Below, piece by piece: positions 1-64,000 of a stretch of 64,000 bases of DNA. Origin of the DNA: Chlorobiaceae bacterium (GTDB lineage Bacteria > Bacteroidota > Chlorobiia > Chlorobiales > Chlorobiaceae); NCBI GenBank assembly GCA_013334965.1, contig JAAXWO010000007.1, forward strand, positions 62,001-126,000, in the 5' to 3' direction. Numbering within the stretch: the first letter of the stretch is position 1; the number at the start of each line of letters is the position of its first letter. The position numbers and the translations under genes were made by a program. The notes below the pieces were generated by a model. It made no database searches. It had not been told where the DNA came from and saw only the letters and a list, made by a program, of their open reading frames with translations.

Positions 1-2
1 GC

Positions 3-371
3 GGCTGCGGACTGGAAAAACCGCCAGCCAAATTAGCCGAAGAGATCAACAAGGCGGACAAACCGAAAACTGAAGCCGCTGCACCGGCAGCAGCTCCTGC
101 ACCTGCCGCCGTCCCGGCTGACCCGAAACTGGCAGCAGGCAAAACCGTCTATGAAGGTGGCTGCAACGCATGTCATGACAGCGGTATGATGAATGCCCCG
201 AAACCCGGCGACAAGGCAGCATGGGCGCCGCGTATCGCCAAGGGCGAAGATGTGGTGATCAAGAACTCGATCGTCGGGTTCAACGGCATGCCGGCCAAGG
301 GCGGCAATCCAGCCAACACCGACGAGCAGATCACCGACGCCGTCAAATACCTCATCAGCATTTCGAAATAA
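3..371 (+). CDS. Small c-type cytochrome, N-terminus off window
   Basis: The reading frame is open from the window edge and ends at the TAA at 369-371. The visible part begins with a Gly-Cys-Gly stretch that could be the end of a lipobox. An Ala/Pro-rich linker follows, then a compact haem domain with CNACH as the covalent haem c site and Met residues (GMMN, GMPAKGG) that could supply the sixth ligand. The haem domain closely resembles the c-555-like cytochrome at 717-1049, so the two look like a tandem duplication, this copy having gained the linker and perhaps a lipid anchor. The likely role is periplasmic electron transfer. The start cannot be seen. Confidence 0.85.
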   Translation, partial: GCGLEKPPAKLAEEINKADKPKTEAAAPAAAPAPAAVPADPKLAAGKTVYEGGCNACHDSGMMNAPKPGDKAAWAPRIAKGEDVVIKNSIVGFNGMPAKGGNPANTDEQITDAVKYLISISK

Positions 372-391
372 GCGATCCGACATTGCCGTTT

Positions 392-428
392 CGACAAGAG
401 GCCGTTTATCCGGCCTCTTGTCGTTTTT
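392..428 (+). terminator. Rho-independent terminator after first cytochrome
   Basis: A perfect 12-base inverted repeat (cgacaagaggcc / ggcctcttgtcg) is followed by a run of T. It lies 21 bases after the stop codon of the upstream cytochrome gene, so the two cytochromes are probably separate transcripts. The rest of the 345-base gap up to 717 shows no gene; it should hold the promoter of the next gene, but I see no convincing -35/-10 pair. Confidence 0.8.
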
Positions 429-716
429 GTCCAGAGGGATAGAGAAAGGGAATGGACAACAGGATGACACGCATTCTGAAGCCAATCACCAGAGGCCTCA
501 ATATTTGAGGGAAATGGCAAGCTGGAAAACCTGCGCTCTTTTTCCGTTTAAGGCTCGCCATCCGAGGTTCCGCCATTCAAAAGCCTCATCCTGCGACCAA
601 AATCTGAAAAAATTTGGATGACAGCGGCCAAAATGGTAACATTTTCACTTTCCGACTCTGGAAATCGTCACAGCACAAACACCGCACAACATCACAACCA
701 TCTACGGAGAATACCA

Positions 717-1049
717 ATGTCCCGTTTCGTTTCAACCGCGCTGATCGGCGCCGCCATGCTCGTTTCCGGCAACGCATTCGCAGCCACGTACAACGCAGCA
801 GCAGGCAAGGCTACTTATGAAGCCAGCTGTGCATCATGTCACAAGGCAGGTCTGATGGGCGCCCCGAAAACCGGCGACAAGGCCGCATGGGCACCTCGCA
901 TCGCAACCGGCATGGATAAAATGGTCAGCAACTCGATCAAAGGCTTCAAAGGCGCCAAAGGCATGATGATGCCGAAAGGTGGCAACCCGAAACTGACCGA
1001 TGCACAGGTTGGTGATGCAGTCGCATACATGGTCGGCCAGAGCAAATAA
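717..1049 (+). CDS. Cytochrome c-555
   Basis: Periplasmic class I cytochrome c of 110 residues. In green sulfur bacteria c-555 carries electrons from sulfur-compound oxidation towards the photosynthetic reaction centre. The ATG at 717 has a GGAG ribosome site a few bases upstream and opens a clean signal peptide ending in NAFA-A. The haem site is CASCH, and a Met-rich stretch (GAKGMMMPKGG) supplies the axial ligand. An upstream in-frame ATG at 618 would add 33 residues that do not look like protein and is rejected. The gene is monocistronic, with a terminator just after it. The family assignment is strong; the exact redox partner is inference. Confidence 0.9.
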   Translation: MSRFVSTALIGAAMLVSGNAFAATYNAAAGKATYEASCASCHKAGLMGAPKTGDKAAWAPRIATGMDKMVSNSIKGFKGAKGMMMPKGGNPKLTDAQVGDAVAYMVGQSK

Positions 1050-1072
1050 GCTTTTCGCTGCAGAGCATATAA

Positions 1073-1098
1073 AAACGGGAGCCAGCCTCCCGTTTTTT
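1073..1098 (+). terminator. Rho-independent terminator after cytochrome c-555
   Basis: The stem acgggag/ctcccgt has a five-base loop (ccagc) and is followed by TTTTT. It begins about 24 bases after the stop of the cytochrome gene. Confidence 0.85.
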
Positions 1099-1206
1099 GT
1101 TCCCCCTTGCCCGCCAGGCCATAAAGAAACCCTCCCCCAGTGATCTTGCGATATTTTCTTATCTTGAGTTTCACGAACAACTTCCCTGAAGACGAGATGA
1201 ACAGCG

Positions 1207-1491
1207 ATGCCGACAGACACGGAATATCTTGGCTATGCCGCGGGAGTACTGACCACATTCGCGTTTCTGCCCCAGGCGTACCGGATGATTCGGACTCGTC
1301 AGGCCCGTGACATCAGCCTGACCTGGGTGACGGCGATGACTGCCGGCGTCTTTCTGTGGCTCTGTTACGGAATCCTGAAGCAGAGCATTCCCATCATGGC
1401 AGCCAACGGCATAACGTTTCTCCTGCTGCTGATCATCCTCGTCATCAAAATCAGATATCGCGCCCATTCCGACAGCGGGCGGCATCAGTAA
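1207..1491 (+). CDS. SemiSWEET-type sugar transporter (PQ-loop)
   Basis: A 94-residue membrane protein with three predicted helices. The first carries the TFAFLPQ motif (residues about 17-23), the PQ-loop signature of SemiSWEETs, which are half-size versions of the SWEET sugar uniporters and work as dimers. The second and third helices include VTAMTAGVFLWLCYGI and a very hydrophobic stretch near residues 70-84. Length is normal for the family. It lies 32 bases before proC on the same strand. The substrate cannot be read from the sequence. Confidence 0.85.
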   Translation: MPTDTEYLGYAAGVLTTFAFLPQAYRMIRTRQARDISLTWVTAMTAGVFLWLCYGILKQSIPIMAANGITFLLLLIILVIKIRYRAHSDSGRHQ

Positions 1492-1523
1492 CACAAACAA
1501 GGCAACAAGAAATCGACTCGATC

Positions 1524-2324
1524 ATGACAAGACGTTCCATCGGCTTCATCGGCACAGGCAGAATCGCCCAGGCATTGATCTCCGGGCTCGCAAAGGATCC
1601 GGAAACCGTTATTTACGGGTTCGACAAGGTTCCCGAGGCCATGGAGGCAGTATCAAGCCTTTACGGAGTCAAACCCGAAGCATCGATACCCGACCTTGCC
1701 GGGGATGCCTCGATCGTCGTCATCTCGGTAAAACCTTACCAGGTTGCCGACGTGCTCGCTGAACTCTCTCCGGCGCTCGGCCCGGACCATCTCCTGATCA
1801 GCGTCGCCGCAGGTATTTCGACCGGATTCATCAGCGCGAACTCTCCCGACGGCACAAGGGTCGTCAGGGTGATGCCCAACACTCCTGCATTCGTCGGCCA
1901 GGGCATGACCGCCCTGTGCAAAGGGAGCCATGCGACCGATGAAGATCTCACGCTTGCCGAGGAAATTTTCAATGCCATAGGCAAAACGGCTATCGTCGAA
2001 GAGAGCGGAATGGATGCGGCGACCGCGGTTTCCGGAAGCGGCCCGGCCTACATGTTCCGGATCATCGACTCCCTCGCCGAAGGAGGGGCCGCCAGCGGAC
2101 TCGACCGGGAAACGGCACAGATACTTGCTGCACAGACCATGCTTGGAGCTGCAGCCATGGTGCTGACCGGCAGAAAAAGCCCGGAAGAGCTGGTACGTGA
2201 GGTAACGACCCCCGGCGGGACAACTGAAGCCGGGTTGAAGGAGATGGACCGGCATGACCTTCGAGGTGCGCTTATTGAGACGGTAAAAGCTGCCGCGGCC
2301 CGGTCAAGGGAACTCATGAAATAG
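1524..2324 (+). CDS. proC: Pyrroline-5-carboxylate reductase
   Basis: Catalyses the last step of proline synthesis, NAD(P)H-dependent reduction of pyrroline-5-carboxylate. The N-terminal Rossmann motif is GFIGTGRIA (near residues 6-14), and the C-terminal family signature region runs through ATAVSGSGPAY and VTTPGGTTEAGL. At 266 residues it has the usual length. I chose ATG 1524 because the protein then starts directly before the nucleotide-binding strand; the upstream in-frame ATG at 1356 overlaps the transporter gene. Its TAG stop overlaps the GTG that could start the next gene, so the two are probably cotranscribed. Confidence 0.93.
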   Translation: MTRRSIGFIGTGRIAQALISGLAKDPETVIYGFDKVPEAMEAVSSLYGVKPEASIPDLAGDASIVVISVKPYQVADVLAELSPALGPDHLLISVAAGISTGFISANSPDGTRVVRVMPNTPAFVGQGMTALCKGSHATDEDLTLAEEIFNAIGKTAIVEESGMDAATAVSGSGPAYMFRIIDSLAEGGAASGLDRETAQILAAQTMLGAAAMVLTGRKSPEELVREVTTPGGTTEAGLKEMDRHDLRGALIETVKAAAARSRELMK

Positions 2325-2329
2325 TGGGC

Positions 2330-3658
2330 ATGTCCAAAAGAGTCCACTTCTGGCTGCTGCTTGCCGCGCTTCTTTTGCCGGCATCGATCACGCAGGCAAA
2401 AAGCCCAGGCGATACGCCGAGGGATCCGCTTTTCATTGAAGCGTCGCTCGACAACAATAAACCGTGGGTCGGCCAGGAGATCCAGCTCACCTACACGCTC
2501 TTCTTCCGTGACATAGCCCCGAGGATCGAGGATAGAACCAAGCCCGAACACACCGGGCTCTGGGTACAGGAAATAAGTCCTGAAAACTATATCAACAGCA
2601 CTCCGGCCACTGTCAACGGAACAATGCTCAGGAAAGCCGTCGTCAAACAGCTCAGGCTTGTAGCGTTGCAAAGCGGGAGGCTTTCTGTCGCCAATTATCG
2701 CCTCGGATGCTACCTCCCGAAAAACAGGCAGTTCTCCCTCGACAGCCGTAACGATATCGAAACCATTTTGACTGCCCCTGCGGCTGTCATCGACGCCAGG
2801 CCGCTTCCCAAGCCCGCCCCGGAAGGCTTCAGCGGCGCCGTCGGCAGCCTTTCCGTCTCGGTTTCACCCGAAAACAGCAGGATTCATGAGGGAGAACCTT
2901 TAACGATCTCGATAACCGTCAGCGGCAAAGGCAACCTCAACGCGTTGCCTCCGGTTGCGGTCAACCTTCCGGAAGGATTGAGAAAGGACGCATCCGGAAA
3001 CCCCTCGCTACCAAAGGAGATGGCCGGGGGACAGGAGCAGTATGTAACGATACCGGTCACGCTGATGCCGGAAACAACCGGGACATTTCGATTCACCCCC
3101 GTTCGGCTGACAATATTCGATCCATGGAAAAGCCGTTACGAAACGATCGAATCAAAAGAGATCTCCGTCACGGTCATTCCCGGAAAAAGCCCTGCAAAGG
3201 GACCGGGCATATACACCCCTCCGGCAAAGCCATCACGGCAGTTGCAGCCTCCCTCCTCACTATTCATGATGGTCATGGCTGCCGCCGTCGTCATACTCAT
3301 CCTGGTCCTGCACAACCTGGGCGAAAAGAAGAAAAAACGAAATCCGGTTCACAGCGTCAATCAGGAGACCAAGAGCGTCCCTGCCATTCCGGAAAGGCAA
3401 TCGGCAGAGTCGTTGCGTTGCCAACTGTATGATGCGCTGAGGAAAATCGGGCTCCAGAACCCCGTGGGACTGACGTCGCGGGAGCTCAGGAAAAAGCTGG
3501 GAGAGCTCAAGGTAAAAGAAAAAACGACCGCATCGCTTCTGGATCTCCTTGCAAGGATCGACTACGCGATTTACGCGCCCGGCAAGACATCTGCCGACAA
3601 ACTCGACGCATTGAACAAAAGCGCGGAACAGATCATCTCAGACCTTTCGCGACGCTGA
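2330..3658 (+). CDS. BatD-like membrane protein
   Basis: A 442-residue protein with an N-terminal signal peptide (WLLLAALLLPASITQA), two or three immunoglobulin-like beta regions in the periplasmic part (for example SVSPENSRIHEGEPLTISI), one transmembrane helix around residues 325-345 and a lysine-rich cytoplasmic tail. This is the layout of the BatD/oxygen-tolerance family, usually found beside BatA/BatB von Willebrand proteins and MoxR ATPases; no such partners are seen here. ATG 2330 and GTG 2324 are both possible starts; GTG 2324 overlaps the proC stop. The function is not settled in the family. Confidence 0.7.
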   Translation: MSKRVHFWLLLAALLLPASITQAKSPGDTPRDPLFIEASLDNNKPWVGQEIQLTYTLFFRDIAPRIEDRTKPEHTGLWVQEISPENYINSTPATVNGTMLRKAVVKQLRLVALQSGRLSVANYRLGCYLPKNRQFSLDSRNDIETILTAPAAVIDARPLPKPAPEGFSGAVGSLSVSVSPENSRIHEGEPLTISITVSGKGNLNALPPVAVNLPEGLRKDASGNPSLPKEMAGGQEQYVTIPVTLMPETTGTFRFTPVRLTIFDPWKSRYETIESKEISVTVIPGKSPAKGPGIYTPPAKPSRQLQPPSSLFMMVMAAAVVILILVLHNLGEKKKKRNPVHSVNQETKSVPAIPERQSAESLRCQLYDALRKIGLQNPVGLTSRELRKKLGELKVKEKTTASLLDLLARIDYAIYAPGKTSADKLDALNKSAEQIISDLSRR

Positions 3659-3723
3659 TCCCCCGTAAAGCCGGAGCGGCCCTGTCAAAAGAAAAGTCAA
3701 AAACGCCGAAACACCGGGAAGGT

Positions 3724-4530
3724 TCAGCTTCCGGCCAGCTCCGGCAGATGAAGGGCAATTTCGGGATGATCGGTTATCAGGCCATCGGCGCCAAGCATCT
3801 TCATCCTTGCCATATCTTCCGTGCGATTGACCGTCCAGACGACAACCTTCGCCCCGAACCCATGAAGCGTTGAAAGCATCGCTTCGTCCACGAGATTCAG
3901 CTTCGGATTGACATACTCCGGCACGAACCCCGGCTTCCCGGGAAACGAATCGAGAACGACTGGATCCTCGACAAGCAGGCCATAGCACAAACCAGGCATA
4001 ATTTTTTTTGCTTCGGTGAGTATCCGGTCATCGAAAGACTGCAGCCGGACACGGTCTCCGAGACCGGACGCTGAGATCTCCCCGATAACAAGGGCAGCAT
4101 AATCCGATGGAGAGGGGTGTGCCTGGCCATCCCGTTCCGGCCATGATTTCACTTCGAGATTGTAGACCATTTCATCAGGCCGACCAATCTGTCGAAGATG
4201 CCCTTCAACCGATCGGAAAACATCTGAAAGCGTAGGACGTCCCGCCACGATCCTCTCCTGGAATGGAAATTCAGGAGAAACCGTGCCGCAATCAAGGCGG
4301 GCGATCTCCTCATAATCCATGGAAAAGAGATAGCGTCGAGACGAGGCGCCCCCTGCATCGGAGACGAACGCCCAGGGATCGTGGGAGACGACGATCCGGT
4401 GATCCCTGGAAACGACAAGGTCGAGTTCGATCACACGACAACCGAGGTCAGCCGCCTTGCAGAAGGCCTGAAGGGTGTTTTCGGGATAAAAAGCCCTCGC
4501 TCCGCGATGGGCCTGGATCTCAAAGGTCAT
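3724..4530 (-). CDS. ugpQ: Glycerophosphodiester phosphodiesterase
   Basis: Hydrolyses glycerophosphodiesters to glycerol-3-phosphate and an alcohol. The family motifs are in order: AHRGARAFYPENT near the N-terminus (metal and catalytic His, Glu-Asn), ELDLVVSRDHRIVVSHD about 30 residues later, LEVKSW in the middle, and a C-terminal VWTVN followed by GADGLITDHPE. At 268 residues it has the normal length. The start is placed at the ATG (4530) before TFEIQAHRG; an upstream extension to 4617 has no family match. It is convergent with the BatD-like gene. No signal peptide is seen, so the protein is probably cytoplasmic. Confidence 0.88.
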   Translation of the reverse strand: MTFEIQAHRGARAFYPENTLQAFCKAADLGCRVIELDLVVSRDHRIVVSHDPWAFVSDAGGASSRRYLFSMDYEEIARLDCGTVSPEFPFQERIVAGRPTLSDVFRSVEGHLRQIGRPDEMVYNLEVKSWPERDGQAHPSPSDYAALVIGEISASGLGDRVRLQSFDDRILTEAKKIMPGLCYGLLVEDPVVLDSFPGKPGFVPEYVNPKLNLVDEAMLSTLHGFGAKVVVWTVNRTEDMARMKMLGADGLITDHPEIALHLPELAGS

Positions 4531-4694
4531 AACGGCCGTAGGGTAAGAGGCGGGCCAGCCGAAACCTGAACGCCTGTCCGTTCCCGGACATCCGCCCGGG
4601 ACGCAGGAGAGGCGCAACCTGCCTGACCTGAAAAATAAAGAAGCCCATCAGATGATCAACGGTCCTGCGACAGCGCTATCGAATGATAACAGGG

Positions 4695-5009
4695 TCAGGA
4701 ACCTTTGTTGCCGTTTGATTGCCGTGTCGGCTTGGGCGCAGAGGATTTCTTGCTTCTTTTTTTCTGAAATTTTTTGCCTGCGGGTTTCGTGCCGCTGGCG
4801 GGGACAGGGCCGCTGGTGCCGTAGAGTCCGGTTGAGCCTGGGGGGCCGTTTTTGCGCGCTCTGTTGAATTTGTTCTTACGATACTTCTTTTCAAGATCGG
4901 CGTAAGGACTTGGCGGGTCGGGCGAGGTATTGAAATTATTGTAATTCGGCTCGTCGATAACCTCGTCAACATCATCCAGGACCACGTCAGGATGAATCTT
5001 ATTGTACAA
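4695..5009 (-). CDS. Hypothetical basic protein, doubtful
   Basis: An open frame of 104 codons whose only available start is TTG (an in-frame TAG lies three codons before it). The product has an acidic N-terminal part (DVVLDDVDEVIDEP) and then a lysine/arginine, proline and serine-rich tail. I do not recognise it. The abrupt start and disordered tail would also fit the C-terminal remnant of a larger protein. No clear ribosome site is seen. It could equally be a chance frame. Confidence 0.3.
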   Translation of the reverse strand: MYNKIHPDVVLDDVDEVIDEPNYNNFNTSPDPPSPYADLEKKYRKNKFNRARKNGPPGSTGLYGTSGPVPASGTKPAGKKFQKKRSKKSSAPKPTRQSNGNKGS

Positions 5010-5250
5010 GTTGGTCTATCTTTTAGTTCACAAAACCTAAGCGGTACTCAGCAAAGGAGCGCTTTCGGCAAGGGGTTAGTAATTTACCAATTTGATGATA
5101 AAAAACAAGAGTATGTTTTTTGGGTCGTCGAAGGGCCATTTGCCATGAAGATTCAACAATCAGCAAGCCCGCAGGATTGCCATTGATTGTTAGTCGGTCA
5201 AATCGTAAATTTGTAGTCGATACCAAAAAAACCCTAATCTGGAGATCACC

Positions 5251-5430
5251 ATGGACCTTCGCCGCCTGATCCTGGCAATCATTTTGCCGCCTGCCGCCGT
5301 CATGAACAAGGAAGCCGGAACGATCATGCTCACCGGCCTGCTCACGCTGCTCGGCTGGCTCCCCGGCGTCGTCTTTGCGCTGTTCCTGATCTCGCAGGAA
5401 AAATGCTGCTGTAAAGAGAGCTGCTCATAA
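5251..5430 (+). CDS. Pmp3/YqaE-family small membrane protein (UPF0057)
   Basis: A 59-residue peptide, too short for many gene finders. It starts at an ATG preceded by a good GGAG ribosome site (5241-5244). The sequence begins MDLRRLILAIILPPAA, continues with a short loop and a second hydrophobic helix (LLTLLGWLPGVVFALFLI), and ends in a cysteine-rich tail, EKCCCKESCS. Two helices with PP in the first and PG in the second are the hallmarks of the Pmp3/YqaE proteolipid family, linked to membrane potential and stress tolerance. The Cys cluster at the C-terminus is unusual. It stands alone between AT-richer flanks. Confidence 0.85.
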   Translation: MDLRRLILAIILPPAAVMNKEAGTIMLTGLLTLLGWLPGVVFALFLISQEKCCCKESCS

Positions 5431-5512
5431 AATCTGGTCCCAGTTACCGATCGCCTTCACCGTGCAACGATGATAAACGGTCGTGGCAGATAATGAGTAC
5501 TGCAGAAAACGG

Positions 5513-5547
5513 AAAGGTCCTGTCATATCAGAAATAACAGGACCTTT
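5513..5547. terminator. Inverted repeat, possible terminator
   Basis: The 11-base arms aaaggtcctgt and acaggaccttt are separated by 13 bases. No long T run follows on the plus strand. It lies between the Pmp3-like gene (plus) and the antitoxin gene (minus), so it could end either transcript. The remaining bases up to 5671 show nothing else. Confidence 0.5.
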
Positions 5548-5671
5548 CGATGTATGGTTTCCATCCATTCGTTTAAAGCTTCACATTCACCAGCATTGAC
5601 TGAGAGATAATTGTAAGGTTAGATGCCCTCAAATCCTCGTAGGCCTATCCTTTTCTATGTTCTCTCCATGG

Positions 5672-6781
5672 TCAACCGTTATGGCGATCAAGCTTAATCG
5701 GTTTAATAAAATTTCGGTATCTGCTGAACGGCAAAATTTTATTGTGATGGAATCTTCCGATAATCATGGCCGGATGGGTTCCGAACTTTCGGGCAAAATC
5801 CAAAATGTCCTGCTCTTTAAATGAGCCAAACTGCAGTACCTCCTGCTCCTCTTCCTTCGAAAATGTCCACTTGACTGCAAAATCATCAGCTTCTATCTCT
5901 TTATCATCTTTTTCCCCATCAGCTTGAGCGCACTCGATAGAGATATGCTTCTTGCCATGCAACAGGATATGTCCCGCTTCATGAAAAAAGGTGAACCAGA
6001 ACCGATCATTCTGCTTGTACCGTGCTGAAAGCTGAATCAGTGGAGTGTCGTCATTTAACCATCTTGTCGAACCGTGAATCGGCGCTTTCGGCAAAAACGG
6101 AGTATACACCACCTTGACTCCGGCATTCCGGCAAATCTCCTGCAGTTGCTGGAAAAAATCATCTGGATGATCCGCCATCACCTGTTTGATTACCGGTAGA
6201 CTTGCTGCAAACTTCTTTTTATCGAATGGAGGCACGTCCAGTTTCAGTGACTCATGTTCACCCTGCCTAAGCCATGCGGAAATTGCAAATGGCTCCCCGA
6301 AATGGGCCAACGAAATCCGAAAACTGACTTTCAGTTTCCGGGACAGATAATACTCTTCCCACGCCTCAGGGCTGGACATCGAGAAGAATTCCAATAACAG
6401 GCCTGCCAACTCATCCGGATTACCTGTTTTTGGTAACCATCCGAATGCGGTCATCTCTTTGATCGGAAACCTGCGAACCCATGCGTATGCATTTGCAAGC
6501 AATTCACTTCGTTTTACCCGTGCAACGGCCTCATCGTAGAGTTGCTGGCGTTTCAACCAGAAATTTGCCGGGATATGAAGAACGGATTCGAATTGCACCG
6601 CCATATCCGGGGTCAAGGAACTCTCTCCATTGATCACCTTGACAATCGTCTGTTCCGGTTTGCCAGTCCGTACGGCAAACTCCTTCTGGCTCATACCCAG
6701 TTCACCGAGTTTTTCACTCAAGGTCACGCCAGGATGCGTCACCGTCTGAGGGGCATATTCATTGCGCGTTGCCATCATCAT
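5672..6781 (-). CDS. HigA-type antitoxin fused to ImmA/IrrE metallopeptidase
   Basis: A 369-residue protein of two parts. Residues about 15-80 form an XRE/HigA helix-turn-helix (MSQKEFAVRTGKPEQTIVK, then GESSLTPDMAVQFE). The C-terminal half holds HEAGHILLHGKK, an HExxH zinc-peptidase site of the ImmA/IrrE (DUF955) family. Classic HigA is about 100 residues, so this is the long form in which the DNA-binding antitoxin carries a protease. The gene follows the toxin with a 4-base ATGA overlap, the HigBA order (toxin first). It probably represses its own promoter. Its base composition is more AT-rich than the core genes, consistent with transfer. Confidence 0.85.
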   Translation of the reverse strand: MMMATRNEYAPQTVTHPGVTLSEKLGELGMSQKEFAVRTGKPEQTIVKVINGESSLTPDMAVQFESVLHIPANFWLKRQQLYDEAVARVKRSELLANAYAWVRRFPIKEMTAFGWLPKTGNPDELAGLLLEFFSMSSPEAWEEYYLSRKLKVSFRISLAHFGEPFAISAWLRQGEHESLKLDVPPFDKKKFAASLPVIKQVMADHPDDFFQQLQEICRNAGVKVVYTPFLPKAPIHGSTRWLNDDTPLIQLSARYKQNDRFWFTFFHEAGHILLHGKKHISIECAQADGEKDDKEIEADDFAVKWTFSKEEEQEVLQFGSFKEQDILDFARKFGTHPAMIIGRFHHNKILPFSRYRNFIKPIKLDRHNG

Positions 6782-7119
6782 CTCTCCTTATGGTAATTCG
6801 TAATCTCGATTACGTCCACTCCTCTGATTTCAACCCAGACATACTGTCCATCTGGATTTGTGGGAATCGGATCTTCATGCGGGGTAAAAATCAGTCGGTA
6901 TGGTTGATCAAGGTCACATGACCATTGACCTTTACGATTTTCTTTTAACTCATGGTAGTGACCGGGAAGGTGACGGACATCTTCAAGCGTGTCTGCAGCC
7001 CTGAGATCATCAAGGCGTTGCTTGAAGACCTGAGCCCTTTTAGAGCCAAGCTTGCGTATTGCCAAACGATCTTCGTTCGCGTATTTTTTCAGGTCTTTAT
7101 CCCTAAACGAGATGTCCAT
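6778..7119 (-). CDS. RelE/ParE-superfamily toxin (HigB-like)
   Basis: 113 residues with the basic, compact pattern of RelE/HigB toxins: SFRDKDLKKYANEDRLAIRK at the start, RHLPGHYHELK in the middle and a C-terminal QWSCDLDQPYRLIF strand, followed by VIEITNYHKER. HigB-type toxins cleave mRNA on the ribosome. Its stop overlaps the start of the antitoxin gene by four bases, so the two are translationally coupled. The 60 bases upstream are very AT-rich and probably contain the autoregulated promoter. An insert around residues 85-96 (HEDPIPTNPDG) is longer than in classic HigB. Confidence 0.85.
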   Translation of the reverse strand: MDISFRDKDLKKYANEDRLAIRKLGSKRAQVFKQRLDDLRAADTLEDVRHLPGHYHELKENRKGQWSCDLDQPYRLIFTPHEDPIPTNPDGQYVWVEIRGVDVIEITNYHKER

Positions 7120-7177
7120 TCTTAATATAAATAATTAACACTAAATATTCACTATAATATCAAGCTATAAGAACAAG

Positions 7178-7530
7178 TCACAGAATTACAGGGCTGAGAC
7201 AGGTAGTTTCTATGGCATAAGTACCTTGCAGATTTGGCCTGCCGTCTCGGGCTTTTCGCTTTCTTCCGGCTCGCTGTTGGGCTTTTTCGATCTCTATTCC
7301 AAAGCCGACAAGACCATTCTCGAAGTCAGAGGGACACGTCTGCTTGATCTGCCAGATATGGGAACAGACAAAACTCATGGTGAGCATGTGGCAGGCGAGG
7401 AAGGTGAACAGATATTTGCCTTGGGTATAGTTCGTCTCGAAGGTGTCTCATAGGAACTCAATGTATTCATCTGTTCCTTCGGAGTCTTGAAGGAGAGCAG
7501 CAGGTAGTTGCAAGTTCGAAGGACTTCCAT
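7178..7530 (-). pseudogene. Broken gene downstream of the SIR2-like gene
   Basis: Directly after the SIR2-like stop there is a GGAGG and an ATG at 7530 opening MEVLRTCNYLLLSFKTPKEQ. The similarity-like reading then moves to another frame (EYIEFL, stop, DTFETNYTQGKYLF) and continues through ACHMLTMSFVCSHIWQIK to the stop at 7178. The in-frame TGA falls where TGG (Trp) would fit. So I infer a frameshift plus a nonsense change in a former cargo gene of the restriction operon. I do not recognise the family. The text after about 7300 may be out of frame again. Confidence 0.5.
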
Positions 7531-7532
7531 TA

Positions 7533-8564
7533 CTACCTCCATACATGGGCAGACTCGCTATCGTAAAAATCGACGATGAGTTCTCTTTTTCCTGTGCGCG
7601 CCAATCTCATTGCGTTTGCTCTCTGTGCAATCATTTTGTTCGTGGCTGATGCGGGATCACCATACAAGCCGACGAAAATATGAGAAAGCTTCCCTTTCTC
7701 TATGAGCCGCAGGTAATGTTCGTCATTTGCAGCTAAAGAATGACCGTAGATAAAGAGGCATTTCTGAATCTCTTGAAAACTCCTATATGCCTTTGCGAGA
7801 TAGTCGCTGTGCCGAACTCTTTCTAGCTTTTCTGCGCTTGAACCTTCTGCTACGAATAGAGGAAAAAAGTTTCTACTAAGGGCTTCGCGAATTTGCTCGA
7901 TAAGACGAACACCAGTGCGATTCCATGTGTATTTCTGTATCTCCGTTCCTGAATCAAAAACATGAAGTGCGCCATGCAGAAACCACATATTCTGATCATG
8001 ACTTTGGCTTGATTCCCATACTACGTATTCAGAATCAATGCCAGAGTCAATATCGCTTTGTGACGTTCTAAACCCATCGTCGGAATGAATATCGGTGCGG
8101 TTCTCGCGATGCATGTGGGTCCAGTAGAGTAGCAAGTCATAATTGAAAGTGTAGGTCGTAGTAAAGTTGTCCAAAAATCGCTGACAGGCTGCGTACTCAT
8201 CATCCGTAATGTCGCCTGGCAACGCAGGGTGACTTTGAGCGATGGTCTCGACAAGTAGTTCCTTAAGCTCGTCGGCGTCACTGCGCATCGCGTCAGCCTG
8301 TGTACTGGTCACGCCATACCCTGCGGCAATAGATGCTGAATCGCGTAGCACCTTGATAACACGCTCAAAGTCAGTGGTATGAAGAACCGAAAAGGCTGAC
8401 TTTGCTGAGTCCGGCAATGTGGAAAAATCTGCCTGCTCAAAAAGCTTGTCATACCGGAAAATGTCTGGGCGACAGGCAATGCTGAACCCATTACCAAGCA
8501 GCAGATGGCGCTTGGAATAACAAGCTGACGCTTCTATAGCTTCAGCGAAAGTCATAATGGTCAT
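7533..8564 (-). CDS. SIR2-like protein, DUF4917-type
   Basis: A 343-residue protein, last intact gene of restriction island 1. Motifs resemble those of SIR2-like NAD-binding proteins in order: LLLGNGFSIA (residues 21-30), TFNYD (139-143), FLHGALH (195-201) and YGHSLAANDEH (273-283). I recall this set from the DUF4917 family. SIR2-like domains in phage defence usually deplete NAD+; that role here is inference. Its ATG overlaps the stop of the hsdM-hsdS fusion by four bases, so it is made together with the modification enzyme. It is more AT-rich than the surrounding core genome. The start could also be the internal ATG at 8555. Confidence 0.75.
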   Translation of the reverse strand: MTIMTFAEAIEASACYSKRHLLLGNGFSIACRPDIFRYDKLFEQADFSTLPDSAKSAFSVLHTTDFERVIKVLRDSASIAAGYGVTSTQADAMRSDADELKELLVETIAQSHPALPGDITDDEYAACQRFLDNFTTTYTFNYDLLLYWTHMHRENRTDIHSDDGFRTSQSDIDSGIDSEYVVWESSQSHDQNMWFLHGALHVFDSGTEIQKYTWNRTGVRLIEQIREALSRNFFPLFVAEGSSAEKLERVRHSDYLAKAYRSFQEIQKCLFIYGHSLAANDEHYLRLIEKGKLSHIFVGLYGDPASATNKMIAQRANAMRLARTGKRELIVDFYDSESAHVWR

Positions 8565-11098
8565 GTCAATCCTCCGTCAGTAGGCGGCTCATTTTTGCTC
8601 CATATGCGGGCAATAGTGGATTGAATTTTTTGCTCGAAACGGGTAATCAACTCACGGTTGGCAGCCACCAGCGCTTGCTCAGCTTCGATCTCCGCCACAA
8701 TTACTTGTTGCAAAGCAACATCGTCTGGAATCGGAATCGGGATTCTGTTCAACGCCTCTTGGTTGAGCTTTGGCTGTGCAGCACCGGTAACGAACTCCTC
8801 AATGGAAATGGAGTTGAGATAGACCTCCACGAATTTCTGTGTTGCGGATTCTGAGAATTTCAACACATGAGCGTGATTGTTGACCCAACATTTACCAGAT
8901 ACTGAGAATGCAATTGGCGTTGAGCGAGCGAGTAAGTTCGCGCCATCTTCCGAAATGAGAAGAATGTCTTCGTCAAAAATGAAATCAGCAACGGAGTCAA
9001 CAATCCCCGATGCACCGTAATAAGGAAACGAACCTTCCTTTCTATCGCCTTTTGTGATAGGAACTCGCAGCGAATCCATATTTACTGAAAGGCTCCCAAG
9101 ATTGCGCTTCGGCCAGTCAGGGTGGATGGGAATGTGAGGGCGATAGTGGTCGAGAACTTCGCGGGCGCCATTGATGACTTTCTGGTAGCCCTCGATTTCC
9201 GCCACGATCGCCTTCTGCACTTCCAGCGGTGGCAGGGGAATTTGGAGTCCGGAGAGGAAACTGCGAGTCACTCCTCGAACACCAATTCCCTCCGCGTTGC
9301 GCTCAACCACTTGGGCGATGTGGTGTGCAGCTATATGGATGAACTCAGGAGCGAGGCGCTCATTGTCTTTCGATACAAGTGCCGTCAGGTCTTGATTGAT
9401 GGCGTAATCGTCGTTTGCGAATGCGAATTTCCCGACTGATACGCGGGTAATTATGATGGTTGATCCTTTGGGAGCGACTCGTGTGGACGTTTCTTCAACG
9501 GCCTTCTTGGAAATGAGTTCATAAGCGATGATAAGTCCGCGGTCGTCGATGTGCTTCGATGAAATCCATTTCACCGAGCCGTTTGTCCAATACGACTTTT
9601 CCTGTTTGGACGGGGTGGCTCCGCAGATTAGATCGCACACTTCGCCAATTGGGACGTTCGGGAAGAACGAAGCGCGTATATCGCCCTCCCGATACCGCTC
9701 ACCGCTGAGATTGTAGTCGCCATTCTCGGTTATCTTCTCCTTTGGCACGATCAGCAGGAAGGATCGGTCCGATCCGACTGATCCACCCGATTCGCCCGAT
9801 CTTCCTGATTCTTCCTGCTGATCCGACTCATCCGGCAGATTGGACCGATCGCTGGAGCCGGTGCGCAGGGCCTGAAGGTATTCGGCAAGCTCAGCCTGAA
9901 CTTGCGGGAGGTCGTTCTTCTCGATGGCACGGCGCTGGGCTCCGAGGCCGAAGCCGTCGTTCTCCACTTTGAAGAAGGCGATAGTGTCACTCTGGCGTGC
10001 CAGGGATTTATCGAGGATCAGGATACTGGTCTTCACCCCGGAATAGGGATTAAAACAGCCCGCCGGTAGCGATACCACTGCGACGAGAGAGTTTTCGACA
10101 AGCATTTTCCGCAGTTCTTTGTAGGCTGTCTGGCTTTGGAAGATGATGCCCTCGGGCACGATGATGGCGGCACGTCCGGTGGGCGTGAGGTGCTCGGCCA
10201 TGTAGTCCACGAAGAGGACTTCGCTGCGCTTGGCCTGGATTGAGAAACGCTTGTGAGGCTTGATGCCGCCTTTCGGGGACATGAAGGGCGGGTTGGCGAG
10301 AATGACGTCGGCGAATTCGTTCCAGCGTTCCTCGGAGGTGAGTGTGTCATATTCAAAAATATGCGGATCGGTGAAGCCGTGCAGATAGAGGTTCACCAGA
10401 GAGAGGCGCACCATGTCTGGCGAGATGTCGTAGCCCTTGAAGTTCCTGGCGAGGCGCCCCTTTTCATCGGGAGTCAATGTGCTGTTCCCTTTTGCGTCGG
10501 TATTGGCTCGCAGGATGTGCTTGTAGGCTGAAATCAGAAAACCGGCAGTACCGCAGGCGGGATCAAGAATGGTCTCGTTTTTCTGCGGAGCGATCACCTC
10601 AACCATGAAATCAATGATGTGGCGAGGGGTGCGGAACTGGCCGGCATCACCCTGGCTGCCCAAAACGCTGAGCAGATACTCAAACGCATCGCCAAGACGC
10701 TCGCTGTGGTCATAGCTGAATTCGTCGATGATTTTGAGGAAAGCTTTGAGAGTCTCGGGGTCGCGGTAAGGGAGATAGGCATTCTTGAAAATATCACGAA
10801 AAAGTGCGGGGATACCGGGGTTTTCGGGCATCCTGGCAATGCCTTCGCTGTAGAGGCCGAGCATCTCGTGACCGCCAAGACTGCGATCCATGAGTTTGGC
10901 CCAGCCGTAGCGGGCGAAGTCGCCGGTGAAGAACTTTCGTTTGCCGCCAAGTTCCTCGGACTCGGCGTCCATGTCGTCCATGAACTTGTAAATGAGTGCA
11001 ATGGTGATCTGTTCAACCTGACTCTTGGGGTCAGGCACTTTTCCGACGAGAATGTCGCGGGCGGTGTCAATACGGCGTTTGGTATCGGTGTCGAGCAT
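8561..11098 (-). CDS. Type I restriction HsdM-HsdS fusion
   Basis: A single 845-residue chain joining the adenine methyltransferase and specificity subunits of a type I system. The HsdM part has the N-terminal helical domain, the SAM motif DPACGTAGF (179-187) and the catalytic NPPF (269-272). Residues about 412-447 are a Ser/Gly/Asp/Arg linker encoded by a GATC-rich repeat. Then come two HsdS target-recognition domains, the first from about 483 (PIGEVCDLICGATPS), the second from about 665 (NLGSLSVNMDSLRVP), each followed by a conserved helix (LPPLEVQKAIVAEIEGYQ; VALQQVIVAEIEAEQ). HsdS is normally a separate protein. The start is set at the family-typical MLDTDTKRRI; an ATG at 11116 is also in frame. 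Confidence 0.85.
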   Translation of the reverse strand: MLDTDTKRRIDTARDILVGKVPDPKSQVEQITIALIYKFMDDMDAESEELGGKRKFFTGDFARYGWAKLMDRSLGGHEMLGLYSEGIARMPENPGIPALFRDIFKNAYLPYRDPETLKAFLKIIDEFSYDHSERLGDAFEYLLSVLGSQGDAGQFRTPRHIIDFMVEVIAPQKNETILDPACGTAGFLISAYKHILRANTDAKGNSTLTPDEKGRLARNFKGYDISPDMVRLSLVNLYLHGFTDPHIFEYDTLTSEERWNEFADVILANPPFMSPKGGIKPHKRFSIQAKRSEVLFVDYMAEHLTPTGRAAIIVPEGIIFQSQTAYKELRKMLVENSLVAVVSLPAGCFNPYSGVKTSILILDKSLARQSDTIAFFKVENDGFGLGAQRRAIEKNDLPQVQAELAEYLQALRTGSSDRSNLPDESDQQEESGRSGESGGSVGSDRSFLLIVPKEKITENGDYNLSGERYREGDIRASFFPNVPIGEVCDLICGATPSKQEKSYWTNGSVKWISSKHIDDRGLIIAYELISKKAVEETSTRVAPKGSTIIITRVSVGKFAFANDDYAINQDLTALVSKDNERLAPEFIHIAAHHIAQVVERNAEGIGVRGVTRSFLSGLQIPLPPLEVQKAIVAEIEGYQKVINGAREVLDHYRPHIPIHPDWPKRNLGSLSVNMDSLRVPITKGDRKEGSFPYYGASGIVDSVADFIFDEDILLISEDGANLLARSTPIAFSVSGKCWVNNHAHVLKFSESATQKFVEVYLNSISIEEFVTGAAQPKLNQEALNRIPIPIPDDVALQQVIVAEIEAEQALVAANRELITRFEQKIQSTIARIWSKNEPPTDGGLT
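9757..9850. repeat. GATC-rich degenerate repeat, copy in hsdM-hsdS linker
   Basis: Short units built on GATC/GATT with YCNGATC or GATCNGA spacing (for example ggatcggtccgatccgac) stand in tandem. In frame they encode the Ser-Asp-Arg/Gly-Ser linker between the methyltransferase and specificity parts. Similar arrays occur at 11118-11155, 11284-11307 and 11508-11559. Confidence 0.65.
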
Positions 11099-11117
11099 TG
11101 AGTTTCTTTCTTTCATT

Positions 11118-11155
11118 GGTTAGATCTGACAGATCAGGCGGATCGGACAGATCTG
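11118..11155. repeat. GATC-rich degenerate repeat between genes
   Basis: The string agatctgacagatcaggc and what follows belongs to the same family of GATC-containing units as the arrays inside the neighbouring coding regions. Here it fills the gap between the four-helix-bundle gene and hsdM-hsdS and ends close to the stop of the former. Confidence 0.6.
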
Positions 11156-11920
11156 TTAAATAGTGATAATGCCTTTACAGTCGGGGTAACCGCTGCAGCC
11201 CCAGAATTGTCTACCCTCGTTCTTGCCTGCTTTGGCGGTACGCAAGACCATGGGGTTACCGCACTTTGGGCATTGAGGAATTTGATCAGACGGATCGGTC
11301 TGATCGGTTTTGCGGCGTTGCCGTTCGATCAATCGAGCGGTGGCGAGCTGTTCGCTGTAGCCGCCACCTTCGACAAACGCCTTTTCAAGGCCGGCAATCT
11401 GCCGGTCGAGCAGGTAATTGGTCTGGTTGATCAGGCAGATCAGGGCATTGACCCGTATGGCAGGATCGGCATGTTCAAGCCATGGTGCGTAAAGTGACCA
11501 GCGTTCCTGATCAGTCAGATCGGTCAGATTGGACCGATCTGACTGATCTGACCGATCTTTTCTGAACTGCTTCGGCTGGTCGCGGACAGCTCTCGCTTCT
11601 CCACAATCGGGCGTCCACTGGGTGAGGCGGCGGTGGCGCAGGAAATCTTCGTAGTCGAGCAGGAGTTCTTCGAGGCTGGCACGCGCGACGTTGATCAGAC
11701 GAAGTTCAGTTTGTGAGGATGTAGCTGAGGCACGGCTACCTTCAGCGATATTCTGCCTTCCGGAGCGGGCGGCCTGTACCATCTGATCGGTCAGACGAGA
11801 GCGGGGATCGATGAATTTTTCGCAGAACCAGACGGTGGCGTCATAAATGATGGTTGCCGTCTGAAAACTGCAGGTGTCGCGATAGCCGCCGCTTGGTCTG
11901 AACTTTGACATATCCGGCAA
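11156..11920 (-). CDS. Four-helix-bundle protein with zinc-ribbon tail
   Basis: A 254-residue protein of unknown job, between hsdR and hsdM. The N-terminal half (about 15-105) matches the four-helix-bundle (S23-like) family: IYDATVWFCEKFIDPRSRLT, then QMVQAARSGRQNIAEGS and LRLINVARASLEELLLDYE. The C-terminal 38 residues are a topoisomerase-type zinc ribbon with CPKC and a CSGYPDC pair, a fold that can bind nucleic acid. Between them are two acidic/polar stretches of Ser-Asp-Arg/Gln encoded by GATC repeats (near residues 121-138 and 205-212). It starts 5 bases after the hsdR stop. Such proteins recur next to type I systems; a role in DNA handling is inference. Confidence 0.75.
   Translation of the reverse strand: MPDMSKFRPSGGYRDTCSFQTATIIYDATVWFCEKFIDPRSRLTDQMVQAARSGRQNIAEGSRASATSSQTELRLINVARASLEELLLDYEDFLRHRRLTQWTPDCGEARAVRDQPKQFRKDRSDQSDRSNLTDLTDQERWSLYAPWLEHADPAIRVNALICLINQTNYLLDRQIAGLEKAFVEGGGYSEQLATARLIERQRRKTDQTDPSDQIPQCPKCGNPMVLRTAKAGKNEGRQFWGCSGYPDCKGIITI
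11284..11307. repeat. GATC-rich degenerate repeat, copy in four-helix gene (3' part)
   Basis: Three GATC units in 24 bases, encoding a Thr/Ser-Asp-Gln/Pro stretch just before the zinc ribbon. Confidence 0.55.
11508..11559. repeat. GATC-rich degenerate repeat, copy in four-helix gene (middle)
   Basis: About seven units of GATCNG(A/T) or its complement in 52 bases. In frame they encode an acidic/basic Asp-Arg-Ser-Asp-Gln type stretch between the helical domain and the rest of the protein. Confidence 0.6.
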
Positions 11921-11925
11921 GTTCC

Positions 11926-14469
11926 TTATGCGGCAAATTGATTCAAGGAAACATAGTCCTTGATGTATTCAGGAACGAGCGTGCGATAGAGCTGAGGCAC
12001 GGCTCGGAAGTCATGGGTAGTGAAGAACGGATTGGTCGCCAGATCGGTGAACTGTTTGCTGTCGATGATGTCGCGTACCCTGTTGCTGGTCACGTAGGCC
12101 TTGAAATAGGTCTTGATGGCCGGTATGGCTGATGGCGGCTCGGGCACGTGGTCGGCGACAAACTTCGAGAACTCCTCCTCCAGCAGTTCATCCTTGGACT
12201 TGAAGCGAGGGATGAGGCCGAAGACCTTCTCCAGGATTTCGCGCAGGGTCAGGCGACGATCCACGGCGGCGGCTTTGCGCAGTTTGTCGAGGGTGTAGTA
12301 CTCCTCGGGCTTGTCGAAGATCTCGCGGTTCACGTAGTCGATGACGCGGTCCCACTGCCCGGCGTCAACTGCGGCGGCGACGGTGTCATCTGCGCGGATC
12401 ACATCTTCAAACTTCTCGAAGAACATGCGGTCGATTTTCATGCCATCAGCAGTGATCTCCTCAACCCGCATCGAAGCCAGGATGTCGGCGCCGAGGTGCT
12501 CATAGGTTCCTCCGACCACCACAGGGCCTGTTGTATCACCTCCGTTGTCGCTCTTCTTGCCTTTGGGTGGCGGAAGCTTCAGCACTTCGTCGTAGTTGAA
12601 CTCTTCCTCGAAGTATTCGCAGTTGGCGAAGAAGTCAAACAGCTTGAAGGAGGTTTTGATAGGCTTTTGTAAGCTTTCCCTGATGGTCTCGTCGAAAAGC
12701 AATTCGCGGAAGTCGTGCTTGCGGGTGCCGCGTCCCTTGATCTGGATGAAGTCGGTCGGCGAAAAGATCGGACGGAAGAGGCCGATGTTGAGGATGTCGG
12801 TACAGTCGTAGCCGGTTGTCATCATCCCGACCGTCACGCAGATTCGCGCTTTGCTGGTTTTGTAGGTGGGGATGAAGTTGCCGGAGCCGAGCAGGTTGTT
12901 GTTGGCGAAGTTGATGGTGAATTGCTGGGCGTCAGAAATTTGCGAAGTCACCTGCACGGCAAAGTCGGACTGGTATCTGGCCGGAAACATTCGATCGGCC
13001 ATCTGATTGAGTATCTGGGCAAGCTTGGCGGCGTGGTTCTGGCTTACGGCGAAGATGATCGACTTGCCGATCTCGCCACTGACCGGGTCACGCATGGCGT
13101 TTTCCAGAAACGTCTTGCACAGAAGCTGGTTGGTAGTGTCAGCAAAGAAACGCTTCTCGAACTCGCGCTGTTTGAAGGCCTGCTGCTGGTCCTCTCCGGC
13201 GTCATCGGTGAACGTGACAACGAAGCCCTCTTCGGAAAGCAATGTGGTGGTGACTTCGGTACGGGCATCAACCACGGTAGGGTTGATCAGGAAACCCTCC
13301 TTCACACCATCAAGCAATGAGTAGCGGAAGGTTGGCTGGCTGTTCTCGCAGCCAAAGGTACGGTAAGTATCGAGTAACAAGCGCCGTTCAGCCTCGCGAG
13401 GGTCGCGGGTGCCTGGGTTTGAGCTGTCGAACCGGCGAAGATAATCGCGTGGAGTAGCGGTAAGGCCAAGCTTGTAACCGATAAAGTAGTCGAACACAGC
13501 ACGGGCATTGCCGCCGATCGAGCGATGCGCTTCGTCGGATATGACAAGATCGAAGTCGGTCGGTGAGAAAAGCTTCTGGTACTTGTTGTTGAAAAGCAGG
13601 GATTGCACTGTGGCGACGACAATTTCAGCCCGTCGCCAATCGTCCCGGTTCTCCTTGTAGATCACTGTCTGAAAGTCGGCGGAGAGCAATGCTGCGAAGG
13701 CCTTTTTTGCCTGTTCCTCAAGCTCAAGGCGATCGACGAGGAACAAAACACGCCGTACATTGCCCGAACGGAGAAACAGCTTGATCACGGCGGCTGCGGT
13801 CAGGGTCTTGCCCGTACCGGTGGCCATCTCGAAAAGGAATCGGTCTTTGCCGTCGCCGACTGCGACCTGAAGGCTGCGGATTGCCTTGAGCTGATAAGGC
13901 CGGAGAAAGCGCAGCTTGTTGGCCTGGATGTATCCGGGGCGCTCCGCTTCGTTCCGCCACCCGGCCTCTGATTGGTAGTTCGGGTGCTGGGTGCAAACGA
14001 TGTAGTCCTCGCCGACCAGCTCTTCGATCAGTCGCTGCGGATTGGGCATGACCTTCTTGTAGCCGGTGACGGAGTCCGGTGTCGGAAACGAGGTGATAAC
14101 ATATGGGTTGCCACGTTCGAGATCCCAGAAGAAGTGCAGGTTGCCGTTGGATAGAATAACGAAGCGGCAGTTCTGGGACCTGGCATATTTACGGGCCTGC
14201 TCTTTGCCGACAAGGGGGTTCTTGGCCTCCGCCTTGGCTTCGAGGACGATCAGCGGGAAGCCCCGATTATCAAGAAGAAGGAAATCGACGAAGCCGCGTT
14301 CAAGCTTTTCGAAGTTCTCCCCAAACGAGTCCAGTACGGCAGGCCTGAGTGCTACTGACGGTTCAAGACGGATGTTCGCCGGAGCATCATCTTCAGAAAA
14401 GAAACGCCATCCCGAGGCTTCCAGGAGCTTGTTGATCTTGATACGCGCTGTGGCCTCTTTATCAGGCAT
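11926..14469 (-). CDS. hsdR: Type I restriction enzyme HsdR (EcoEI-like)
   Basis: An 847-residue motor/nuclease subunit. The N-terminal PD-(D/E)xK nuclease reads VDFLLLDNRGFPLIVLEAK (D62, E77, K79). The helicase follows with Walker A (ATGTGKT, near 216-222), ISDEAHRS as motif II and a C-terminal RecA lobe with SIIFAVSQNHAAKLA and FIQIKGRGTRKH. The last 200 residues correspond to the EcoEI-type C-terminal domain that contacts HsdM. It translocates DNA and cuts unmodified sites together with the HsdM-HsdS fusion downstream. It is first in the operon. The length is shorter than EcoKI HsdR but normal for this subgroup. Confidence 0.9.
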   Translation of the reverse strand: MPDKEATARIKINKLLEASGWRFFSEDDAPANIRLEPSVALRPAVLDSFGENFEKLERGFVDFLLLDNRGFPLIVLEAKAEAKNPLVGKEQARKYARSQNCRFVILSNGNLHFFWDLERGNPYVITSFPTPDSVTGYKKVMPNPQRLIEELVGEDYIVCTQHPNYQSEAGWRNEAERPGYIQANKLRFLRPYQLKAIRSLQVAVGDGKDRFLFEMATGTGKTLTAAAVIKLFLRSGNVRRVLFLVDRLELEEQAKKAFAALLSADFQTVIYKENRDDWRRAEIVVATVQSLLFNNKYQKLFSPTDFDLVISDEAHRSIGGNARAVFDYFIGYKLGLTATPRDYLRRFDSSNPGTRDPREAERRLLLDTYRTFGCENSQPTFRYSLLDGVKEGFLINPTVVDARTEVTTTLLSEEGFVVTFTDDAGEDQQQAFKQREFEKRFFADTTNQLLCKTFLENAMRDPVSGEIGKSIIFAVSQNHAAKLAQILNQMADRMFPARYQSDFAVQVTSQISDAQQFTINFANNNLLGSGNFIPTYKTSKARICVTVGMMTTGYDCTDILNIGLFRPIFSPTDFIQIKGRGTRKHDFRELLFDETIRESLQKPIKTSFKLFDFFANCEYFEEEFNYDEVLKLPPPKGKKSDNGGDTTGPVVVGGTYEHLGADILASMRVEEITADGMKIDRMFFEKFEDVIRADDTVAAAVDAGQWDRVIDYVNREIFDKPEEYYTLDKLRKAAAVDRRLTLREILEKVFGLIPRFKSKDELLEEEFSKFVADHVPEPPSAIPAIKTYFKAYVTSNRVRDIIDSKQFTDLATNPFFTTHDFRAVPQLYRTLVPEYIKDYVSLNQFAA

Positions 14470-14892
14470 TCCGATTCCTCATTCAGAGATGGTTATCGGG
14501 GAATGTGAAATAAAACAGAACCTTAAAAACCTGTTCCGTAAAATGATGGATATACTGCATCCCGTCATCCAGGAATCGCTCATGATGCGTGATGAAAGAC
14601 TCCAGCAGTCGATGACTTTGCGAAATGCCGTTGCTCAATGAAGGACTGAATGGTATTAATGCAGAAATCCATAGTTTCGACGGCCAACACTCATATTTCT
14701 AACATCAACATAAAACATGAAAATACCAAGGCTTGTGTTGTCTGGATGCATAACGTGAAGTGCGCATCTAACAGTCTCAATGCATATGGTGCAGTTCATT
14801 TACTCTGGCAAGTTTGAGAGGTAAATGGTAACATTCCCATAAATGCCTCTCACTGGCCTGTCACTCCCCCCCTTTTAACCAGAGAAAAAGCA
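14470..14892. other. Intergenic region between hsdR and ruvX
   Basis: 423 bases that must hold the promoters of the leftward restriction operon and the rightward ruvX. The sequence is AT-rich compared with ruvX. A 50-codon frame at 14489-14641 has no ribosome site or recognisable product. I see no repeat, RNA gene or clear -35/-10 pair. Confidence 0.5.
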
Positions 14893-15318
14893 ATGGCTTC
14901 AAACTACAGGCGAATAATCGGCATCGATTTCGGCACCAAACGCATAGGTTTGGCCAAAAGCGATCCTCTCGGCATGTTCGCCCAACCCATCGGTACGTTC
15001 GACATGACGGGGCTCATCGAAAATATCGGAAAAATCAGGGAGCAGGACGGCATCGAAAAGATCATCGTCGGCTACCCCCTGAACGAGCAGGGCGGCGCCA
15101 ACCGCATGACCTCGGTGATCGACCGGTTTATTGAGGAGCTCAGCCCTTCATTCCCCGGCATTCCCATCGAAACTGTCGACGAACACCGCTCTTCGAGAGA
15201 CGCCATGCAGATCCTCGTCGGTTCGGGGACCGGCAGGAAGAAACGCAACGAGAAGGGAAGGCTCGATACCGCGGCCGCGTGCATCATCCTGCAGAGCTAT
15301 CTGGACGCACGCCGATGA
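14893..15318 (+). CDS. ruvX: RuvX/YqgF Holliday junction resolvase-like nuclease
   Basis: 141 residues with the RNase H-like fold motifs of YqgF: IGIDFGTKRIGLA (first catalytic Asp) near the start, IIVGYPLNEQGG with the following ETVDEHRSS (Glu and Asp), and RLDTAAACIILQ at the C-terminus (last Asp). Family members resolve recombination intermediates or trim the 5' end of pre-16S rRNA. Length is normal. It begins the rightward run that continues with pyrE, tyrA and nadK. Confidence 0.9.
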   Translation: MASNYRRIIGIDFGTKRIGLAKSDPLGMFAQPIGTFDMTGLIENIGKIREQDGIEKIIVGYPLNEQGGANRMTSVIDRFIEELSPSFPGIPIETVDEHRSSRDAMQILVGSGTGRKKRNEKGRLDTAAACIILQSYLDARR

Positions 15319-15425
15319 CGGCAAAGGCAATGGCTCACGGCCATTTTGCGTTTAGCTTTTCGTGAGGGCTTCTGTATCTTTACTCTACTTGTAACCGTAA
15401 CGCATAACCGACCCCCTATCCATCC

Positions 15426-16007
15426 ATGACCAATTCGGAAACCCTTGCGATGTTCAAGTCGAGCGGAGCCCTGCTCGACGGCCATTTCAGGCTCACTTCA
15501 GGCCGTCACAGCAACTCCTATTTCCAGTGTGCCAAGGTGCTCCAGCATCCTGCATACCTCACTGCGATCTGTGGGGAAATCGCCGGGCATTTCAGGGGTT
15601 GCGGCATTACGACGGTCATTTCACCGGCAATCGGAGGAATCGTGGTAGGAACCGAAGTCGGCCGCCAGATAGGCGTCAAGACCATTTTCGCCGAACGTAA
15701 GGACGGGGTCATGACGATCCGCAGGGGCTTTGAAATCGACCCCTCCGAGAAGGTGCTGGTTGTCGAGGATGTCATCACGACCGGAGGCTCGGTGGCTGAA
15801 GTCATCGAACTGGTCAAGGCGACAGGGGCGACGGTTGCCGGCGTCGCATCGGTCGTCGACAGAAGCAACGGAAAGGTGCGGTTGGCCGACAGGCAGTATT
15901 CGCTGCTCACGATGGAGGTCGTAAGCCATACGCCCGAGGAGTGCCCGCTCTGCCGTGAAGAGGTGCCGATTTATGCCCCCGGCAGCAGAACCAATCCCCA
16001 GGGCTGA
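15426..16007 (+). CDS. pyrE: Orotate phosphoribosyltransferase
   Basis: Joins orotate and PRPP to form orotidine monophosphate in pyrimidine synthesis. The PRPP-binding signature is [18 protein letters not shown] (near residues 114-131), with [14 protein letters not shown] before it supplying the flexible catalytic loop. At 193 residues it belongs to the short PyrE type common outside the enterobacteria. The tyrA gene begins 8 bases after its stop, so cotranscription is likely. Confidence 0.92.
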
Positions 16008-16015
16008 CGGAACCC

Positions 16016-16885
16016 ATGCCTTCCCACAGCATAAAAAAAGTCTCGTTCGCAGGGCTCGGGCTCATCGGGACATCAATGATGCAGGCATTGAAATATGCTG
16101 CTGCCCTGACTGGCCGATCCATTGAGACCATCGGTTACGATCCCGGCTTCGTTCCCGACGACATCACATACATCACCGAATCCGGAGGGCTCGACCGGTT
16201 TGAACCTGACCCTGCCCTTCTCTACGATGCGGATGTGATTGTCCTCTGCGCCCCGGTTCTCACCAATATCGCCCTGCTCGACGAGGTTCACCGACACGCA
16301 CCGGCAGGAGCGCTGGTTACCGACGTATCGAGCACGAAAACGGAGATCGCGGCAAGGGCTGAACAACTGGGCATGGAGTTTATAGGCATGCACCCGATCG
16401 CAGGACGGGAACAGCAGGGTTGCCGCGCCGCATCGTCTGAACTGCTCTGCGGCCGCCTCATGATCTTTTGCTCAGGTGAGCGATTGCCGGAAACCGGCCA
16501 CGCCGGCGATCTGGTCGACCTGCTCCGTGCGTCAGGGTGTATTCCTGTCGTCATGACTCCTGAAGCACACGACAGGGTCTACGCCAACATCAGCCACCTC
16601 CCGCAGCTCATCTCCACAGCACTGATGACCCACTGCAGCGAAAACATCGACCGGTCCGGCCCCGGATTTGCCTCCGTCTCGCGTCTTGCCGGAAGCCCAT
16701 GGCCTGTATGGAGGGATATCCTGGCGACCAACAGCGGCAACATCGCCGACGAACTCGATGCATTTTCCGGCACTCTGTCGGGACTGGCAGATGAGGTCAG
16801 GGCTCGGAACTTCGAGGTCCTGGAATCGATGTTCCTCGAAGCGAACCGTCTCTATCAATTCCTTCAGGGAGCACCCCGGCCATGA
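16016..16885 (+). CDS. tyrA: Prephenate dehydrogenase
   Basis: NAD(P)-dependent oxidative decarboxylation of prephenate on the way to tyrosine. The Rossmann motif is [17 protein letters not shown] near the N-terminus. The catalytic region includes [10 protein letters not shown] and [14 protein letters not shown], with the His of the family signature. At 289 residues it is a stand-alone dehydrogenase without chorismate mutase or ACT domain. Its stop overlaps the nadK start by four bases. Confidence 0.9.
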
Positions 16886-17739
16886 GATTCGCCATCATCG
16901 TCAACATCACCAGGGAGACCGCCCTGAACCTTGCCAGGGAGCTGACCCAATGGCTTGAAGCCCGATCGATCGAGTACCTTTTCGATCCCGAGTCGGCAAA
17001 AGCCATCGGCAGCGACAAGACCTCAACAGTTGAATCGCTCAATCAGGTCTGTGACATCTTTATCTCTCTCGGAGGGGACGGCACCCTGCTTTTCGCATCG
17101 CACTACTCCCTGTCGAAACCGGTCATCGGCATCAATGTCGGCAACCTCGGATTCCTGACAGAGTTCAGCCCCGAAGAGATGATCTCTGCCGTTGAGCAGG
17201 TGCTGACCGGCAACTATTCGATCCATACACGTTCGCAGCTCGAAGCCAGCGTAACCTCAGAAGAGAACCCGCTGCGGATGACGGCGCTGAACGACGTCGT
17301 CATCGAAAAGGGTGCCTACCCGCGCATTCCGACCTTCGTCATCAGGCTTGACGATGAAATCCTCGGATCGTACCGCGCCGATGGAATCATCATCGCCACG
17401 TCGACGGGCTCGACAGCCTATTCGATGTCAGCCGGAGGCCCGATCATCGCCCCGAAATCGAATGTCTTCGTGATCACCCCGATATGCCCGCACATGCTCA
17501 CGGTCAGGCCTATCGTCATCAGCGACGACAAAATCGTCAGGGTGTCGGTCGATTCTCCCGACGGCGAGTTCCCGCTGAACCTGGACGGCGACCTCAAGAA
17601 AATGCTTGACCCCTGCGAGATCGTCACCGTAAGGAAATCCCCGCAGTTGATCAACCTGGTAGCGAACGAAAGGAGGAGCTACTGCGCGATCCTGCGCAAA
17701 AAACTGCTCTGGGGCCACGAACATCCGGCAGGGCAATAA
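16882..17739 (+). CDS. nadK: NAD kinase
   Basis: Phosphorylates NAD to NADP. The ATP/polyphosphate motif [10 protein letters not shown] (near residues 64-73) and the NAD-binding region with LNDVVIEKG and [15 protein letters not shown] are both present. The 285-residue length is normal. It is translationally coupled to tyrA through an ATGA overlap. The pairing makes sense in that the neighbouring dehydrogenases use NAD(P), although this may be chance. Confidence 0.93.
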
Positions 17740-17793
17740 ACCACTCCCGCCTCGGCGCTTCGAACCATAGTCCAACGTATTTACCCTTGTTCC

Positions 17794-19269
17794 ATGACAG
17801 AACGCATCAGCTCTTTCTGGCTGCACCGTATTCTCGGCATTCCTGCATCCACGCCGCTCAGCCCGACAGAGATGGCTGCTGCGCTTCAGGTGGCCGTCTG
17901 CCCGGCTCCTGAAATGAGCCCCCGGCTTGAGCGCTTCACGGCAGCCCTGCGCGAAGCGTTCATGCAATGCGGCGTCACGATCCTCGACGGCGACGAATCC
18001 ATCGGCCAGAACGGGCGCATCAAGGCCGGTACGGCCGTCATCGCTCCGGGCATTTTCCCGGACGAGCTCCTGCCGATCAACCGGGTCTCGACCCTTTACA
18101 ACAACATCATCGTCGGCATCTACGACGAACCTCCGCCGGTTCATGACGGCCATACCCCCCAGCAGACGCTCGATGCGGTCGTCGGCCGCCTCGCCTGGGA
18201 CATGGTGCACCTGCTGATTTACGTGACCGACGACTCATGGACCGTGTGCAGCATGAACGGAGGCATCACGACCATCGGGACTTCGATGCCCGGAGCGGAC
18301 ACGGTTCTTGAATCGCTGATCCCGAAACTCACCGCGCAGGTCGTCCCACCACGGCCCGAGGATCTTGAAATCCGCCCCGGAACTCTCGACACTTCGGAAG
18401 CCGGATTCAGCGACATCGCAGCGGACTTCGTCGAATGCGGCATCATCTGGGCAGGTAATTCCCGGTTCATGAGCCACACTTCCCGGGAATCGCTCGCCTA
18501 CAGGAACAGCTTTTACCGTAAGATCGTGGCGAGGTACCTCGACGACCGCAGCGGCATGAGCTACGGATTCTTCGCCCGGCAACTCCCTGTGGACGCGGCT
18601 CCGGCGACAGTCATGGAATCGCTTTGCGACTGGATCGAAAACTCCCCGGCAGCATGCGCCTGCACGCACCACGTTCCGCTCATCCTTGCCGGACATCACC
18701 TGCTGGTCCCGGTCCCTGACGTCCGCATCCTCACGACCAGGTCCGGATGCCGGAAAACCGAGATCGACGGCAGGCATGATCTCGTCGAAATCGGGCTCGA
18801 CAATGGCCGGGCCTACCTCGGCACTCCCGCCGACCTGCCCCCGGAGCTCGTTTCAAAGCCGTCGTTCGACACCCTGACGATCATTGCCCACGCAGTCGGC
18901 AATGCCATGATATCGAGCATACTCCAGGCGCTCCGTCCCGACTCCCCGTTCCCGCAGGAGCTGAAGACACGTGGCGCATCCATGAGCCACTGGCACTACT
19001 ATCCCGAAAACGACATGGTTCCGGAAGGATTCGTCCTCCACGGCCAGAACAACCCGCCGGTATCCTGCTCGACCCCGCAGTCGGCAGCCTACAGCCTGCT
19101 GGGCAAGCTTGACGCGCTCGAACAGGCGATTGAACATGGGACGGAGTATCTGGGTGATGTGCACATCGAACCGGGCCACGGCACCAACCTGGTCGGCATG
19201 ATGTCGCTTGCCGAAACGGCAACTGCTTTGAACCGGAGAGAGTGTGATGTTCTGGCCTCCCGGATGTGA
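17794..19269 (+). CDS. Conserved-looking hypothetical protein, 491 aa
   Basis: A well-formed 491-codon gene with the strong GC-rich codon bias of the core genome, 54 bases after nadK on the same strand. I do not recognise its family. No signal peptide or transmembrane segment is evident. Scattered Cys and His residues (ACACTHH near 287-293, HWHYYPEND around 407-415) might bind metal, but no standard motif is formed. A C-terminal region repeats Gly/His-rich text (VHIEPGHGTNLVGMM). The codon use suggests a real native gene. It is followed by an inverted repeat. Confidence 0.75.
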   Translation: MTERISSFWLHRILGIPASTPLSPTEMAAALQVAVCPAPEMSPRLERFTAALREAFMQCGVTILDGDESIGQNGRIKAGTAVIAPGIFPDELLPINRVSTLYNNIIVGIYDEPPPVHDGHTPQQTLDAVVGRLAWDMVHLLIYVTDDSWTVCSMNGGITTIGTSMPGADTVLESLIPKLTAQVVPPRPEDLEIRPGTLDTSEAGFSDIAADFVECGIIWAGNSRFMSHTSRESLAYRNSFYRKIVARYLDDRSGMSYGFFARQLPVDAAPATVMESLCDWIENSPAACACTHHVPLILAGHHLLVPVPDVRILTTRSGCRKTEIDGRHDLVEIGLDNGRAYLGTPADLPPELVSKPSFDTLTIIAHAVGNAMISSILQALRPDSPFPQELKTRGASMSHWHYYPENDMVPEGFVLHGQNNPPVSCSTPQSAAYSLLGKLDALEQAIEHGTEYLGDVHIEPGHGTNLVGMMSLAETATALNRRECDVLASRM

Positions 19270-19303
19270 ATCCGGCGAAGCATGAATGAGGGTAGCTCAA
19301 GAA

Positions 19304-19330
19304 TCAGGAGGATATGACAACTCCTCCTGA
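19304..19330 (+). terminator. Inverted repeat after the 491-aa gene
   Basis: Nine-base perfect arms tcaggagga and tcctcctga with a nine-base loop stand 35 bases after the stop. No T run follows. It sits between convergent genes and may terminate one or both transcripts. Confidence 0.5.
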
Positions 19331-19356
19331 ACTCTGGGACTTCTGACTGGACTATC

Positions 19357-19905
19357 TCACCGCTGAGCCATTTTTTCGCCATACGCCCATTTGCCCTGGT
19401 GTTCGAGGATCATCTCGACGACCTCCCTTATGCATCCCCGCCCCCCTTCGTAGACCGAAATGTAGGCAACCCTGTTGCGGAGGTACTCGACGCCGTTGAT
19501 GGTCGTGACCGGCAGGCCGACTTTCCTGAGGATCTCAAGATCGTCGATATCGTCGGCGATACATGCGCACTCTTCGTCCTGGAGCCCGTGCCTGCTTTTG
19601 AAAGCGTCGTAGGCCTCGATGCGGTCGCCGCCGTCGAGGAAAAGATCGACCGGTCCGGCCGATTCCAGCAACGGGCGATATACCTCGGCATCGCGTCCTG
19701 AAATGACCGCCACATGCATACCGTTGCGAAGCGCCTCCCGGATGGCGACGACATCCCTCATGTACAGGCCGGAGAGTTCACGACCCTCGCTGTCCATCGT
19801 AATCGTACCGTTGGTGAGCACGCCGTCGACGGGAAATACCAATGCCTTGATGCCGTCAAGGGCGGCGCCGACCTGTGAGGATGGATCAGCCTGGTGGGGC
19901 TGCAT
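19357..19905 (-). CDS. KdsC-like phosphatase with altered catalytic site
   Basis: HAD-superfamily protein of 182 residues in the position of Kdo-8-phosphate phosphatase, just downstream of kdsA. The C-terminal HAD motif ADDIDDLEIL and the middle VISGRD are present. However, the first motif reads FPVDGVLTNG: the nucleophilic Asp of DxDGVLTDG is Pro (codon CCC; residue 25 from the ATG at 19905), and only the second Asp remains. Standard HAD catalysis would be lost unless another residue substitutes. A TTG at 19929 would add eight residues. Kdo synthesis may therefore rely on another phosphatase, or this protein has a different job. Confidence 0.75.
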   Translation of the reverse strand: MQPHQADPSSQVGAALDGIKALVFPVDGVLTNGTITMDSEGRELSGLYMRDVVAIREALRNGMHVAVISGRDAEVYRPLLESAGPVDLFLDGGDRIEAYDAFKSRHGLQDEECACIADDIDDLEILRKVGLPVTTINGVEYLRNRVAYISVYEGGRGCIREVVEMILEHQGKWAYGEKMAQR

Positions 19906-19944
19906 GCCGAAAAACTGGAAAGAGCTCAATTGAGTGATGGTTAA

Positions 19945-20787
19945 TTATCGTGAATGAAAGGTTTCCTGGATGGAGTGCATGCAGGCCTGCAACTGCAGGA
20001 GTTCCCGAACGGTGTCCCTGAACTCGTGAAGCGGCACCTGTGTCGCGGCGTCAGACTTCGCCATCGACGGCTCCGGATGGACTTCGAAAAAGAGCCCGTC
20101 CACCCCGGCTGCGACCGCGGCACGCGCCAGCGGCAGCAGGAAGCGACGGTCCCCTCCGGAAACGCCCGAGCCTGCGCCGGGCAACTGGACGCTGTGTGTG
20201 GCATCGAAAACGACCGGCCATCCCGAATCCCGCATGATCGGCAGGCCCCTGAAATCGACGACGAGGTTGTGATACCCGAAGGTGGTGCCACGCTCGGTCA
20301 GCATGATCTTCCGGTTCCCTGTCGATGCAGCCTTTTCGGCGGCATAGGCCATATCCTCGGGAGCCATGAACTGCCCCTTCTTGATGTTCACGGCAAGACC
20401 TGTCGCAGCGGCGGCGACGAGCAGGTCGGTCTGCCTGCAAAGAAATGCCGGAATCTGGAGCACATCGACATACTGGGCAGCGAGCTCGACCTCCCACGTT
20501 TCGTGGACGTCCGTCAGGACAGGCATATCGAAAGTCTGGCGGATTTCGGCGAGGATTTCCAGCGCCTCACGATCTCCGATGCCGGTAAACGATGATGCCG
20601 AAGAGCGGTTCGCCTTGCGGTATGACCCCTTGAAAACGACAGGCACATCCTCATCCCTGCGGATGCGATCGAGTTCTGCGGCAACCTCCATGGCCATCTG
20701 GCGGCTTTCGATCAGGCAAGGCCCGGCAATAAGGAACAGACCTTTGGGACCTGGCAGCGTCAGGGAGCCTATCGAGAACTTTTGCAT
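19945..20787 (-). CDS. kdsA: 3-deoxy-8-phosphooctulonate synthase
   Basis: Condenses PEP with arabinose-5-phosphate to make Kdo-8-phosphate for lipopolysaccharide. Typical features are [12 protein letters not shown] near the N-terminus, [19 protein letters not shown] and [16 protein letters not shown]. The protein is 280 residues from the ATG at 20787, which has AGGAAAA in front; the further upstream start at 20853 adds residues without family support. KdsC-like follows 39 bases later, so the two form a small Kdo operon. Confidence 0.92.
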
Positions 20788-20998
20788 GCGTTTTCCTGTT
20801 AGAATAACGGGCAGTAATGAAAGCTGCCGGCTTGTTTTAACTTCATTGTACAAGCCTTAAATTTAAACAATAATTTTTCTTTTCACTGTCCGTCAACAGG
20901 GCTCATCGGTTTATTATCGAAAGCGTTTCGCGCTCCGGCAACCGTCACCTTGCGGATCGCTGAACATAAATCGAGATACCCAATAACGATAGCAAAGT

Positions 20999-22321
20999 AT
21001 GAACACCGCAGACACAAGGCAAAGGCTTCAGGACATCGAAAAACAGATCGCAAGCCTCAAGGAGGAGCAGGCCACGGTAAAGGCTCAGTGGGATTCCGAA
21101 AAAGAGCTGATCCAGACATCGCGCCGCCTCAAATCAGAAGTTGAGGATCTTCGGGTCCAGGCAGAGAATTATGAACGCAGCGGGGACTATGGCAAGGTTG
21201 CCGAGATCCGTTATGGAAAAATCGCACAGATCGAAAAGGATCTTGAGGAGAACAGCCGTAAGATCGAGGCACGACAGGCCTCCGGCGACCTGATCATGAA
21301 AGAGGAGATCGATGCTGGGGACATCGCCGACATCGTATCCCGCTGGACCGGCATCCCGGTCAGCAAGATGCTCCAGTCCGAGCGCCAGAAGCTGCTCGGC
21401 ATCGAAACGGAGCTTCACCGGCGCGTCATCGGCCAGGACGAGGCCGTCAGGGCGGTCAGCGACGCCGTAAAACGCTCCCGCGCCGGCATGGGCGACGAAA
21501 AACGCCCGATCGGCTCGTTCATCTTCCTCGGCCCCACTGGCGTCGGCAAGACCGAGCTTGCACGAACACTTGCCGAATACCTGTTCGACGACGAGGACGC
21601 CATGATACGCATCGACATGAGCGAATACATGGAATCGCACACCGTCAGCCGCCTGGTCGGGGCTCCTCCCGGCTATGTCGGCTACGAAGAGGGCGGCCAG
21701 CTTACCGAAGCCGTCAGGAGAAAACCATTTTCGGTGGTGCTGCTCGACGAGATCGAGAAGGCGCACCCGGACGTCTTCAACATCCTGCTCCAGATCCTCG
21801 ACGACGGACGCCTGACGGACAGCAAAGGCCATACGGTGAACTTCAAGAACACCATCATCATCATGACCAGCAACATCGGCGCCCAGCTCATCCAGAGGGA
21901 GATGGAGGGAATCGACGACGGCAACGCCGAGACGGTGCTCTCGGGGCTTCAGGACAAACTCTTCCAGCTGCTCAAACAGCAGGTCAAACCGGAATTCCTG
22001 AACCGTATCGACGAGGTCATCCTCTTCACCCCGCTGACGCGCGACAACCTGAAGGAGATCGTCTCCATACAGTTCAACCTCATCCGCGACATGGCCATGC
22101 GGCAGAGGATCGCCCTCACCATCAGCGAGGATGCGCTCATGTGGCTGGCCAGAACAGGCTTCGACCCGGCATTCGGAGCACGCCCCCTGAAACGGGTCAT
22201 GCAGCGCCAGATCACCAACCGCCTCTCGGAGATGATCCTTTCCGGGCTGGTCGAAGAGGGCGATACCGTCGAGATAGGGCTTGACGGAGAGAGCATCGTC
22301 ATGACGAAAATAACCGCATGA
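20999..22321 (+). CDS. clpB: ClpB disaggregase, separate C-terminal half
   Basis: 440 residues that correspond to only the second half of ClpB. Residues 1-95 are a coiled-coil stretch like the end of the ClpB middle domain. From about 100 the second AAA+ module begins: WTGIPVSKM, Walker A GPTGVGKT (178-185), Walker [12 protein letters not shown] (246-256), pore loop [13 protein letters not shown] and a C-terminal domain with [11 protein letters not shown]. An in-frame TAG lies three codons before the ATG, so the frame does not extend upstream and the first AAA+ half is not in this window. I recall annotated split ClpB proteins in Chlorobaculum tepidum, so this is probably a lineage trait rather than decay. 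Confidence 0.88.
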
Positions 22322-22330
22322 TGTGATATC

Positions 22331-22371
22331 CCCGTTCAACCGGCCCGCTTCGTTCGCACCGGTTGAACGGG
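22331..22371 (+). terminator. Strong 13-bp inverted repeat after clpB
   Basis: Perfect arms cccgttcaaccgg and ccggttgaacggg with a 15-base loop. It starts 9 bases after the stop. No T run follows, so it may be an mRNA-end stabiliser or a non-classical terminator; it could also shield the start of the next gene, 58 bases on. Confidence 0.55.
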
Positions 22372-22428
22372 ATGGCATGCAGTAACCGTTTCTGTAATAC
22401 CAATGACCGACTCCCCCCGGCATATCCC

Positions 22429-23550
22429 ATGAAAAATCTTCTCCTTACCCTGCTTCTCCTGCTCTTGTCATTCGCTTCCGGCGAGGCTGCGCCATGTCGA
22501 CCAGACAGCCTGTCGATCAAGATCGGCCAGATGCTCATGATCGGCTTCAGGGGGCTCGACGAACACAGCGAACCAACCCTTGAAGCGGACATTCGTGAAC
22601 GGGGAATCGGCGGCGTGGTGCTGTTCAACTACGATGTGGCGTCAGCGTCGCCTGTCAGGAACATCGAGTCTCCCGAACAGGTAAAGCGGCTCGTTTCAGG
22701 ACTTCAGAAGATGTCGGCACTGCCGCTCTTCATCGCCATCGACCAGGAGGGGGGCCGGGTCAGCAGGCTCAAACCGGCAAACGGGTTTCCGTCGAGCGTG
22801 TCGGCGGCTCACCTCGGGACGCTCGACAACGCGGACAGCACACGACTGGCTGCCGGAAAGACGGCCGATCTGCTCAGACAGTTGAAGATCAACATGGATC
22901 TCGCTCCGGACGTCGACCTGAACACAAATCCCGACAATCCCGTCATCGGAAAGCTCGATCGCAGCTTTTCGAAAGATCCGGCAATCGTGGCTCGCCATGC
23001 GCGGATCTTCGTCGATGAGTTTCACCGCGCAGGAATCATAGCCGCACTGAAGCACTTTCCCGGTCACGGAAGCTCGACGAAAGACACCCACAAGGATTTC
23101 ACCGATGTGACCGCCACATGGTCCAGAGAGGAGCTTGAACCCTACCGTGAGCTGATACGACAGGGCTACGACGACCCGGTCATGACGGCCCACGTATTCC
23201 ATGCGGGCCTCGACAGCCTTTACCCTGCAACGCTTTCGAAGGCAATCGTCGGAGGCATCCTGCGCGGCGATCTCAAATTCAGGGGCGTGGTGATCAGCGA
23301 TGACATGCAGATGAGGGCGATCGCCGACCGCTACGGACTCGAAACCGCCATACGCCTGGCGATCGAGGCGGGAGTAGATATCCTCCTCTTCGGAAACAAC
23401 GCATCGGCGTACGACCCGAACATCGCGGAAAAGGCGACTCGAATCATCAGGAGACTTGTCGACGAAAAGGTCATTTCACCGGAAAGGATCGATCACTCCT
23501 ACCGGCGCATCATGGCATTGAAGGCACGAACACTCTATCCCCCCAAATGA
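22429..23550 (+). CDS. Glycoside hydrolase family 3, beta-N-acetylhexosaminidase-like
   Basis: Exported family 3 hydrolase of 373 residues, related to NagZ, which removes N-acetylglucosamine in cell-wall recycling. The signal peptide (LLLTLLLLLLSFASGEAA) makes it periplasmic, unlike the cytoplasmic NagZ of enterobacteria. Motifs include PLFIAIDQEGGRVSRL, the catalytic loop KHFPGHGSSTKDTHKD (His/Asp dyad of the NagZ type), and VVISDDMQMRAI with the nucleophile Asp. The start ATG 22429 opens the signal peptide directly. It overlaps sixA by four bases. Confidence 0.87.
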   Translation: MKNLLLTLLLLLLSFASGEAAPCRPDSLSIKIGQMLMIGFRGLDEHSEPTLEADIRERGIGGVVLFNYDVASASPVRNIESPEQVKRLVSGLQKMSALPLFIAIDQEGGRVSRLKPANGFPSSVSAAHLGTLDNADSTRLAAGKTADLLRQLKINMDLAPDVDLNTNPDNPVIGKLDRSFSKDPAIVARHARIFVDEFHRAGIIAALKHFPGHGSSTKDTHKDFTDVTATWSREELEPYRELIRQGYDDPVMTAHVFHAGLDSLYPATLSKAIVGGILRGDLKFRGVVISDDMQMRAIADRYGLETAIRLAIEAGVDILLFGNNASAYDPNIAEKATRIIRRLVDEKVISPERIDHSYRRIMALKARTLYPPK

Positions 23551-24029
23551 AAACACTCTTCCTTGTACGACATGCCCATTCCGGCTGGCACAACTCTCAT
23601 GAGGGCGATTTCGAGCGCCCCCTGAGCGAGCGGGGCAGGATGGAAGCGAAAGAAATGGCTCTTCGCATGAGGAGAAAAGGAGTCGTTCCCGAGCTGATGG
23701 TATCAAGCCCGGCCCTCAGGGCGATCAGCACTGCCGATATCTTTGCCGATTTACTGGGATACTCTCCTGAGAAGATTGTTCAGAAGATCGAAATCTACCA
23801 GGGGGGCCCGGGCGAACTTGCATCGATCATCCAGGCCATTCCCGAACAATGCGGCACCGTGCTGCTTTTCGGCCATAATCCGGTGATCACCATGCTCTCG
23901 TCATGGCTCTCAGGAAAATCGATGGCATCGATGGAAACCTGCGGAATCATTATGATCGACCTCGGAAACAGGAACTGGAGTGATGTTAAAGAGGGTTGCG
24001 GCATTGCCGTCTGCTACGAACATCCGTGA
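23547..24029 (+). CDS. sixA: Histidine phosphatase, SixA type
   Basis: 160-residue phosphohistidine phosphatase. The N-terminal LFLVRHAHSG holds the RHG-type catalytic His and Arg; the RxxSTA-like segment SSPALRAISTADIF and the second His in LLFGHNPVI complete the active site. SixA acts on phosphorylated His in signalling or PTS proteins. It is coupled to the hexosaminidase gene by an ATGA overlap, though the two have no obvious shared pathway. Confidence 0.85.
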   Translation: MKTLFLVRHAHSGWHNSHEGDFERPLSERGRMEAKEMALRMRRKGVVPELMVSSPALRAISTADIFADLLGYSPEKIVQKIEIYQGGPGELASIIQAIPEQCGTVLLFGHNPVITMLSSWLSGKSMASMETCGIIMIDLGNRNWSDVKEGCGIAVCYEHP

Positions 24030-24085
24030 AGCTGAGCCCGTTTATGACCATTTGAGGTTTTGCACGATCATCGAAGGGAAGAGAA

Positions 24086-24126
24086 AAAAATGACCCGGCG
24101 TCATTTTTACGTCATTTTTTCTTCGA
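24086..24126 (+). terminator. Hairpin with repeated GTCATTTTT arms after sixA
   Basis: aaaaatgac pairs with gtcattttt at 24100-24108, and a second gtcatttttt follows at 24111-24120 with cttcga behind it. The same left arm (with gaagag in front) can therefore pair with either copy. It is T-rich at the 3' end, so it could work as a terminator. The two-way pairing is noted as a finding. Confidence 0.55.
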
Positions 24127-24192
24127 TTTTTCATAATTAGAGTGTTAATTGGTTGGTTCACTCCCGAACAGCAACCAGACAACATACCGATC

Positions 24193-24813
24193 ATGAAAAA
24201 ACATCTCGCTCTTCTTGGAGCCGTTCTCGCGACAGGGGTTCTCAACGTTCCCGCCCATGCAGCCGATCCCTTTTATGTAAGCGGGAATGTCGGCACATCA
24301 GCATTCAATGACATCGACGTCATCGTACACACGACGCGACTCCCGCACGGAACCATAACAACCGGCTCGGGCATCAATCTCATGGGAGCCATCGGTGCGC
24401 AGTTCGACAGCTTCAGGCTTGAAGCGGAACTCGGTTATCAGAGAAACAACGCACAGAAGATCAAAAGCAGCCACGGCACATTCAATTTGAGCGGCAATTT
24501 TTCGATAACCTCATATATGGCCAACGCCTACCATGATTTCAACGCCGGTGCGATCAAACCTTATATCACAGCGGGCATAGGACTCGCCGATGTCGCCGTC
24601 CATAATGTGCCTGATCCGCCGGTCGTTCTCAGCGAAACACACTCCGTACTTGGCTATCAGTTCGGAGCGGGTGCGGCTGTCCCGTTGGCAAAAAATGTTC
24701 TTCTCGATCTCCGGTATCGCTACTTTGGAACAGATACGGTCTCCCTGAGCAACAACGGAGATATTAAAGTCCCGGGAAACAGTCTGCTGGCTGGATTGAG
24801 GATCAACCTGTAA
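24193..24813 (+). CDS. Outer-membrane beta-barrel protein, Omp25-like
   Basis: 206 residues with a signal peptide (LALLGAVLATGVLNVPAHA). Alternating hydrophobic strands follow, typical of an eight-strand OmpA/Omp25-type barrel (for example LMGAIGAQFDSFRLEAELGY, and ITAGIGLADVAV), ending in an aromatic-free C-terminal strand, LLAGLRINL. Such proteins are common, structural or adhesive, and of poorly known role. ATG 24193 is chosen because it starts the signal peptide; a GTG upstream at 24142 is less likely. It is monocistronic with a strong terminator. Confidence 0.8.
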   Translation: MKKHLALLGAVLATGVLNVPAHAADPFYVSGNVGTSAFNDIDVIVHTTRLPHGTITTGSGINLMGAIGAQFDSFRLEAELGYQRNNAQKIKSSHGTFNLSGNFSITSYMANAYHDFNAGAIKPYITAGIGLADVAVHNVPDPPVVLSETHSVLGYQFGAGAAVPLAKNVLLDLRYRYFGTDTVSLSNNGDIKVPGNSLLAGLRINL

Positions 24814-24836
24814 GCTCAACCTGGTCTCCCTGCAAT

Positions 24837-24878
24837 AAAAAAAGCCGTCTCGCATGTGATTACGGGACGGCTTTTTTT
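24837..24878. terminator. Bidirectional terminator between OMP gene and gpsA
   Basis: A 13-base perfect stem (A-run plus gccgtc, and gacggc plus a T-run) with a 16-base loop. The arms end in A and T tracts, so it can stop transcripts from both sides; the two flanking genes are convergent. Confidence 0.9.
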
Positions 24879-24894
24879 GCAATTACTTGTTCAA

Positions 24895-25896
24895 TCAGTA
24901 GTTCTCCGACTTCGGCTCCCTGGTCATAAGCTCCATGATTGCCTGCTCGGCGGGTTTATTTTCGAAAAGCATCTCGTTGACGGCCCTGGTGATCGGCATG
25001 TCGACGCCGAGTCGGTTTGAAAGTTCAAGGACCGCTTTCGAGGTATGCACCCCCTCGGCGATCATGTTCATCTCGCTGATCACCTCATCGAGTTTGCGGC
25101 CTTTGCCGATCTGCTCACCGACATACCGGTTGCGGCTGTGACGGCTAAGGCAGGTCACCACAAGGTCGCCGACACCGGAAAGGCCCGACATGGTGACCGG
25201 GTCAGCACCCAGCCTGGCGCTGAGACGGGATATTTCGGCGAGCCCCCTGGTGATGATTGCCGCCTTGGCGTTGTCGCCAAAGCCGAGGCCGTCTGAAATG
25301 CCCGTGGCTATCGCGATGACGTTCTTCACCGAACCGGCAATCTCGACGCCGACAAGGTCGGTGTTGACATAGACGCGGAAGAGCTGCGTGCGGAATGCCT
25401 CCTGTACCCTGAGCGCTGTCTTCTCGGAAGAAGAGCAGGCAACGACGGTCGTCGGGTGCTGGCGGGCGACCTCTTCGGCATGGCTCGGGCCGTAGAGAAC
25501 TGCGAGCTGCTCCGGAGCCAGTTGCGGAAGGGCTTCAAGCAGCACTTCCGACATCCGTTTGCCGGTCTTCAGCTCTATCCCCTTGGCGACGTTGACGATG
25601 ATTTTTCCATCAAGAGGCAGATCGGAGAAGGCGAGGGCGGTTTCGCGGAGGGCCTGCGAAGGGACTGCCGTTACGACCATGTCTGCCGTACGGACGGCTT
25701 CATGCAATTCGTCCACGACATGGAGGGAATCGGGAAACACGCTTCCCTTGAGATAGCGTCGGTTCTCCCGCTCGGCCTCAAGCGCCCTTGCGAACTCGGG
25801 ACGGTGGGCCCAGAGCGTCACCTCATGGCCCTTGCCTGCGAGCAGGATTGCAAGCGTAGTGCCCCAGCTGCCGGCACCCAGAACGGTGATCTTCAT
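24895..25896 (-). CDS. gpsA: Glycerol-3-phosphate dehydrogenase [NAD(P)+]
   Basis: Makes sn-glycerol-3-phosphate for phospholipids from dihydroxyacetone phosphate. The Rossmann motif is [14 protein letters not shown] at the N-terminus. Further on are [12 protein letters not shown], the catalytic Lys region [17 protein letters not shown], and [11 protein letters not shown]. The family-typical start MKITVLGAG is ATG 25896, 333 residues; an in-frame ATG at 25920 overlaps the plsY end. It follows plsY, the acyltransferase that uses its product, so the two steps of phosphatidic acid synthesis are coupled in one operon. Confidence 0.92.
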
Positions 25897-25912
25897 GACC
25901 GCATTTTGAATA

Positions 25913-26620
25913 TCAGGCATGCTGCCCGAACTTCAGACGGTTTTCGGTTCCGGTGAGGAGCCGTTTGATATTCGCCCTGTGGGTGTAAAGGATGGCTGCG
26001 GCCACGATGAGCCCGAAGATGAGAAGGTGATAGTCGAGGCTGTCATGCACGAACCATTTGGCCCCGAAAAACCGGACATAATAGTCAAGCCCGCCGCCGA
26101 GTTCGAAAATGTACTTGCGAATGGCGATGATCAGCGGGAACGCAATGGCGGCAAGTATCGAGCCAAGGGAAACATAACGGGAAAGCATCACCGCAAGGAT
26201 GAAAATGCCGATCACCATGAGCATGCTCACCGGCGCGAGGCCGATCAGCATACCGGCGGCGGTACTGACGCCCTTGCCGCCCTTGAAACCTGCGAAAACG
26301 GTAAACACATGGCCGATGACGGCGCTCATGCCTGCGATCAGGCTCAGGGCGACCTCGTTCATGTCAGGGAATGCACCGAGTGGATGCGCCTTGAAAAATC
26401 CGACCACATAAACGGCCGCGACCGTACCTTTGGCGATATCGATGAGGGTGACGGTAAGGCCAGCCTTCCAGCCGAGCACCCTGAAGGCGTTCGTGCCTCC
26501 GGCATTCCCGCTGCCGAACTGGCGGACGTCGATGCCCTTGAGCAACCTGCCCGCGATAATGCTTGTAGGAATGGAGCCGATGATATAGGATACAGCGACG
26601 ATTGCAAGGACGGTCAGCAT
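25913..26620 (-). CDS. plsY: Glycerol-3-phosphate acyltransferase PlsY
   Basis: Integral membrane enzyme transferring acyl from acyl-phosphate to glycerol-3-phosphate. Conserved PlsY motifs are [19 protein letters not shown] (near 13-31), [15 protein letters not shown], and [15 protein letters not shown]. Five or more helices are predicted. The 235 residues include a C-terminal region with an insert (about residues 170-200) that is longer than in many homologues. It lies between purM and gpsA on the minus strand. Confidence 0.9.
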
Positions 26621-26665
26621 TTCGGTCTGGTTTGAATGATGAATACACTAACAACCAAAGGCGGT

Positions 26666-27655
26666 TCACGCCTTGGCGACCTCACCTATAATGTATGCAT
26701 TTTCCTGTTTTGACTTCAAATAGCCCAGGATGTTGTCAACTCGATCCTTTGCGACGATCATGACCAGGCCGAGGCCGAGGTTGAAGGTCCTGCGCATATC
26801 CTCTTCGGGAACGGAGCCCGCTTTACGGATTAGGTCGAAAATCATCGGCTCAGGCCATGAAGACCAATCCACGGAAAGGGTCAACCCGTCAGGCACGATG
26901 CGCATGGTGTTGCCCATGAGTCCGCCTCCGGTGATATGTGAAAGCCCTCTGACGTCGCTGGAGCCGAACAGCGGCTCGATGACGGAAAGGTAGGAGCGAT
27001 GCACCTTGAGCAGCTCCTGGCCGATCGTACCATCCAGGCCGTCGACCCGCTCCTGCATCCGACCCTCAAGAACCTTGCGGGCCAGTGAATAGCCGTTGGT
27101 GTGCAGGCCGGTTGAAGGCAGGCCGATCATGACGTCGCCCGCCTCGATCTTCGATCCGTTCACGATATGCTGATGGTCGACGACGCCGACGATCGTACCG
27201 GCAAGATCGAAATCCTCCGCTTCGTAGATGCCAGGCATCTCAGCGGTCTCACCGCCGATGAGCGCGCATCCGTTTTCGCGACAAGCCTTGACCATGCCGG
27301 TCACGACGGCAGCGGCTATCTCCGGCTTCAGTTTGCCGCAGGCGTAGTAGTCCAGAAAGAATAGCGGCTTTGCCCCACAGACAAGGATATCGTTGACGCA
27401 ATGATTGACCAGGCATGAACCGACCGTTTCATAACTGCCGAGTTCCACGGCAATCTTGAGCTTGGTTCCCACCCCATCGATGCTGCTGACCAGGACCGGG
27501 CGGACATATTTCGAAAAATCGGGCTGGAAAAAGCCTCCAAACGCCCCGATGTCGGTCATCACCTGCGAGGTGAATGTCTGGCGAACCTGAGGTTTGATCA
27601 GGCGGACAAACTCTTCGCCTGCGGTGATATCGACTCCAGCCTTCTTGTAATCCAT
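26666..27655 (-). CDS. purM: Phosphoribosylformylglycinamidine cyclo-ligase
   Basis: Closes the imidazole ring of AIR in purine synthesis using ATP. Motifs: [45 protein letters not shown] and THITGGGL-like [12 protein letters not shown]. The 329 residues are normal. It stands apart from other pur genes; plsY starts 45 bases downstream on the same strand. Confidence 0.93.
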
Positions 27656-27706
27656 GGTCTTTCTTGTTTGTATCCTGTTTAATCTTTGGAACTTGTCACG
27701 CTCTTG

Positions 27707-29119
27707 TCAGCTTCCTGCAGGCTTCTCGAATATTGAGCTGCCCTCCTGGCCTGAGAAAAACTCGTGGTGCAGGGCCGAAACTGCGGCCATGACGTCCTGC
27801 TCCTCCACGACAAAGCCTACGTTGATCTCCGACGCGCCCTGGGAGATCATCCTCAGGTTGACGTTGCGCAGGGAGCTGAAAATCCTTCCCGCAACGCCTT
27901 TCGAGAGGCGAAGGTTATCGCCGACGACGCTGACGGTAGCCACCCGATGCTCGATCTCCACATCGCCGATGGCGCTCAGCGCCTGGATGAGGGGATCGCT
28001 CACGCTTGAATCGTCAACAGTCAGCGACACCGAGACCTCGCTGGTCGAGATCATCTCAACCGAAACCGAAAAACGCTCGAAGACGTCGAACAGCTCGCTC
28101 ATGAAGCCATGGCGACCGAACATCCTGTTCGAGCGGACATTGACGATAGCCTGCCCCTTCTTGACGGCGATCGATTTGACCAGGCCTTCGTAACTCATGC
28201 CCGAAAGCAATTCGGGATCGTCGGTGATGAGGGTGCCTTTCGAGTCCGGATGCCAAGAATTGAGCACGTAGACCGGAATGTTCTTCTTGACGGCCGGTGC
28301 GATGGTATCGGGATGCAGCACCTTGGCGCCAAGGTAGGCCAGTTCGGCTGCCTCGGAGAAGGTCATGACCCTGATGCTTCTCGCCTCGGGGACAATACGG
28401 GGATCGCAGGTCATGACGCCGTCGACGTCGGTCCATATCTCGATGGAGTCGTCATGCAGCCAGGCACCGAGCAGCGCAGCTGAAAGGTCGGAGCCTCCCC
28501 GTCCCAGCGTCGTGGTCTTTCCTGCCGTGGTCGAGCCGATATACCCCTGCGTCACGACGATAACCCCAGAGTCGAGCAACGGCCTGATGATTCCGGAGGT
28601 ATTTGCCTCACAGAGCTCCTCGATAGGCCGGGCAAACCCGAATCGGTCGTCGGTGACCATCACCTTACGAACGTCGAGCCACTGGCAGCGATGCCCCTGC
28701 TCGTTCATGGCTGCGGCGAACACCGTGGTCGACAGCAGCTCTCCGAAGGAGCAGAATGAGTCCTTCGAACGCTCGGTCAGTTCACCGACGATCTCGATGC
28801 CTTTGGCCAGCATCTCAAGATGGGTGACATAGGCATCTATCCTGTCGGCAAGCTCCTTCCTGAGCTCTTCGCCCTTGACGAGTTCGCCTACAAGGTCGAC
28901 ATGGTGCCTGCGGACCTCTGCGGCCCTGAGCAACGCTTCGTCGATATTGCCTGCACCGGCAGCTTCCGCAATCTGGATAAGCTTGTTGGTGATTCCGCTG
29001 CAGGCGCTCAGCACGACCAGCGGCACACCCGATTTTCTTTTTTCAGCTACAATGGAGATCGCCTGCTGCATGGCCTTGGCCGTGCCAACGGAGGTCCCGC
29101 CGAATTTCATGACTGCCAT
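27707..29119 (-). CDS. lysC: Aspartate kinase
   Basis: Phosphorylates aspartate for lysine, threonine and methionine synthesis. The kinase domain starts with [11 protein letters not shown]; later come [17 protein letters not shown] and the two C-terminal ACT repeats (about residues 320-460: [29 protein letters not shown]), the feedback binding part. I chose ATG 29119, preceded by GAGG, over the TTG at 29131. At 470 residues it is a monofunctional kinase of the long (ThrA/LysC-like) type. Confidence 0.9.
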
Positions 29120-29239
29120 AACCTCAAACAAATGAATTGGATAGTAATCGCGCTGCGATCGTTTTCCTGTTCGGATTTCTTATAATGCCATAATAGAGAG
29201 ACTTCTGAACCCTGAAAACCGGGAACCAGTTCCGGCCCC

Positions 29240-29851
29240 ATGAACGAGACCGTCCGATCCATGACGCCTCAGGCGACAGCGAATCGTCCCTTCAGGACTG
29301 CGTTTCTCCTGGCTCTCTCAGGCCTCATGCTTACGCTTGGCGCATGCCGGAGCACGCAACCTCTCCCGGATCGCATGGAGAGCAAATATAGTTTAAAAAA
29401 GAGAAAAACATATACATCCTGCGCCCGCCCGGAAAGCCTTGCCAGGTGCGATCTTCCGGTGCATGTGCCCAAAGTCGCCTACTGGGGGATGCTCGAAACG
29501 ATCGAGGCGTTGAAAGGGTCGAGGTACCGATACGGCGGCAACAACCTGGAGGGATTCGATTGCTCGGGATTCGTCAAGTACATCTACAGCAGCTCCTTCC
29601 GGATAGCGCTTCCAAGGTCCTCATCGGAACTGGCCCTTCTCGGGCCGATCGTATCACGCAGCCGCCTACGCCCTGGGGATCTCGTATTTTTCTCCACTGA
29701 GGGAGAGGTCGTCGACCATGTCGGCATCTATATCGGGGAGGGAAGATTCGCCCACGCATCATCGACGGAAGGAGTAAGCATCGCATCGCTGCAGCAGCCA
29801 TATTACGATACCCGGTTCGCCTTCGGAACGGGCATCATCGAGGTCGAGTGA
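29240..29851 (+). CDS. NlpC/P60 lipoprotein (cell-wall peptidase)
   Basis: A 203-residue exported lipoprotein with lipobox LTLGAC near residues 31-36. The NlpC/P60 domain occupies the second half: YGGNNLEGFDCSGFVKYIY contains the catalytic Cys, DHVGIYIGEGRF the His, and FAHASS the third polar residue region. These enzymes cut peptide cross-links in peptidoglycan, close to sites of envelope growth. The start could also be one of the downstream ATGs (residue 8). It reads towards prmA with 63 bases between. Confidence 0.88.
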   Translation: MNETVRSMTPQATANRPFRTAFLLALSGLMLTLGACRSTQPLPDRMESKYSLKKRKTYTSCARPESLARCDLPVHVPKVAYWGMLETIEALKGSRYRYGGNNLEGFDCSGFVKYIYSSSFRIALPRSSSELALLGPIVSRSRLRPGDLVFFSTEGEVVDHVGIYIGEGRFAHASSTEGVSIASLQQPYYDTRFAFGTGIIEVE

Positions 29852-29914
29852 GTGTGGCCCTGCTCAGGAGATAAATTCGTATCTTCCCCATCATGACCAT
29901 CATCAGTAACCATT

Positions 29915-30799
29915 ATGGAGCCCGCTTCCATGCAGCCGCCGAAAACCCATAACCATATCGAGCTCGCTTTCGAGATCGACACCGACCTTTACGAACTCTA
30001 CATCGCACTCCTTTCGCAGGAGGGTATCGAATATTTCCTTGAGGAAGAGCGCAAACTCCTGGCATACATTTCCGAAAGCATCTGGAACAAGGAGAAAGAG
30101 GAGTCGATCAGAACGATGCTTAAAGGGGCCTTCGGAGAGGTGCCCCACTACACCGCGACATTCATCGCGGACAGGAACTGGAACGCCGAATGGGAGGCCA
30201 ACCTCCAGCCGGTGGAGGTCTCCGACCGCTTCCTTATCGTCCAGCAGCGGAAGGAGTACAACCCGAAGCCGGGACAGATCGTCATCGTCATCAACCCGAA
30301 GATGTCGTTCGGTACAGGCTACCACGCCACGACAAGGCTGATGCTCCGCCAGATGGGGGATCTCGACCTCGCCGACAAAAAGATCATGGATATCGGGACA
30401 GGCACGGGTGTCCTCGCCATCGCTGCCCGTAAGCTCGGGAACAAAAACCCTATCCTCGCCTTCGACAACAACTCGTGGTCGGCTGAAAACGCACTCGAAA
30501 ACGTCGAAGAGAACGATGCTGCGGACATCAGGGTCGAACTGCTCGATGCCGAAGAGGATCTCGCCGCCAACCTGCAGGAGGGATACGACCTGGTACTGGC
30601 CAACATCAACAAGAACGTCATCGACCGCATCCTCCCCGTCATCCACCGTAACGCCCCGAAAGCAACGGTGCTGATCTCCGGCATTCTCGTGTATGACGAA
30701 CCCTGGCTGAAGCAGCTGATCAAGCGACTGGGGTACACGATCAGAAAAAGCATCTATGAGGAAGAGTGGCTTTCGGCGCTGATCGAACCGGGAAAATGA
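29915..30799 (+). CDS. prmA: Ribosomal protein L11 methyltransferase
   Basis: Trimethylates ribosomal protein L11. After an N-terminal substrate-recognition part, the SAM fold begins with NPKMSFGTGYHATTRLML and IMDIGTGTGVLAIAA (motif I), then LVLANINKNVI, the NPPY-like segment of the family. At 294 residues it is the usual length. An internal ATG at 29930 is an alternative start. The stop overlaps the start of the exopolyphosphatase gene by four bases. Confidence 0.9.
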   Translation: MEPASMQPPKTHNHIELAFEIDTDLYELYIALLSQEGIEYFLEEERKLLAYISESIWNKEKEESIRTMLKGAFGEVPHYTATFIADRNWNAEWEANLQPVEVSDRFLIVQQRKEYNPKPGQIVIVINPKMSFGTGYHATTRLMLRQMGDLDLADKKIMDIGTGTGVLAIAARKLGNKNPILAFDNNSWSAENALENVEENDAADIRVELLDAEEDLAANLQEGYDLVLANINKNVIDRILPVIHRNAPKATVLISGILVYDEPWLKQLIKRLGYTIRKSIYEEEWLSALIEPGK

Positions 30800-31743
30800 G
30801 CCTTGACATGGAGAGAACCGCCTGCATCGACGTAGGGACCAACACCGCCCTGCTGCTTGTCGCCGACCTTGATCCCGAATCGGGCAGGATCCTGCCGGTA
30901 GAACACCGCCAGATCATCGTCCGGCTGGGACAGAAGGTCGATGAAGGCAAAGTCATCCGAAAAGAGGCGCTCGACCGCCTGATCGTCGCCCTCTCCTCAT
31001 ACCGGGCGCTCTGTGAAAGCCTCGGGGTCGGCAAGATCATCGCTGCCGGTACGAGCGCACTGCGCGACGCATCGAACCGCGATGAAATCATCGAGGAGGT
31101 TGACAAGGCGACCGGCATCGAACTGACCTGCATCAGCGGAACGGAGGAGGCTGAGCTCACCTTTTTCGGAGCCGTGGCCGGAATGACGGATGTGCCGGAA
31201 CCCTTCTCGGTCATCGATATCGGCGGAGGAAGCACCGAAATCATCATGGGCACCGCCACCGGGGTAAACCGTTCAGTGAGCATGGACATCGGCTCTGTCA
31301 GGCTGACCGAGCGATTCTTCACCTCCCTTCCCCCTTCAGATTCAGAATTCAAGGCCGCCAGGGAGGAGATCAACCGACATCTTGCGTCGAACCTTCCGCC
31401 GTTTTTTGCCGCCAGGCACGATGTGTTCGGTGTGGCTGGAACCCTGACCACGATCGCGCAGGTCAGCATGGGCGAGCCGCATTTTGTAGCCGAAAAGGTC
31501 CAGGGATTCAGGCTTGGGTATGATCAGGTCCACCTGATGCTCGAAAAGCTCCGCACCATGACCGTCGATGAAATCGTCGAGCTCGGCATCCCCGAAGGAC
31601 GGGCCGACGTCATCACCATGGGCACGCTGATCCTGCACCAGTTCATGCGAATGCTCGGGGTCGGAACCGTGACGGTCAGCATCCAGGGGCTGCGCTTCGG
31701 CATGGCGCAAAAAGAGCTGCAGAGACTGCGATTGCAGAAATAG
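30796..31743 (+). CDS. ppx: Ppx/GppA phosphatase family protein
   Basis: Exopolyphosphatase or guanosine pentaphosphate phosphatase, 315 residues. The ASKHA-fold motifs are IDVGTNTALLLVAD at the N-terminus and VIDIGGGSTEIIMG (near 137-150), then VAGTLTTIAQV. It is the short form without the C-terminal HD domain of E. coli Ppx, as is common in Bacteroidetes/Chlorobi. It is translationally coupled to prmA by an ATGA overlap. Which of polyphosphate or pppGpp is the substrate cannot be read. Confidence 0.88.
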   Translation: MSLDMERTACIDVGTNTALLLVADLDPESGRILPVEHRQIIVRLGQKVDEGKVIRKEALDRLIVALSSYRALCESLGVGKIIAAGTSALRDASNRDEIIEEVDKATGIELTCISGTEEAELTFFGAVAGMTDVPEPFSVIDIGGGSTEIIMGTATGVNRSVSMDIGSVRLTERFFTSLPPSDSEFKAAREEINRHLASNLPPFFAARHDVFGVAGTLTTIAQVSMGEPHFVAEKVQGFRLGYDQVHLMLEKLRTMTVDEIVELGIPEGRADVITMGTLILHQFMRMLGVGTVTVSIQGLRFGMAQKELQRLRLQK

Positions 31744-31755
31744 GGCTGTTGCGGC

Positions 31756-32955
31756 TCAGGGCTTGCGGCACAAAAGGCATATCCCAACCCCTGTCGAATC
31801 CTTCGTAAAGAAAAGAAAGAGTTCGCTGCTCTCTCCGATCCGGTACTTCTTGCGCAGCTCCTCGACGGAAACCGGAAAATCGCGACGCTGGATCGCAGCC
31901 TTCGTAATCCCCCGCCGTTCGAGCTCTGCACGAAACCCTTTCGGTTTGAAAGGCAGGCGCTCCTCAATCCTGAAGCTCCGTCCGGGAAAAAAGTCGACAA
32001 GGCAGTCCGAAGTCAGGTAATCGACCGTATGGTTCAGGAACCCGAGCTTCAGGTTCCGGGCAAGGTCAACGGTCAGGCGCGCCTTGATGATGGCGGCATC
32101 CGGCTCATAGAGCCATTGACCCGGAACAGGCGAAACGACGCGCCCTGCCAAGTCTTCGGCTTGTGAACCGATCTCGAACACGCCCTCGCCGAGGCAGACC
32201 GCCCGGACTGAAGGCCTGTGACCTGCCGGAAGAGTTCGATCGAGCAAGAGCAGGATCTCCTTGCACTCCCCTTCGACCGAGACGACCACGATAGAGGAGA
32301 GTGAGGGGAGCTTTTCCTGGAGTCCACTGATTTCAAGTGCAGGGGAGGCCTTGACGCACACCTTCGGGGCTTTCCTCAGCATGAGGTCGTGCAGTCCTAC
32401 GACGTCTGGACTCGTCGCTTCAAGGCCGACTGAGCGCCCGCCCTGTTCCCGTCGGGCGGGATCAACGAAAATCCAGTCGAAGGAGTCGTCGGGAAACGTT
32501 TCCAGAATGGCGACGCTATCCCCGACCCTGGGTTCGACGTTGCTGACGCCGATGGCGTTTCGATTGTATTCTGCAAGCTCTGCAAGTACGCCGTCGCGCT
32601 CGCAAGAGATAACCTCTGCAAAGCGTCGGGAGAAATATATGGTGTCGATCCCCAGGCCGCCGGTCAGGTCGATGATGCGCCTCCCCGACATGAGCCCCGC
32701 CTTCCATTCGGCTGCGCGCTCGCCAGAAGCCTGCTCAAGTCCGAGCCGTGTATAGAGAAGCGGAAAACGTGAAAGCGAAGGCAGTTTTTTTATCGCCTTC
32801 TGCCGGCAGGCGATCTGCTCTGCCATTGCCCGGACAGGCAACTCCTTTCGATCATGAAACTGCATGGCGAATTCCGCAGGGTCGTCATGGACATGCTCAT
32901 CGATCAGGGCAAGAACCTCTGGAGCCAGAAGGGCATGGAGTTCATCGGAAGTCAT
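31756..32955 (-). CDS. SAM methyltransferase with THUMP-like domain
   Basis: 399-residue protein. The middle has a class I methyltransferase motif I (IIDLTGGLGIDTIYFS, near 92-107) and a catalytic-type FVDPARR (near 165-171), which in this family stands in for the NPPY of N-methyltransferases. The C-terminal 120 residues are the THUMP-like region with DFPVSVEELRKKY. Related proteins in Bacteroidetes and Chlorobi are proposed RNA methyltransferases; the target is unknown. The convergent Ppx gene ends 12 bases away. Confidence 0.8.
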   Translation of the reverse strand: MTSDELHALLAPEVLALIDEHVHDDPAEFAMQFHDRKELPVRAMAEQIACRQKAIKKLPSLSRFPLLYTRLGLEQASGERAAEWKAGLMSGRRIIDLTGGLGIDTIYFSRRFAEVISCERDGVLAELAEYNRNAIGVSNVEPRVGDSVAILETFPDDSFDWIFVDPARREQGGRSVGLEATSPDVVGLHDLMLRKAPKVCVKASPALEISGLQEKLPSLSSIVVVSVEGECKEILLLLDRTLPAGHRPSVRAVCLGEGVFEIGSQAEDLAGRVVSPVPGQWLYEPDAAIIKARLTVDLARNLKLGFLNHTVDYLTSDCLVDFFPGRSFRIEERLPFKPKGFRAELERRGITKAAIQRRDFPVSVEELRKKYRIGESSELFLFFTKDSTGVGICLLCRKP

Positions 32956-32987
32956 GGGCGGGGAAGAATGGTATCAAAAGAAGTTCT

Positions 32988-34694
32988 TCACTTTTCCTGT
33001 CGCTTCTCCCCGATCCCGTTATTGTGGTCCGCGACCAGTTCCCTGCGCAGCACCTTGCCGATCAGTGATTTGGGAAGCGATGTTCGGAACTCGACGTGCT
33101 TCGGCACCTTGTAGGCAATCAGCTCCTTGCGGCAATGGGCTTTAAGATCGTCCACGCCGATTTCACAGCCTTCACGCAAAACAACCCAGGCCTTGACGGC
33201 TTCTCCCTGATAATCGTCGGCAACTCCCGCCACGCCGACTTCAAGAACGGAAGGATGCTTCGCGATGACCTCCTCGACCTCTCGCGGCCACACCTGGAAG
33301 CCACCGGGCTTGATGACATCTTTCTTTCGGTCAACGATAAATATGTAACCGTCCTCGTCGAAATAGCCAAGGTCACCGGTATAGAGCCAGCCGTCACGTA
33401 TGATGTCGGAAATCTCTTCGGAGTTCCCCCAGTAGCCACTCATAAGCTGGGGAGCATGCATGATGATTTCGCCGACCTGGCCGACGGCAAGCACCTCTCC
33501 GCTGCCGTCAGCGTCAACGATGCGAACATCGACATCAGGCGCCGGCAAGCCGACCGAACCCGCCTTGTTTATGCCCATTACAGGAGTGCTGACCGATGCA
33601 ATCATCGATTCCGTCAACCCGTAAGCCTCGATGATGCGACCGCCCGTCAGCTCTTCGAACCGTCTCCGGGTATCGAGATGCAGCGATGCGGCCCCCGAAA
33701 CGGTCAGCTTGATGGATCTGAGCATCGAAGGGTCCTTCAGCAGCCTCGGATGCGCGGCAAGTGCGTTGAACAACGTCGGCACGCCGGGAAGCACCGCAGG
33801 CTTGAGCTTTTTGATCGTCAAGAGCAGATCGTCGATGTCCCGCGGGTTCGGCACCAGGGCAAGGGGAAGGTTCCTGATCAGTCCGGCGGTCATGATGCCG
33901 AGCTGGGCGTAGACATGGAACAGCGGCATGTTGAGCATGATGATGTCGCCGGGTTCATTGATCACGGACTCGTACCAGGCCTGCAACTGCATGCCGGAGA
34001 TGATCATGGCCTGATGGAGCCCGATGGCGCACTTGGGCTTGCCGGTAGTCCCTCCTGAAAACAGGAACACCGCCGGATCGTTATGCGTAACCTTAATCGA
34101 TGGCGCTGCATCGCCGGCATGGGCCGCAATCAGATCCTGCATCGTCAGGTCTCCGTTCACGACGGAGACACGATACCCCATCTTGGCCTCCTTGAACACC
34201 GAGAAGAGAATCCGTGTAATCGGGGGGAAGTACTCCTTGATGTTGCTCGTGATGATCCTCTTGAGCGGCGTCCTGCTTCTCAGCCCATTGACCTTGTTGT
34301 AAAAAAGCGTCAGAACGATCGCCGTTTCCGCTCCGCACTCGTTTATCGCGTGCTCCAGCTCATGTTCGGTGTAGAGCGGGTTAAGCGGCACGACGATGGC
34401 GCCCGCCTTCCAGATGCCGAATTCGGCGATGATCATCTGGGGGGAGTTGGGCAGAAGTACCGCCACGCGATCTCCCTTGCGGACTCCGATCGACACGAGG
34501 GCTGCGGCGAAGGCCGTGCTCTGCCGTTCGAGTTCACCGTAAGAAATCGATGCCCCCTTGAACAAAAGGGCTGGTCGATCTGCGTTCTTCGTCGACGCGT
34601 CCCTAAGGACGTCGATGAGGGTTTTTTCAGGATAGGGCTTGAGGGAGCAGGGGACTCCCTTGTCGTAATGGCGATGCCAGGGTCTTTCGGTCAT
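32988..34694 (-). CDS. fadD: Long-chain acyl-CoA synthetase
   Basis: AMP-forming ligase of 568 residues that activates fatty acids. ANL-family motifs are FLFSGGTTGKPKCA (P-loop-like), AYGLTES, GWLYTGDLGYFDEDGYI, and a C-terminal hinge with DRKKDVIKPGG, ending in a Lys-containing PKSLIGKVLRREL. It is most similar in layout to bacterial FadD. In a green sulfur bacterium it probably recycles or incorporates exogenous fatty acids rather than feeding beta-oxidation. No operon partner is obvious; it is transcribed in the same direction as bioA, upstream of which it does not belong. Confidence 0.88.
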   Translation of the reverse strand: MTERPWHRHYDKGVPCSLKPYPEKTLIDVLRDASTKNADRPALLFKGASISYGELERQSTAFAAALVSIGVRKGDRVAVLLPNSPQMIIAEFGIWKAGAIVVPLNPLYTEHELEHAINECGAETAIVLTLFYNKVNGLRSRTPLKRIITSNIKEYFPPITRILFSVFKEAKMGYRVSVVNGDLTMQDLIAAHAGDAAPSIKVTHNDPAVFLFSGGTTGKPKCAIGLHQAMIISGMQLQAWYESVINEPGDIIMLNMPLFHVYAQLGIMTAGLIRNLPLALVPNPRDIDDLLLTIKKLKPAVLPGVPTLFNALAAHPRLLKDPSMLRSIKLTVSGAASLHLDTRRRFEELTGGRIIEAYGLTESMIASVSTPVMGINKAGSVGLPAPDVDVRIVDADGSGEVLAVGQVGEIIMHAPQLMSGYWGNSEEISDIIRDGWLYTGDLGYFDEDGYIFIVDRKKDVIKPGGFQVWPREVEEVIAKHPSVLEVGVAGVADDYQGEAVKAWVVLREGCEIGVDDLKAHCRKELIAYKVPKHVEFRTSLPKSLIGKVLRRELVADHNNGIGEKRQEK

Positions 34695-34797
34695 AACATC
34701 TTGGAAAGGGGAGCAAGAACTTCAAAAAACATAAAATGTTAATATAGCTTTTCTTTAAGCAGTAATCCTCGCTATACTTTCATCCAGTACGCCATCT

Positions 34798-36105
34798 TCA
34801 ACGTGTTCCCGTTACCTCCTCCCGGACCGTCTCGCAAACCGCCAGTGTCAGAATATCCAGCTCGTCGTCCATGATGACGTAGGGCGGCATGAGGTACACA
34901 AGCCGCCCGAACGGCCTCACCCATACCCCTTTGTCCACAAGGCGCTTCTGGATCGAGGCCATTTCAACAGGGCGCTCCAGCTCCACCACCCCGATGGCCC
35001 CGAGTACCCGTACGTCAACCACTCCGGGCATTGCTGCGCAAGGGGCCAGACCCTTCCTGAGCTTCCCCTCGATCCTGGAGACGGCCGATTGCCAGTCGAA
35101 CGCATCAAGAAGCCCGAGGCTTGCAACGGCGACGGCGCAGGCGAGCGGATTGGCCATGAAGGTCGGGCCATGCATGAAGAGGCCTGGCTCGCCACCCGAG
35201 ATCGTATCGGCCACATGTCCGGAAGCGACTGTTGCAGCGAGGCTCATGTAACCCCCGGTCAATGCCTTTCCGACACAGACGATGTCGGGAACCACGGCGG
35301 CATGTTCCATGGCGAACATCCTGCCGGTGCGTCCGAAACCGGTCGCAATCTCATCGAAGACCAGCAGCACATCGTGTTCGGCGCAGAGCTCCCTGAGGCG
35401 CTGCAGGTATCGCGGAGAGTAAAAACGCATGCCGCCGGCCCCCTGGACAACCGGTTCGACGATCACTGCGGCGATCCGGCCTGCATGAGCTTCGAGCTGG
35501 AGGCGCATGTCATGGATCGCCTCTTCGTTCCACGGCTCGTCGAACCTGCAGGAGGGCGCCTCGACGAAAAGCTGTTCCGGAAGCACGCCGCTGAACAGGC
35601 TGTGCATTCCCGTGACGGGATCGCAGACCGACATTGCCATGAAGGTGTCGCCGTGGTAACCCGACCGTACGGTCAGAAGCCGCTGCTTTTCAGGACGACC
35701 TCGGGCATGCCAGTACTGCAGGGCCATCTTGACGGCGACCTCGACAGAAACCGACCCGGAATCACAGAGAAATACCCTGTCGAGCGGGTCAGGCAACAGG
35801 GCGACCAGCCTGCGGCCGAGCTCGATGGCAGGCTCATGCACAAGCCCCCCGAACATGACGTGGCTCATCCGGCCAAGCTGGTCTGAAACCGCCCTGTTCA
35901 GTACCGGGTGGTTGTAGCCGTGAATGGCCGACCACCAGGAGGACATGCCGTCGATGAGCCTGCGACCATCCTCAAGTTCGATGGTCACGCCTCGCGCACC
36001 GACGACAGGGTAGACCGGGAGGGGCTCTAACATCGATGTGTATGGATGCCAGAGATGATGGCGGTCAAAATCGAGATCCATCCCCTTCGGGAAACTTTGG
36101 CTCAT
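34798..36105 (-). CDS. bioA: Adenosylmethionine-8-amino-7-oxononanoate aminotransferase
   Basis: Makes 7,8-diaminopelargonate from KAPA with SAM as amino donor. The class III aminotransferase signature is [15 protein letters not shown] with the PLP-binding Lys in [15 protein letters not shown]. The early motif is [10 protein letters not shown] and [13 protein letters not shown]. It has 435 residues. It is the last gene of the birA-bioBFGCDA operon, 20 bases after bioD. Confidence 0.93.
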
Positions 36106-36125
36106 CGGTTCCGGGATTGCGGATT

Positions 36126-36803
36126 TCAGAAATTCAGCAGGCTGGCCGAGCCGGGGGCAAGGCCGTTCGCGTCGAGGTCGAGCATCGGAGCGGAATCGAA
36201 GCCGTAACGCCTCAGCCTCTCCGAGATCACCCTGCGGGTATCGTCAGCCATGGTCGCATCTGCCTGCCCGAAACGGTTGTAAATGACGCCCACAACCCGG
36301 ATGCCTCTCGACACGCAGGCCTCGAGGGAAAGCAACGTATGGTTGATGCTGCCGAGACGCGGCGAAGTGACCAGCACAAGGCCATATCCTGCATCCCGGA
36401 CATAGTCTGCGAACAAAAGCTCGTCGTTCAGCGGCACGAGCAATCCGCCGACGCCTTCGAGCAGCACCAGTTCATGGTGTTTCTGCAGCATGAATGTCGC
36501 CCGGCGTATCTTCAAGAGGTCGATCGTCGTTCCCTCCATCCCTGCGGCAAGATGCGGAGACGCCGGATACCGGAACACGTAGGGACAGGTCGTACCGTCG
36601 AGGTCTGCATCCTGAAGGGCGATACCCATAAGCTCACGGTGAACTGAGATGTCTTCCGAAACTCCTTCGCAGCCGGTCTGCGCTATCTTCTGCGTTATGA
36701 CCTGAACCCCGGACTCTGCGAACGACCTGGCCAGATGCCCTGTGGCGACCGTTTTGCCGATGCCGGTATCGATACCGGCCACGACGAGCACTCGTCCTTT
36801 CAT
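36126..36803 (-). CDS. bioD: Dethiobiotin synthetase
   Basis: ATP-dependent closure of the ureido ring from diaminopelargonate and CO2. Walker-type motif [13 protein letters not shown] (near 10-22), the substrate motif [18 protein letters not shown] and VGVIYNRFG are visible. 225 residues. The start overlaps bioC's end by four bases. Confidence 0.92.
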
Positions 36804-37582
36804 GCGCCTTTCCTCCTGAAACAGCAGTAAACCGGGTGATAGGTGAGGTAAACGCCGCTCCCGGAAGAGAAGGACGAGCGATAACGCTGCATAAACTCAT
36901 GGTAACGCGTCCTCGTCCACGCCTGCCTCGAAAGGCCGTTCACCCCGGTATCCCTGATATGCCTCAGCATGGCCTCAGGGGATGCGAACTCCTGCCGTCG
37001 CTCCTCTTCCCCGATACCGACGGGTTCGAACCTCTCCCCGGCAAGATCGGCGATCTCCTGAAGCGTCAGGTAGGAGAGCGACGCCTCACCGAGTTGCGCG
37101 ATCTCCTTCATGTTGCCCGTGCTGAAGGTACTGAAAACCAGCAACCCTCCGGGCCTTATCGAATCGGCCATCCTCGAAAAGAACCCCGGCAGGTCATGAA
37201 ACCATTGTACTGTGGCGTTTGAAACGACGAGGTCGAGATTGACGGGCAACGGCTCAAGGCACTCGAAATCACCCTGAAGGAAAACCATTTCCCCGACTGT
37301 TCGACCGGAGAGGGCATCCGAAACAAAATCCCGGCTCTCCTCGACCAGATCGTTGGCGAAATAGGTGCCCACAGAAAAGCGTCTTAACAGAAGCGAGGTT
37401 AGAATCGCCGAGCCGCAACCGAACTCCAGAACCCTTTCGACATGATCGGCCATCCCGGCTCGCTCAATCATTGCCAGCAGTTCGCCGGCCATATGATGCT
37501 GGACAAGCGCGCTCCGGCGATAGGTGTGCAACGCACGACCAAACCTGCTGCCTACCAGCTTTTTATCTGGACGATGCCTCAT
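36800..37582 (-). CDS. bioC: Malonyl-ACP O-methyltransferase BioC
   Basis: Methylates malonyl-ACP so that it can enter fatty-acid elongation towards pimeloyl-ACP methyl ester. SAM motif I is VLEFGCGSAILTSLLL (near 49-64), with LVVSNATVQWFHDL further on, the family hallmark. From ATG 37582 it has 260 residues; the frame extends upstream to 37735, but that part runs opposite the bioG frame. It overlaps bioG by four bases (ATGA), so the two enzymes that add and remove the methyl ester are made together. Confidence 0.9.
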   Translation of the reverse strand: MRHRPDKKLVGSRFGRALHTYRRSALVQHHMAGELLAMIERAGMADHVERVLEFGCGSAILTSLLLRRFSVGTYFANDLVEESRDFVSDALSGRTVGEMVFLQGDFECLEPLPVNLDLVVSNATVQWFHDLPGFFSRMADSIRPGGLLVFSTFSTGNMKEIAQLGEASLSYLTLQEIADLAGERFEPVGIGEEERRQEFASPEAMLRHIRDTGVNGLSRQAWTRTRYHEFMQRYRSSFSSGSGVYLTYHPVYCCFRRKGA

Positions 37583-38253
37583 TCGAACGCCTCCCGGAAT
37601 CCAGGTATGTTGAAAAATGGAAAATGGGGCATTTTCGCGATCTCGACCACCGGCACATCCTGCCATGCGCGGCGCTGGTTCCCAGGCAGGAAAACCAGGT
37701 CCCGGCCGCCGACAATAGCCTTCGAGAAGCTCCACGAAGGCGGAGGCTCTCCTGCCAGGCGAAACACCGCCGCTTCGATGGCGCGCAGTTCAGACTGCTG
37801 ATCCTGAACTCTCCTTGCCGATCGAACAGCATCAATTCCGACCTCCCTGCTGCCGCTGAACATCCTGCGCTCGAAGCGCTCCCGGCTCTCCCCGGACCAT
37901 GACTCGATGGTGTCCCTGAAAACCTTCGGCGAAATGCCAAGCTCCGCGTCGACCGGAAAGGGGGTCCCGTTGATCGCCACGGCGTGACGGACTCCCTCCA
38001 GACCGGCATGCATGGAGGCCCACACGCCCAGGGACCAGGCCAGGATATCGATCGCCTTGTACCTGGGCATCCCGCTTTTCAGCCAGCCGGGAATATCGAG
38101 ATCGCCATAGTCGTAGAGCACGGCTATGTCGCGATCCTGCGCCGCTGAATTCGCCGACCGGAGATAGTCAGCCACACGGCGATCCATTCCCCATCCGTTG
38201 AAAAAGAGCAGGAGTTCCTCTCTTCCCTCATGTACGATCCACTCTGCGTTCAC
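37579..38253 (-). CDS. bioG: Pimeloyl-ACP methyl ester esterase BioG (DUF452)
   Basis: Removes the methyl group at the end of pimeloyl chain synthesis. It has the BioG form rather than BioH: LLLFFNGWGMD near the N-terminus, YDYGDLD, and the nucleophile elbow ILAWSLGVWAS. The C-terminal HFPFF fits the catalytic His. The frame is open to a TTG at 38262, but the GTG at 38253 overlaps the bioF stop by four bases (GTGA), matching the coupling of the other genes, giving 224 residues. Confidence 0.85.
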   Translation of the reverse strand: MNAEWIVHEGREELLLFFNGWGMDRRVADYLRSANSAAQDRDIAVLYDYGDLDIPGWLKSGMPRYKAIDILAWSLGVWASMHAGLEGVRHAVAINGTPFPVDAELGISPKVFRDTIESWSGESRERFERRMFSGSREVGIDAVRSARRVQDQQSELRAIEAAVFRLAGEPPPSWSFSKAIVGGRDLVFLPGNQRRAWQDVPVVEIAKMPHFPFFNIPGFREAFE

Positions 38254-39467
38254 GGCAACCAAGGTTTCATGATGCCTGCAAGAAGGTCGATATCTTCGAC
38301 AGTCAGATCGGCCCTGAGTGAAAAACGGAGACGTGAGCTGTTTTCAGGCACGGTCGGCGGACGGACAGGCAAAGCGTGGAATCCCTCGTTGCGCAGGGCG
38401 GCGCCCATCTCGACAGCCCTGCTGTCCTCCCCCAACACGACAGGCACGATATGGCTTTCGCCCGGCACATCGAAGCCGGCCGCCCTGAGCTGCGAACGGA
38501 GCCTCGACGCGAGTTCCAGCAGATGGCGTCGCTCGCGCACCATGCCGAGCTGCCTCCTGAAGGTCAGCAGGCTCCAGCCCAGCACCATGGGCGGCAGGGC
38601 CGTTGTGAAGATGAGCGTCCGCATGGTGTTGACCAGATACTCCCTGAAAAGCCTGCTCATGACCCCGAAAGCTCCTGTAGAAGCGAACGCCTTGCCGAAG
38701 GTGCCGATCAGGATATCGATCCCGTCCAGAACCCCCTGCTCTTCGCACAAACCAAGGCCACGCAACCCGTAAACCCCAACACCGTGGGCCTCGTCGACGA
38801 TCAGCATCGCGCCGTAACGCTTTTTGAGCGCCACGAGCCGCCTGAGGTCGGCAAGGTCGCCGTCCATGCTGAACACCGATTCGGTGACGATGAAAACCTG
38901 CCGGTACCGTCCGGCACTCTCTTCGAGCAGCGCCTCAAGCTGATCGTAATCCGCGTGGCGGTATCGCTTGTACTCCGCCGCGGCGATCCTGATGCCGTCG
39001 ATGATGCTGGCGTGGTTAAGCCGGTCACAGAGGATAAGGTCGTGGCGGGTGCCCAGCGCTGGAAGGATGCCTGTATTGGCGTGATACCCGCTGTTGAACA
39101 CAAGGGCCGCTTCGCGTCCATACTCAGCGGCGATGGCCGCTTCGAGCTCGCCATAGAGCGGATGATTGCCCGTCAGGAGCCTCGACGAAGTGCTGGTCAT
39201 GGCAAACCGGCCTTCATCGACCCCTCCTTCAGCTGAGGCCAGCCAGGAGGAGATGAGTTCCGTATCAGCCCCTATGCCGAGATAGTCGTTCGAAGAAAGG
39301 TTCAGGAGTCGCTGTCCGTCCAGGGCGATGTAGCGCCCGCTGCGCGTGCCGACGTCGGGCATCGTGCGGTAACGCTGCGCTGATTTGAGCGCGTTGAGCT
39401 CCCTGGCGATCTCTTCCTCGACAGGCATCACGATGCGCCCCATACCACGGTCTGCCATCAACGTCAT
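38250..39467 (-). CDS. bioF: 8-amino-7-oxononanoate synthase
   Basis: Condenses pimeloyl-ACP with alanine using PLP. Motifs: [50 protein letters not shown] and the PLP Lys region [12 protein letters not shown]. At 405 residues it is slightly longer than usual at the N-terminus; internal ATGs at residues 4, 9 and 14 are possible starts, but ATG 39467 overlaps the bioB stop by four bases and is preferred. Confidence 0.92.
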
Positions 39468-40465
39468 GCGAACATGGCGACCTGTTCCGCCAGCAGATTG
39501 TCAGATGCGGTGTCGCGCCCCCTCGTGGTAAGGTAGCCCCCGGTAAGGAAACCGTTGGCGCCGGCAAGCATCAGCAAGCCCTGAAAATCCTTCATGAGGG
39601 TTTCGCGCCCCGCAGCGAACTTGATGATCCTGTCCGGATGCACCAGACGGCAGATCGCGAAGGTTTTGGCGATCTCAGGTACCGGCACCGGAGCGTTTTC
39701 CTCCAGGCGGGTCCCCTTTATCGGCACGAGCACGTTGAGCGGAATGACGTCGACGTCGAGCTCCCTGAGCTTGAAGATCAGTGAAATCCTGTCCTCCATG
39801 CTCTCGCCGGTACCGATGATCCCGCCGCTGCAAACCGAAATGCCTTTTGAACGAAGCAGTTTGATGGTCTCTATGCGCTCGTCGACCGAATGGGTGTCGG
39901 CGATAAGCTCACCGTAGCGTTCGGGATTGACCTGCAGGTTCATATTGTAATGGAGGATGCCGCGCTCCACGAGGGCCGTGGCCTGTTCGTCCCCGATCAT
40001 GCCGAGATCGGCGCAAACCTTCATCTCGGGAAGTTCCCTGTGCAGGAGATCGATCATACCGAGAATGCGGGTGAATTCAGGAGTCGTCTTCATGTAACCG
40101 TAACCACTGGTCACAATCCCGAAATGGCTGACCCCCTGCCGGTATGCCTCACGGGCGGATTCGAGCAGCCTCGCTTCATCGACAAGTCCGTAAACGTCGA
40201 TGGTCGCATTGTTGTGGTTCGACTGTGCGCAGAAGCTGCAGTTCTCGCTGCAATGGCCCGACTTGGCGTTGATGATCGAGCAGGCGTGAACGGCGCCGTT
40301 ATCGACTGCGTATCGGTTCTTGACCTTGTTGGCGAGCGAAACGAGGTCCAGCACCTCGCTGTTCGGAAGACGACCGAGCGACAGGGCGAGTTCGAAGGAG
40401 ATGGGAGCACCGGTATCAAGAACGCTGTATGCCTGTTCAATGTCTGGATGAAGTCGGGAAGTCAT
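39464..40465 (-). CDS. bioB: Biotin synthase
   Basis: Radical SAM enzyme inserting sulfur into dethiobiotin. The iron-sulfur signature is [14 protein letters not shown] (CxxxCxxC, near 71-84), followed by [16 protein letters not shown]. Residues for the second [2Fe-2S] cluster (C in MKVCADLG, C in [12 protein letters not shown] in [11 protein letters not shown]) are all present. 333 residues. Its ATG overlaps the birA stop by one base (TAATG). Confidence 0.94.
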
Positions 40466-41463
40466 TATGGTCTTTGTTCATTGTTGATGGATCTGAGATG
40501 GGCCTCGCCTGACGAAACGGCCATAACCGTACCGTCCTCCGCCCTCAGCAGCAGTTGGCCCTGCGGAGTGAGTCCTGCCTCGACGCCGGTCAGGATCTTG
40601 TCGAACTGTTCGATACGAAGCTCTTTGCCCTTGAGCCAGGCACTCCCTTCGAGGCATGGCAACAGGAAGCCGAGGTCATCCTGCAGGGCCCACTCACGGT
40701 AAAGCTGTTCGAAACGGTTGAGCACCGCGGCCAGCAGGCGGGCGCGCGACTCACTCCTTCCGGTCTCCATGGCGATTGAAGAGGCGATGCCCTGCAGCTC
40801 CTCCGGAACCAGCTCAAGATTGACGTTCAGACCGAAGCCGACAACGACGAAGTGGGTGAAATCCGGCTCGGACTCCATCTCGCAGAGTATGCCGCAAAGC
40901 TTTCGGCCGCCGGTTACGATATCGTTCGGCCATTTGATGAAACTCTTCAACCCGGTGCACTCGTTTTCGAGGGCGCCGTGGATTGCTGCAGCTGCGACAA
41001 GGGGAATTTCAGGGACCCGGAACGACGGAACGGGAGGACGGAGCACGATCGAACAGTAGAGGTTAACGCCTGCCGGAGAGACCCAGGCGCGACGCATGCG
41101 GCCGCGTCCGCCGGTCTGGGCGTCGGCGACGACTACGGTGCCTTCGGCCGCTCCTTCCCTGGCAAGGGCGCGGGCCTTGAGGTTCGTCGAATCGACCGTA
41201 TCCAGATAGATGAAGCTGCGACCGAACGCCGTCGTGGTCAGAAGCGGCACGACCTCTTCGGGAACCGGAGAGCCGGTAAGCCCGTCAAGGCGATACCCCC
41301 TGCCGCTGACCGCTTCGATGGCATATCCGGCGGACCTCAACGCGGCGATATGCTTCCATACCGCGCTTCGGCTCATCTGGAGCTCACGACAGAGATCCCC
41401 GCCGGAAACGAATCCGCCCTCATCAACAAGGCGCTTCAGAATCGTGCCTGCCACCGGGTTCAT
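40465..41463 (-). CDS. birA: Bifunctional biotin ligase/biotin operon repressor
   Basis: 332 residues: an N-terminal winged helix-turn-helix ([22 protein letters not shown], near 21-42) and the biotin-protein ligase domain with [21 protein letters not shown] and a C-terminal SH3-like part. It attaches biotin to carboxyl carriers and, as the biotinyl-AMP-bound dimer, represses the operon. It is the first gene of the biotin operon. A well-matched BirA operator lies 137 bases upstream, so autoregulation is likely. Confidence 0.93.
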
Positions 41464-41599
41464 ACAGCCATCTCCGTAAGCGGACCAGCCGAGCGGAAAA
41501 AGTGCGTCGAACAGGACAGATCATGAGCGGATATGCCCATCACGGGGTGGAGTCGTCTTGAGTGTGTGGAAAAAGAGATCAAAAAGCCCTGGCTCTAAA

Positions 41600-41631
41600 T
41601 TGTAAACCGGAATTTAGCATCAGGTTGACAA
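41600..41631 (-). promoter_or_regulatory. BirA operator upstream of the biotin operon
   Basis: The half-sites TTGTAAACC (41600-41608) and GGTTGACAA (41623-41631) are spaced by 14 bases. The known bacterial BirA box is TTGTAAACC, 14-16 bases, GGTTTACAA; only one base of the 18 differs. It sits between amiC and birA and is read from the minus strand. TA-rich stretches within it could overlap a promoter, so bound BirA would block transcription. Confidence 0.88.
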
Positions 41632-41731
41632 CATTACAACCAGGAAAACAGGAGAAAGGGGGAAAAAGGTCGTTCCGACAGCCAATGAGCGCAGTAATAC
41701 AGGAAATGGGTGCGTTATGATCTTCAGGAAA

Positions 41732-43507
41732 TCACTCGACGTGCCCTGAGGCGATCACCCTGTTTTCATAGCTGGCGCGATACTGCTGAAGTCCCTGGAA
41801 AATACCGTAGGCGACCTTGGTCTGCTCCTTGCGGTCACGAAGGATTTTCTCTTCGTCGGGGTTGGAGAGGTAGCCGGTCTCAACAAGGATACTCGGCATC
41901 GAAGGAGTCCAGAGCACCATGAACCCTGCCTGTCGGACGCCAAGTCCGTTGTTGCTGCCGTAACGCCCCAGGCGCCTGAGCACGTTCTGGGCCAGTTCTG
42001 TCGACTGCATGGCAAAGGCGCTCTGCGCCATGCTGCTCATGATGAGATATTCGTCGGAAAACCCTTTGTAGCTCTCCCTGTAGTTCTCCTCGCTGGTGAT
42101 GACCGAGTTCTCGAACATAGCCACGTCGAGAGCGGCCTGCGTCTTGTGGGAACCGAGAATGTACACCTCGGCACCCCGAACGGTGTGGTTGCCTGCCGTG
42201 GAGTTGCAATGAACGCTGACAAAGAGCTTGCCGCCGTAACGGTTGGCGATTTTACCCCTTTCGTTGAGCGGAATGAAGCGGTCGTCCTTGCGGGTATAGA
42301 TCACCTTGACGTCAGGCCACTTCTGCTTGATGAACATCCCGAGATCGTTGACGATGTTCAGCACGACATCTTTCTCTTTGGTGCCCCGGGTGCCTATGGC
42401 GCCGGAATCCTTGCCGCCGTGACCGGCGTCGACGACCACCGCGTCGAGCTTCCACTTGCTGACGTCCTGGCTGAGCTGCTTCTCGATCTGCCGCTCCTTC
42501 TCCGCGCGATGTATGGCCTCGACATTGACGTTGCTCATGACATAGAGCACATAATCGTTGTTTTTCGAGTCGTACTGGAACGAGGACGATTTAAGCACGA
42601 ACGAGTTTGTATTGAGAACCACCGTAAACTGCAGTGCTCCGCCCTCCATCTGCATGGGGATGATCGACCTGACCGCGCCGTCAGGGAAGCTCCTGGTCAG
42701 CCGCGCCATATTGCCCGTCGCCCTGTCGACAGTCAGGTAAGCGGTGCCGTTCTCGTCCGGCCTGAGGAACGAGACCGCGCTTTTCTGGCCGGTGGCCGAA
42801 AAACGGATGACTATGCCGTTGGCAAGGGTCTCCACCTTCACGTCGTCGATAACGGTCTGGCCTGAATACTGCTTTTCAACCGGGCCCGGCGGAGGAGGCT
42901 CGACAGGCTGGGGAGGCGTTGGCGGGGGCGGCGGTATCGGCTCGATCACCTGCGGTTCGGAACCGACCAGGCCGACAGAATGCAGGGAAGGGCCCTGCCG
43001 GCGTCCCCAGAGCGTGACATTGATCTTGTTGGTTGAGGGTTCATACTCCACATCGCGGTCAAGCCAGAGCGAAAACAGGCGGCAGGCCTGGGCGGCAGGG
43101 AGGAACATCCTGCCCTGCTGGACTTCAGGAGCGGAAGAGAGCTGAATGACCCTCTTTTCCGCATCACCGGAGCTTGAGCCTACCAGCACAAAACTGCTGC
43201 CCTTCCGAAGGACGCAACTCGTCGCAGGAGCGCCGAACGATTCGTCGACCTGCATCGTGGAGCCGTCGAACGAGTTCCCGAGACGAAGTGCCCGTGAGAA
43301 CGAGCCGACATCGGCAAAAAAGATGCCGTTCGACCTGTACCCCTGGACCTTTATGGTATATCCCTGTCCTGAGCCGGTGGATACCTGCATGAAAAGGGAA
43401 CCCGGCACAGGCTGCGCAGAAACTTTCGATACAAATAGAATAAGAATCAGCACAAGACCCAGCGGGCGATAGATCAATGATGAATAACGGTCTGGCATTG
43501 ATGTCAT
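41732..43507 (-). CDS. N-acetylmuramoyl-L-alanine amidase (AmiC-like)
   Basis: A 591-residue secreted peptidoglycan amidase. A signal peptide (LGLVLILILFVSKVSA) leads. The middle has a Pro-rich linker (about 190-215, PIPPPPPTPPQPVEPP) and an AMIN-type region. The C-terminal Amidase_3 domain begins AVVVDAGHGGKDSGAIG (zinc His and Glu), with SVHCNS later as the second zinc His, and ends SMPSILVETGYLSNP with the catalytic Glu. An N-terminal copper-amine-oxidase-like fold (about 30-180) is plausible from RMFLPAAQACRLFSL. It should help daughter-cell separation. It is divergent from topA. Confidence 0.87.
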   Translation of the reverse strand: MTSMPDRYSSLIYRPLGLVLILILFVSKVSAQPVPGSLFMQVSTGSGQGYTIKVQGYRSNGIFFADVGSFSRALRLGNSFDGSTMQVDESFGAPATSCVLRKGSSFVLVGSSSGDAEKRVIQLSSAPEVQQGRMFLPAAQACRLFSLWLDRDVEYEPSTNKINVTLWGRRQGPSLHSVGLVGSEPQVIEPIPPPPPTPPQPVEPPPPGPVEKQYSGQTVIDDVKVETLANGIVIRFSATGQKSAVSFLRPDENGTAYLTVDRATGNMARLTRSFPDGAVRSIIPMQMEGGALQFTVVLNTNSFVLKSSSFQYDSKNNDYVLYVMSNVNVEAIHRAEKERQIEKQLSQDVSKWKLDAVVVDAGHGGKDSGAIGTRGTKEKDVVLNIVNDLGMFIKQKWPDVKVIYTRKDDRFIPLNERGKIANRYGGKLFVSVHCNSTAGNHTVRGAEVYILGSHKTQAALDVAMFENSVITSEENYRESYKGFSDEYLIMSSMAQSAFAMQSTELAQNVLRRLGRYGSNNGLGVRQAGFMVLWTPSMPSILVETGYLSNPDEEKILRDRKEQTKVAYGIFQGLQQYRASYENRVIASGHVE

Positions 43508-43710
43508 GTCTTGCTATGTGCTTGAGTTAAATTATAATAAACAATAAATATCTTTGCGCCCAGCACCGTTCACGCTGTTTTTACTGGAAAGAATCGATCC
43601 CGTTCCATCCGCGATGACAGGGGTAAATTTGTTTTTAAGTATTCAAGCCCTATCTTTTCGAACATCATTTGCTATCCCAACGCATCCGGGATCAATCGGG
43701 ATCAACCTCA

Positions 43711-46107
43711 ATGGCTTCAAAAAGCTCAGCCCCGTCTGCCAGGAACAGGACCCTCATCGTCGTCGAGTCTCCGTCCAAGGCGAAAACAATCAACAAGTAC
43801 CTTGGTGACAATTACACTGTCTACGCCTCCATAGGGCACATCAAGGACCTTCCCAAGAAAGAGATCGGCATCGATTTCGACCACCATTACGAACCGCGCT
43901 ACGAAGTCATAGCAGGAAAGGAGAAGGTGGTCCGGCAGCTGAAAAAGCTTGCCGGCGAAGCTGACCAGATCATGATCGCCACTGACCCTGACCGCGAAGG
44001 AGAGGCCATCGCCTGGCACATTTCAAACGAAATCGAGTTTGCCAAAAAGCCTGTCTTCCGCGTCCTGTTCAACGAGATCACCAAAAACGCCATCATCGAG
44101 GCGATCGATCATCCAAGGCAGATCGACCACCACCTTGTCCGCTCCCAGCAGACCAGGCAGGGACTCGACAAGATCGTCGGCTACAAGATCAGCCCCTTCC
44201 TCTGGAACGTCGTCTATCGCGGCCTCTCCGCAGGCAGGGTACAGTCCGTGGCCCTTCGGCTGATCTGCGAACGCGAAACGGAAATCGACGCCTTCAAGAC
44301 GCAGGAGTACTGGACGATCTACGGCGACTTCGTCACTCCCGGCAAGGAGACCTTCCGGACAAAACTGATCAAGGTCAAAGGGGAAAAACCGGAGATCACT
44401 GCGGGAGAACAGGCCGAAGCCATCGCTTCGGCAATACAGGGGCGGCTGTTCGCCATCAGCGACATCGTACCGAAGGTCATGCAGAGAAAACAACCTCTGC
44501 CCTTCACCACTTCGTTGCTGCAGCAGGCGGCCTCCAACCAGCTCGGATTCGGTTCCCAGAAAACGATGCGGGTCGCCCAGCAGCTGTACGAAGGCGTCGA
44601 CCTCGGTTCAGAGGGCGCAACCGGCCTCATCACCTACATGAGGACCGACTCGACCCGAATCAGCGGGGAAGCGGTCGGACATGCCCGCGACTACATCTCG
44701 CGCCAGTTCGGACCTGAGTACATTGGCCCAGGCAGTCACGGCAAGGCCGGTAAAAACAGCCAGGACGCGCACGAAGCCATCCGCCCCACCTCGGTGGACA
44801 GGACGCCGGACTCCCTCAGGAAACATCTCTCTGCAGACCAGTTCAAGCTTTATGAGCTGATCTGGAAACGGTTTCTCGCGTCGATGATGGCACCTGCCAA
44901 AATCGAGCAGACCAGGGTGGATGTCGAAGACCACGAAAAGGAGTTCGTTTTCCGCGCAACCGGAAACAGAACCCTCTTCCCCGGTTTTTTCCGGGTCTAC
45001 GACGACCAGCAGGAGCTCGATTACGAAGCGCAGAAATCGACCCGTGACGAAGTCGAAAAAGAGCAGATCGTCAAGCTGCCGGAACGCATGGCACTGAAGG
45101 ACCAGCTCTCCATGGCGGAGCTCGACCGCAGGCAGAGCTTCACCCGTCCGGCCGCCCGATACTCAGAGGCAAGCCTGGTCAAGGAGCTGGACAACTACGG
45201 CATCGGCCGTCCTTCGACCTATGCCGCCATCTTCTCGACCCTCCAGGAGAGACGATATGTGGAGCTCCAGAAGAAAAAGATCATTCCCACCGAGCTCGGC
45301 AGGGACGTTTCGACGATCCTCGTGGCCAACTTCCCCGACCTGTTCAATGTGAAGTTCACTGCGGAGATGGAGGACGAGCTCGACAAGGTGGCGTCGGGAG
45401 ACGACGAGTATGAGAAGGTTCTCGACAGCTTCTATCGCCCTCTCGAATCGGTGCTCAGCGACAGGAAAAACGATCCGGTCATCCCGCAGAACAACGAGGC
45501 GGCCCCATGCGACAAATGCGGAAAGGGACGCATGATCATCAAGTGGACGACCAGCGGAAAATTCCTCGGTTGCTCCTGCTATCCGGAATGCAAGAATATC
45601 AAGTCGATCGCCACGACGAAGGCAAAGCCGAAAGAAACCGGCATCCGCTGCCCGTCATGCGGCGAAGGCAGAATGCTGTTGAGAAATGGCCGCCTCGGCC
45701 CGTTCCTCTCCTGCTCCAGCTACCCCAAGTGCAACACGCTGCTCAACCTCAGCAAGCAGCGACACATAGAACCGATCAAACCTCCGCCGATCAAGACCGA
45801 CATGGCATGCCCGAAGTGCGGCTCGCCACTCTACCTGAGGAGCGGTAAACGCGGACCGTGGCTCGGATGCTCCACATTCCCGAAATGCAGGGGCCGTCAG
45901 TCATGGAACGCTGTTGAAAAAGAGGTAAGGGAACACTGGGAAAAGGTGATCAAGGATCATCTGGAGGCACATCCCGTCCTCACCATTACGATGCTTGACG
46001 GGACACCAGCCCCCATGGCATTGCCCATCGAGGACATCATCACCCGTGCAGAGGAGTCCGGCCTCATCAGCGCGCAGAGCGAGCAGGAAGCCGAAGTCAC
46101 TGCATAA
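43711..46107 (+). CDS. topA: DNA topoisomerase I
   Basis: 798-residue type IA topoisomerase. The TOPRIM domain starts with LIVVESPSKAKTINKYLG, with acidic DPDREGEAIAWH. The catalytic Tyr is in GLITYMRTDSTRIS. The C-terminus has three zinc-ribbon repeats: CDKCGKGRMI..., CPSCGEGRMLL... and CPKCGSPLYLR..., each with a second Cys pair. The upstream in-frame ATG at 43669 lacks family support; ATG 43711 starts at MASKSS. The 3' end overlaps the convergent feoB by 11 bases. Confidence 0.92.
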   Translation: MASKSSAPSARNRTLIVVESPSKAKTINKYLGDNYTVYASIGHIKDLPKKEIGIDFDHHYEPRYEVIAGKEKVVRQLKKLAGEADQIMIATDPDREGEAIAWHISNEIEFAKKPVFRVLFNEITKNAIIEAIDHPRQIDHHLVRSQQTRQGLDKIVGYKISPFLWNVVYRGLSAGRVQSVALRLICERETEIDAFKTQEYWTIYGDFVTPGKETFRTKLIKVKGEKPEITAGEQAEAIASAIQGRLFAISDIVPKVMQRKQPLPFTTSLLQQAASNQLGFGSQKTMRVAQQLYEGVDLGSEGATGLITYMRTDSTRISGEAVGHARDYISRQFGPEYIGPGSHGKAGKNSQDAHEAIRPTSVDRTPDSLRKHLSADQFKLYELIWKRFLASMMAPAKIEQTRVDVEDHEKEFVFRATGNRTLFPGFFRVYDDQQELDYEAQKSTRDEVEKEQIVKLPERMALKDQLSMAELDRRQSFTRPAARYSEASLVKELDNYGIGRPSTYAAIFSTLQERRYVELQKKKIIPTELGRDVSTILVANFPDLFNVKFTAEMEDELDKVASGDDEYEKVLDSFYRPLESVLSDRKNDPVIPQNNEAAPCDKCGKGRMIIKWTTSGKFLGCSCYPECKNIKSIATTKAKPKETGIRCPSCGEGRMLLRNGRLGPFLSCSSYPKCNTLLNLSKQRHIEPIKPPPIKTDMACPKCGSPLYLRSGKRGPWLGCSTFPKCRGRQSWNAVEKEVREHWEKVIKDHLEAHPVLTITMLDGTPAPMALPIEDIITRAEESGLISAQSEQEAEVTA

Positions 46108-48238
46108 GGAGCGCCAGCCTGTAGGTGATGAACGATGCGCCCCAGGCAATCGCGAGAACGTAGCCGGTGTACAGAAGCACCGGCCTCCACGAACCGACCT
46201 CCTTTTTCATCACCCCGAGGGTGGCGACGCAGGGAATGTAGAGCAGCACGAACACCATGAGGCTCAATGCCGTGGCCCTGCCGAACCCAGGATCGTTCCT
46301 GAGGATTGAGGAGAGTCCTGCTGCGCCCTGATCGCTCCTGCCGATCGAAAAGATCGTCCCCAGGGTCGAGACAACCACCTCTTTCGAGACCACGCCGGTC
46401 ACCAGTGAAATGCCGATCCTCCAGTCAAATCCGAGCGGACGTATCAACGGTTCGATAATCTTTCCGCTGCGACCTGCCAGCGAATACTCCAGCTGGGCTG
46501 CCTGAACCTTCGAGTTGAGCTGCCGAAGCTCTCCGGCCTTAACTTCCGGGGAGGTCGCCGAGGCCTCTATGCGAGCCTTTTCAAGGACAAGCGCCTCATC
46601 AAGCCTGCTGCTGCGGGGGAAATTGCTGGCAGCCCATATCGCCATGACCGCCATCAGGATGAGCGTTCCCGCTTTTTTCAGGTACATCAGCGCCTTCATC
46701 CTTGCCTGGAAAACGACTGATGCGAGCGTCGGCCAACGATATGGGGGCAGCTCCATGACAAAGGGTTCTGAATCGCTTTTCAGCACGGTCGACTTCAGCA
46801 TCCAGGCCGTCCAGAGGCCTACGACGATACCGAGGAGATAGATTCCGAACATCACGTTGGCGGCCATCGCCGGAGGGAAAAACGCACCGGCAAGCAGCAC
46901 GTATACCGGAAGCTTCGCGCCGCAGCTCATGAACGGAATGGTCATGATGGTCGCGAGACGATCCGAACGGCTCTTCAGGGTGCGCGTCGCCATGATAGCC
47001 GGGATGGAACAACCGAAACCGGTGACCATGGGGATGAAGGATTTTCCGTGCAGGCCGAAGCGGTGCATCACCTTGTCGATCACGAAGGCCGCCCTCGCCA
47101 TGTATCCAGAAGCTTCGAGGAAAGAGAGGCCGATGAAGAGCAGGACGATATTCGGCAGATAGACGACGACGCTGCCGACACCTACGATGACGCCGTCAAC
47201 GACGATCGACCTGAGCATGGCGTTGGGCAGTAGCGGGGCTACCGAACGGGCGAGAAGCTCGAACAGGAATTGCAACCCGGCCATGATGGGGGCGCCAAGG
47301 GTGAAGGTGAGCTGAAAAATCGCCCACACAACGACAAAAAACACCGGAAGACCGAGCACCCGGTTCAGCACGACCGTATCGATATAATCGCTCAGCGAGG
47401 CCCTCGTGGCCCTTGGCAGACGGACGCACTCCTGCATGGCGCCGCGCACGAACGCGAAGCGGTCTTCGGTGATCAGCGCCTCCGGATCGGTGCGATGCAG
47501 ACGCTGGCACTCAGTTATGGCCTCCTGGAGGACCAACTCCACCTTCACCCATACTGGATACTGCCTGACCTGGGTGTATACCTCCCTGTCGCTCTCAAGC
47601 AGCTTGACGGCCAGCCAGCGATGGTTTGTCGAACCGAGCTCACGCTGTTGACCGAGCAGGGCAACGATCTTTTCCATGGCATTTTCGATGACCGGGCTGA
47701 AGGTCATTTTATTCTTGATGACCTCGATCTGCCCGTCGCACATGCTGACGATATGATCGAGCAGTTCATCGAGTCCCTGCCTTCGTCTGGCCGAGGTCGG
47801 CACGATGTGCGCTCCGAGAAGCTTTTCCAACTGGTCGGTATCGATCGATATCCCCTTTTCCTCAACCTCGTCGATCATGTTGAGAGCAACCAGGAGCTCA
47901 ACCTCCATCTCCATCAGCTGTGCCGTAAGAAGCAGGTTCCTTTCGAGGTTCGTGCCATCAAGAACATTGACGACCACATCCGGTTTCTCGTCGATGATAT
48001 ATCGCCGCGTGACGATCTCTTCCGGTGAATAGGGGGTAAGCGAGTAGGTACCCGGAAGATCGACCACGGTGATCCTCACTCCCTGATAATCGAGATAACC
48101 CTCAAGCTTTTCGATGGTTACGCCAGGGAAATTGCCAACCCGCTGATGTGACCCGGTGAGAACATTGAAGAGCGACGATTTTCCGGCATTCGGGTTGCCG
48201 GTCAGGGCGACCCTTATCTGCTTTACAGGATCCGCCAT
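46097..48238 (-). CDS. feoB: Ferrous iron transporter FeoB
   Basis: 713-residue inner-membrane Fe(II) transporter. The N-terminal G domain has GNPNAGKSSLFN (G1), GVTIEK (G2), DLPGTYSL (G3) and ALNMIDE (G4). Two Gate domains follow (about residues 330-470 and 600-690), the first with GCSIPAIMATRTL and FMSCGAKLPVY, both with the conserved Cys. The start is ATG 48238, preceded by AGAGG; the frame extends to 48286 inside feoA. It is one base from feoA and the last gene of the operon. Confidence 0.93.
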   Translation of the reverse strand: MADPVKQIRVALTGNPNAGKSSLFNVLTGSHQRVGNFPGVTIEKLEGYLDYQGVRITVVDLPGTYSLTPYSPEEIVTRRYIIDEKPDVVVNVLDGTNLERNLLLTAQLMEMEVELLVALNMIDEVEEKGISIDTDQLEKLLGAHIVPTSARRRQGLDELLDHIVSMCDGQIEVIKNKMTFSPVIENAMEKIVALLGQQRELGSTNHRWLAVKLLESDREVYTQVRQYPVWVKVELVLQEAITECQRLHRTDPEALITEDRFAFVRGAMQECVRLPRATRASLSDYIDTVVLNRVLGLPVFFVVVWAIFQLTFTLGAPIMAGLQFLFELLARSVAPLLPNAMLRSIVVDGVIVGVGSVVVYLPNIVLLFIGLSFLEASGYMARAAFVIDKVMHRFGLHGKSFIPMVTGFGCSIPAIMATRTLKSRSDRLATIMTIPFMSCGAKLPVYVLLAGAFFPPAMAANVMFGIYLLGIVVGLWTAWMLKSTVLKSDSEPFVMELPPYRWPTLASVVFQARMKALMYLKKAGTLILMAVMAIWAASNFPRSSRLDEALVLEKARIEASATSPEVKAGELRQLNSKVQAAQLEYSLAGRSGKIIEPLIRPLGFDWRIGISLVTGVVSKEVVVSTLGTIFSIGRSDQGAAGLSSILRNDPGFGRATALSLMVFVLLYIPCVATLGVMKKEVGSWRPVLLYTGYVLAIAWGASFITYRLALLMQ

Positions 48239-48239
48239 G

Positions 48240-48530
48240 TCAGCCTCTTCTGAAGAACCGCACTCTCGACCTTGCGCTCTCGACATGCTGATGTCGATCC
48301 TCGACCGGAAGCTTCCTGACGGTTATTCCTTCTGCCTCATTCATCCGCATCGTCAGCAGAAGCCCCTTATACCCGATCTCTATAGGATCCCCAAGCGGCG
48401 CGAACCGCAATACCTCGAACTCCGTCCCCCTTATGAGGCCCATATCCATCAGGCGACGCCTTATGGTCGTTTCCGCACCCACCGATGTGATCTCGGCCCG
48501 GTCGCCCGCTTTCAACTCTGACAACTTCAT
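48240..48530 (-). CDS. feoA: FeoA, SH3-like iron transport protein
   Basis: 96-residue FeoA domain protein: MKLSELKAGDRAEITSVG, RRLMDMGLIRGTEFEVLRFAPLGDPIEI. It is a cytoplasmic regulator or partner of FeoB. The frame is open further to 48590, but family start and length favour ATG 48530. The C-terminal extension after ITVRKLPVE (Arg-rich, RSRVRFFRRG) is a little longer than common. I see no clear Fur box upstream. Confidence 0.88.
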   Translation of the reverse strand: MKLSELKAGDRAEITSVGAETTIRRRLMDMGLIRGTEFEVLRFAPLGDPIEIGYKGLLLTMRMNEAEGITVRKLPVEDRHQHVESARSRVRFFRRG

Positions 48531-48664
48531 ATATTTATAGTCCCTGAAAGAAAATGAAAACTGCTTATATAGAATTAATACAAATAACAAGCAGAACCAA
48601 CCAAAAGGTTTCCCTTTTCCGGGTTTTTCCCACTTTTTTCTGAAATAACGTCAGGAAGCGGGCG

Positions 48665-49063
48665 TCACACATTGCCATGCAGCACTTCACGGCCTGCAAA
48701 AGGGGGCCAGCCCATCGTTTTGCCGCCAATGACGTGTGCGTGGATATGCCCCACACTCTGCAGGGAGTCCGGGCCGTTGTTGAAAACCACTCGGTATCCC
48801 GAATCAAGCACGCCTGTTTTTTCCGCCACGACGCGGGCGGCGAACAATATGTGGGCGGCGATATCGGTATCGGCAGGGGAAAGGTGGCTCAGCGACGGAA
48901 TGTGCTCTACTGGAATGATGAGAACATGGACGGGTGCGACCGGGTTGAGGTCATGAAAGGCGACCACATGCTCGTTTTTGTACACCAGGTTGGCCGGAAT
49001 ATGGCCGGCGGCGATTTTGCAGAAAATGCAATCCGGATCGTAACGTGACATAACGCTGTTCAT
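48665..49063 (-). CDS. HIT-family nucleotide hydrolase (HinT-like)
   Basis: 132 residues with the histidine triad HIHAHVIGG near residue 107-115 and the N-terminal DPDCIFCKIAAGHIPANLVY typical of HinT, an AMP-lysine/nucleoside phosphoramidase. The Cys pair CIFC may bind zinc. Two starts are possible (ATG 49063 or 49051). It stands 134 bases from feoA and 26 from the lipoprotein gene, all on the minus strand. Confidence 0.87.
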   Translation of the reverse strand: MNSVMSRYDPDCIFCKIAAGHIPANLVYKNEHVVAFHDLNPVAPVHVLIIPVEHIPSLSHLSPADTDIAAHILFAARVVAEKTGVLDSGYRVVFNNGPDSLQSVGHIHAHVIGGKTMGWPPFAGREVLHGNV

Positions 49064-49088
49064 TTATTGTTTTCAGGTTATCAACGGA

Positions 49089-49598
49089 CTATTTCTTCAG
49101 AATGACCGAAACGCTGGAGGTTCCGCTGGTGCTGATAAGCACGATGGTGACCGCCCCTTTCTCACCGGTAACGCTTCCGCGTTCCCCCTCTTTGCCGGTA
49201 ACGATCATCGAAGAGGTCTGGTAACCGCTCGCCTTGAGAATCGTCTCATAATCCCGGATTGCATGCTCACGGACCTTCTCGACGGTCAGGTCCCAGCTTT
49301 GTCCTTCCGGAGTTTCGGTTCTGATCACTCGTCTGATCGTACCTGACGAGAACTGGGGAACCTCGGCAGGGATCTCCTTCGGCCAGCCTTCAACAGCCCC
49401 CATGATTTCGACCGTACGTCCCTTGGTTTCGATGGTGACGTTCTGCGTTTCCGCTTCGCCGGGTACCTTTCCCTGCCCCTGATCCGGGTTCCTGAGGGTT
49501 CGATCAGGAGCGGCTTTCTGTCGGCAGGCCCCGAGCAGGCCGGTCGTAACGATCATCGTTGAAACGACGATACCTCTTATGATTGTTTCCCGGGTCAT
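49089..49598 (-). CDS. Hypothetical lipoprotein
   Basis: 169-residue protein with a lipobox (TTGLLGAC, Cys near residue 25), so it is likely anchored in the envelope. The rest is soluble; there are no repeats or catalytic motifs I recognise. It contains a beta-strand-rich C-terminus ending VSVILKK. The gene is followed by HIT on the same strand with a 25-base gap. Confidence 0.7.
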   Translation of the reverse strand: MTRETIIRGIVVSTMIVTTGLLGACRQKAAPDRTLRNPDQGQGKVPGEAETQNVTIETKGRTVEIMGAVEGWPKEIPAEVPQFSSGTIRRVIRTETPEGQSWDLTVEKVREHAIRDYETILKASGYQTSSMIVTGKEGERGSVTGEKGAVTIVLISTSGTSSVSVILKK

Positions 49599-49710
49599 GC
49601 TTGATCGGTATGCGTTGAAGAAAGCCTTCTTTCATGAAAATGTAAGCAAAAACGCCGCCTGTTGCGAAGATTTCATCCTCACGAGGTACACGCGCCGGCC
49701 TGAAACGACA

Positions 49711-49741
49711 ATTGCCGGTATCCGCAACAGATACCGGCAAT
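49711..49741 (-). terminator. Terminator of the sdhCAB operon
   Basis: 12-base perfect arms attgccggtatc and gataccggcaat around a 7-base loop. It is downstream of sdhB (minus strand), 36 bases from its stop, and is followed there by a mild T-rich stretch. Confidence 0.7.
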
Positions 49742-49776
49742 CCTGTAAAAAGCATGTCAATAAAAAGCCGCTCAGG

Positions 49777-50550
49777 TCACAGCGAGAAACTGATCTGTTT
49801 CTCTTTTTCGGCAAAGATCTTGGCAGCGAGATACTCCCGGTTCATCCGGGCGATGTTCACGACGGAGATCTCCTTGGGGCACTCGGCTTCACATGCATAG
49901 GTGTTGCTGCAGTTGCCGAATCCGAGGCTGTCCATGGTGGAGACCATCTTCTGCACCCGGCGCTCAGCTTCGACCCTGCCCTGCGGAAGAAGAGCCAGAT
50001 GCGAAACCTTGGACGAGACGAACAGCATGGCAGAAGCGTTAGGGCAGGAGGCCACACAGGCGCCGCAACCGATACAGGCAGCCGCATCGAACGCTGCATC
50101 AGAATCGGGCTTCGGGACCGGAATCGTATTTGCATCGGGAATGCCGCCCGAGTTGACCGACACGTAACCGCCGGACTGGATGATTTTGTCGAACGCGCTC
50201 CGGTCGACGATAAGGTCCTTGATGACAGGAAATGCCCCGCAACGCCAGGGCTCGACGAAGATGGTCTCTCCGTTCCTGAACGAACGCATGTGCAACTGGC
50301 AGGTGGTAACCCCTTTCAGCGGTCCGTGCGGCCTGCCGTTGATGTAGAGGCTGCAGGTGCCGCAGATTCCCTCACGGCAATCGTGGTCGAAGGCGACAGG
50401 ATCGACGCCCTGGGCAATGAGCTGCTGGTTGAGAATGTCGAGCATTTCGAAAAAGGAGCTGTCGGCAGAGATATCCTCGACCTTGTAGGTTACCAGTCCT
50501 CCTTTGTCCGCGGCGTTTTTCTGACGCCAAATCTTCAGGGTGAAAATCAT
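49777..50550 (-). CDS. sdhB: Succinate dehydrogenase/fumarate reductase iron-sulfur subunit
   Basis: 257-residue electron-transfer subunit. The [2Fe-2S] domain has [16 protein letters not shown]; the C-terminal ferredoxin part has [15 protein letters not shown] (4Fe-4S) and [11 protein letters not shown] with the other cluster ligands, typical of the three-cluster subunit. Green sulfur bacteria use this complex for fumarate reduction in the reductive TCA cycle. It is last in the sdhCAB operon, 9 bases from sdhA. Confidence 0.93.
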
Positions 50551-50559
50551 GATCGCTGG

Positions 50560-52500
50560 TTATTTGTAAGATCGTTGAGATGGTGCCACCGTTTCGAAAT
50601 GAAGCTCTTCGCGATGCAGTTCCGGTTCAGAGCCGCTGCCCTTGAACTGCCAGGCGCCGACGAAAGCGAATTCGTCGTCGTTGCGCATCGCTTCGTGGTC
50701 TGGGGTCTGGGACTCCTCACGGAAATGACCGCCGCACGACTCTCTCCGCTGGAGCGCATCGCGCACCATGAGGTCGCCGAGTTCGATGAAGTCCTGGACT
50801 CTCCATGCCTTTTCCAGCTCGGGATTGTACTCCTTCAGTCCGCCGGGCACCCTGACGTTGGCCTCAAACTCCTTCTTCAGGTCGTCGATCAGGCCGATGG
50901 CCTTCTTCAGGCCGGCTTCGTTCCTCGACATACCGCAATATTCCCACATGATCTTGCCGAGCTTACGATGGAAATAGTCCACCGACTCGGTGCCTTTATT
51001 GTTCTTAAGGCGGGACAGGCGATCGCTGACGTTCCGGACAGCCTCATCGAATTCCGGCAGGCTCGTGGAAATCGGAGGCGTATGGATCTCTCCGGAGAGG
51101 TAACCGGAGATGGTATAGGGCAGGACGAAATATCCGTCGGCAAGCCCCTGCATCAGCGCAGAAGCGCCGAGCCGGTTCGCACCATGGTCCGAGAAGTTGC
51201 ACTCGCCGATCGCATAGAGGCCGGGAACGGTCGTCATCAGTTCGTAGTCAACCCAAAGGCCGCCCATGGTGTAGTGCACCGCAGGGTAGATCATCATCGG
51301 GGTTTTGTACGGATTGTCGGCGACAATCTGCTCATACATCTGGAAGAGGTTTCCGTAGCGGGCTGCGATTGCCTCCTGTCCGAGTCGCCTGATGGCGTCG
51401 CCGAAGTCAAGATAAACGGCAAGGCCGGTGGTGCCGACACCGTATCCGGCGTCGCAACGCTCCTTGGCCGCCCTTGAGGCGACATCCCTCGGGACCAGGT
51501 TACCGAATGCCGGGTAACGGCGCTCAAGGTAATAGTCTCGCTTCGACTCGGGAATATCCTCCGGCCTGATCTTCTTCTGGCGAAGTTTTTCGGCATCCTC
51601 CTTGTCGAGGGGAACCCATATCCTGCCGTCGTTACGAAGGCTTTCGCTCATCAGCGTCAGCTTGGACTGGAACTCGCCATGCACAGGAATGCAGGTCGGG
51701 TGAATCTGCGTGAAACAGGGGTTGGCGAACAGGGCGCCCTTCTTGTATGCGCTCCAGGCTGGAGTGACGTTCGAGCCCATGGCGTTCGTCGAGAGGTAGA
51801 ACACGTTGCCGTAACCGCCTGAAGCTATCACCACGGCATGTGCCGAATGACGTTCAATCTCACCGGTAACCAGGTTGCGAGCGATCACGCCGCGTGCGCG
51901 GCCATCGACAAGCACCACATCCAGGATGTCGCGTCGGTTGTACAACTTCACGTTGCCCTCCGCAATCTGGCGGCTCAGGGCGCTGTAGGCTCCGATGAGC
52001 AACTGCTGACCTGTCTGGCCACGAGCATAGAATGTCCTCGACACCTGGGTGCCGCCGAACGAGCGATTGGCCAGCAGGCCGCCATACTCGCGGGCAAAAG
52101 GAACTCCCTGCGCGACGCAGAGGTCGATGATCTCCGGGCTTATCGAGGCCAGCCGGTATACGTTCGACTCGCGTGCCCGGTAATCGCCACCCTTGATCGT
52201 GTCGTAGAACAGACGGTAAACGTTGTCACCATCGTTCTGGTAGTTCTTGGCTGCGTTGATGCCGCCCTGGGCTGCGATGCTGTGGGCGCGACGCGGCGTA
52301 TCCTGGTAACAGAACGCCTTGACGTTATAGCCAAGCTGGCCGAGGGTGGCGGCGGCGGAAGCTCCGGCAAGGCCGGTGCCGACCACGATGATATCGAGTT
52401 TGCGCTTGTTGTTCGGATTGACCAGTTTGCACCCGGCCTTATAGGATGCCCATTGCTCGGCCAGGGGCACCTTGGGTGCCCCTGCGTTCAGGTTAATCAT
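50560..52500 (-). CDS. sdhA: Succinate dehydrogenase/fumarate reductase flavoprotein subunit
   Basis: 646-residue FAD subunit. The N-terminal dinucleotide motif is [17 protein letters not shown], the FAD attachment region has [15 protein letters not shown] (His for covalent FAD), and the substrate site includes IHPTCIPV and HYTMGGLWV with the catalytic Arg/His. The length and the sequence [12 protein letters not shown] place it in the Bacteroidetes/Chlorobi/epsilon-type FrdA. The ATG at 52500 (MINLNAG) is chosen; the upstream frame to 52617 has no support. Confidence 0.93.
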
Positions 52501-52555
52501 GTACGGTGGATGTTTGCGATAACGTTCATGGAGATCGGAATGCGGTGCCGTGGCA

Positions 52556-53224
52556 TTACCTGAAAAGAATGAACCAGAAAGGAATGACCATGAATCCACT
52601 GGCGACAATGATGGCATACAGGATGCTTGCCACCTTGATGGTCCCGATGTACTTGTTGTGGTTCATGCCAATGGTCTGGAACGCTGCCTGGACTGCATGG
52701 TTCAGGTGAAATCCGAGAAAAATGAAACTGACCAGATAAACCGCTGAATACCCCTTGTCGGAAAACAGAAGAATCGACCTCCTGTAAAAATCGTGACGTT
52801 CGACGCCTGCGGGAGGAGCGACCAGCCCGAGCTTCACGAAATAGAAATCGATGAAATGGAGGACAAGGAAGATAAAAACGATGATGCCGCTGTGGAACAT
52901 GTACCTGGAGAGGGGGGAGGTTTCGCTCATGCTCTTGTGCTGATAGCGCACCGGCCTTGATGCCCGGTTGCGGAAGCTGACGGCGACCCCGATAAACATG
53001 TGGACGAGAAGTCCTCCGAAAAGGACCACCTCGAAAATTTTGATTACCTGGTTGGTAGCCATGAACCCGGCTGCTGCCGTGAACGATTGCCCGCCGTCAT
53101 TGGCGAGAAGCAACAGGTTGATTCCGAGATGAACCAGAAGAAACATAACCAGAAATAATCCGGCGAGCGCCATGATCACCTTGCTGGTTATGGAAGAAAG
53201 TCGAGTACGCGAAGAGCTGTCCAT
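52556..53224 (-). CDS. sdhC: Succinate dehydrogenase cytochrome b subunit (b558 type)
   Basis: 222-residue membrane anchor with five predicted helices, the single-subunit b558-type SdhC that binds two haems. Helix-located His residues at [36 protein letters not shown] and FHLNHAVQA fit haem ligands. Start ATG 53224; a frame to 53311 extends upstream but the family begins here. It is the first gene of sdhCAB, 55 bases before sdhA. Confidence 0.9.
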
Positions 53225-53340
53225 AATCCTGATGGTTTCGATAGGAAAGAACAGTGTACGCGAAGGTAAAAAAGTTGACGCAAAAGTAACGTCTCTTTTC
53301 GATAAATGCAAAAGATTTCGAAAACCTTGAGGGGGTAGGG

Positions 53341-53988
53341 CTATCGAGAGACTGGAACCAGCGCAACGGCCCTGACTGGGCTGGCATCTGCGCCTTCTAC
53401 AGGAAGTGGAAGTACGGAAAGGAAAAATCCGGTCTCCGGAAGGGAGGAGAAATTTGTCAGGTTTTCGATCAGGAGGACTCCTGCGCCGAGCAGTTGCCGG
53501 TGGACAGGATAGTGCGCGGAATCGCTGAGGTCAAACGAAGGCGCATCTGCTCCGATGCCCTTGATGCTGAACCCTGAAATCCATGAAGCCGCTTCTTGGG
53601 CGAGGACAGGATAGCCGCTATTATACCCCTCGTGGCCCCAGAACCTCGACCATCCGGTGTGCAGCAGAATAAAATCACACTCCGAAATCAGGGGGCCGAA
53701 GCATTTCAGGGCTTCAAGAGGAACGATGCTGCCAGCTGCGTCACGGAGATCGATGAGCATGCCCTTCCCGTAAAACTGCCCGATGTCGATCCTGTCAAGG
53801 GAGTCCCCCCCTTCGATGATGTGGGACGGAGCATCGAGATGGGTGCCTGTATGCGACGAGAGCCGAATCGACTGCTCGGCGAATCCGTCCCGCCCGATCG
53901 AACAGAGTGGAGCGAATTCCGGTTGCGGCGTACCCGGCCAGACGGGCATATCTGCTTTTATGGCATGACTCAGGTCGACGATATGCAT
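53341..53988 (-). CDS. Cyclase-family (kynurenine formamidase-like) hydrolase
   Basis: 215-residue metal-dependent hydrolase of the cyclase family. The signature SSHTGTHLDAPSH (HxGTHxDxPxH, metal ligands) is intact, with MHIVDLSHAIKADMPVWPG at the N-terminus. In the family, some members hydrolyse formylkynurenine or cyclic amides; here the substrate is unknown. It begins 42 bases after soxZ on the same strand, so it may be part of the soxYZ transcript. Confidence 0.82.
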   Translation of the reverse strand: MHIVDLSHAIKADMPVWPGTPQPEFAPLCSIGRDGFAEQSIRLSSHTGTHLDAPSHIIEGGDSLDRIDIGQFYGKGMLIDLRDAAGSIVPLEALKCFGPLISECDFILLHTGWSRFWGHEGYNSGYPVLAQEAASWISGFSIKGIGADAPSFDLSDSAHYPVHRQLLGAGVLLIENLTNFSSLPETGFFLSVLPLPVEGADASPVRAVALVPVSR

Positions 53989-54030
53989 AGGTTCCCTTTT
54001 GCGCGGCAATTCAGCAGGCCTGAAACAGGA

Positions 54031-54336
54031 TCAGATCGAAATGATTGGAAAATCGGATTTTTCACGCTCACCCTTATTGTCGATCCAGGAGATGGTGAGC
54101 GTATCGCCGACCTTCCCGCCCTCGAATTCGAAAGAAAGAAACGGGTCACGGGAAACCCCGGGACCGAATTCAGCGTGGAAAACATCATCCCCTTTGTGCG
54201 ATGCCGTAACCTCTTTGATGAAATGAGCAGGAACGAGATTACCGCCCAGATCCTTTCTGCGGCCGGTTTCCATGGGATGCGGTATGAGCAGTTTCACCGA
54301 AACGACCTCACCGGACGCGACAGCCTTTACTTTCAT
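54031..54336 (-). CDS. soxZ: SoxZ, sulfur carrier complex subunit
   Basis: 101-residue SoxZ-type immunoglobulin-like protein: KVKAVASGEVVSVKLLIPHPMETG, FIKEVTASHKGDDVF, and DTLTISWIDNKGE. It pairs with SoxY to carry sulfur intermediates bound to the SoxY C-terminal Cys. ATG 54336 is preferred to the TTG at 54342. It follows soxY by 33 bases. The rest of a sox cluster (soxXA, soxB, soxCD) is not in the window. Confidence 0.9.
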   Translation of the reverse strand: MKVKAVASGEVVSVKLLIPHPMETGRRKDLGGNLVPAHFIKEVTASHKGDDVFHAEFGPGVSRDPFLSFEFEGGKVGDTLTISWIDNKGEREKSDFPIISI

Positions 54337-54369
54337 GATCAAGTGATTGGTTTGAAATATACGACAGCC

Positions 54370-54828
54370 TCAACCGCAACCGCCGACGCTCACGACGACC
54401 ATTCGCGATGCCCGGTAAAGCCGCTCCCCTGCTTTTGCGATCACGACAACCTTTCCGGTTTCTGCCACCTTGATCCGCAATGAGATGTTCGGGCGCATGC
54501 GAGGAAGGAGATCGAAAGAGGCGACCAATGGAGAAAAATTCTTCTCCGAAAAAAAGCTGATGCTGGTTATGCCCTGGATAGTCGATGCTACTGACACCGG
54601 CACGAACAGTCCGTCTTCGGCAACCAGAGGAGCCGTAAGCTCAATAGCCGACGAATCTTCGATCGGCAACGACCCGTACTTCTCCCTTACCGCATCCTCC
54701 ATGCTGGCAGCCCCGAACGCCCCGGCGTTCCACTTCGCGAGAAGTCGTTCAGGCAATAGCGACACTACGGGAAACGATACGATCGCCCCGCCAAGGAATC
54801 TGATGAATTGTCGACGGGAAATACCCAT
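54370..54828 (-). CDS. soxY: SoxY, sulfur carrier protein
   Basis: 152-residue periplasmic SoxY. It has a twin-arginine signal (SRRQFIRFLGGAI). The C-terminal swinging arm ends VVVSVGGCG, with Cys as the sulfur-carrying residue. Classic SoxY ends GGCGG; here the last Gly is missing (stop after GGCG), with the Cys second from the end. That should still carry a persulfide, but it may change how partner enzymes reach it. It leads the soxYZ pair. Confidence 0.9.
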   Translation of the reverse strand: MGISRRQFIRFLGGAIVSFPVVSLLPERLLAKWNAGAFGAASMEDAVREKYGSLPIEDSSAIELTAPLVAEDGLFVPVSVASTIQGITSISFFSEKNFSPLVASFDLLPRMRPNISLRIKVAETGKVVVIAKAGERLYRASRMVVVSVGGCG

Positions 54829-54928
54829 GGGCTCTCCTCAAAAAAAGTGTTTCAAATAACACGACTTCGCATGGACGACGGTCTGCCTCACAGGATCGGG
54901 AACCCTCGTGGGCATGCCGACGGAGCGC

Positions 54929-55537
54929 TCAGTGCAGTAATGAATAGCTGATCACCAGCGCATTCGAGTTGATCCCCATGTTCGGCTGGCTTGTCCCGGC
55001 ATTGGATAGATGGCGGAACCGGTATCCCATGGTCATCGCGCTTGTGCCGCTGACGGCCACCTGGGCGCCGAGACCGAACTGGTTCAGGAAATTGAACCCG
55101 CCGCTGCCCTGCTCCCGGGTGTCGTTGCTCAGATACATAGGCCCGGTACCGATTTCAGAGACCAGCTTTACCGATGGAGATACGGGATGCTTGTAGCGGA
55201 AAAAAACATTGAGCCCCGTCTCGACACCTGAATCCGGTTTGGTAACCGGATTGAAAAACGGCTCGAGCGCAAACTGAAGGGTTCCTTTTCTGCCCTTCAT
55301 CCCCAGAACGGAGTTGATGTCGAACCCGAACCGCGCATACACCGGCACCGCCTCGAACGAAGCTCTGGAGTGCTTGAGGTGGCCCCATGCATACCCTGTT
55401 CCAACAGCAAACTCATCAAAATGGACGCCCTCAGGTTTTCCGTTCGTACCGGAGGGTTCTCCCGCATGCAATTCAAGAGGCATCAACAGCGCCCCAAGCA
55501 ATAAAAGTATTAACGGGCGAAGCTTTTTCGTTCTCAT
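54929..55537 (-). CDS. PagL-like acyloxyacyl hydrolase (outer membrane)
   Basis: 202-residue exported beta-barrel protein with a signal peptide (LILLLLGALLMPLELHAG). The C-terminal motif YRFRHLSNAGTSQPNMGIN fits the PagL lipid A 3-O-deacylase pattern, in which His and Ser (HLS) are catalytic; the acidic partner is not obvious. So it may trim an acyl chain from lipid A in the outer membrane. It lies 100 bases upstream of soxY on the same strand. Confidence 0.75.
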   Translation of the reverse strand: MRTKKLRPLILLLLGALLMPLELHAGEPSGTNGKPEGVHFDEFAVGTGYAWGHLKHSRASFEAVPVYARFGFDINSVLGMKGRKGTLQFALEPFFNPVTKPDSGVETGLNVFFRYKHPVSPSVKLVSEIGTGPMYLSNDTREQGSGGFNFLNQFGLGAQVAVSGTSAMTMGYRFRHLSNAGTSQPNMGINSNALVISYSLLH

Positions 55538-55597
55538 TGGAAAAAGGGATTTATCGTTGTCAATAAATAGTATCGAACCGTGTGCCTCGCAGCGAAC

Positions 55598-56428
55598 CTA
55601 TACCATGCCGGAGGCCTCAGAAACCTGGATACGCCCTGAAATGAATTCGACTGAAGCCTTTATGGCCTCTTTGCGCTCACAGTCACAGAAGATCTGGTGA
55701 TCCGTTTTGTCCAGCCAGAGTATGGCTTTTTTATCCGTCGGCGTCGAAATGCCGTGCAATACGATATCGGCGCTTTCAGGCAGGACGATACTTTCGTTCC
55801 TGGCGTGCAGTATAAGCGTGGGCGCGACAATGCTCGCCATGAGCTGGCGCGTTTCGCTCACCAGATCGAAAAACGACATGATGGCTGCGGTCGGGGCCCA
55901 TTCATAATGTTTAGGCATAACCGAGTTGCGGGGATCGGCGAAACGCGTCGTCAGATCCCAGCGATCCACCAGGCGACTGACGACCGGCGCCAGAAAGTGC
56001 AGCGGCCTGCCCGGTGCGAGTAGAGAAGCCAGTTTGAGCGGAGGGGTTGCAAGAATGATCGAATCGACCATCTCCGGATGCCGGGCTGCCAACTGCAACG
56101 CCAGAAGGGCGCCCATGCTGTGGCCGATCACCACGACCTTGCCGGCCTGTCCTGTCGTGCTTTTGAGGATGCTCTCGGCATCGTCCAGCCAATCCTGCCA
56201 GGTCACTCCTCGAAGCTGGTCGGGCGATGGGGTACCGTGGCCACGCAGCAACGGCGCAACGACATTCAGGCCGAATCGGTCGAGAGGCGAGAAAAGCTCC
56301 CGTATACTTTCAAGGTTCGCCGTAAAACCATGAAGGATCAGCACACCAGACAGTTTCCTGTTTCCGTTTTCGTTCACCAGCTTTTCGTCGTTCAGAATAT
56401 TGCCATTATTGCATATAAACGTACGCAA
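55598..56428 (-). CDS. Alpha/beta hydrolase (esterase/lipase-like)
   Basis: 276 residues (from a TTG; the true start may differ). The nucleophile elbow is VVIGHSMGALLALQL, with oxyanion HGF near the start (LILHGFTANLES), Asp near LILHARNESIVLPESAD and catalytic His in WLDKTDHQIF. It resembles monoacylglycerol lipases and carboxylesterases. No signal peptide is seen. The natural substrate cannot be told. Confidence 0.8.
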   Translation of the reverse strand: MRTFICNNGNILNDEKLVNENGNRKLSGVLILHGFTANLESIRELFSPLDRFGLNVVAPLLRGHGTPSPDQLRGVTWQDWLDDAESILKSTTGQAGKVVVIGHSMGALLALQLAARHPEMVDSIILATPPLKLASLLAPGRPLHFLAPVVSRLVDRWDLTTRFADPRNSVMPKHYEWAPTAAIMSFFDLVSETRQLMASIVAPTLILHARNESIVLPESADIVLHGISTPTDKKAILWLDKTDHQIFCDCERKEAIKASVEFISGRIQVSEASGMV

Positions 56429-56612
56429 CTGCCATTACGTCAGCTTGAGCAAATCGCGACTTTAAATATACAAGGGTCTCAGGAATATTCTGACGAATTG
56501 GCTATTTTTTCGGAGACCGACGAGGCGCAGAAATATCGTATCTACTGAAAACAAGCTGACGCCTGATGACTATATGACAGAAGTAACCGATTACCAGAGT
56601 TGCCCACTACCA

Positions 56613-57125
56613 ATGACCATGCACAAACGGATTTCGGTACTTTTCATCTTCCTGCTCCTCGCACTCGGAGCCTGCTCAACCACAAGAGAAACATTCACTC
56701 CGCGCGATACCAGAGGCATCTCGCCCGAAGAGGCCTACCGGCTCGGAAAGATCAAAAACGACCCCTACCTCATTGCAGGACGACTCTATGTGCCGATGAG
56801 CTTTGATCAGGCCTACTCCTATGAAGAGACAGGAGTTGCCTCATGGTACGGCCAGGAGACCCTTGACCAGCATAACGGACAGCCTACCGCCTACGGGGAA
56901 ACCTTCGACCCGGACCTGCCCAGCGCAGCACACAAATACCTTCCCCTGCCCATGATCGTAAGGGTCACCAACCTCGAAACCAACGCATCAATCATCGTAA
57001 GGGTCAACGATCGCGGCCCCTTCGTCGACAACCGCGTCATCGACCTGAGCGCCGAAGCCGCAAAACGCCTGGGATTCTACGAAAAGGGAACCGCGAGGGT
57101 GAAGATCGAGTCGGTGTACCGGTGA
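56613..57125 (+). CDS. rlpA: Septal lytic transglycosylase RlpA-like lipoprotein
   Basis: 170 residues. Lipobox LALGAC near residue 20. The RlpA double-psi beta-barrel domain includes GVASWYGQETLDQHNGQPTA (residues near 90-110) with YGETFDP, and ends VRVNDRGPFVDNRVIDLS, with the catalytic Asp of the DRGPF motif. There is no C-terminal SPOR domain, so it is the short form. ATG 56613 or 56619 opens the signal; the upstream 56574 is unlikely. Confidence 0.88.
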   Translation: MTMHKRISVLFIFLLLALGACSTTRETFTPRDTRGISPEEAYRLGKIKNDPYLIAGRLYVPMSFDQAYSYEETGVASWYGQETLDQHNGQPTAYGETFDPDLPSAAHKYLPLPMIVRVTNLETNASIIVRVNDRGPFVDNRVIDLSAEAAKRLGFYEKGTARVKIESVYR

Positions 57126-57175
57126 AGAATGAACTGATGAAGGATTGAATGCGGCATACTGCCAACGCATAACTC

Positions 57176-57886
57176 TCAACCCTTTCCACAGCATTGCTTG
57201 TATTTCTTGCCGCTACCGCAAGGGCATGGCTCGTTACGGCCCGGCACTCCTGAGGTGCGGCTCCTCAAACGGTCGATTTCACGTTCGTGATAAGGTATCC
57301 AGAACTCCCTGATACTCAGAACCGCGTCGGGCACTGAAGACCAGAACTCATATTCTTTCTCCTCATCGATCTGGAGCTCGTCCCGAAACATTCCGCCGGC
57401 AATCGAAATAACCGTCGTAGAAGATGCTTCCGATTTATCCCTGAAAAGCGGCTCCCAGGAGCGCTCTCTCATGGTGATTCCCATTATGAAACCGATGCAC
57501 CACAAGCGCGTAGCCCTGCGTCTCGCAACATCATCCTCATAATCAATCATGTCCGGCAACGGCTCGTACTCGTCCGGCTCCTCTGCGAGCTGGTAAACGA
57601 TGACGTTCATCAACTGCATGATGATCCCGATTATCCTGCTTGCCTGCTTTGTCGACTGAAATTGAGGGGAGCCGCCATTTTCAGAGGTATCCCAGACCAA
57701 GGGCAACCACTCGCTTGGCATCAGGATGTCCGGGCCGACGATGATTGCCGTCAGGAATCCGTCGAGCGTTTCCAGCTCCATCGGGTGTTCCAACCCCGAT
57801 TCGAAAAGCAGAAACGTTTCAAGCAAGTCAAGGTCTTTGCCGGTAATTCCGTCGTCAGACGGGTAATCAACAATGCTTTTCATCAT
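57176..57886 (-). CDS. YecA/UPF0149-family protein with SEC-C zinc motif
   Basis: 236 residues. The N-terminal part matches the YgfB/YecA family ([23 protein letters not shown]). The C-terminal SEC-C motif is [21 protein letters not shown], a zinc finger like that at the end of SecA that may bind ribosomes or SecB. A role in protein handling is inference. It is the last gene before restriction island 2, 47 bases from the stop of hsdR. Confidence 0.85.
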
Positions 57887-57933
57887 GAAATGTTAAAGTT
57901 CAACAATACACGGATCGCCTCGGAAGACACGAC

Positions 57934-60897
57934 TCAGTAATATTGCCTGATATATCCATACGCCTTGTCGAACAGTTCCTGATCCTTGACCTGATACTTT
58001 ACGTAAATCACTTTGCGCAAAGCCTTCTGGACATCGCGCTCTCCGGATTTGGTGTTCTGCCAGCCGGGAAAGCGAACCAATCGCACGATTTCGTCGATGT
58101 CAGTGACGATCCGTTCGATCACCACTGGCGTATTGCCACTCTTCACCTCAGCAAACAGTTCGGTCAGGGCCGCTTTTGCCTTTGACTGTTCATCAACAGG
58201 AGCCACCTGCTTCTCCGCCTGAACGACCTCCCTTGCCAGTGTCAACAGCTCCTTAAGAAAATCAAGGCTGTGGAGCAGACCCTGCTCATGCCGTTCCTTC
58301 AATTTTTCAAGTCGCTCACCCAAAGCAACAAACTGTGGATTGTCCTTGTGTTTGCGTAAACGGGCAATAAGCTTGATCTCGATCTCTTTGGATTTTTTGC
58401 GCGGATCCCTGGCTTTGAGCAAACCTTCGAGCACCTCGGCATCCATCACCAGGGTATCCAGATCATCACGAACGGTTTCCAGATGCACGTTCTCATGTAC
58501 CAGCTCGACGGTCTTGGCCCCCAAGGCATGCCAGAGCAGTTTCCCGTTGCCACTCGGCGGCCTCACCGACTCATAGACCTGTGAGAGCCACGTGTAATCG
58601 GTTTCATAGAGCCTGAGGCATGTATCGGGCGAAAGCGCCTCCCACAAGCGGGAAAGTATCGAGTATTCCGCCGCGAACCTGTCCCTCGTTTCGTTATTCG
58701 GCAGGCAGTCCTGAGCAGCGATCAATCCTTCATATCCTCCGACAGTGCGATCAACACCAGGGAAAAACGCCAGGCATTTTACCATCATGCCGGGCATCTC
58801 CTTTTTCAGACCATCCAGGTTTGTGATGACCTTCTGCACCGCTTTTTCATCGAAATCGAGCGCCGTTGCCACATCGTCGAAAATGCCCAGATAGTCCACA
58901 ATCAGTCCATGCGTCTTGGCGGGATAAACGCGATTGGTACGACAGATGGCCTGGAGCAGGCTGTGGTCCTTCATCGGTTTGTCGAGGTACATCACCTGCA
59001 ATATTGGTGCATCAAAACCGGTCAGCAGCTTTGAGGTGACGATCAGGAACTTGAGTGGATCGTTCTGGTCCCGGAACCGGTCAAGAAGCTTCTCTTCCGC
59101 ATCCTTGCTCAACTTCCACTCAGCATACACGTCTGACTTGCCCCCCTGTGTATGCATCACAATTGCGCTGGCTTCAGGTCCAACCAGATCATCTAAAGCC
59201 TTTTTGTACAGAACGCAGCACTCCCGATCGAACGCAACCACCTGGGCCTTGAAGCCGTTTGGTTCAACCTTCTCGTGGTAGTGCCTGACAATGTGCTGGC
59301 ATATCGCATTGACCCGAACCGGAGCCTTGATCAGCACCGCCATTTTGGCTGCCCGCTTTGCCAGATCGTCACGATCCTCCTCACTCAACTGATCAGTCAT
59401 CTGTGAATAGGCCTCATCAATAGCAGCCTTGTCAATCTTCAACCGCACATCCACCGCCTCGAAATGCAACGGCAGAGTTGCCTTGTCCCGAATCGACTCC
59501 TGAAACGAGTAGCGGCTCATGTAGCCCTGCTCGTCCTCGTCCGCACCGAAGGCCCAAAAGGTGTTGCGATCCCGTTTATTGATCGGGGTACCCGTCAGTC
59601 CGAAGAGAAAAGCGTTCGGCAGCGCATCACGCATTTTACGACCCAGATCCCCCTCCTGGGTACGGTGCGCCTCGTCCACCATCACGATGATATTCGAGCG
59701 ATCATTCAGGCGACCATCCGCTTCGGCGAATTTGTAAATGGTGGTGATGATGATCTTGCGGGTATCCGCCGCAAGCAGGCTTTGCAGCTCCTGCCGATTC
59801 GACGCGCCGATCATGTTCGGGATGTCGGCGGCATTGAAGGTGGCGGTGATCTGTGTGTCTAAGTCGATACGGTCCACAACGATCATCACCGTTGGGTTGC
59901 CCAGCTTGCCATGCATCCGCAACTTCTGCGCTGCGAACACCATCAGCAGAGACTTTCCGGAACCCTGGAAATGCCAGATCAACCCCTTCTTCGGATAACC
60001 TTTGACCACACGGGCCACCATCAGATTGACCGCCTCGTACTGCTGGTAACGGCTGATAATCTTGATGCGGCGATGCTTCTTGTCGGTGGCAAACAGAGTA
60101 AAATTCTGCAGAATATCCAGCACCACCTGGGGACGCAGCATGGAACGAAGAGAACTCCGTACGCCGGCCAATGAACCTTCGTTCCGGTCTTCACCTTCAT
60201 ACCACGGCCCCCAGATATCTATCGGCATGCGCACCGAACCGTAGCGATAGCACTTCCCTTCAGTGGCGAATGAAAAAACGTTGGACACAAACATCTGCGG
60301 CACGCTCTTTTCGTAGCCATTATGGATGTCGCTTGCTGCATCCACCCAGGTGACCGCCGGACGTACCGGAGTCTTGGCTTCGCCTATCACCAGAGGAATA
60401 CCGTTGACCAACAGCAGAATATCAAATCGGCGCCCTCCCTCCTTGACCGGATAGACCCACTGGCTTGTCACCACATAATCGTTGTTGCCCAGATCATCGA
60501 AATCGATCAACCGTACCGAAGCGTGCTCACCGTTCTCCCCGAATGGCATCGACTTTTCCCCACGCAGCCATTCGGCAAACATTTCGTTGGCCCGCACCAG
60601 ACCTTCGCTCTGGACCGAAAGTGGTATGGCCCGCAGCCGGTAGAGCACCTCGTCTGCACGGTCAGGCTGTTCCTTGATTTCAGGGTTCAGACGGATCAGA
60701 GCCTCACGCGCCATGGATTCCACAAGCACATCTGAGTACTGCCGCGGCAGCTCCTCGGCATTCACAAAGCGCCATCCTTTGACCTCGCTTCCATAGCTGG
60801 CGTGTTCGTCGGAGACAATGTTCACCGACACACTGCCAGCGAGAGTATCGAGGACCATCTGTACGATGGTGTTTTCTTCGTTGAAAAGGATCATCAT
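57934..60897 (-). CDS. hsdR: Type I restriction enzyme HsdR, island 2
   Basis: 987-residue motor/nuclease. The nuclease reads FDILLLVNGIPLVIGEAK (D159, E173, K175). The helicase has WHFQGSGKSLLM (Walker A-like) and VMVDEAHRTQEG, then LLTGFDAPILQVMYLD and QAICRTNRVYPAKTHGLIVDYLG in the second lobe. The family is a different branch from island 1's HsdR. The ATG at 60897 overlaps the stop of the reverse transcriptase gene by four bases, so HsdR is made as the last gene of the hsdS-retron-hsdR unit. An upstream start at 60909 adds only four residues. Length is normal. Confidence 0.9.
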   Translation of the reverse strand: MMILFNEENTIVQMVLDTLAGSVSVNIVSDEHASYGSEVKGWRFVNAEELPRQYSDVLVESMAREALIRLNPEIKEQPDRADEVLYRLRAIPLSVQSEGLVRANEMFAEWLRGEKSMPFGENGEHASVRLIDFDDLGNNDYVVTSQWVYPVKEGGRRFDILLLVNGIPLVIGEAKTPVRPAVTWVDAASDIHNGYEKSVPQMFVSNVFSFATEGKCYRYGSVRMPIDIWGPWYEGEDRNEGSLAGVRSSLRSMLRPQVVLDILQNFTLFATDKKHRRIKIISRYQQYEAVNLMVARVVKGYPKKGLIWHFQGSGKSLLMVFAAQKLRMHGKLGNPTVMIVVDRIDLDTQITATFNAADIPNMIGASNRQELQSLLAADTRKIIITTIYKFAEADGRLNDRSNIIVMVDEAHRTQEGDLGRKMRDALPNAFLFGLTGTPINKRDRNTFWAFGADEDEQGYMSRYSFQESIRDKATLPLHFEAVDVRLKIDKAAIDEAYSQMTDQLSEEDRDDLAKRAAKMAVLIKAPVRVNAICQHIVRHYHEKVEPNGFKAQVVAFDRECCVLYKKALDDLVGPEASAIVMHTQGGKSDVYAEWKLSKDAEEKLLDRFRDQNDPLKFLIVTSKLLTGFDAPILQVMYLDKPMKDHSLLQAICRTNRVYPAKTHGLIVDYLGIFDDVATALDFDEKAVQKVITNLDGLKKEMPGMMVKCLAFFPGVDRTVGGYEGLIAAQDCLPNNETRDRFAAEYSILSRLWEALSPDTCLRLYETDYTWLSQVYESVRPPSGNGKLLWHALGAKTVELVHENVHLETVRDDLDTLVMDAEVLEGLLKARDPRKKSKEIEIKLIARLRKHKDNPQFVALGERLEKLKERHEQGLLHSLDFLKELLTLAREVVQAEKQVAPVDEQSKAKAALTELFAEVKSGNTPVVIERIVTDIDEIVRLVRFPGWQNTKSGERDVQKALRKVIYVKYQVKDQELFDKAYGYIRQYY

Positions 60898-62078
60898 GTT
60901 GTCTCCCACGGCACATCAAGTTCACTTAATCGTAATTTAAATTCCGCCCATCGCTTTATATCTACATCCTTCACGAAAGCTACTAGCCCGGACAAATGGT
61001 TGTAGAAACCATAAGCTGAATAAAAATTCTCGTGCTTAGCCGTATTGACCAAGCCGTATTTATTAGCTGCGTACAAGAGCCGATCAATACGCATATATGT
61101 TTCTTTCGATAAGCGGGGTGAATCACCGTCAACGAGCAATCCTAGTACAAGTTTTTTTGAGCCTGGACCGGCGATGCGAGTTTTCTTTTCATTTTCTAGA
61201 AACCGGGCTTTGCGAATGCGATGAACGATGGCACGGTGAATATCCCCTCTACTCATCTTAGAGGGCAGGTCATACGCGGATATGGAGATATCGTCCGCAT
61301 AACGGGTATAGACAAATCCGAGTTGAAAGGCGTATTCATGGAGAGATTCATCTAAGTGGCGAGCGGCAAGATTGCTAAGCATAGGGCTGGATGGCGCGCC
61401 CTGAGGGAGAACACCAGTCCTTTGACTGTGCAAATATGGCTTAAATTTCAGGTACCCAGAAAAGGCATCATCTAATAGTTCAACATTATCAAAATTTGGC
61501 TTTTCAGAGTAGGAAGCTCTTAAGTATCTTTTGAAAGAAATGGGCAATCTTGTGGTCGTGCAAAGGCGAGCAATTTCAAATGACAAGAGTTTTCTGTAGC
61601 CAAGACCATTAAATATTCTATAGACATCAACTTCACTAATTTCGTAAAAGAAATCTTTGAGGTCGTATTGAAATAGCCATCTTGCACCACAATGTTGACT
61701 CGCACACTGACGGATACCTCCTGAGGAATGAAATGCGAAAGCTGCCGGATGGGGTTTAACCCCGCATAGAATTTCCTTGTGTAAATATTGCTGAACTCTG
61801 AATAATTCAGGAGTAACCGCATGGATGAAACGCCGTCCACCCGATCGCTTAGCAACTGCATACATCCGATAGTTAGCGCTCTCTCTTTGACGGTTCACGG
61901 TCTCGTGCAAGATTTCCGTTTCAACTCCTACGATCTTGGCAAGATGTCCAAGCGTAAAAATGACTGGAAGACCGGAGCTCCTCAATTGGGCCGCATAGTC
62001 CCGTAGACTAGCTGCGGTCTGCATGTCACGCTGATTTTTGGCGTTCTCATAAAGGTGATGTACTGACCAGGCATCCAT
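60894..62078 (-). CDS. Retron-type reverse transcriptase
   Basis: 394-residue RT. Fingers/palm motifs: RWLFQYDLKDFFYEI (first Asp, D139), GVLPQGAPSSPMLSNL (222-237), catalytic YTRYADDISIS with YADD (260-263), and a C-terminal VLGLLVDGDSPRL (311-323) like the VTG region of retron RTs. The NAxxH motif of retron RTs becomes CASQH (125-129). There is no maturase or integrase domain, so this is neither a group II intron nor a retrotransposon enzyme. Its ATG abuts the TGA of the upstream gene, and its TGA overlaps the hsdR ATG. A candidate msr-msd RNA lies just upstream. Confidence 0.87.
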   Translation of the reverse strand: MDAWSVHHLYENAKNQRDMQTAASLRDYAAQLRSSGLPVIFTLGHLAKIVGVETEILHETVNRQRESANYRMYAVAKRSGGRRFIHAVTPELFRVQQYLHKEILCGVKPHPAAFAFHSSGGIRQCASQHCGARWLFQYDLKDFFYEISEVDVYRIFNGLGYRKLLSFEIARLCTTTRLPISFKRYLRASYSEKPNFDNVELLDDAFSGYLKFKPYLHSQRTGVLPQGAPSSPMLSNLAARHLDESLHEYAFQLGFVYTRYADDISISAYDLPSKMSRGDIHRAIVHRIRKARFLENEKKTRIAGPGSKKLVLGLLVDGDSPRLSKETYMRIDRLLYAANKYGLVNTAKHENFYSAYGFYNHLSGLVAFVKDVDIKRWAEFKLRLSELDVPWETT

Positions 62079-63461
62079 TCACTTCTCCTTCAAGCCGATG
62101 GTGCCTGAAGCGTCTCCGTCCGCACGAGCAGACGAAGGTGGCGAGATGGAGACGCTTGAGGGCGGCAAAGCCGCCTTTGCGTCAGTTTTTTCCAGAGATA
62201 TCTGTCCGATATCCCCATCCTCAAACAGCGAACTGCCATTGGATTCTGTCTGAACCCCGTTACCAGAGCCAGACGGCTGAACGATTGCCCGGCCTGCACA
62301 CCATTTAGTTGGAATATACAGAGAATGGTCATATATGGCCGACGAATTCAACTCCTTTTGTTGACGTATAAATTCTTGCCCAGCCTTAGAGAGGGAGCAC
62401 TTGTCAGTGATTAAGCCAGCTGAATAAAGCCGTGTAGTCACCGATTGAATAACTGCATTATCAAGTCCTGTAACAAATACTACAGATGATTTCTTGCGAA
62501 TCCCTCTCTTGTAACACTGAAGAACCTGAATTAATTGTGGAGATAATGAAAGCTCTTTTCTGTATACAAAACTTAATTGATCTGCGCTGGTTTCGAGAAG
62601 TGTTGTTGTCCACTCAGGGAACACGCGTCGAGGAAACAATGGTTTCCAGTATTCGTTTTCAAACCATAAAGGGCCAGGGATGTTATTGGGAATACTATGA
62701 TAAAAGACAATACTTGCCATAGTCCCCTTATATCCTTTACGACGACAATTAGGTATAACCTTTACTGAATTGCAAGTATTTATTATTTGTTCAGAATATT
62801 TGCCCCATCTTTGAGCAAGATTATTGCTATTAAAACAATATTGAGATAAAAATGTAATTTTACTGTCTTTTGGATGTTTACGACAATGATGATTTGACCC
62901 GGGTATTGCATTTAAAATCACGCATTCCGAATCTTGAAATCTTGAGTATGATAATATTTTGATCCTGATGTTACCAAAGCTCCATCGACTTCTGATTGTT
63001 TTTTGGGAAAAGAACTTAATTGCATACTCTGCAGACCGATCACCACTACCAATAGAGTCGTCAATGAATATCGCGCAGAATTTTTTCAGTTTTTTAATTT
63101 CAAAAATTGAAGGGTGATTGAAAAACTGACCGCTTTGGTTCTTAATAAAATTTGCGACGACAGATTGGACGAGATCTTCACTGCCCATTGCCTCACCAGG
63201 CCTATCAATTATTTCACCATTAGCATCCCACAGTGATTTGATGCTGTCGTCTGTTTTACACACACTATAAATGCCATAAATATTACTTGAATCTAAAGAA
63301 TTAAGTTGCCTAATCAACCACTGAGAATATTCATCCCGAGAAACGAAAATCAAATTCAAGAGCATATTATACGCACCAGCCTGATGATCAGCTTTGAATT
63401 GTTTAAGCCATGATTGTATTTCTGCACTTGACTCAATCATTTCCGGCGTAAGTCTTTTCAT
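62079..63461 (-). CDS. Phosphoribosyltransferase-like/winged-helix protein, retron effector candidate
   Basis: 460-residue protein from ATG 63461, chosen because GGAGGA precedes it at good spacing and the ATGA overlap with the small upstream frame fits; the frame opens at a TTG (63479). Residues 131-143 (IFIDDSIGSGDRS) have the acidic/Gly pattern of a PRPP-binding loop. The segment HSIPNNIPGPLWF (255-267) with PLFPRR (275-280) is typical of PRTase-like proteins from conflict systems. Residues about 305-370 look like a winged helix. The last 65 residues are low-complexity (Ser/Gly/Pro/Asp), lie over the candidate msr-msd RNA, and may be a by-product of RNA constraint. The gene is strongly AT-rich. 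Function is inference; not seen is any toxic activity. Confidence 0.65.
   Translation of the reverse strand: MKRLTPEMIESSAEIQSWLKQFKADHQAGAYNMLLNLIFVSRDEYSQWLIRQLNSLDSSNIYGIYSVCKTDDSIKSLWDANGEIIDRPGEAMGSEDLVQSVVANFIKNQSGQFFNHPSIFEIKKLKKFCAIFIDDSIGSGDRSAEYAIKFFSQKTIRSRWSFGNIRIKILSYSRFQDSECVILNAIPGSNHHCRKHPKDSKITFLSQYCFNSNNLAQRWGKYSEQIINTCNSVKVIPNCRRKGYKGTMASIVFYHSIPNNIPGPLWFENEYWKPLFPRRVFPEWTTTLLETSADQLSFVYRKELSLSPQLIQVLQCYKRGIRKKSSVVFVTGLDNAVIQSVTTRLYSAGLITDKCSLSKAGQEFIRQQKELNSSAIYDHSLYIPTKWCAGRAIVQPSGSGNGVQTESNGSSLFEDGDIGQISLEKTDAKAALPPSSVSISPPSSARADGDASGTIGLKEK
62091..62296 (-). ncRNA. Candidate retron msr-msd RNA, inside the effector's 3' end
   Basis: About 206 bases between the PRTase domain and the RT gene on the minus strand hold dense hairpins. 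In transcript order: a possible a1 arm CAGGCCGG (62296-62289); hairpin GGGATATC/GATATCTC (62195-62215, 5-base loop); GGCGGC-TTT-GCCGCC (62161-62175); a long 10-bp stem AAGCGTCTCC/GGAGACGCTT (62108-62157) with an inner 6- to 7-bp stem (62118-62133); and a2 TCGGCTTG (62098-62091), which can pair with a1 over eight positions using two G-U pairs. Size and order fit a retron RNA. It overlaps coding sequence of the upstream gene. The branching G and msd edges are not determined; the a1/a2 pair is the weakest part. Confidence 0.55.
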
Positions 63462-63604
63462 ATACCATCCTCCGTACAACGAGGATTTGCAAATATAACT
63501 GATGACTGCATATTAGGAAGTAATAACACACAAATGCTTTGAGTTGCTGTGATAAGATCTTCAAAGTAACTGGCGTGCTCGATAATTTTTTCTCCTTTAA
63601 TCAT
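63458..63604 (-). CDS. Possible 48-aa small ORF upstream of the effector
   Basis: A 48-codon frame whose ATG lies inside the last codons of hsdS and whose TGA overlaps the effector ATG by four bases. It begins MIKGEKIIEHASYFEDL and ends NPRCTEDGI. I do not recognise it. The coupling on both sides suggests that translation passes through, but the frame may exist only because hsdS and the effector are spaced by it. It has no good ribosome site of its own. Confidence 0.35.
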   Translation of the reverse strand: MIKGEKIIEHASYFEDLITATQSICVLLLPNMQSSVIFANPRCTEDGI

Positions 63605-64000
63605 AGAGGGATCCCATAAGAATATCTCCAAGTTCATGCTTGACATTTTGCAGGCACTTTATATGGTGCTTAATTTCTTCAATCCGAATATTGATTTCCC
63701 CAATTAAGACTAATATCTCATCCTGTTTTTGCAAGCTTGGCACCGGTATGGAAAAACCTTTGATCATTCCTACATTAATATTTGCCTGAGCAGCTCCATG
63801 GGCCAATGCCCGAATATTTTTGTATTCTTTTAATAGATAGTAGTAAACGTACCGAGAACGGAGCTTATCCTTTTTTGAAACAATTGCTGCACAGGCTTGA
63901 TTGATAGCCGCATCTATAACAGTAAAACCAGCTCTACCTCTTGTTGGACCCTGTCCATACATCGCCACTAAAGCTGTATTTTTAGGAACCATTTTTGCTG
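63597..64000 (-). CDS. hsdS: Type I specificity subunit HsdS, C-terminal part
   Basis: The frame is open to the window edge; about 134 residues are visible. It has the target-recognition core TALVAMYGQGPTRGRAGFTVI, INQACAAIV, AAQANINVGMIKGFSIPVP and a conserved coiled-coil helix QKQDEILVLIGEINIRIEEI, ending GSLYD. It sets the DNA target of island 2. hsdM is presumably further left in transcript order, outside the window. Confidence 0.85.
   Translation of the reverse strand, partial: AKMVPKNTALVAMYGQGPTRGRAGFTVIDAAINQACAAIVSKKDKLRSRYVYYYLLKEYKNIRALAHGAAQANINVGMIKGFSIPVPSLQKQDEILVLIGEINIRIEEIKHHIKCLQNVKHELGDILMGSLYD

Follow-up and report, generated by a model that had tools for sequence, protein, structure and literature searches.

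Why should a type I restriction-modification (RM) operon carry, as its last intact gene, a gene for a protein of the DUF4917 family, and what could such a protein do there? The question arises from the window, that is, the whole stretch of 64,000 nucleotides of DNA analysed here, in which this gene lies at positions 7533-8564 on the minus strand. The answer that we favor, at a probability of roughly 0.7, is that DUF4917 is a single-domain enzyme with a SIR2 fold, likely an abortive effector that cleaves NAD+, coupled to hsdMS in the operon. The DUF4917 and PDC-S21 libraries give the family without fold or mechanism, and in the literature searched there was one passing mention of DUF4917, with no SIR2 assignment and no biochemical or phage data; the SIR2 assignment and the nesting in RM operons are added by the present analysis. 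The idea of suicide controlled by restriction is itself not new: Makarova et al. (2012; PMC3506569) described an association of predicted Sir2 enzymes with type I RM, as well as their occurrence in AbiH, and drew on the example of PrrC in suggesting that RM systems control such toxins.

The operon and its last gene

The operon runs on the minus strand from 14469 to 7533, and its genes are, in order, hsdR, a gene for a four-helix-bundle protein, hsdMS and DUF4917. HsdR (11926-14469, minus strand; 847 amino acids) is an EcoAI-like restriction/translocase subunit, with matches to NF046051 (E = 1.1e-64, below the cut-off of that profile) and ResIII (9.1e-38). It is followed on the same strand by a protein of 254 amino acids with a four-helix bundle and a zinc ribbon (11156-11920; TIGR04258, 9.7e-18; Zn_ribbon_Top1, 1.4e-10), no homologue of which was found in the related operons examined, and then by a fused type I HsdM-HsdS of 851 amino acids (8561-11116; N6_Mtase, 3.5e-48; Methylase_S, 3.3e-32). 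GATC-rich near-repeats at 9770-9850 and 11510-11565 encode low-complexity stretches rich in Ser, Asp, Gln and Thr, located both in the HsdM-HsdS linker and in the four-helix-bundle protein.

The DUF4917 gene itself is intact, begins with ATG and encodes 343 amino acids. Its product matches Pfam DUF4917 (PF16263) over residues 21-342 with E = 1.8e-75 and the PADLOC candidate PDC-S21 with E = 4.2e-124, and "DUF4917 family protein" is the annotation given to its relatives. The stop of hsdMS and the start of DUF4917 share the ATGA at 8561-8564 (minus strand), an arrangement for translational coupling, and a GGAGG is found about 5 bases upstream of the DUF4917 ATG. A first-pass annotation, made by eye, had already called the product a DUF4917-type protein and its gene one that overlaps hsdM-hsdS by 4 bases, and on both points it was right. 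Directly downstream, at 5672-7119 on the minus strand, there are genes for a HigB toxin and a fusion of HigA with an M78 peptidase, the latter of which matches PD-Lambda-2_B (E = 4.6e-30).

The window also includes a second type I RM operon, with hsdR at 57934-60909 and hsdS from 63597. Between these two genes, at 60894-63479 on the minus strand, lies a retron-like pair that matches RT_III-A (E = 4.5e-148) and PRTase_III-A (E = 2.9e-74), so that the retron which the first reading had placed in this other island does exist and is of type III-A. The island continues past the end of the window (minus strand, 3207-11972 of locus L126, G000:C15:124001-140000) with genes for an AAA_13 protein, an AlbA_2/HATPase_c_4 protein, a DUF4062/HATPase_c_4 protein and two HsdM proteins, one intact and the other interrupted by a frame shift. 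AAA_13 is the Pfam family that includes the PrrC/RloC-type ATPases.

A predicted SIR2-type fold and its putative active site

What kind of protein is DUF4917? An AlphaFold (AF2) model, made from an alignment of 43 sequences that comprised the window protein and loci fetched by similarity, has a mean pLDDT of 91.1 and a pTM of 0.89, with every residue at 70 or higher. Foldseek gave 17 matches in the PDB at E ≤ 1e-3, of which 13 are SIR2 chains of Sir2-HerA and four are human SIRT2; the best, Sir2-HerA 8sub, has E = 1.9e-9, probability 1.00 and a TM score of 0.61. On this model, DUF4917 is predicted to have a SIR2-type fold, with the Rossmann-type core that binds NAD in sirtuins. Profile comparisons point in the same direction. 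Alignment of DUF4917 to SIR2_2 proteins by hhalign scored 97.3% (E = 1.8e-11) and paired NYDLLLYW with TTNYDLL.E, LHGALHL with LHGS, and GHSL..D.H with GYS..D.H, and HMMER profile matches to the Sir2-HerA chains 8w9l (E = 0.0022) and 8j4u (E = 0.033) also pair NYD and HG with SIR2 motifs. Thus the motifs that had been recognized by eye can be aligned to those of SIR2_2 and Sir2-HerA, and the structure prediction that had been named as a check on them finds its nearest folds in Sir2-HerA and SIRT2.

Four motifs can be placed on the minus strand of the window. GNGFS, residues 24-28 (8481-8495), is conserved in two family alignments and would correspond to the GAGxS nucleotide-binding loop of sirtuins. 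In the profile alignments to 8w9l, 8j4u and SIR2_2, N141-Y142-D143 (8136-8144) falls on the catalytic Asn motif, which is TTNYD in Sir2-HerA, and H197-G198 (7971-7976) on the catalytic His-Gly, while GHSLAANDEH, residues 274-283 (7716-7745), aligns with the G(Y/F)S..D.H motif of SIR2_2. In the 43-sequence alignment, no variation is seen at N25, G26, S28, N141, Y142, D143, H197, G198, G274 or H283; a few family members differ at the Asn, which is Cys in L026. N141 and H197 are, by alignment, the putative equivalents of the sirtuin catalytic Asn/His pair. DSR2 (N133/H171) and ThsA retain such a pair at their NAD+ sites, and its mutation abolishes NAD+ cleavage by DSR2 (PMC11087589). The four-Cys zinc module of sirtuins is absent from the window protein, which has just four Cys (15, 31, 127 and 269) and no CxxC pairs, and no second or separate sensor domain is visible in it, the DUF4917 match spanning the protein.

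Similarity at the level of single sequences is low. The window protein gave no match to Pfam SIR2_2 (PF13289) even at an E limit of 10, and 12 of 33 DUF4917 relatives match that profile weakly (best, 1.4e-4); a phmmer search of the PDB with the single window protein also gave no match. AbiH has a GNGF(S/D) start and FNY(T/D), HG and GHS..D motifs like those of DUF4917, and was considered as the nearest family for its GNGFS, but was rejected on profile scores: the AbiH profile (PF14253) has no match in the window protein and scores weakly in nine of the 33 relatives (best, 9.5e-4), and hhalign gave 60% and 8.8e-5 over 106 C-terminal columns. A match to RavA_C (E = 0.015, 25 residues) and two to de novo helical proteins in the PDB (E down to 0.0008) cover short or helical stretches and were judged to be due to chance.

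Does a SIR2 fold necessarily mean NAD+ cleavage? The chemistry could be another one, such as ADP-ribosylation of a target, nuclease activity, or action on another NAD-related substrate. The first motif of DUF4917 is GNGFS, not GAGxS, a divergence common to AbiH, and Sir2 defence proteins were once proposed to be ADP-ribosylating toxins or nucleases (PMC3506569). However, DUF4917 retains the Asn and His used in NAD+ cleavage, and its nearest folds are the SIR2 subunit of Sir2-HerA and SIRT2, so we regard another chemistry as unlikely. Preferring an NAD+-cleaving enzyme, we infer NAD+ cleavage and abortive infection from the fold, from the residues, and from what is known of DSR2, ThsA and Sir2-HerA.

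Among known systems, the closest in fold is Sir2-HerA (Nezha; E. coli 8sub/8su9/8uae, 8wld), which has the same fold and the same order of motifs, GxGxS, NYD and HG. In contrast to its SIR2 subunit, with which it is 13-14% identical, DUF4917 is shorter (343 versus about 400 amino acids) and has no adjacent gene for a HerA ATPase. Its neighbours in the window are the hsd genes upstream and, downstream, the wreck of a gene called X here and the HigBA-like genes, and its partner, if any, would be HsdRMS. DSR1/DSR2, ThsA of Thoeris and SIR2-pAgo are likewise SIR2 effectors with a catalytic Asn and His, but DUF4917 has neither the C-terminal sensor or SLOG domain nor a ThsB or pAgo partner.

DUF4917 in type I operons of other genomes

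Is the linkage to RM a peculiarity of the window? The four nearest relatives of its DUF4917 are 90% (L002), 77% (L003), 75% (L004) and 72% (L005) identical, and come from beta-proteobacteria where the record is named. In all four, DUF4917 adjoins the same HsdMS, with HsdR present wherever the contig reaches, so that the gene has stayed in the same operon throughout the window's clade of five members. Within the window's own genus, none of 20 other members has DUF4917; therefore, the window genome has probably acquired the gene.

With this clade counted in, relatives occupy type I operons in six different arrangements, which amount to at least five gains or losses; overlaps with hsd genes are frequent and measure 1-8 bases. 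The window's relatives have hsdR-hsdMS-DUF4917-X (hsdMS-X-DUF4917 in L005). The order is M-RhuM-S-DUF4917-R in L007, L053 and L055, where DUF4917 overlaps hsdR by TGATG or ATGA; R-S-DUF4917-M in L124, with an 8-base overlap with hsdS and ATGA with hsdM; R-M-S-DUF4917 in L125; DUF4917-M-S-FRG-R on a Rhizobium plasmid; and M-YhcG-S-R-DUF4917 on a Methylobacter plasmid, where the genes are about 550 bases apart. A family tree built from 69 sequences requires the RM label to change five times, and well-supported branches force no fewer than four of these changes. Relatives of DUF4917 have joined type I operons several separate times. The link to neighbouring hsd genes is thus seen in all four nearest relatives and again in further independent type I operons; on both points that had been named as able to refute it, the fold and the neighbours, the interpretation of the first reading is supported. 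Some operons that nest DUF4917 have other genes of interest as well: a FRG-domain PDC-S15 protein is nested in one (L013:14128-15393) and a YhcG PD-(D/E)XK nuclease in another (L011:5965-7062), and downstream of a third there is a second SIR2_2 protein of 1272 amino acids (L007:15103-18921; E = 9.5e-15).

Gene X deserves attention here. In the window, just downstream of DUF4917 (7280-7527, minus strand), it survives as a wreck that has lost its last two thirds and is disrupted by a frame shift and an in-frame stop; tblastn with X of L004 found 74.6% identity over 63 amino acids and 68% over 19 amino acids in another frame. X of the relatives has about 245 amino acids, a weak HEPN_RiboL-PSP match (0.0044) and an RNDxAH motif, and its putative HEPN nature rests on that match and motif because its AF2 model is poor (pLDDT 47). 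It directly follows DUF4917 in L003 and L004 (in L002 its start does) and precedes it in L005. Paracoccus (L120) and genome G734 (L123) have an hsdR-hsdMS-X operon without DUF4917, and X of L120 has the same 4-base coupling as DUF4917 of the window. Thus X would seem to be the older resident and DUF4917 inserted cargo, and the exchange of X and DUF4917 strengthens the reading of this position as a cargo slot. Since X fills the coupled slot in relatives that lack DUF4917, the overlap by itself is no proof that DUF4917 and hsdMS work as a pair.

With X already a wreck next to it, could DUF4917 of the window be a decaying passenger too, or an accessory or regulatory partner of the RM enzyme with no catalysis of its own? 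This is very improbable, given that the gene is intact, its active-site residues are invariant, and the family occurs widely in the absence of RM. The window DUF4917 is under purifying selection, with a dN/dS of 0.08 against the 90% identical L002.

Solo copies and mobile settings

Most DUF4917 genes stand alone, on plasmids and in P2-like prophages and integrons, and have no common partner. Of 395 genomes from the window's phylum, four have the gene, as do 15 of 399 Pseudomonadota; these 15 include G396, which was chosen as a centre, and one degraded match, the other 13 being clear matches. Among these 13 (G396 left out), two have hsdM beside DUF4917. RM linkage is a minority state of DUF4917, and because most copies are solo, RM is not needed for the function of the family. 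The earlier claim of coupling to the modification gene therefore holds for the overlap, which is real, but coupling is confined to a single sub-clade and a small number of independent captures.

Solo copies are often in defensive or mobile company. In Klebsiella, DUF4917 lies next to genes of retron Eco8 and of an ABC-three-component system; in Vibrio it is near Hhe and in Aliarcobacter beside a TIR gene, and some copies are in integron-like arrays. In five P2-like prophages (L045, L047, L048, L050 and L051), a DUF6232-DUF4917 cassette is inserted between a baseplate gene and a tail completion gene; this site is not the one between gpA and gpQ that has been described as a defence hotspot (PMC9122126), and a search of 5,426 E. 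coli genomes did not find the cassette of L048. The window DUF4917 had no match in the phage genomes of INPHARED or, in a single-protein scan, in viral contigs; an alignment-based scan of the viral contigs gave 43 DUF4917 loci. A structure search of BFVD with the model found nothing significant.

These settings lead to the strongest competing explanation, to which we give even odds: DUF4917 would be a self-contained abortive gene with its own sensing of phages, which hitch-hikes in RM operons, where the overlap serves matched expression and RM neither senses nor silences it. The many solo copies without a common partner, the P2-like copies as cargo beside DUF6232, and the slot interchangeable with X are all in line with it. 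Nevertheless, several independent captures lie within hsd operons and overlap a neighbour on one side or on both, which is more than mere vicinity, and retention in the same operon by the whole of the window's clade also argues against simple hitch-hiking.

How might DUF4917 work with restriction?

An abortive SIR2 enzyme in an RM operon would act in two layers. DUF4917 would be made by translational coupling to hsdMS, and HsdRMS would, as the first layer, cut unmodified phage DNA. If phage growth goes on or RM is disabled, DUF4917 would, as the second layer, cleave NAD+ or a related nucleotide with N141 and H197 as its Asn/His pair, consume NAD+ and abort the infection.

What might hold such an enzyme in check? 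PrrC, whose gene is nested in the type Ic operon EcoprrI, offers a precedent: it is silenced by the linked enzyme and freed by Stp of T4 (PMC2610378, PMC3506569). DUF4917 resembles it in that a toxin-like gene has its place inside a type I RM operon, in some relatives between hsdS and hsdR. Silencing and release of DUF4917 by HsdRMS, like those of PrrC by EcoprrI, would be plausible though speculative: HsdMS(R) would bind and silence DUF4917, and anti-restriction factors or disruption of RM would free it, as the SIR2 counterpart of PrrC/EcoprrI. The orders M-S-DUF4917-R and R-S-DUF4917-M with their overlaps and the repeated gain of the RM link fit this proposal. On the other hand, PrrC is an ABC-NTPase tRNA anticodon nuclease while DUF4917 has a SIR2 fold with neither NTPase nor anticodon nuclease domains, and solo homologues manage without RM; we hold gating by RM to be possible, in a tentative sense. 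It is rather doubtful whether this can be extended to a whole class, in which SIR2 NADase guards, silenced by type I enzymes and freed when phages inhibit or disrupt them, with NAD+ depletion as output, would have been assembled several times from a stand-alone effector, the slot after hsdMS being a cargo bay for DUF4917 or the HEPN-like X.

Perspectives

With a predicted fold and a testable active site, DUF4917 (candidate PDC-S21), a widespread family without a name, becomes accessible to experiment. Its operons, in which a SIR2 protein stands where a PrrC-type tRNA nuclease would, are compact natural settings for testing the proposal of 2012 that restriction systems bring along suicide genes and keep them under their control. 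That unrelated type I operons have repeatedly gained the effector, and that it is swapped with X, suggests a modular, built-in backup to restriction, which may halt the cell once a virus has evaded cutting.
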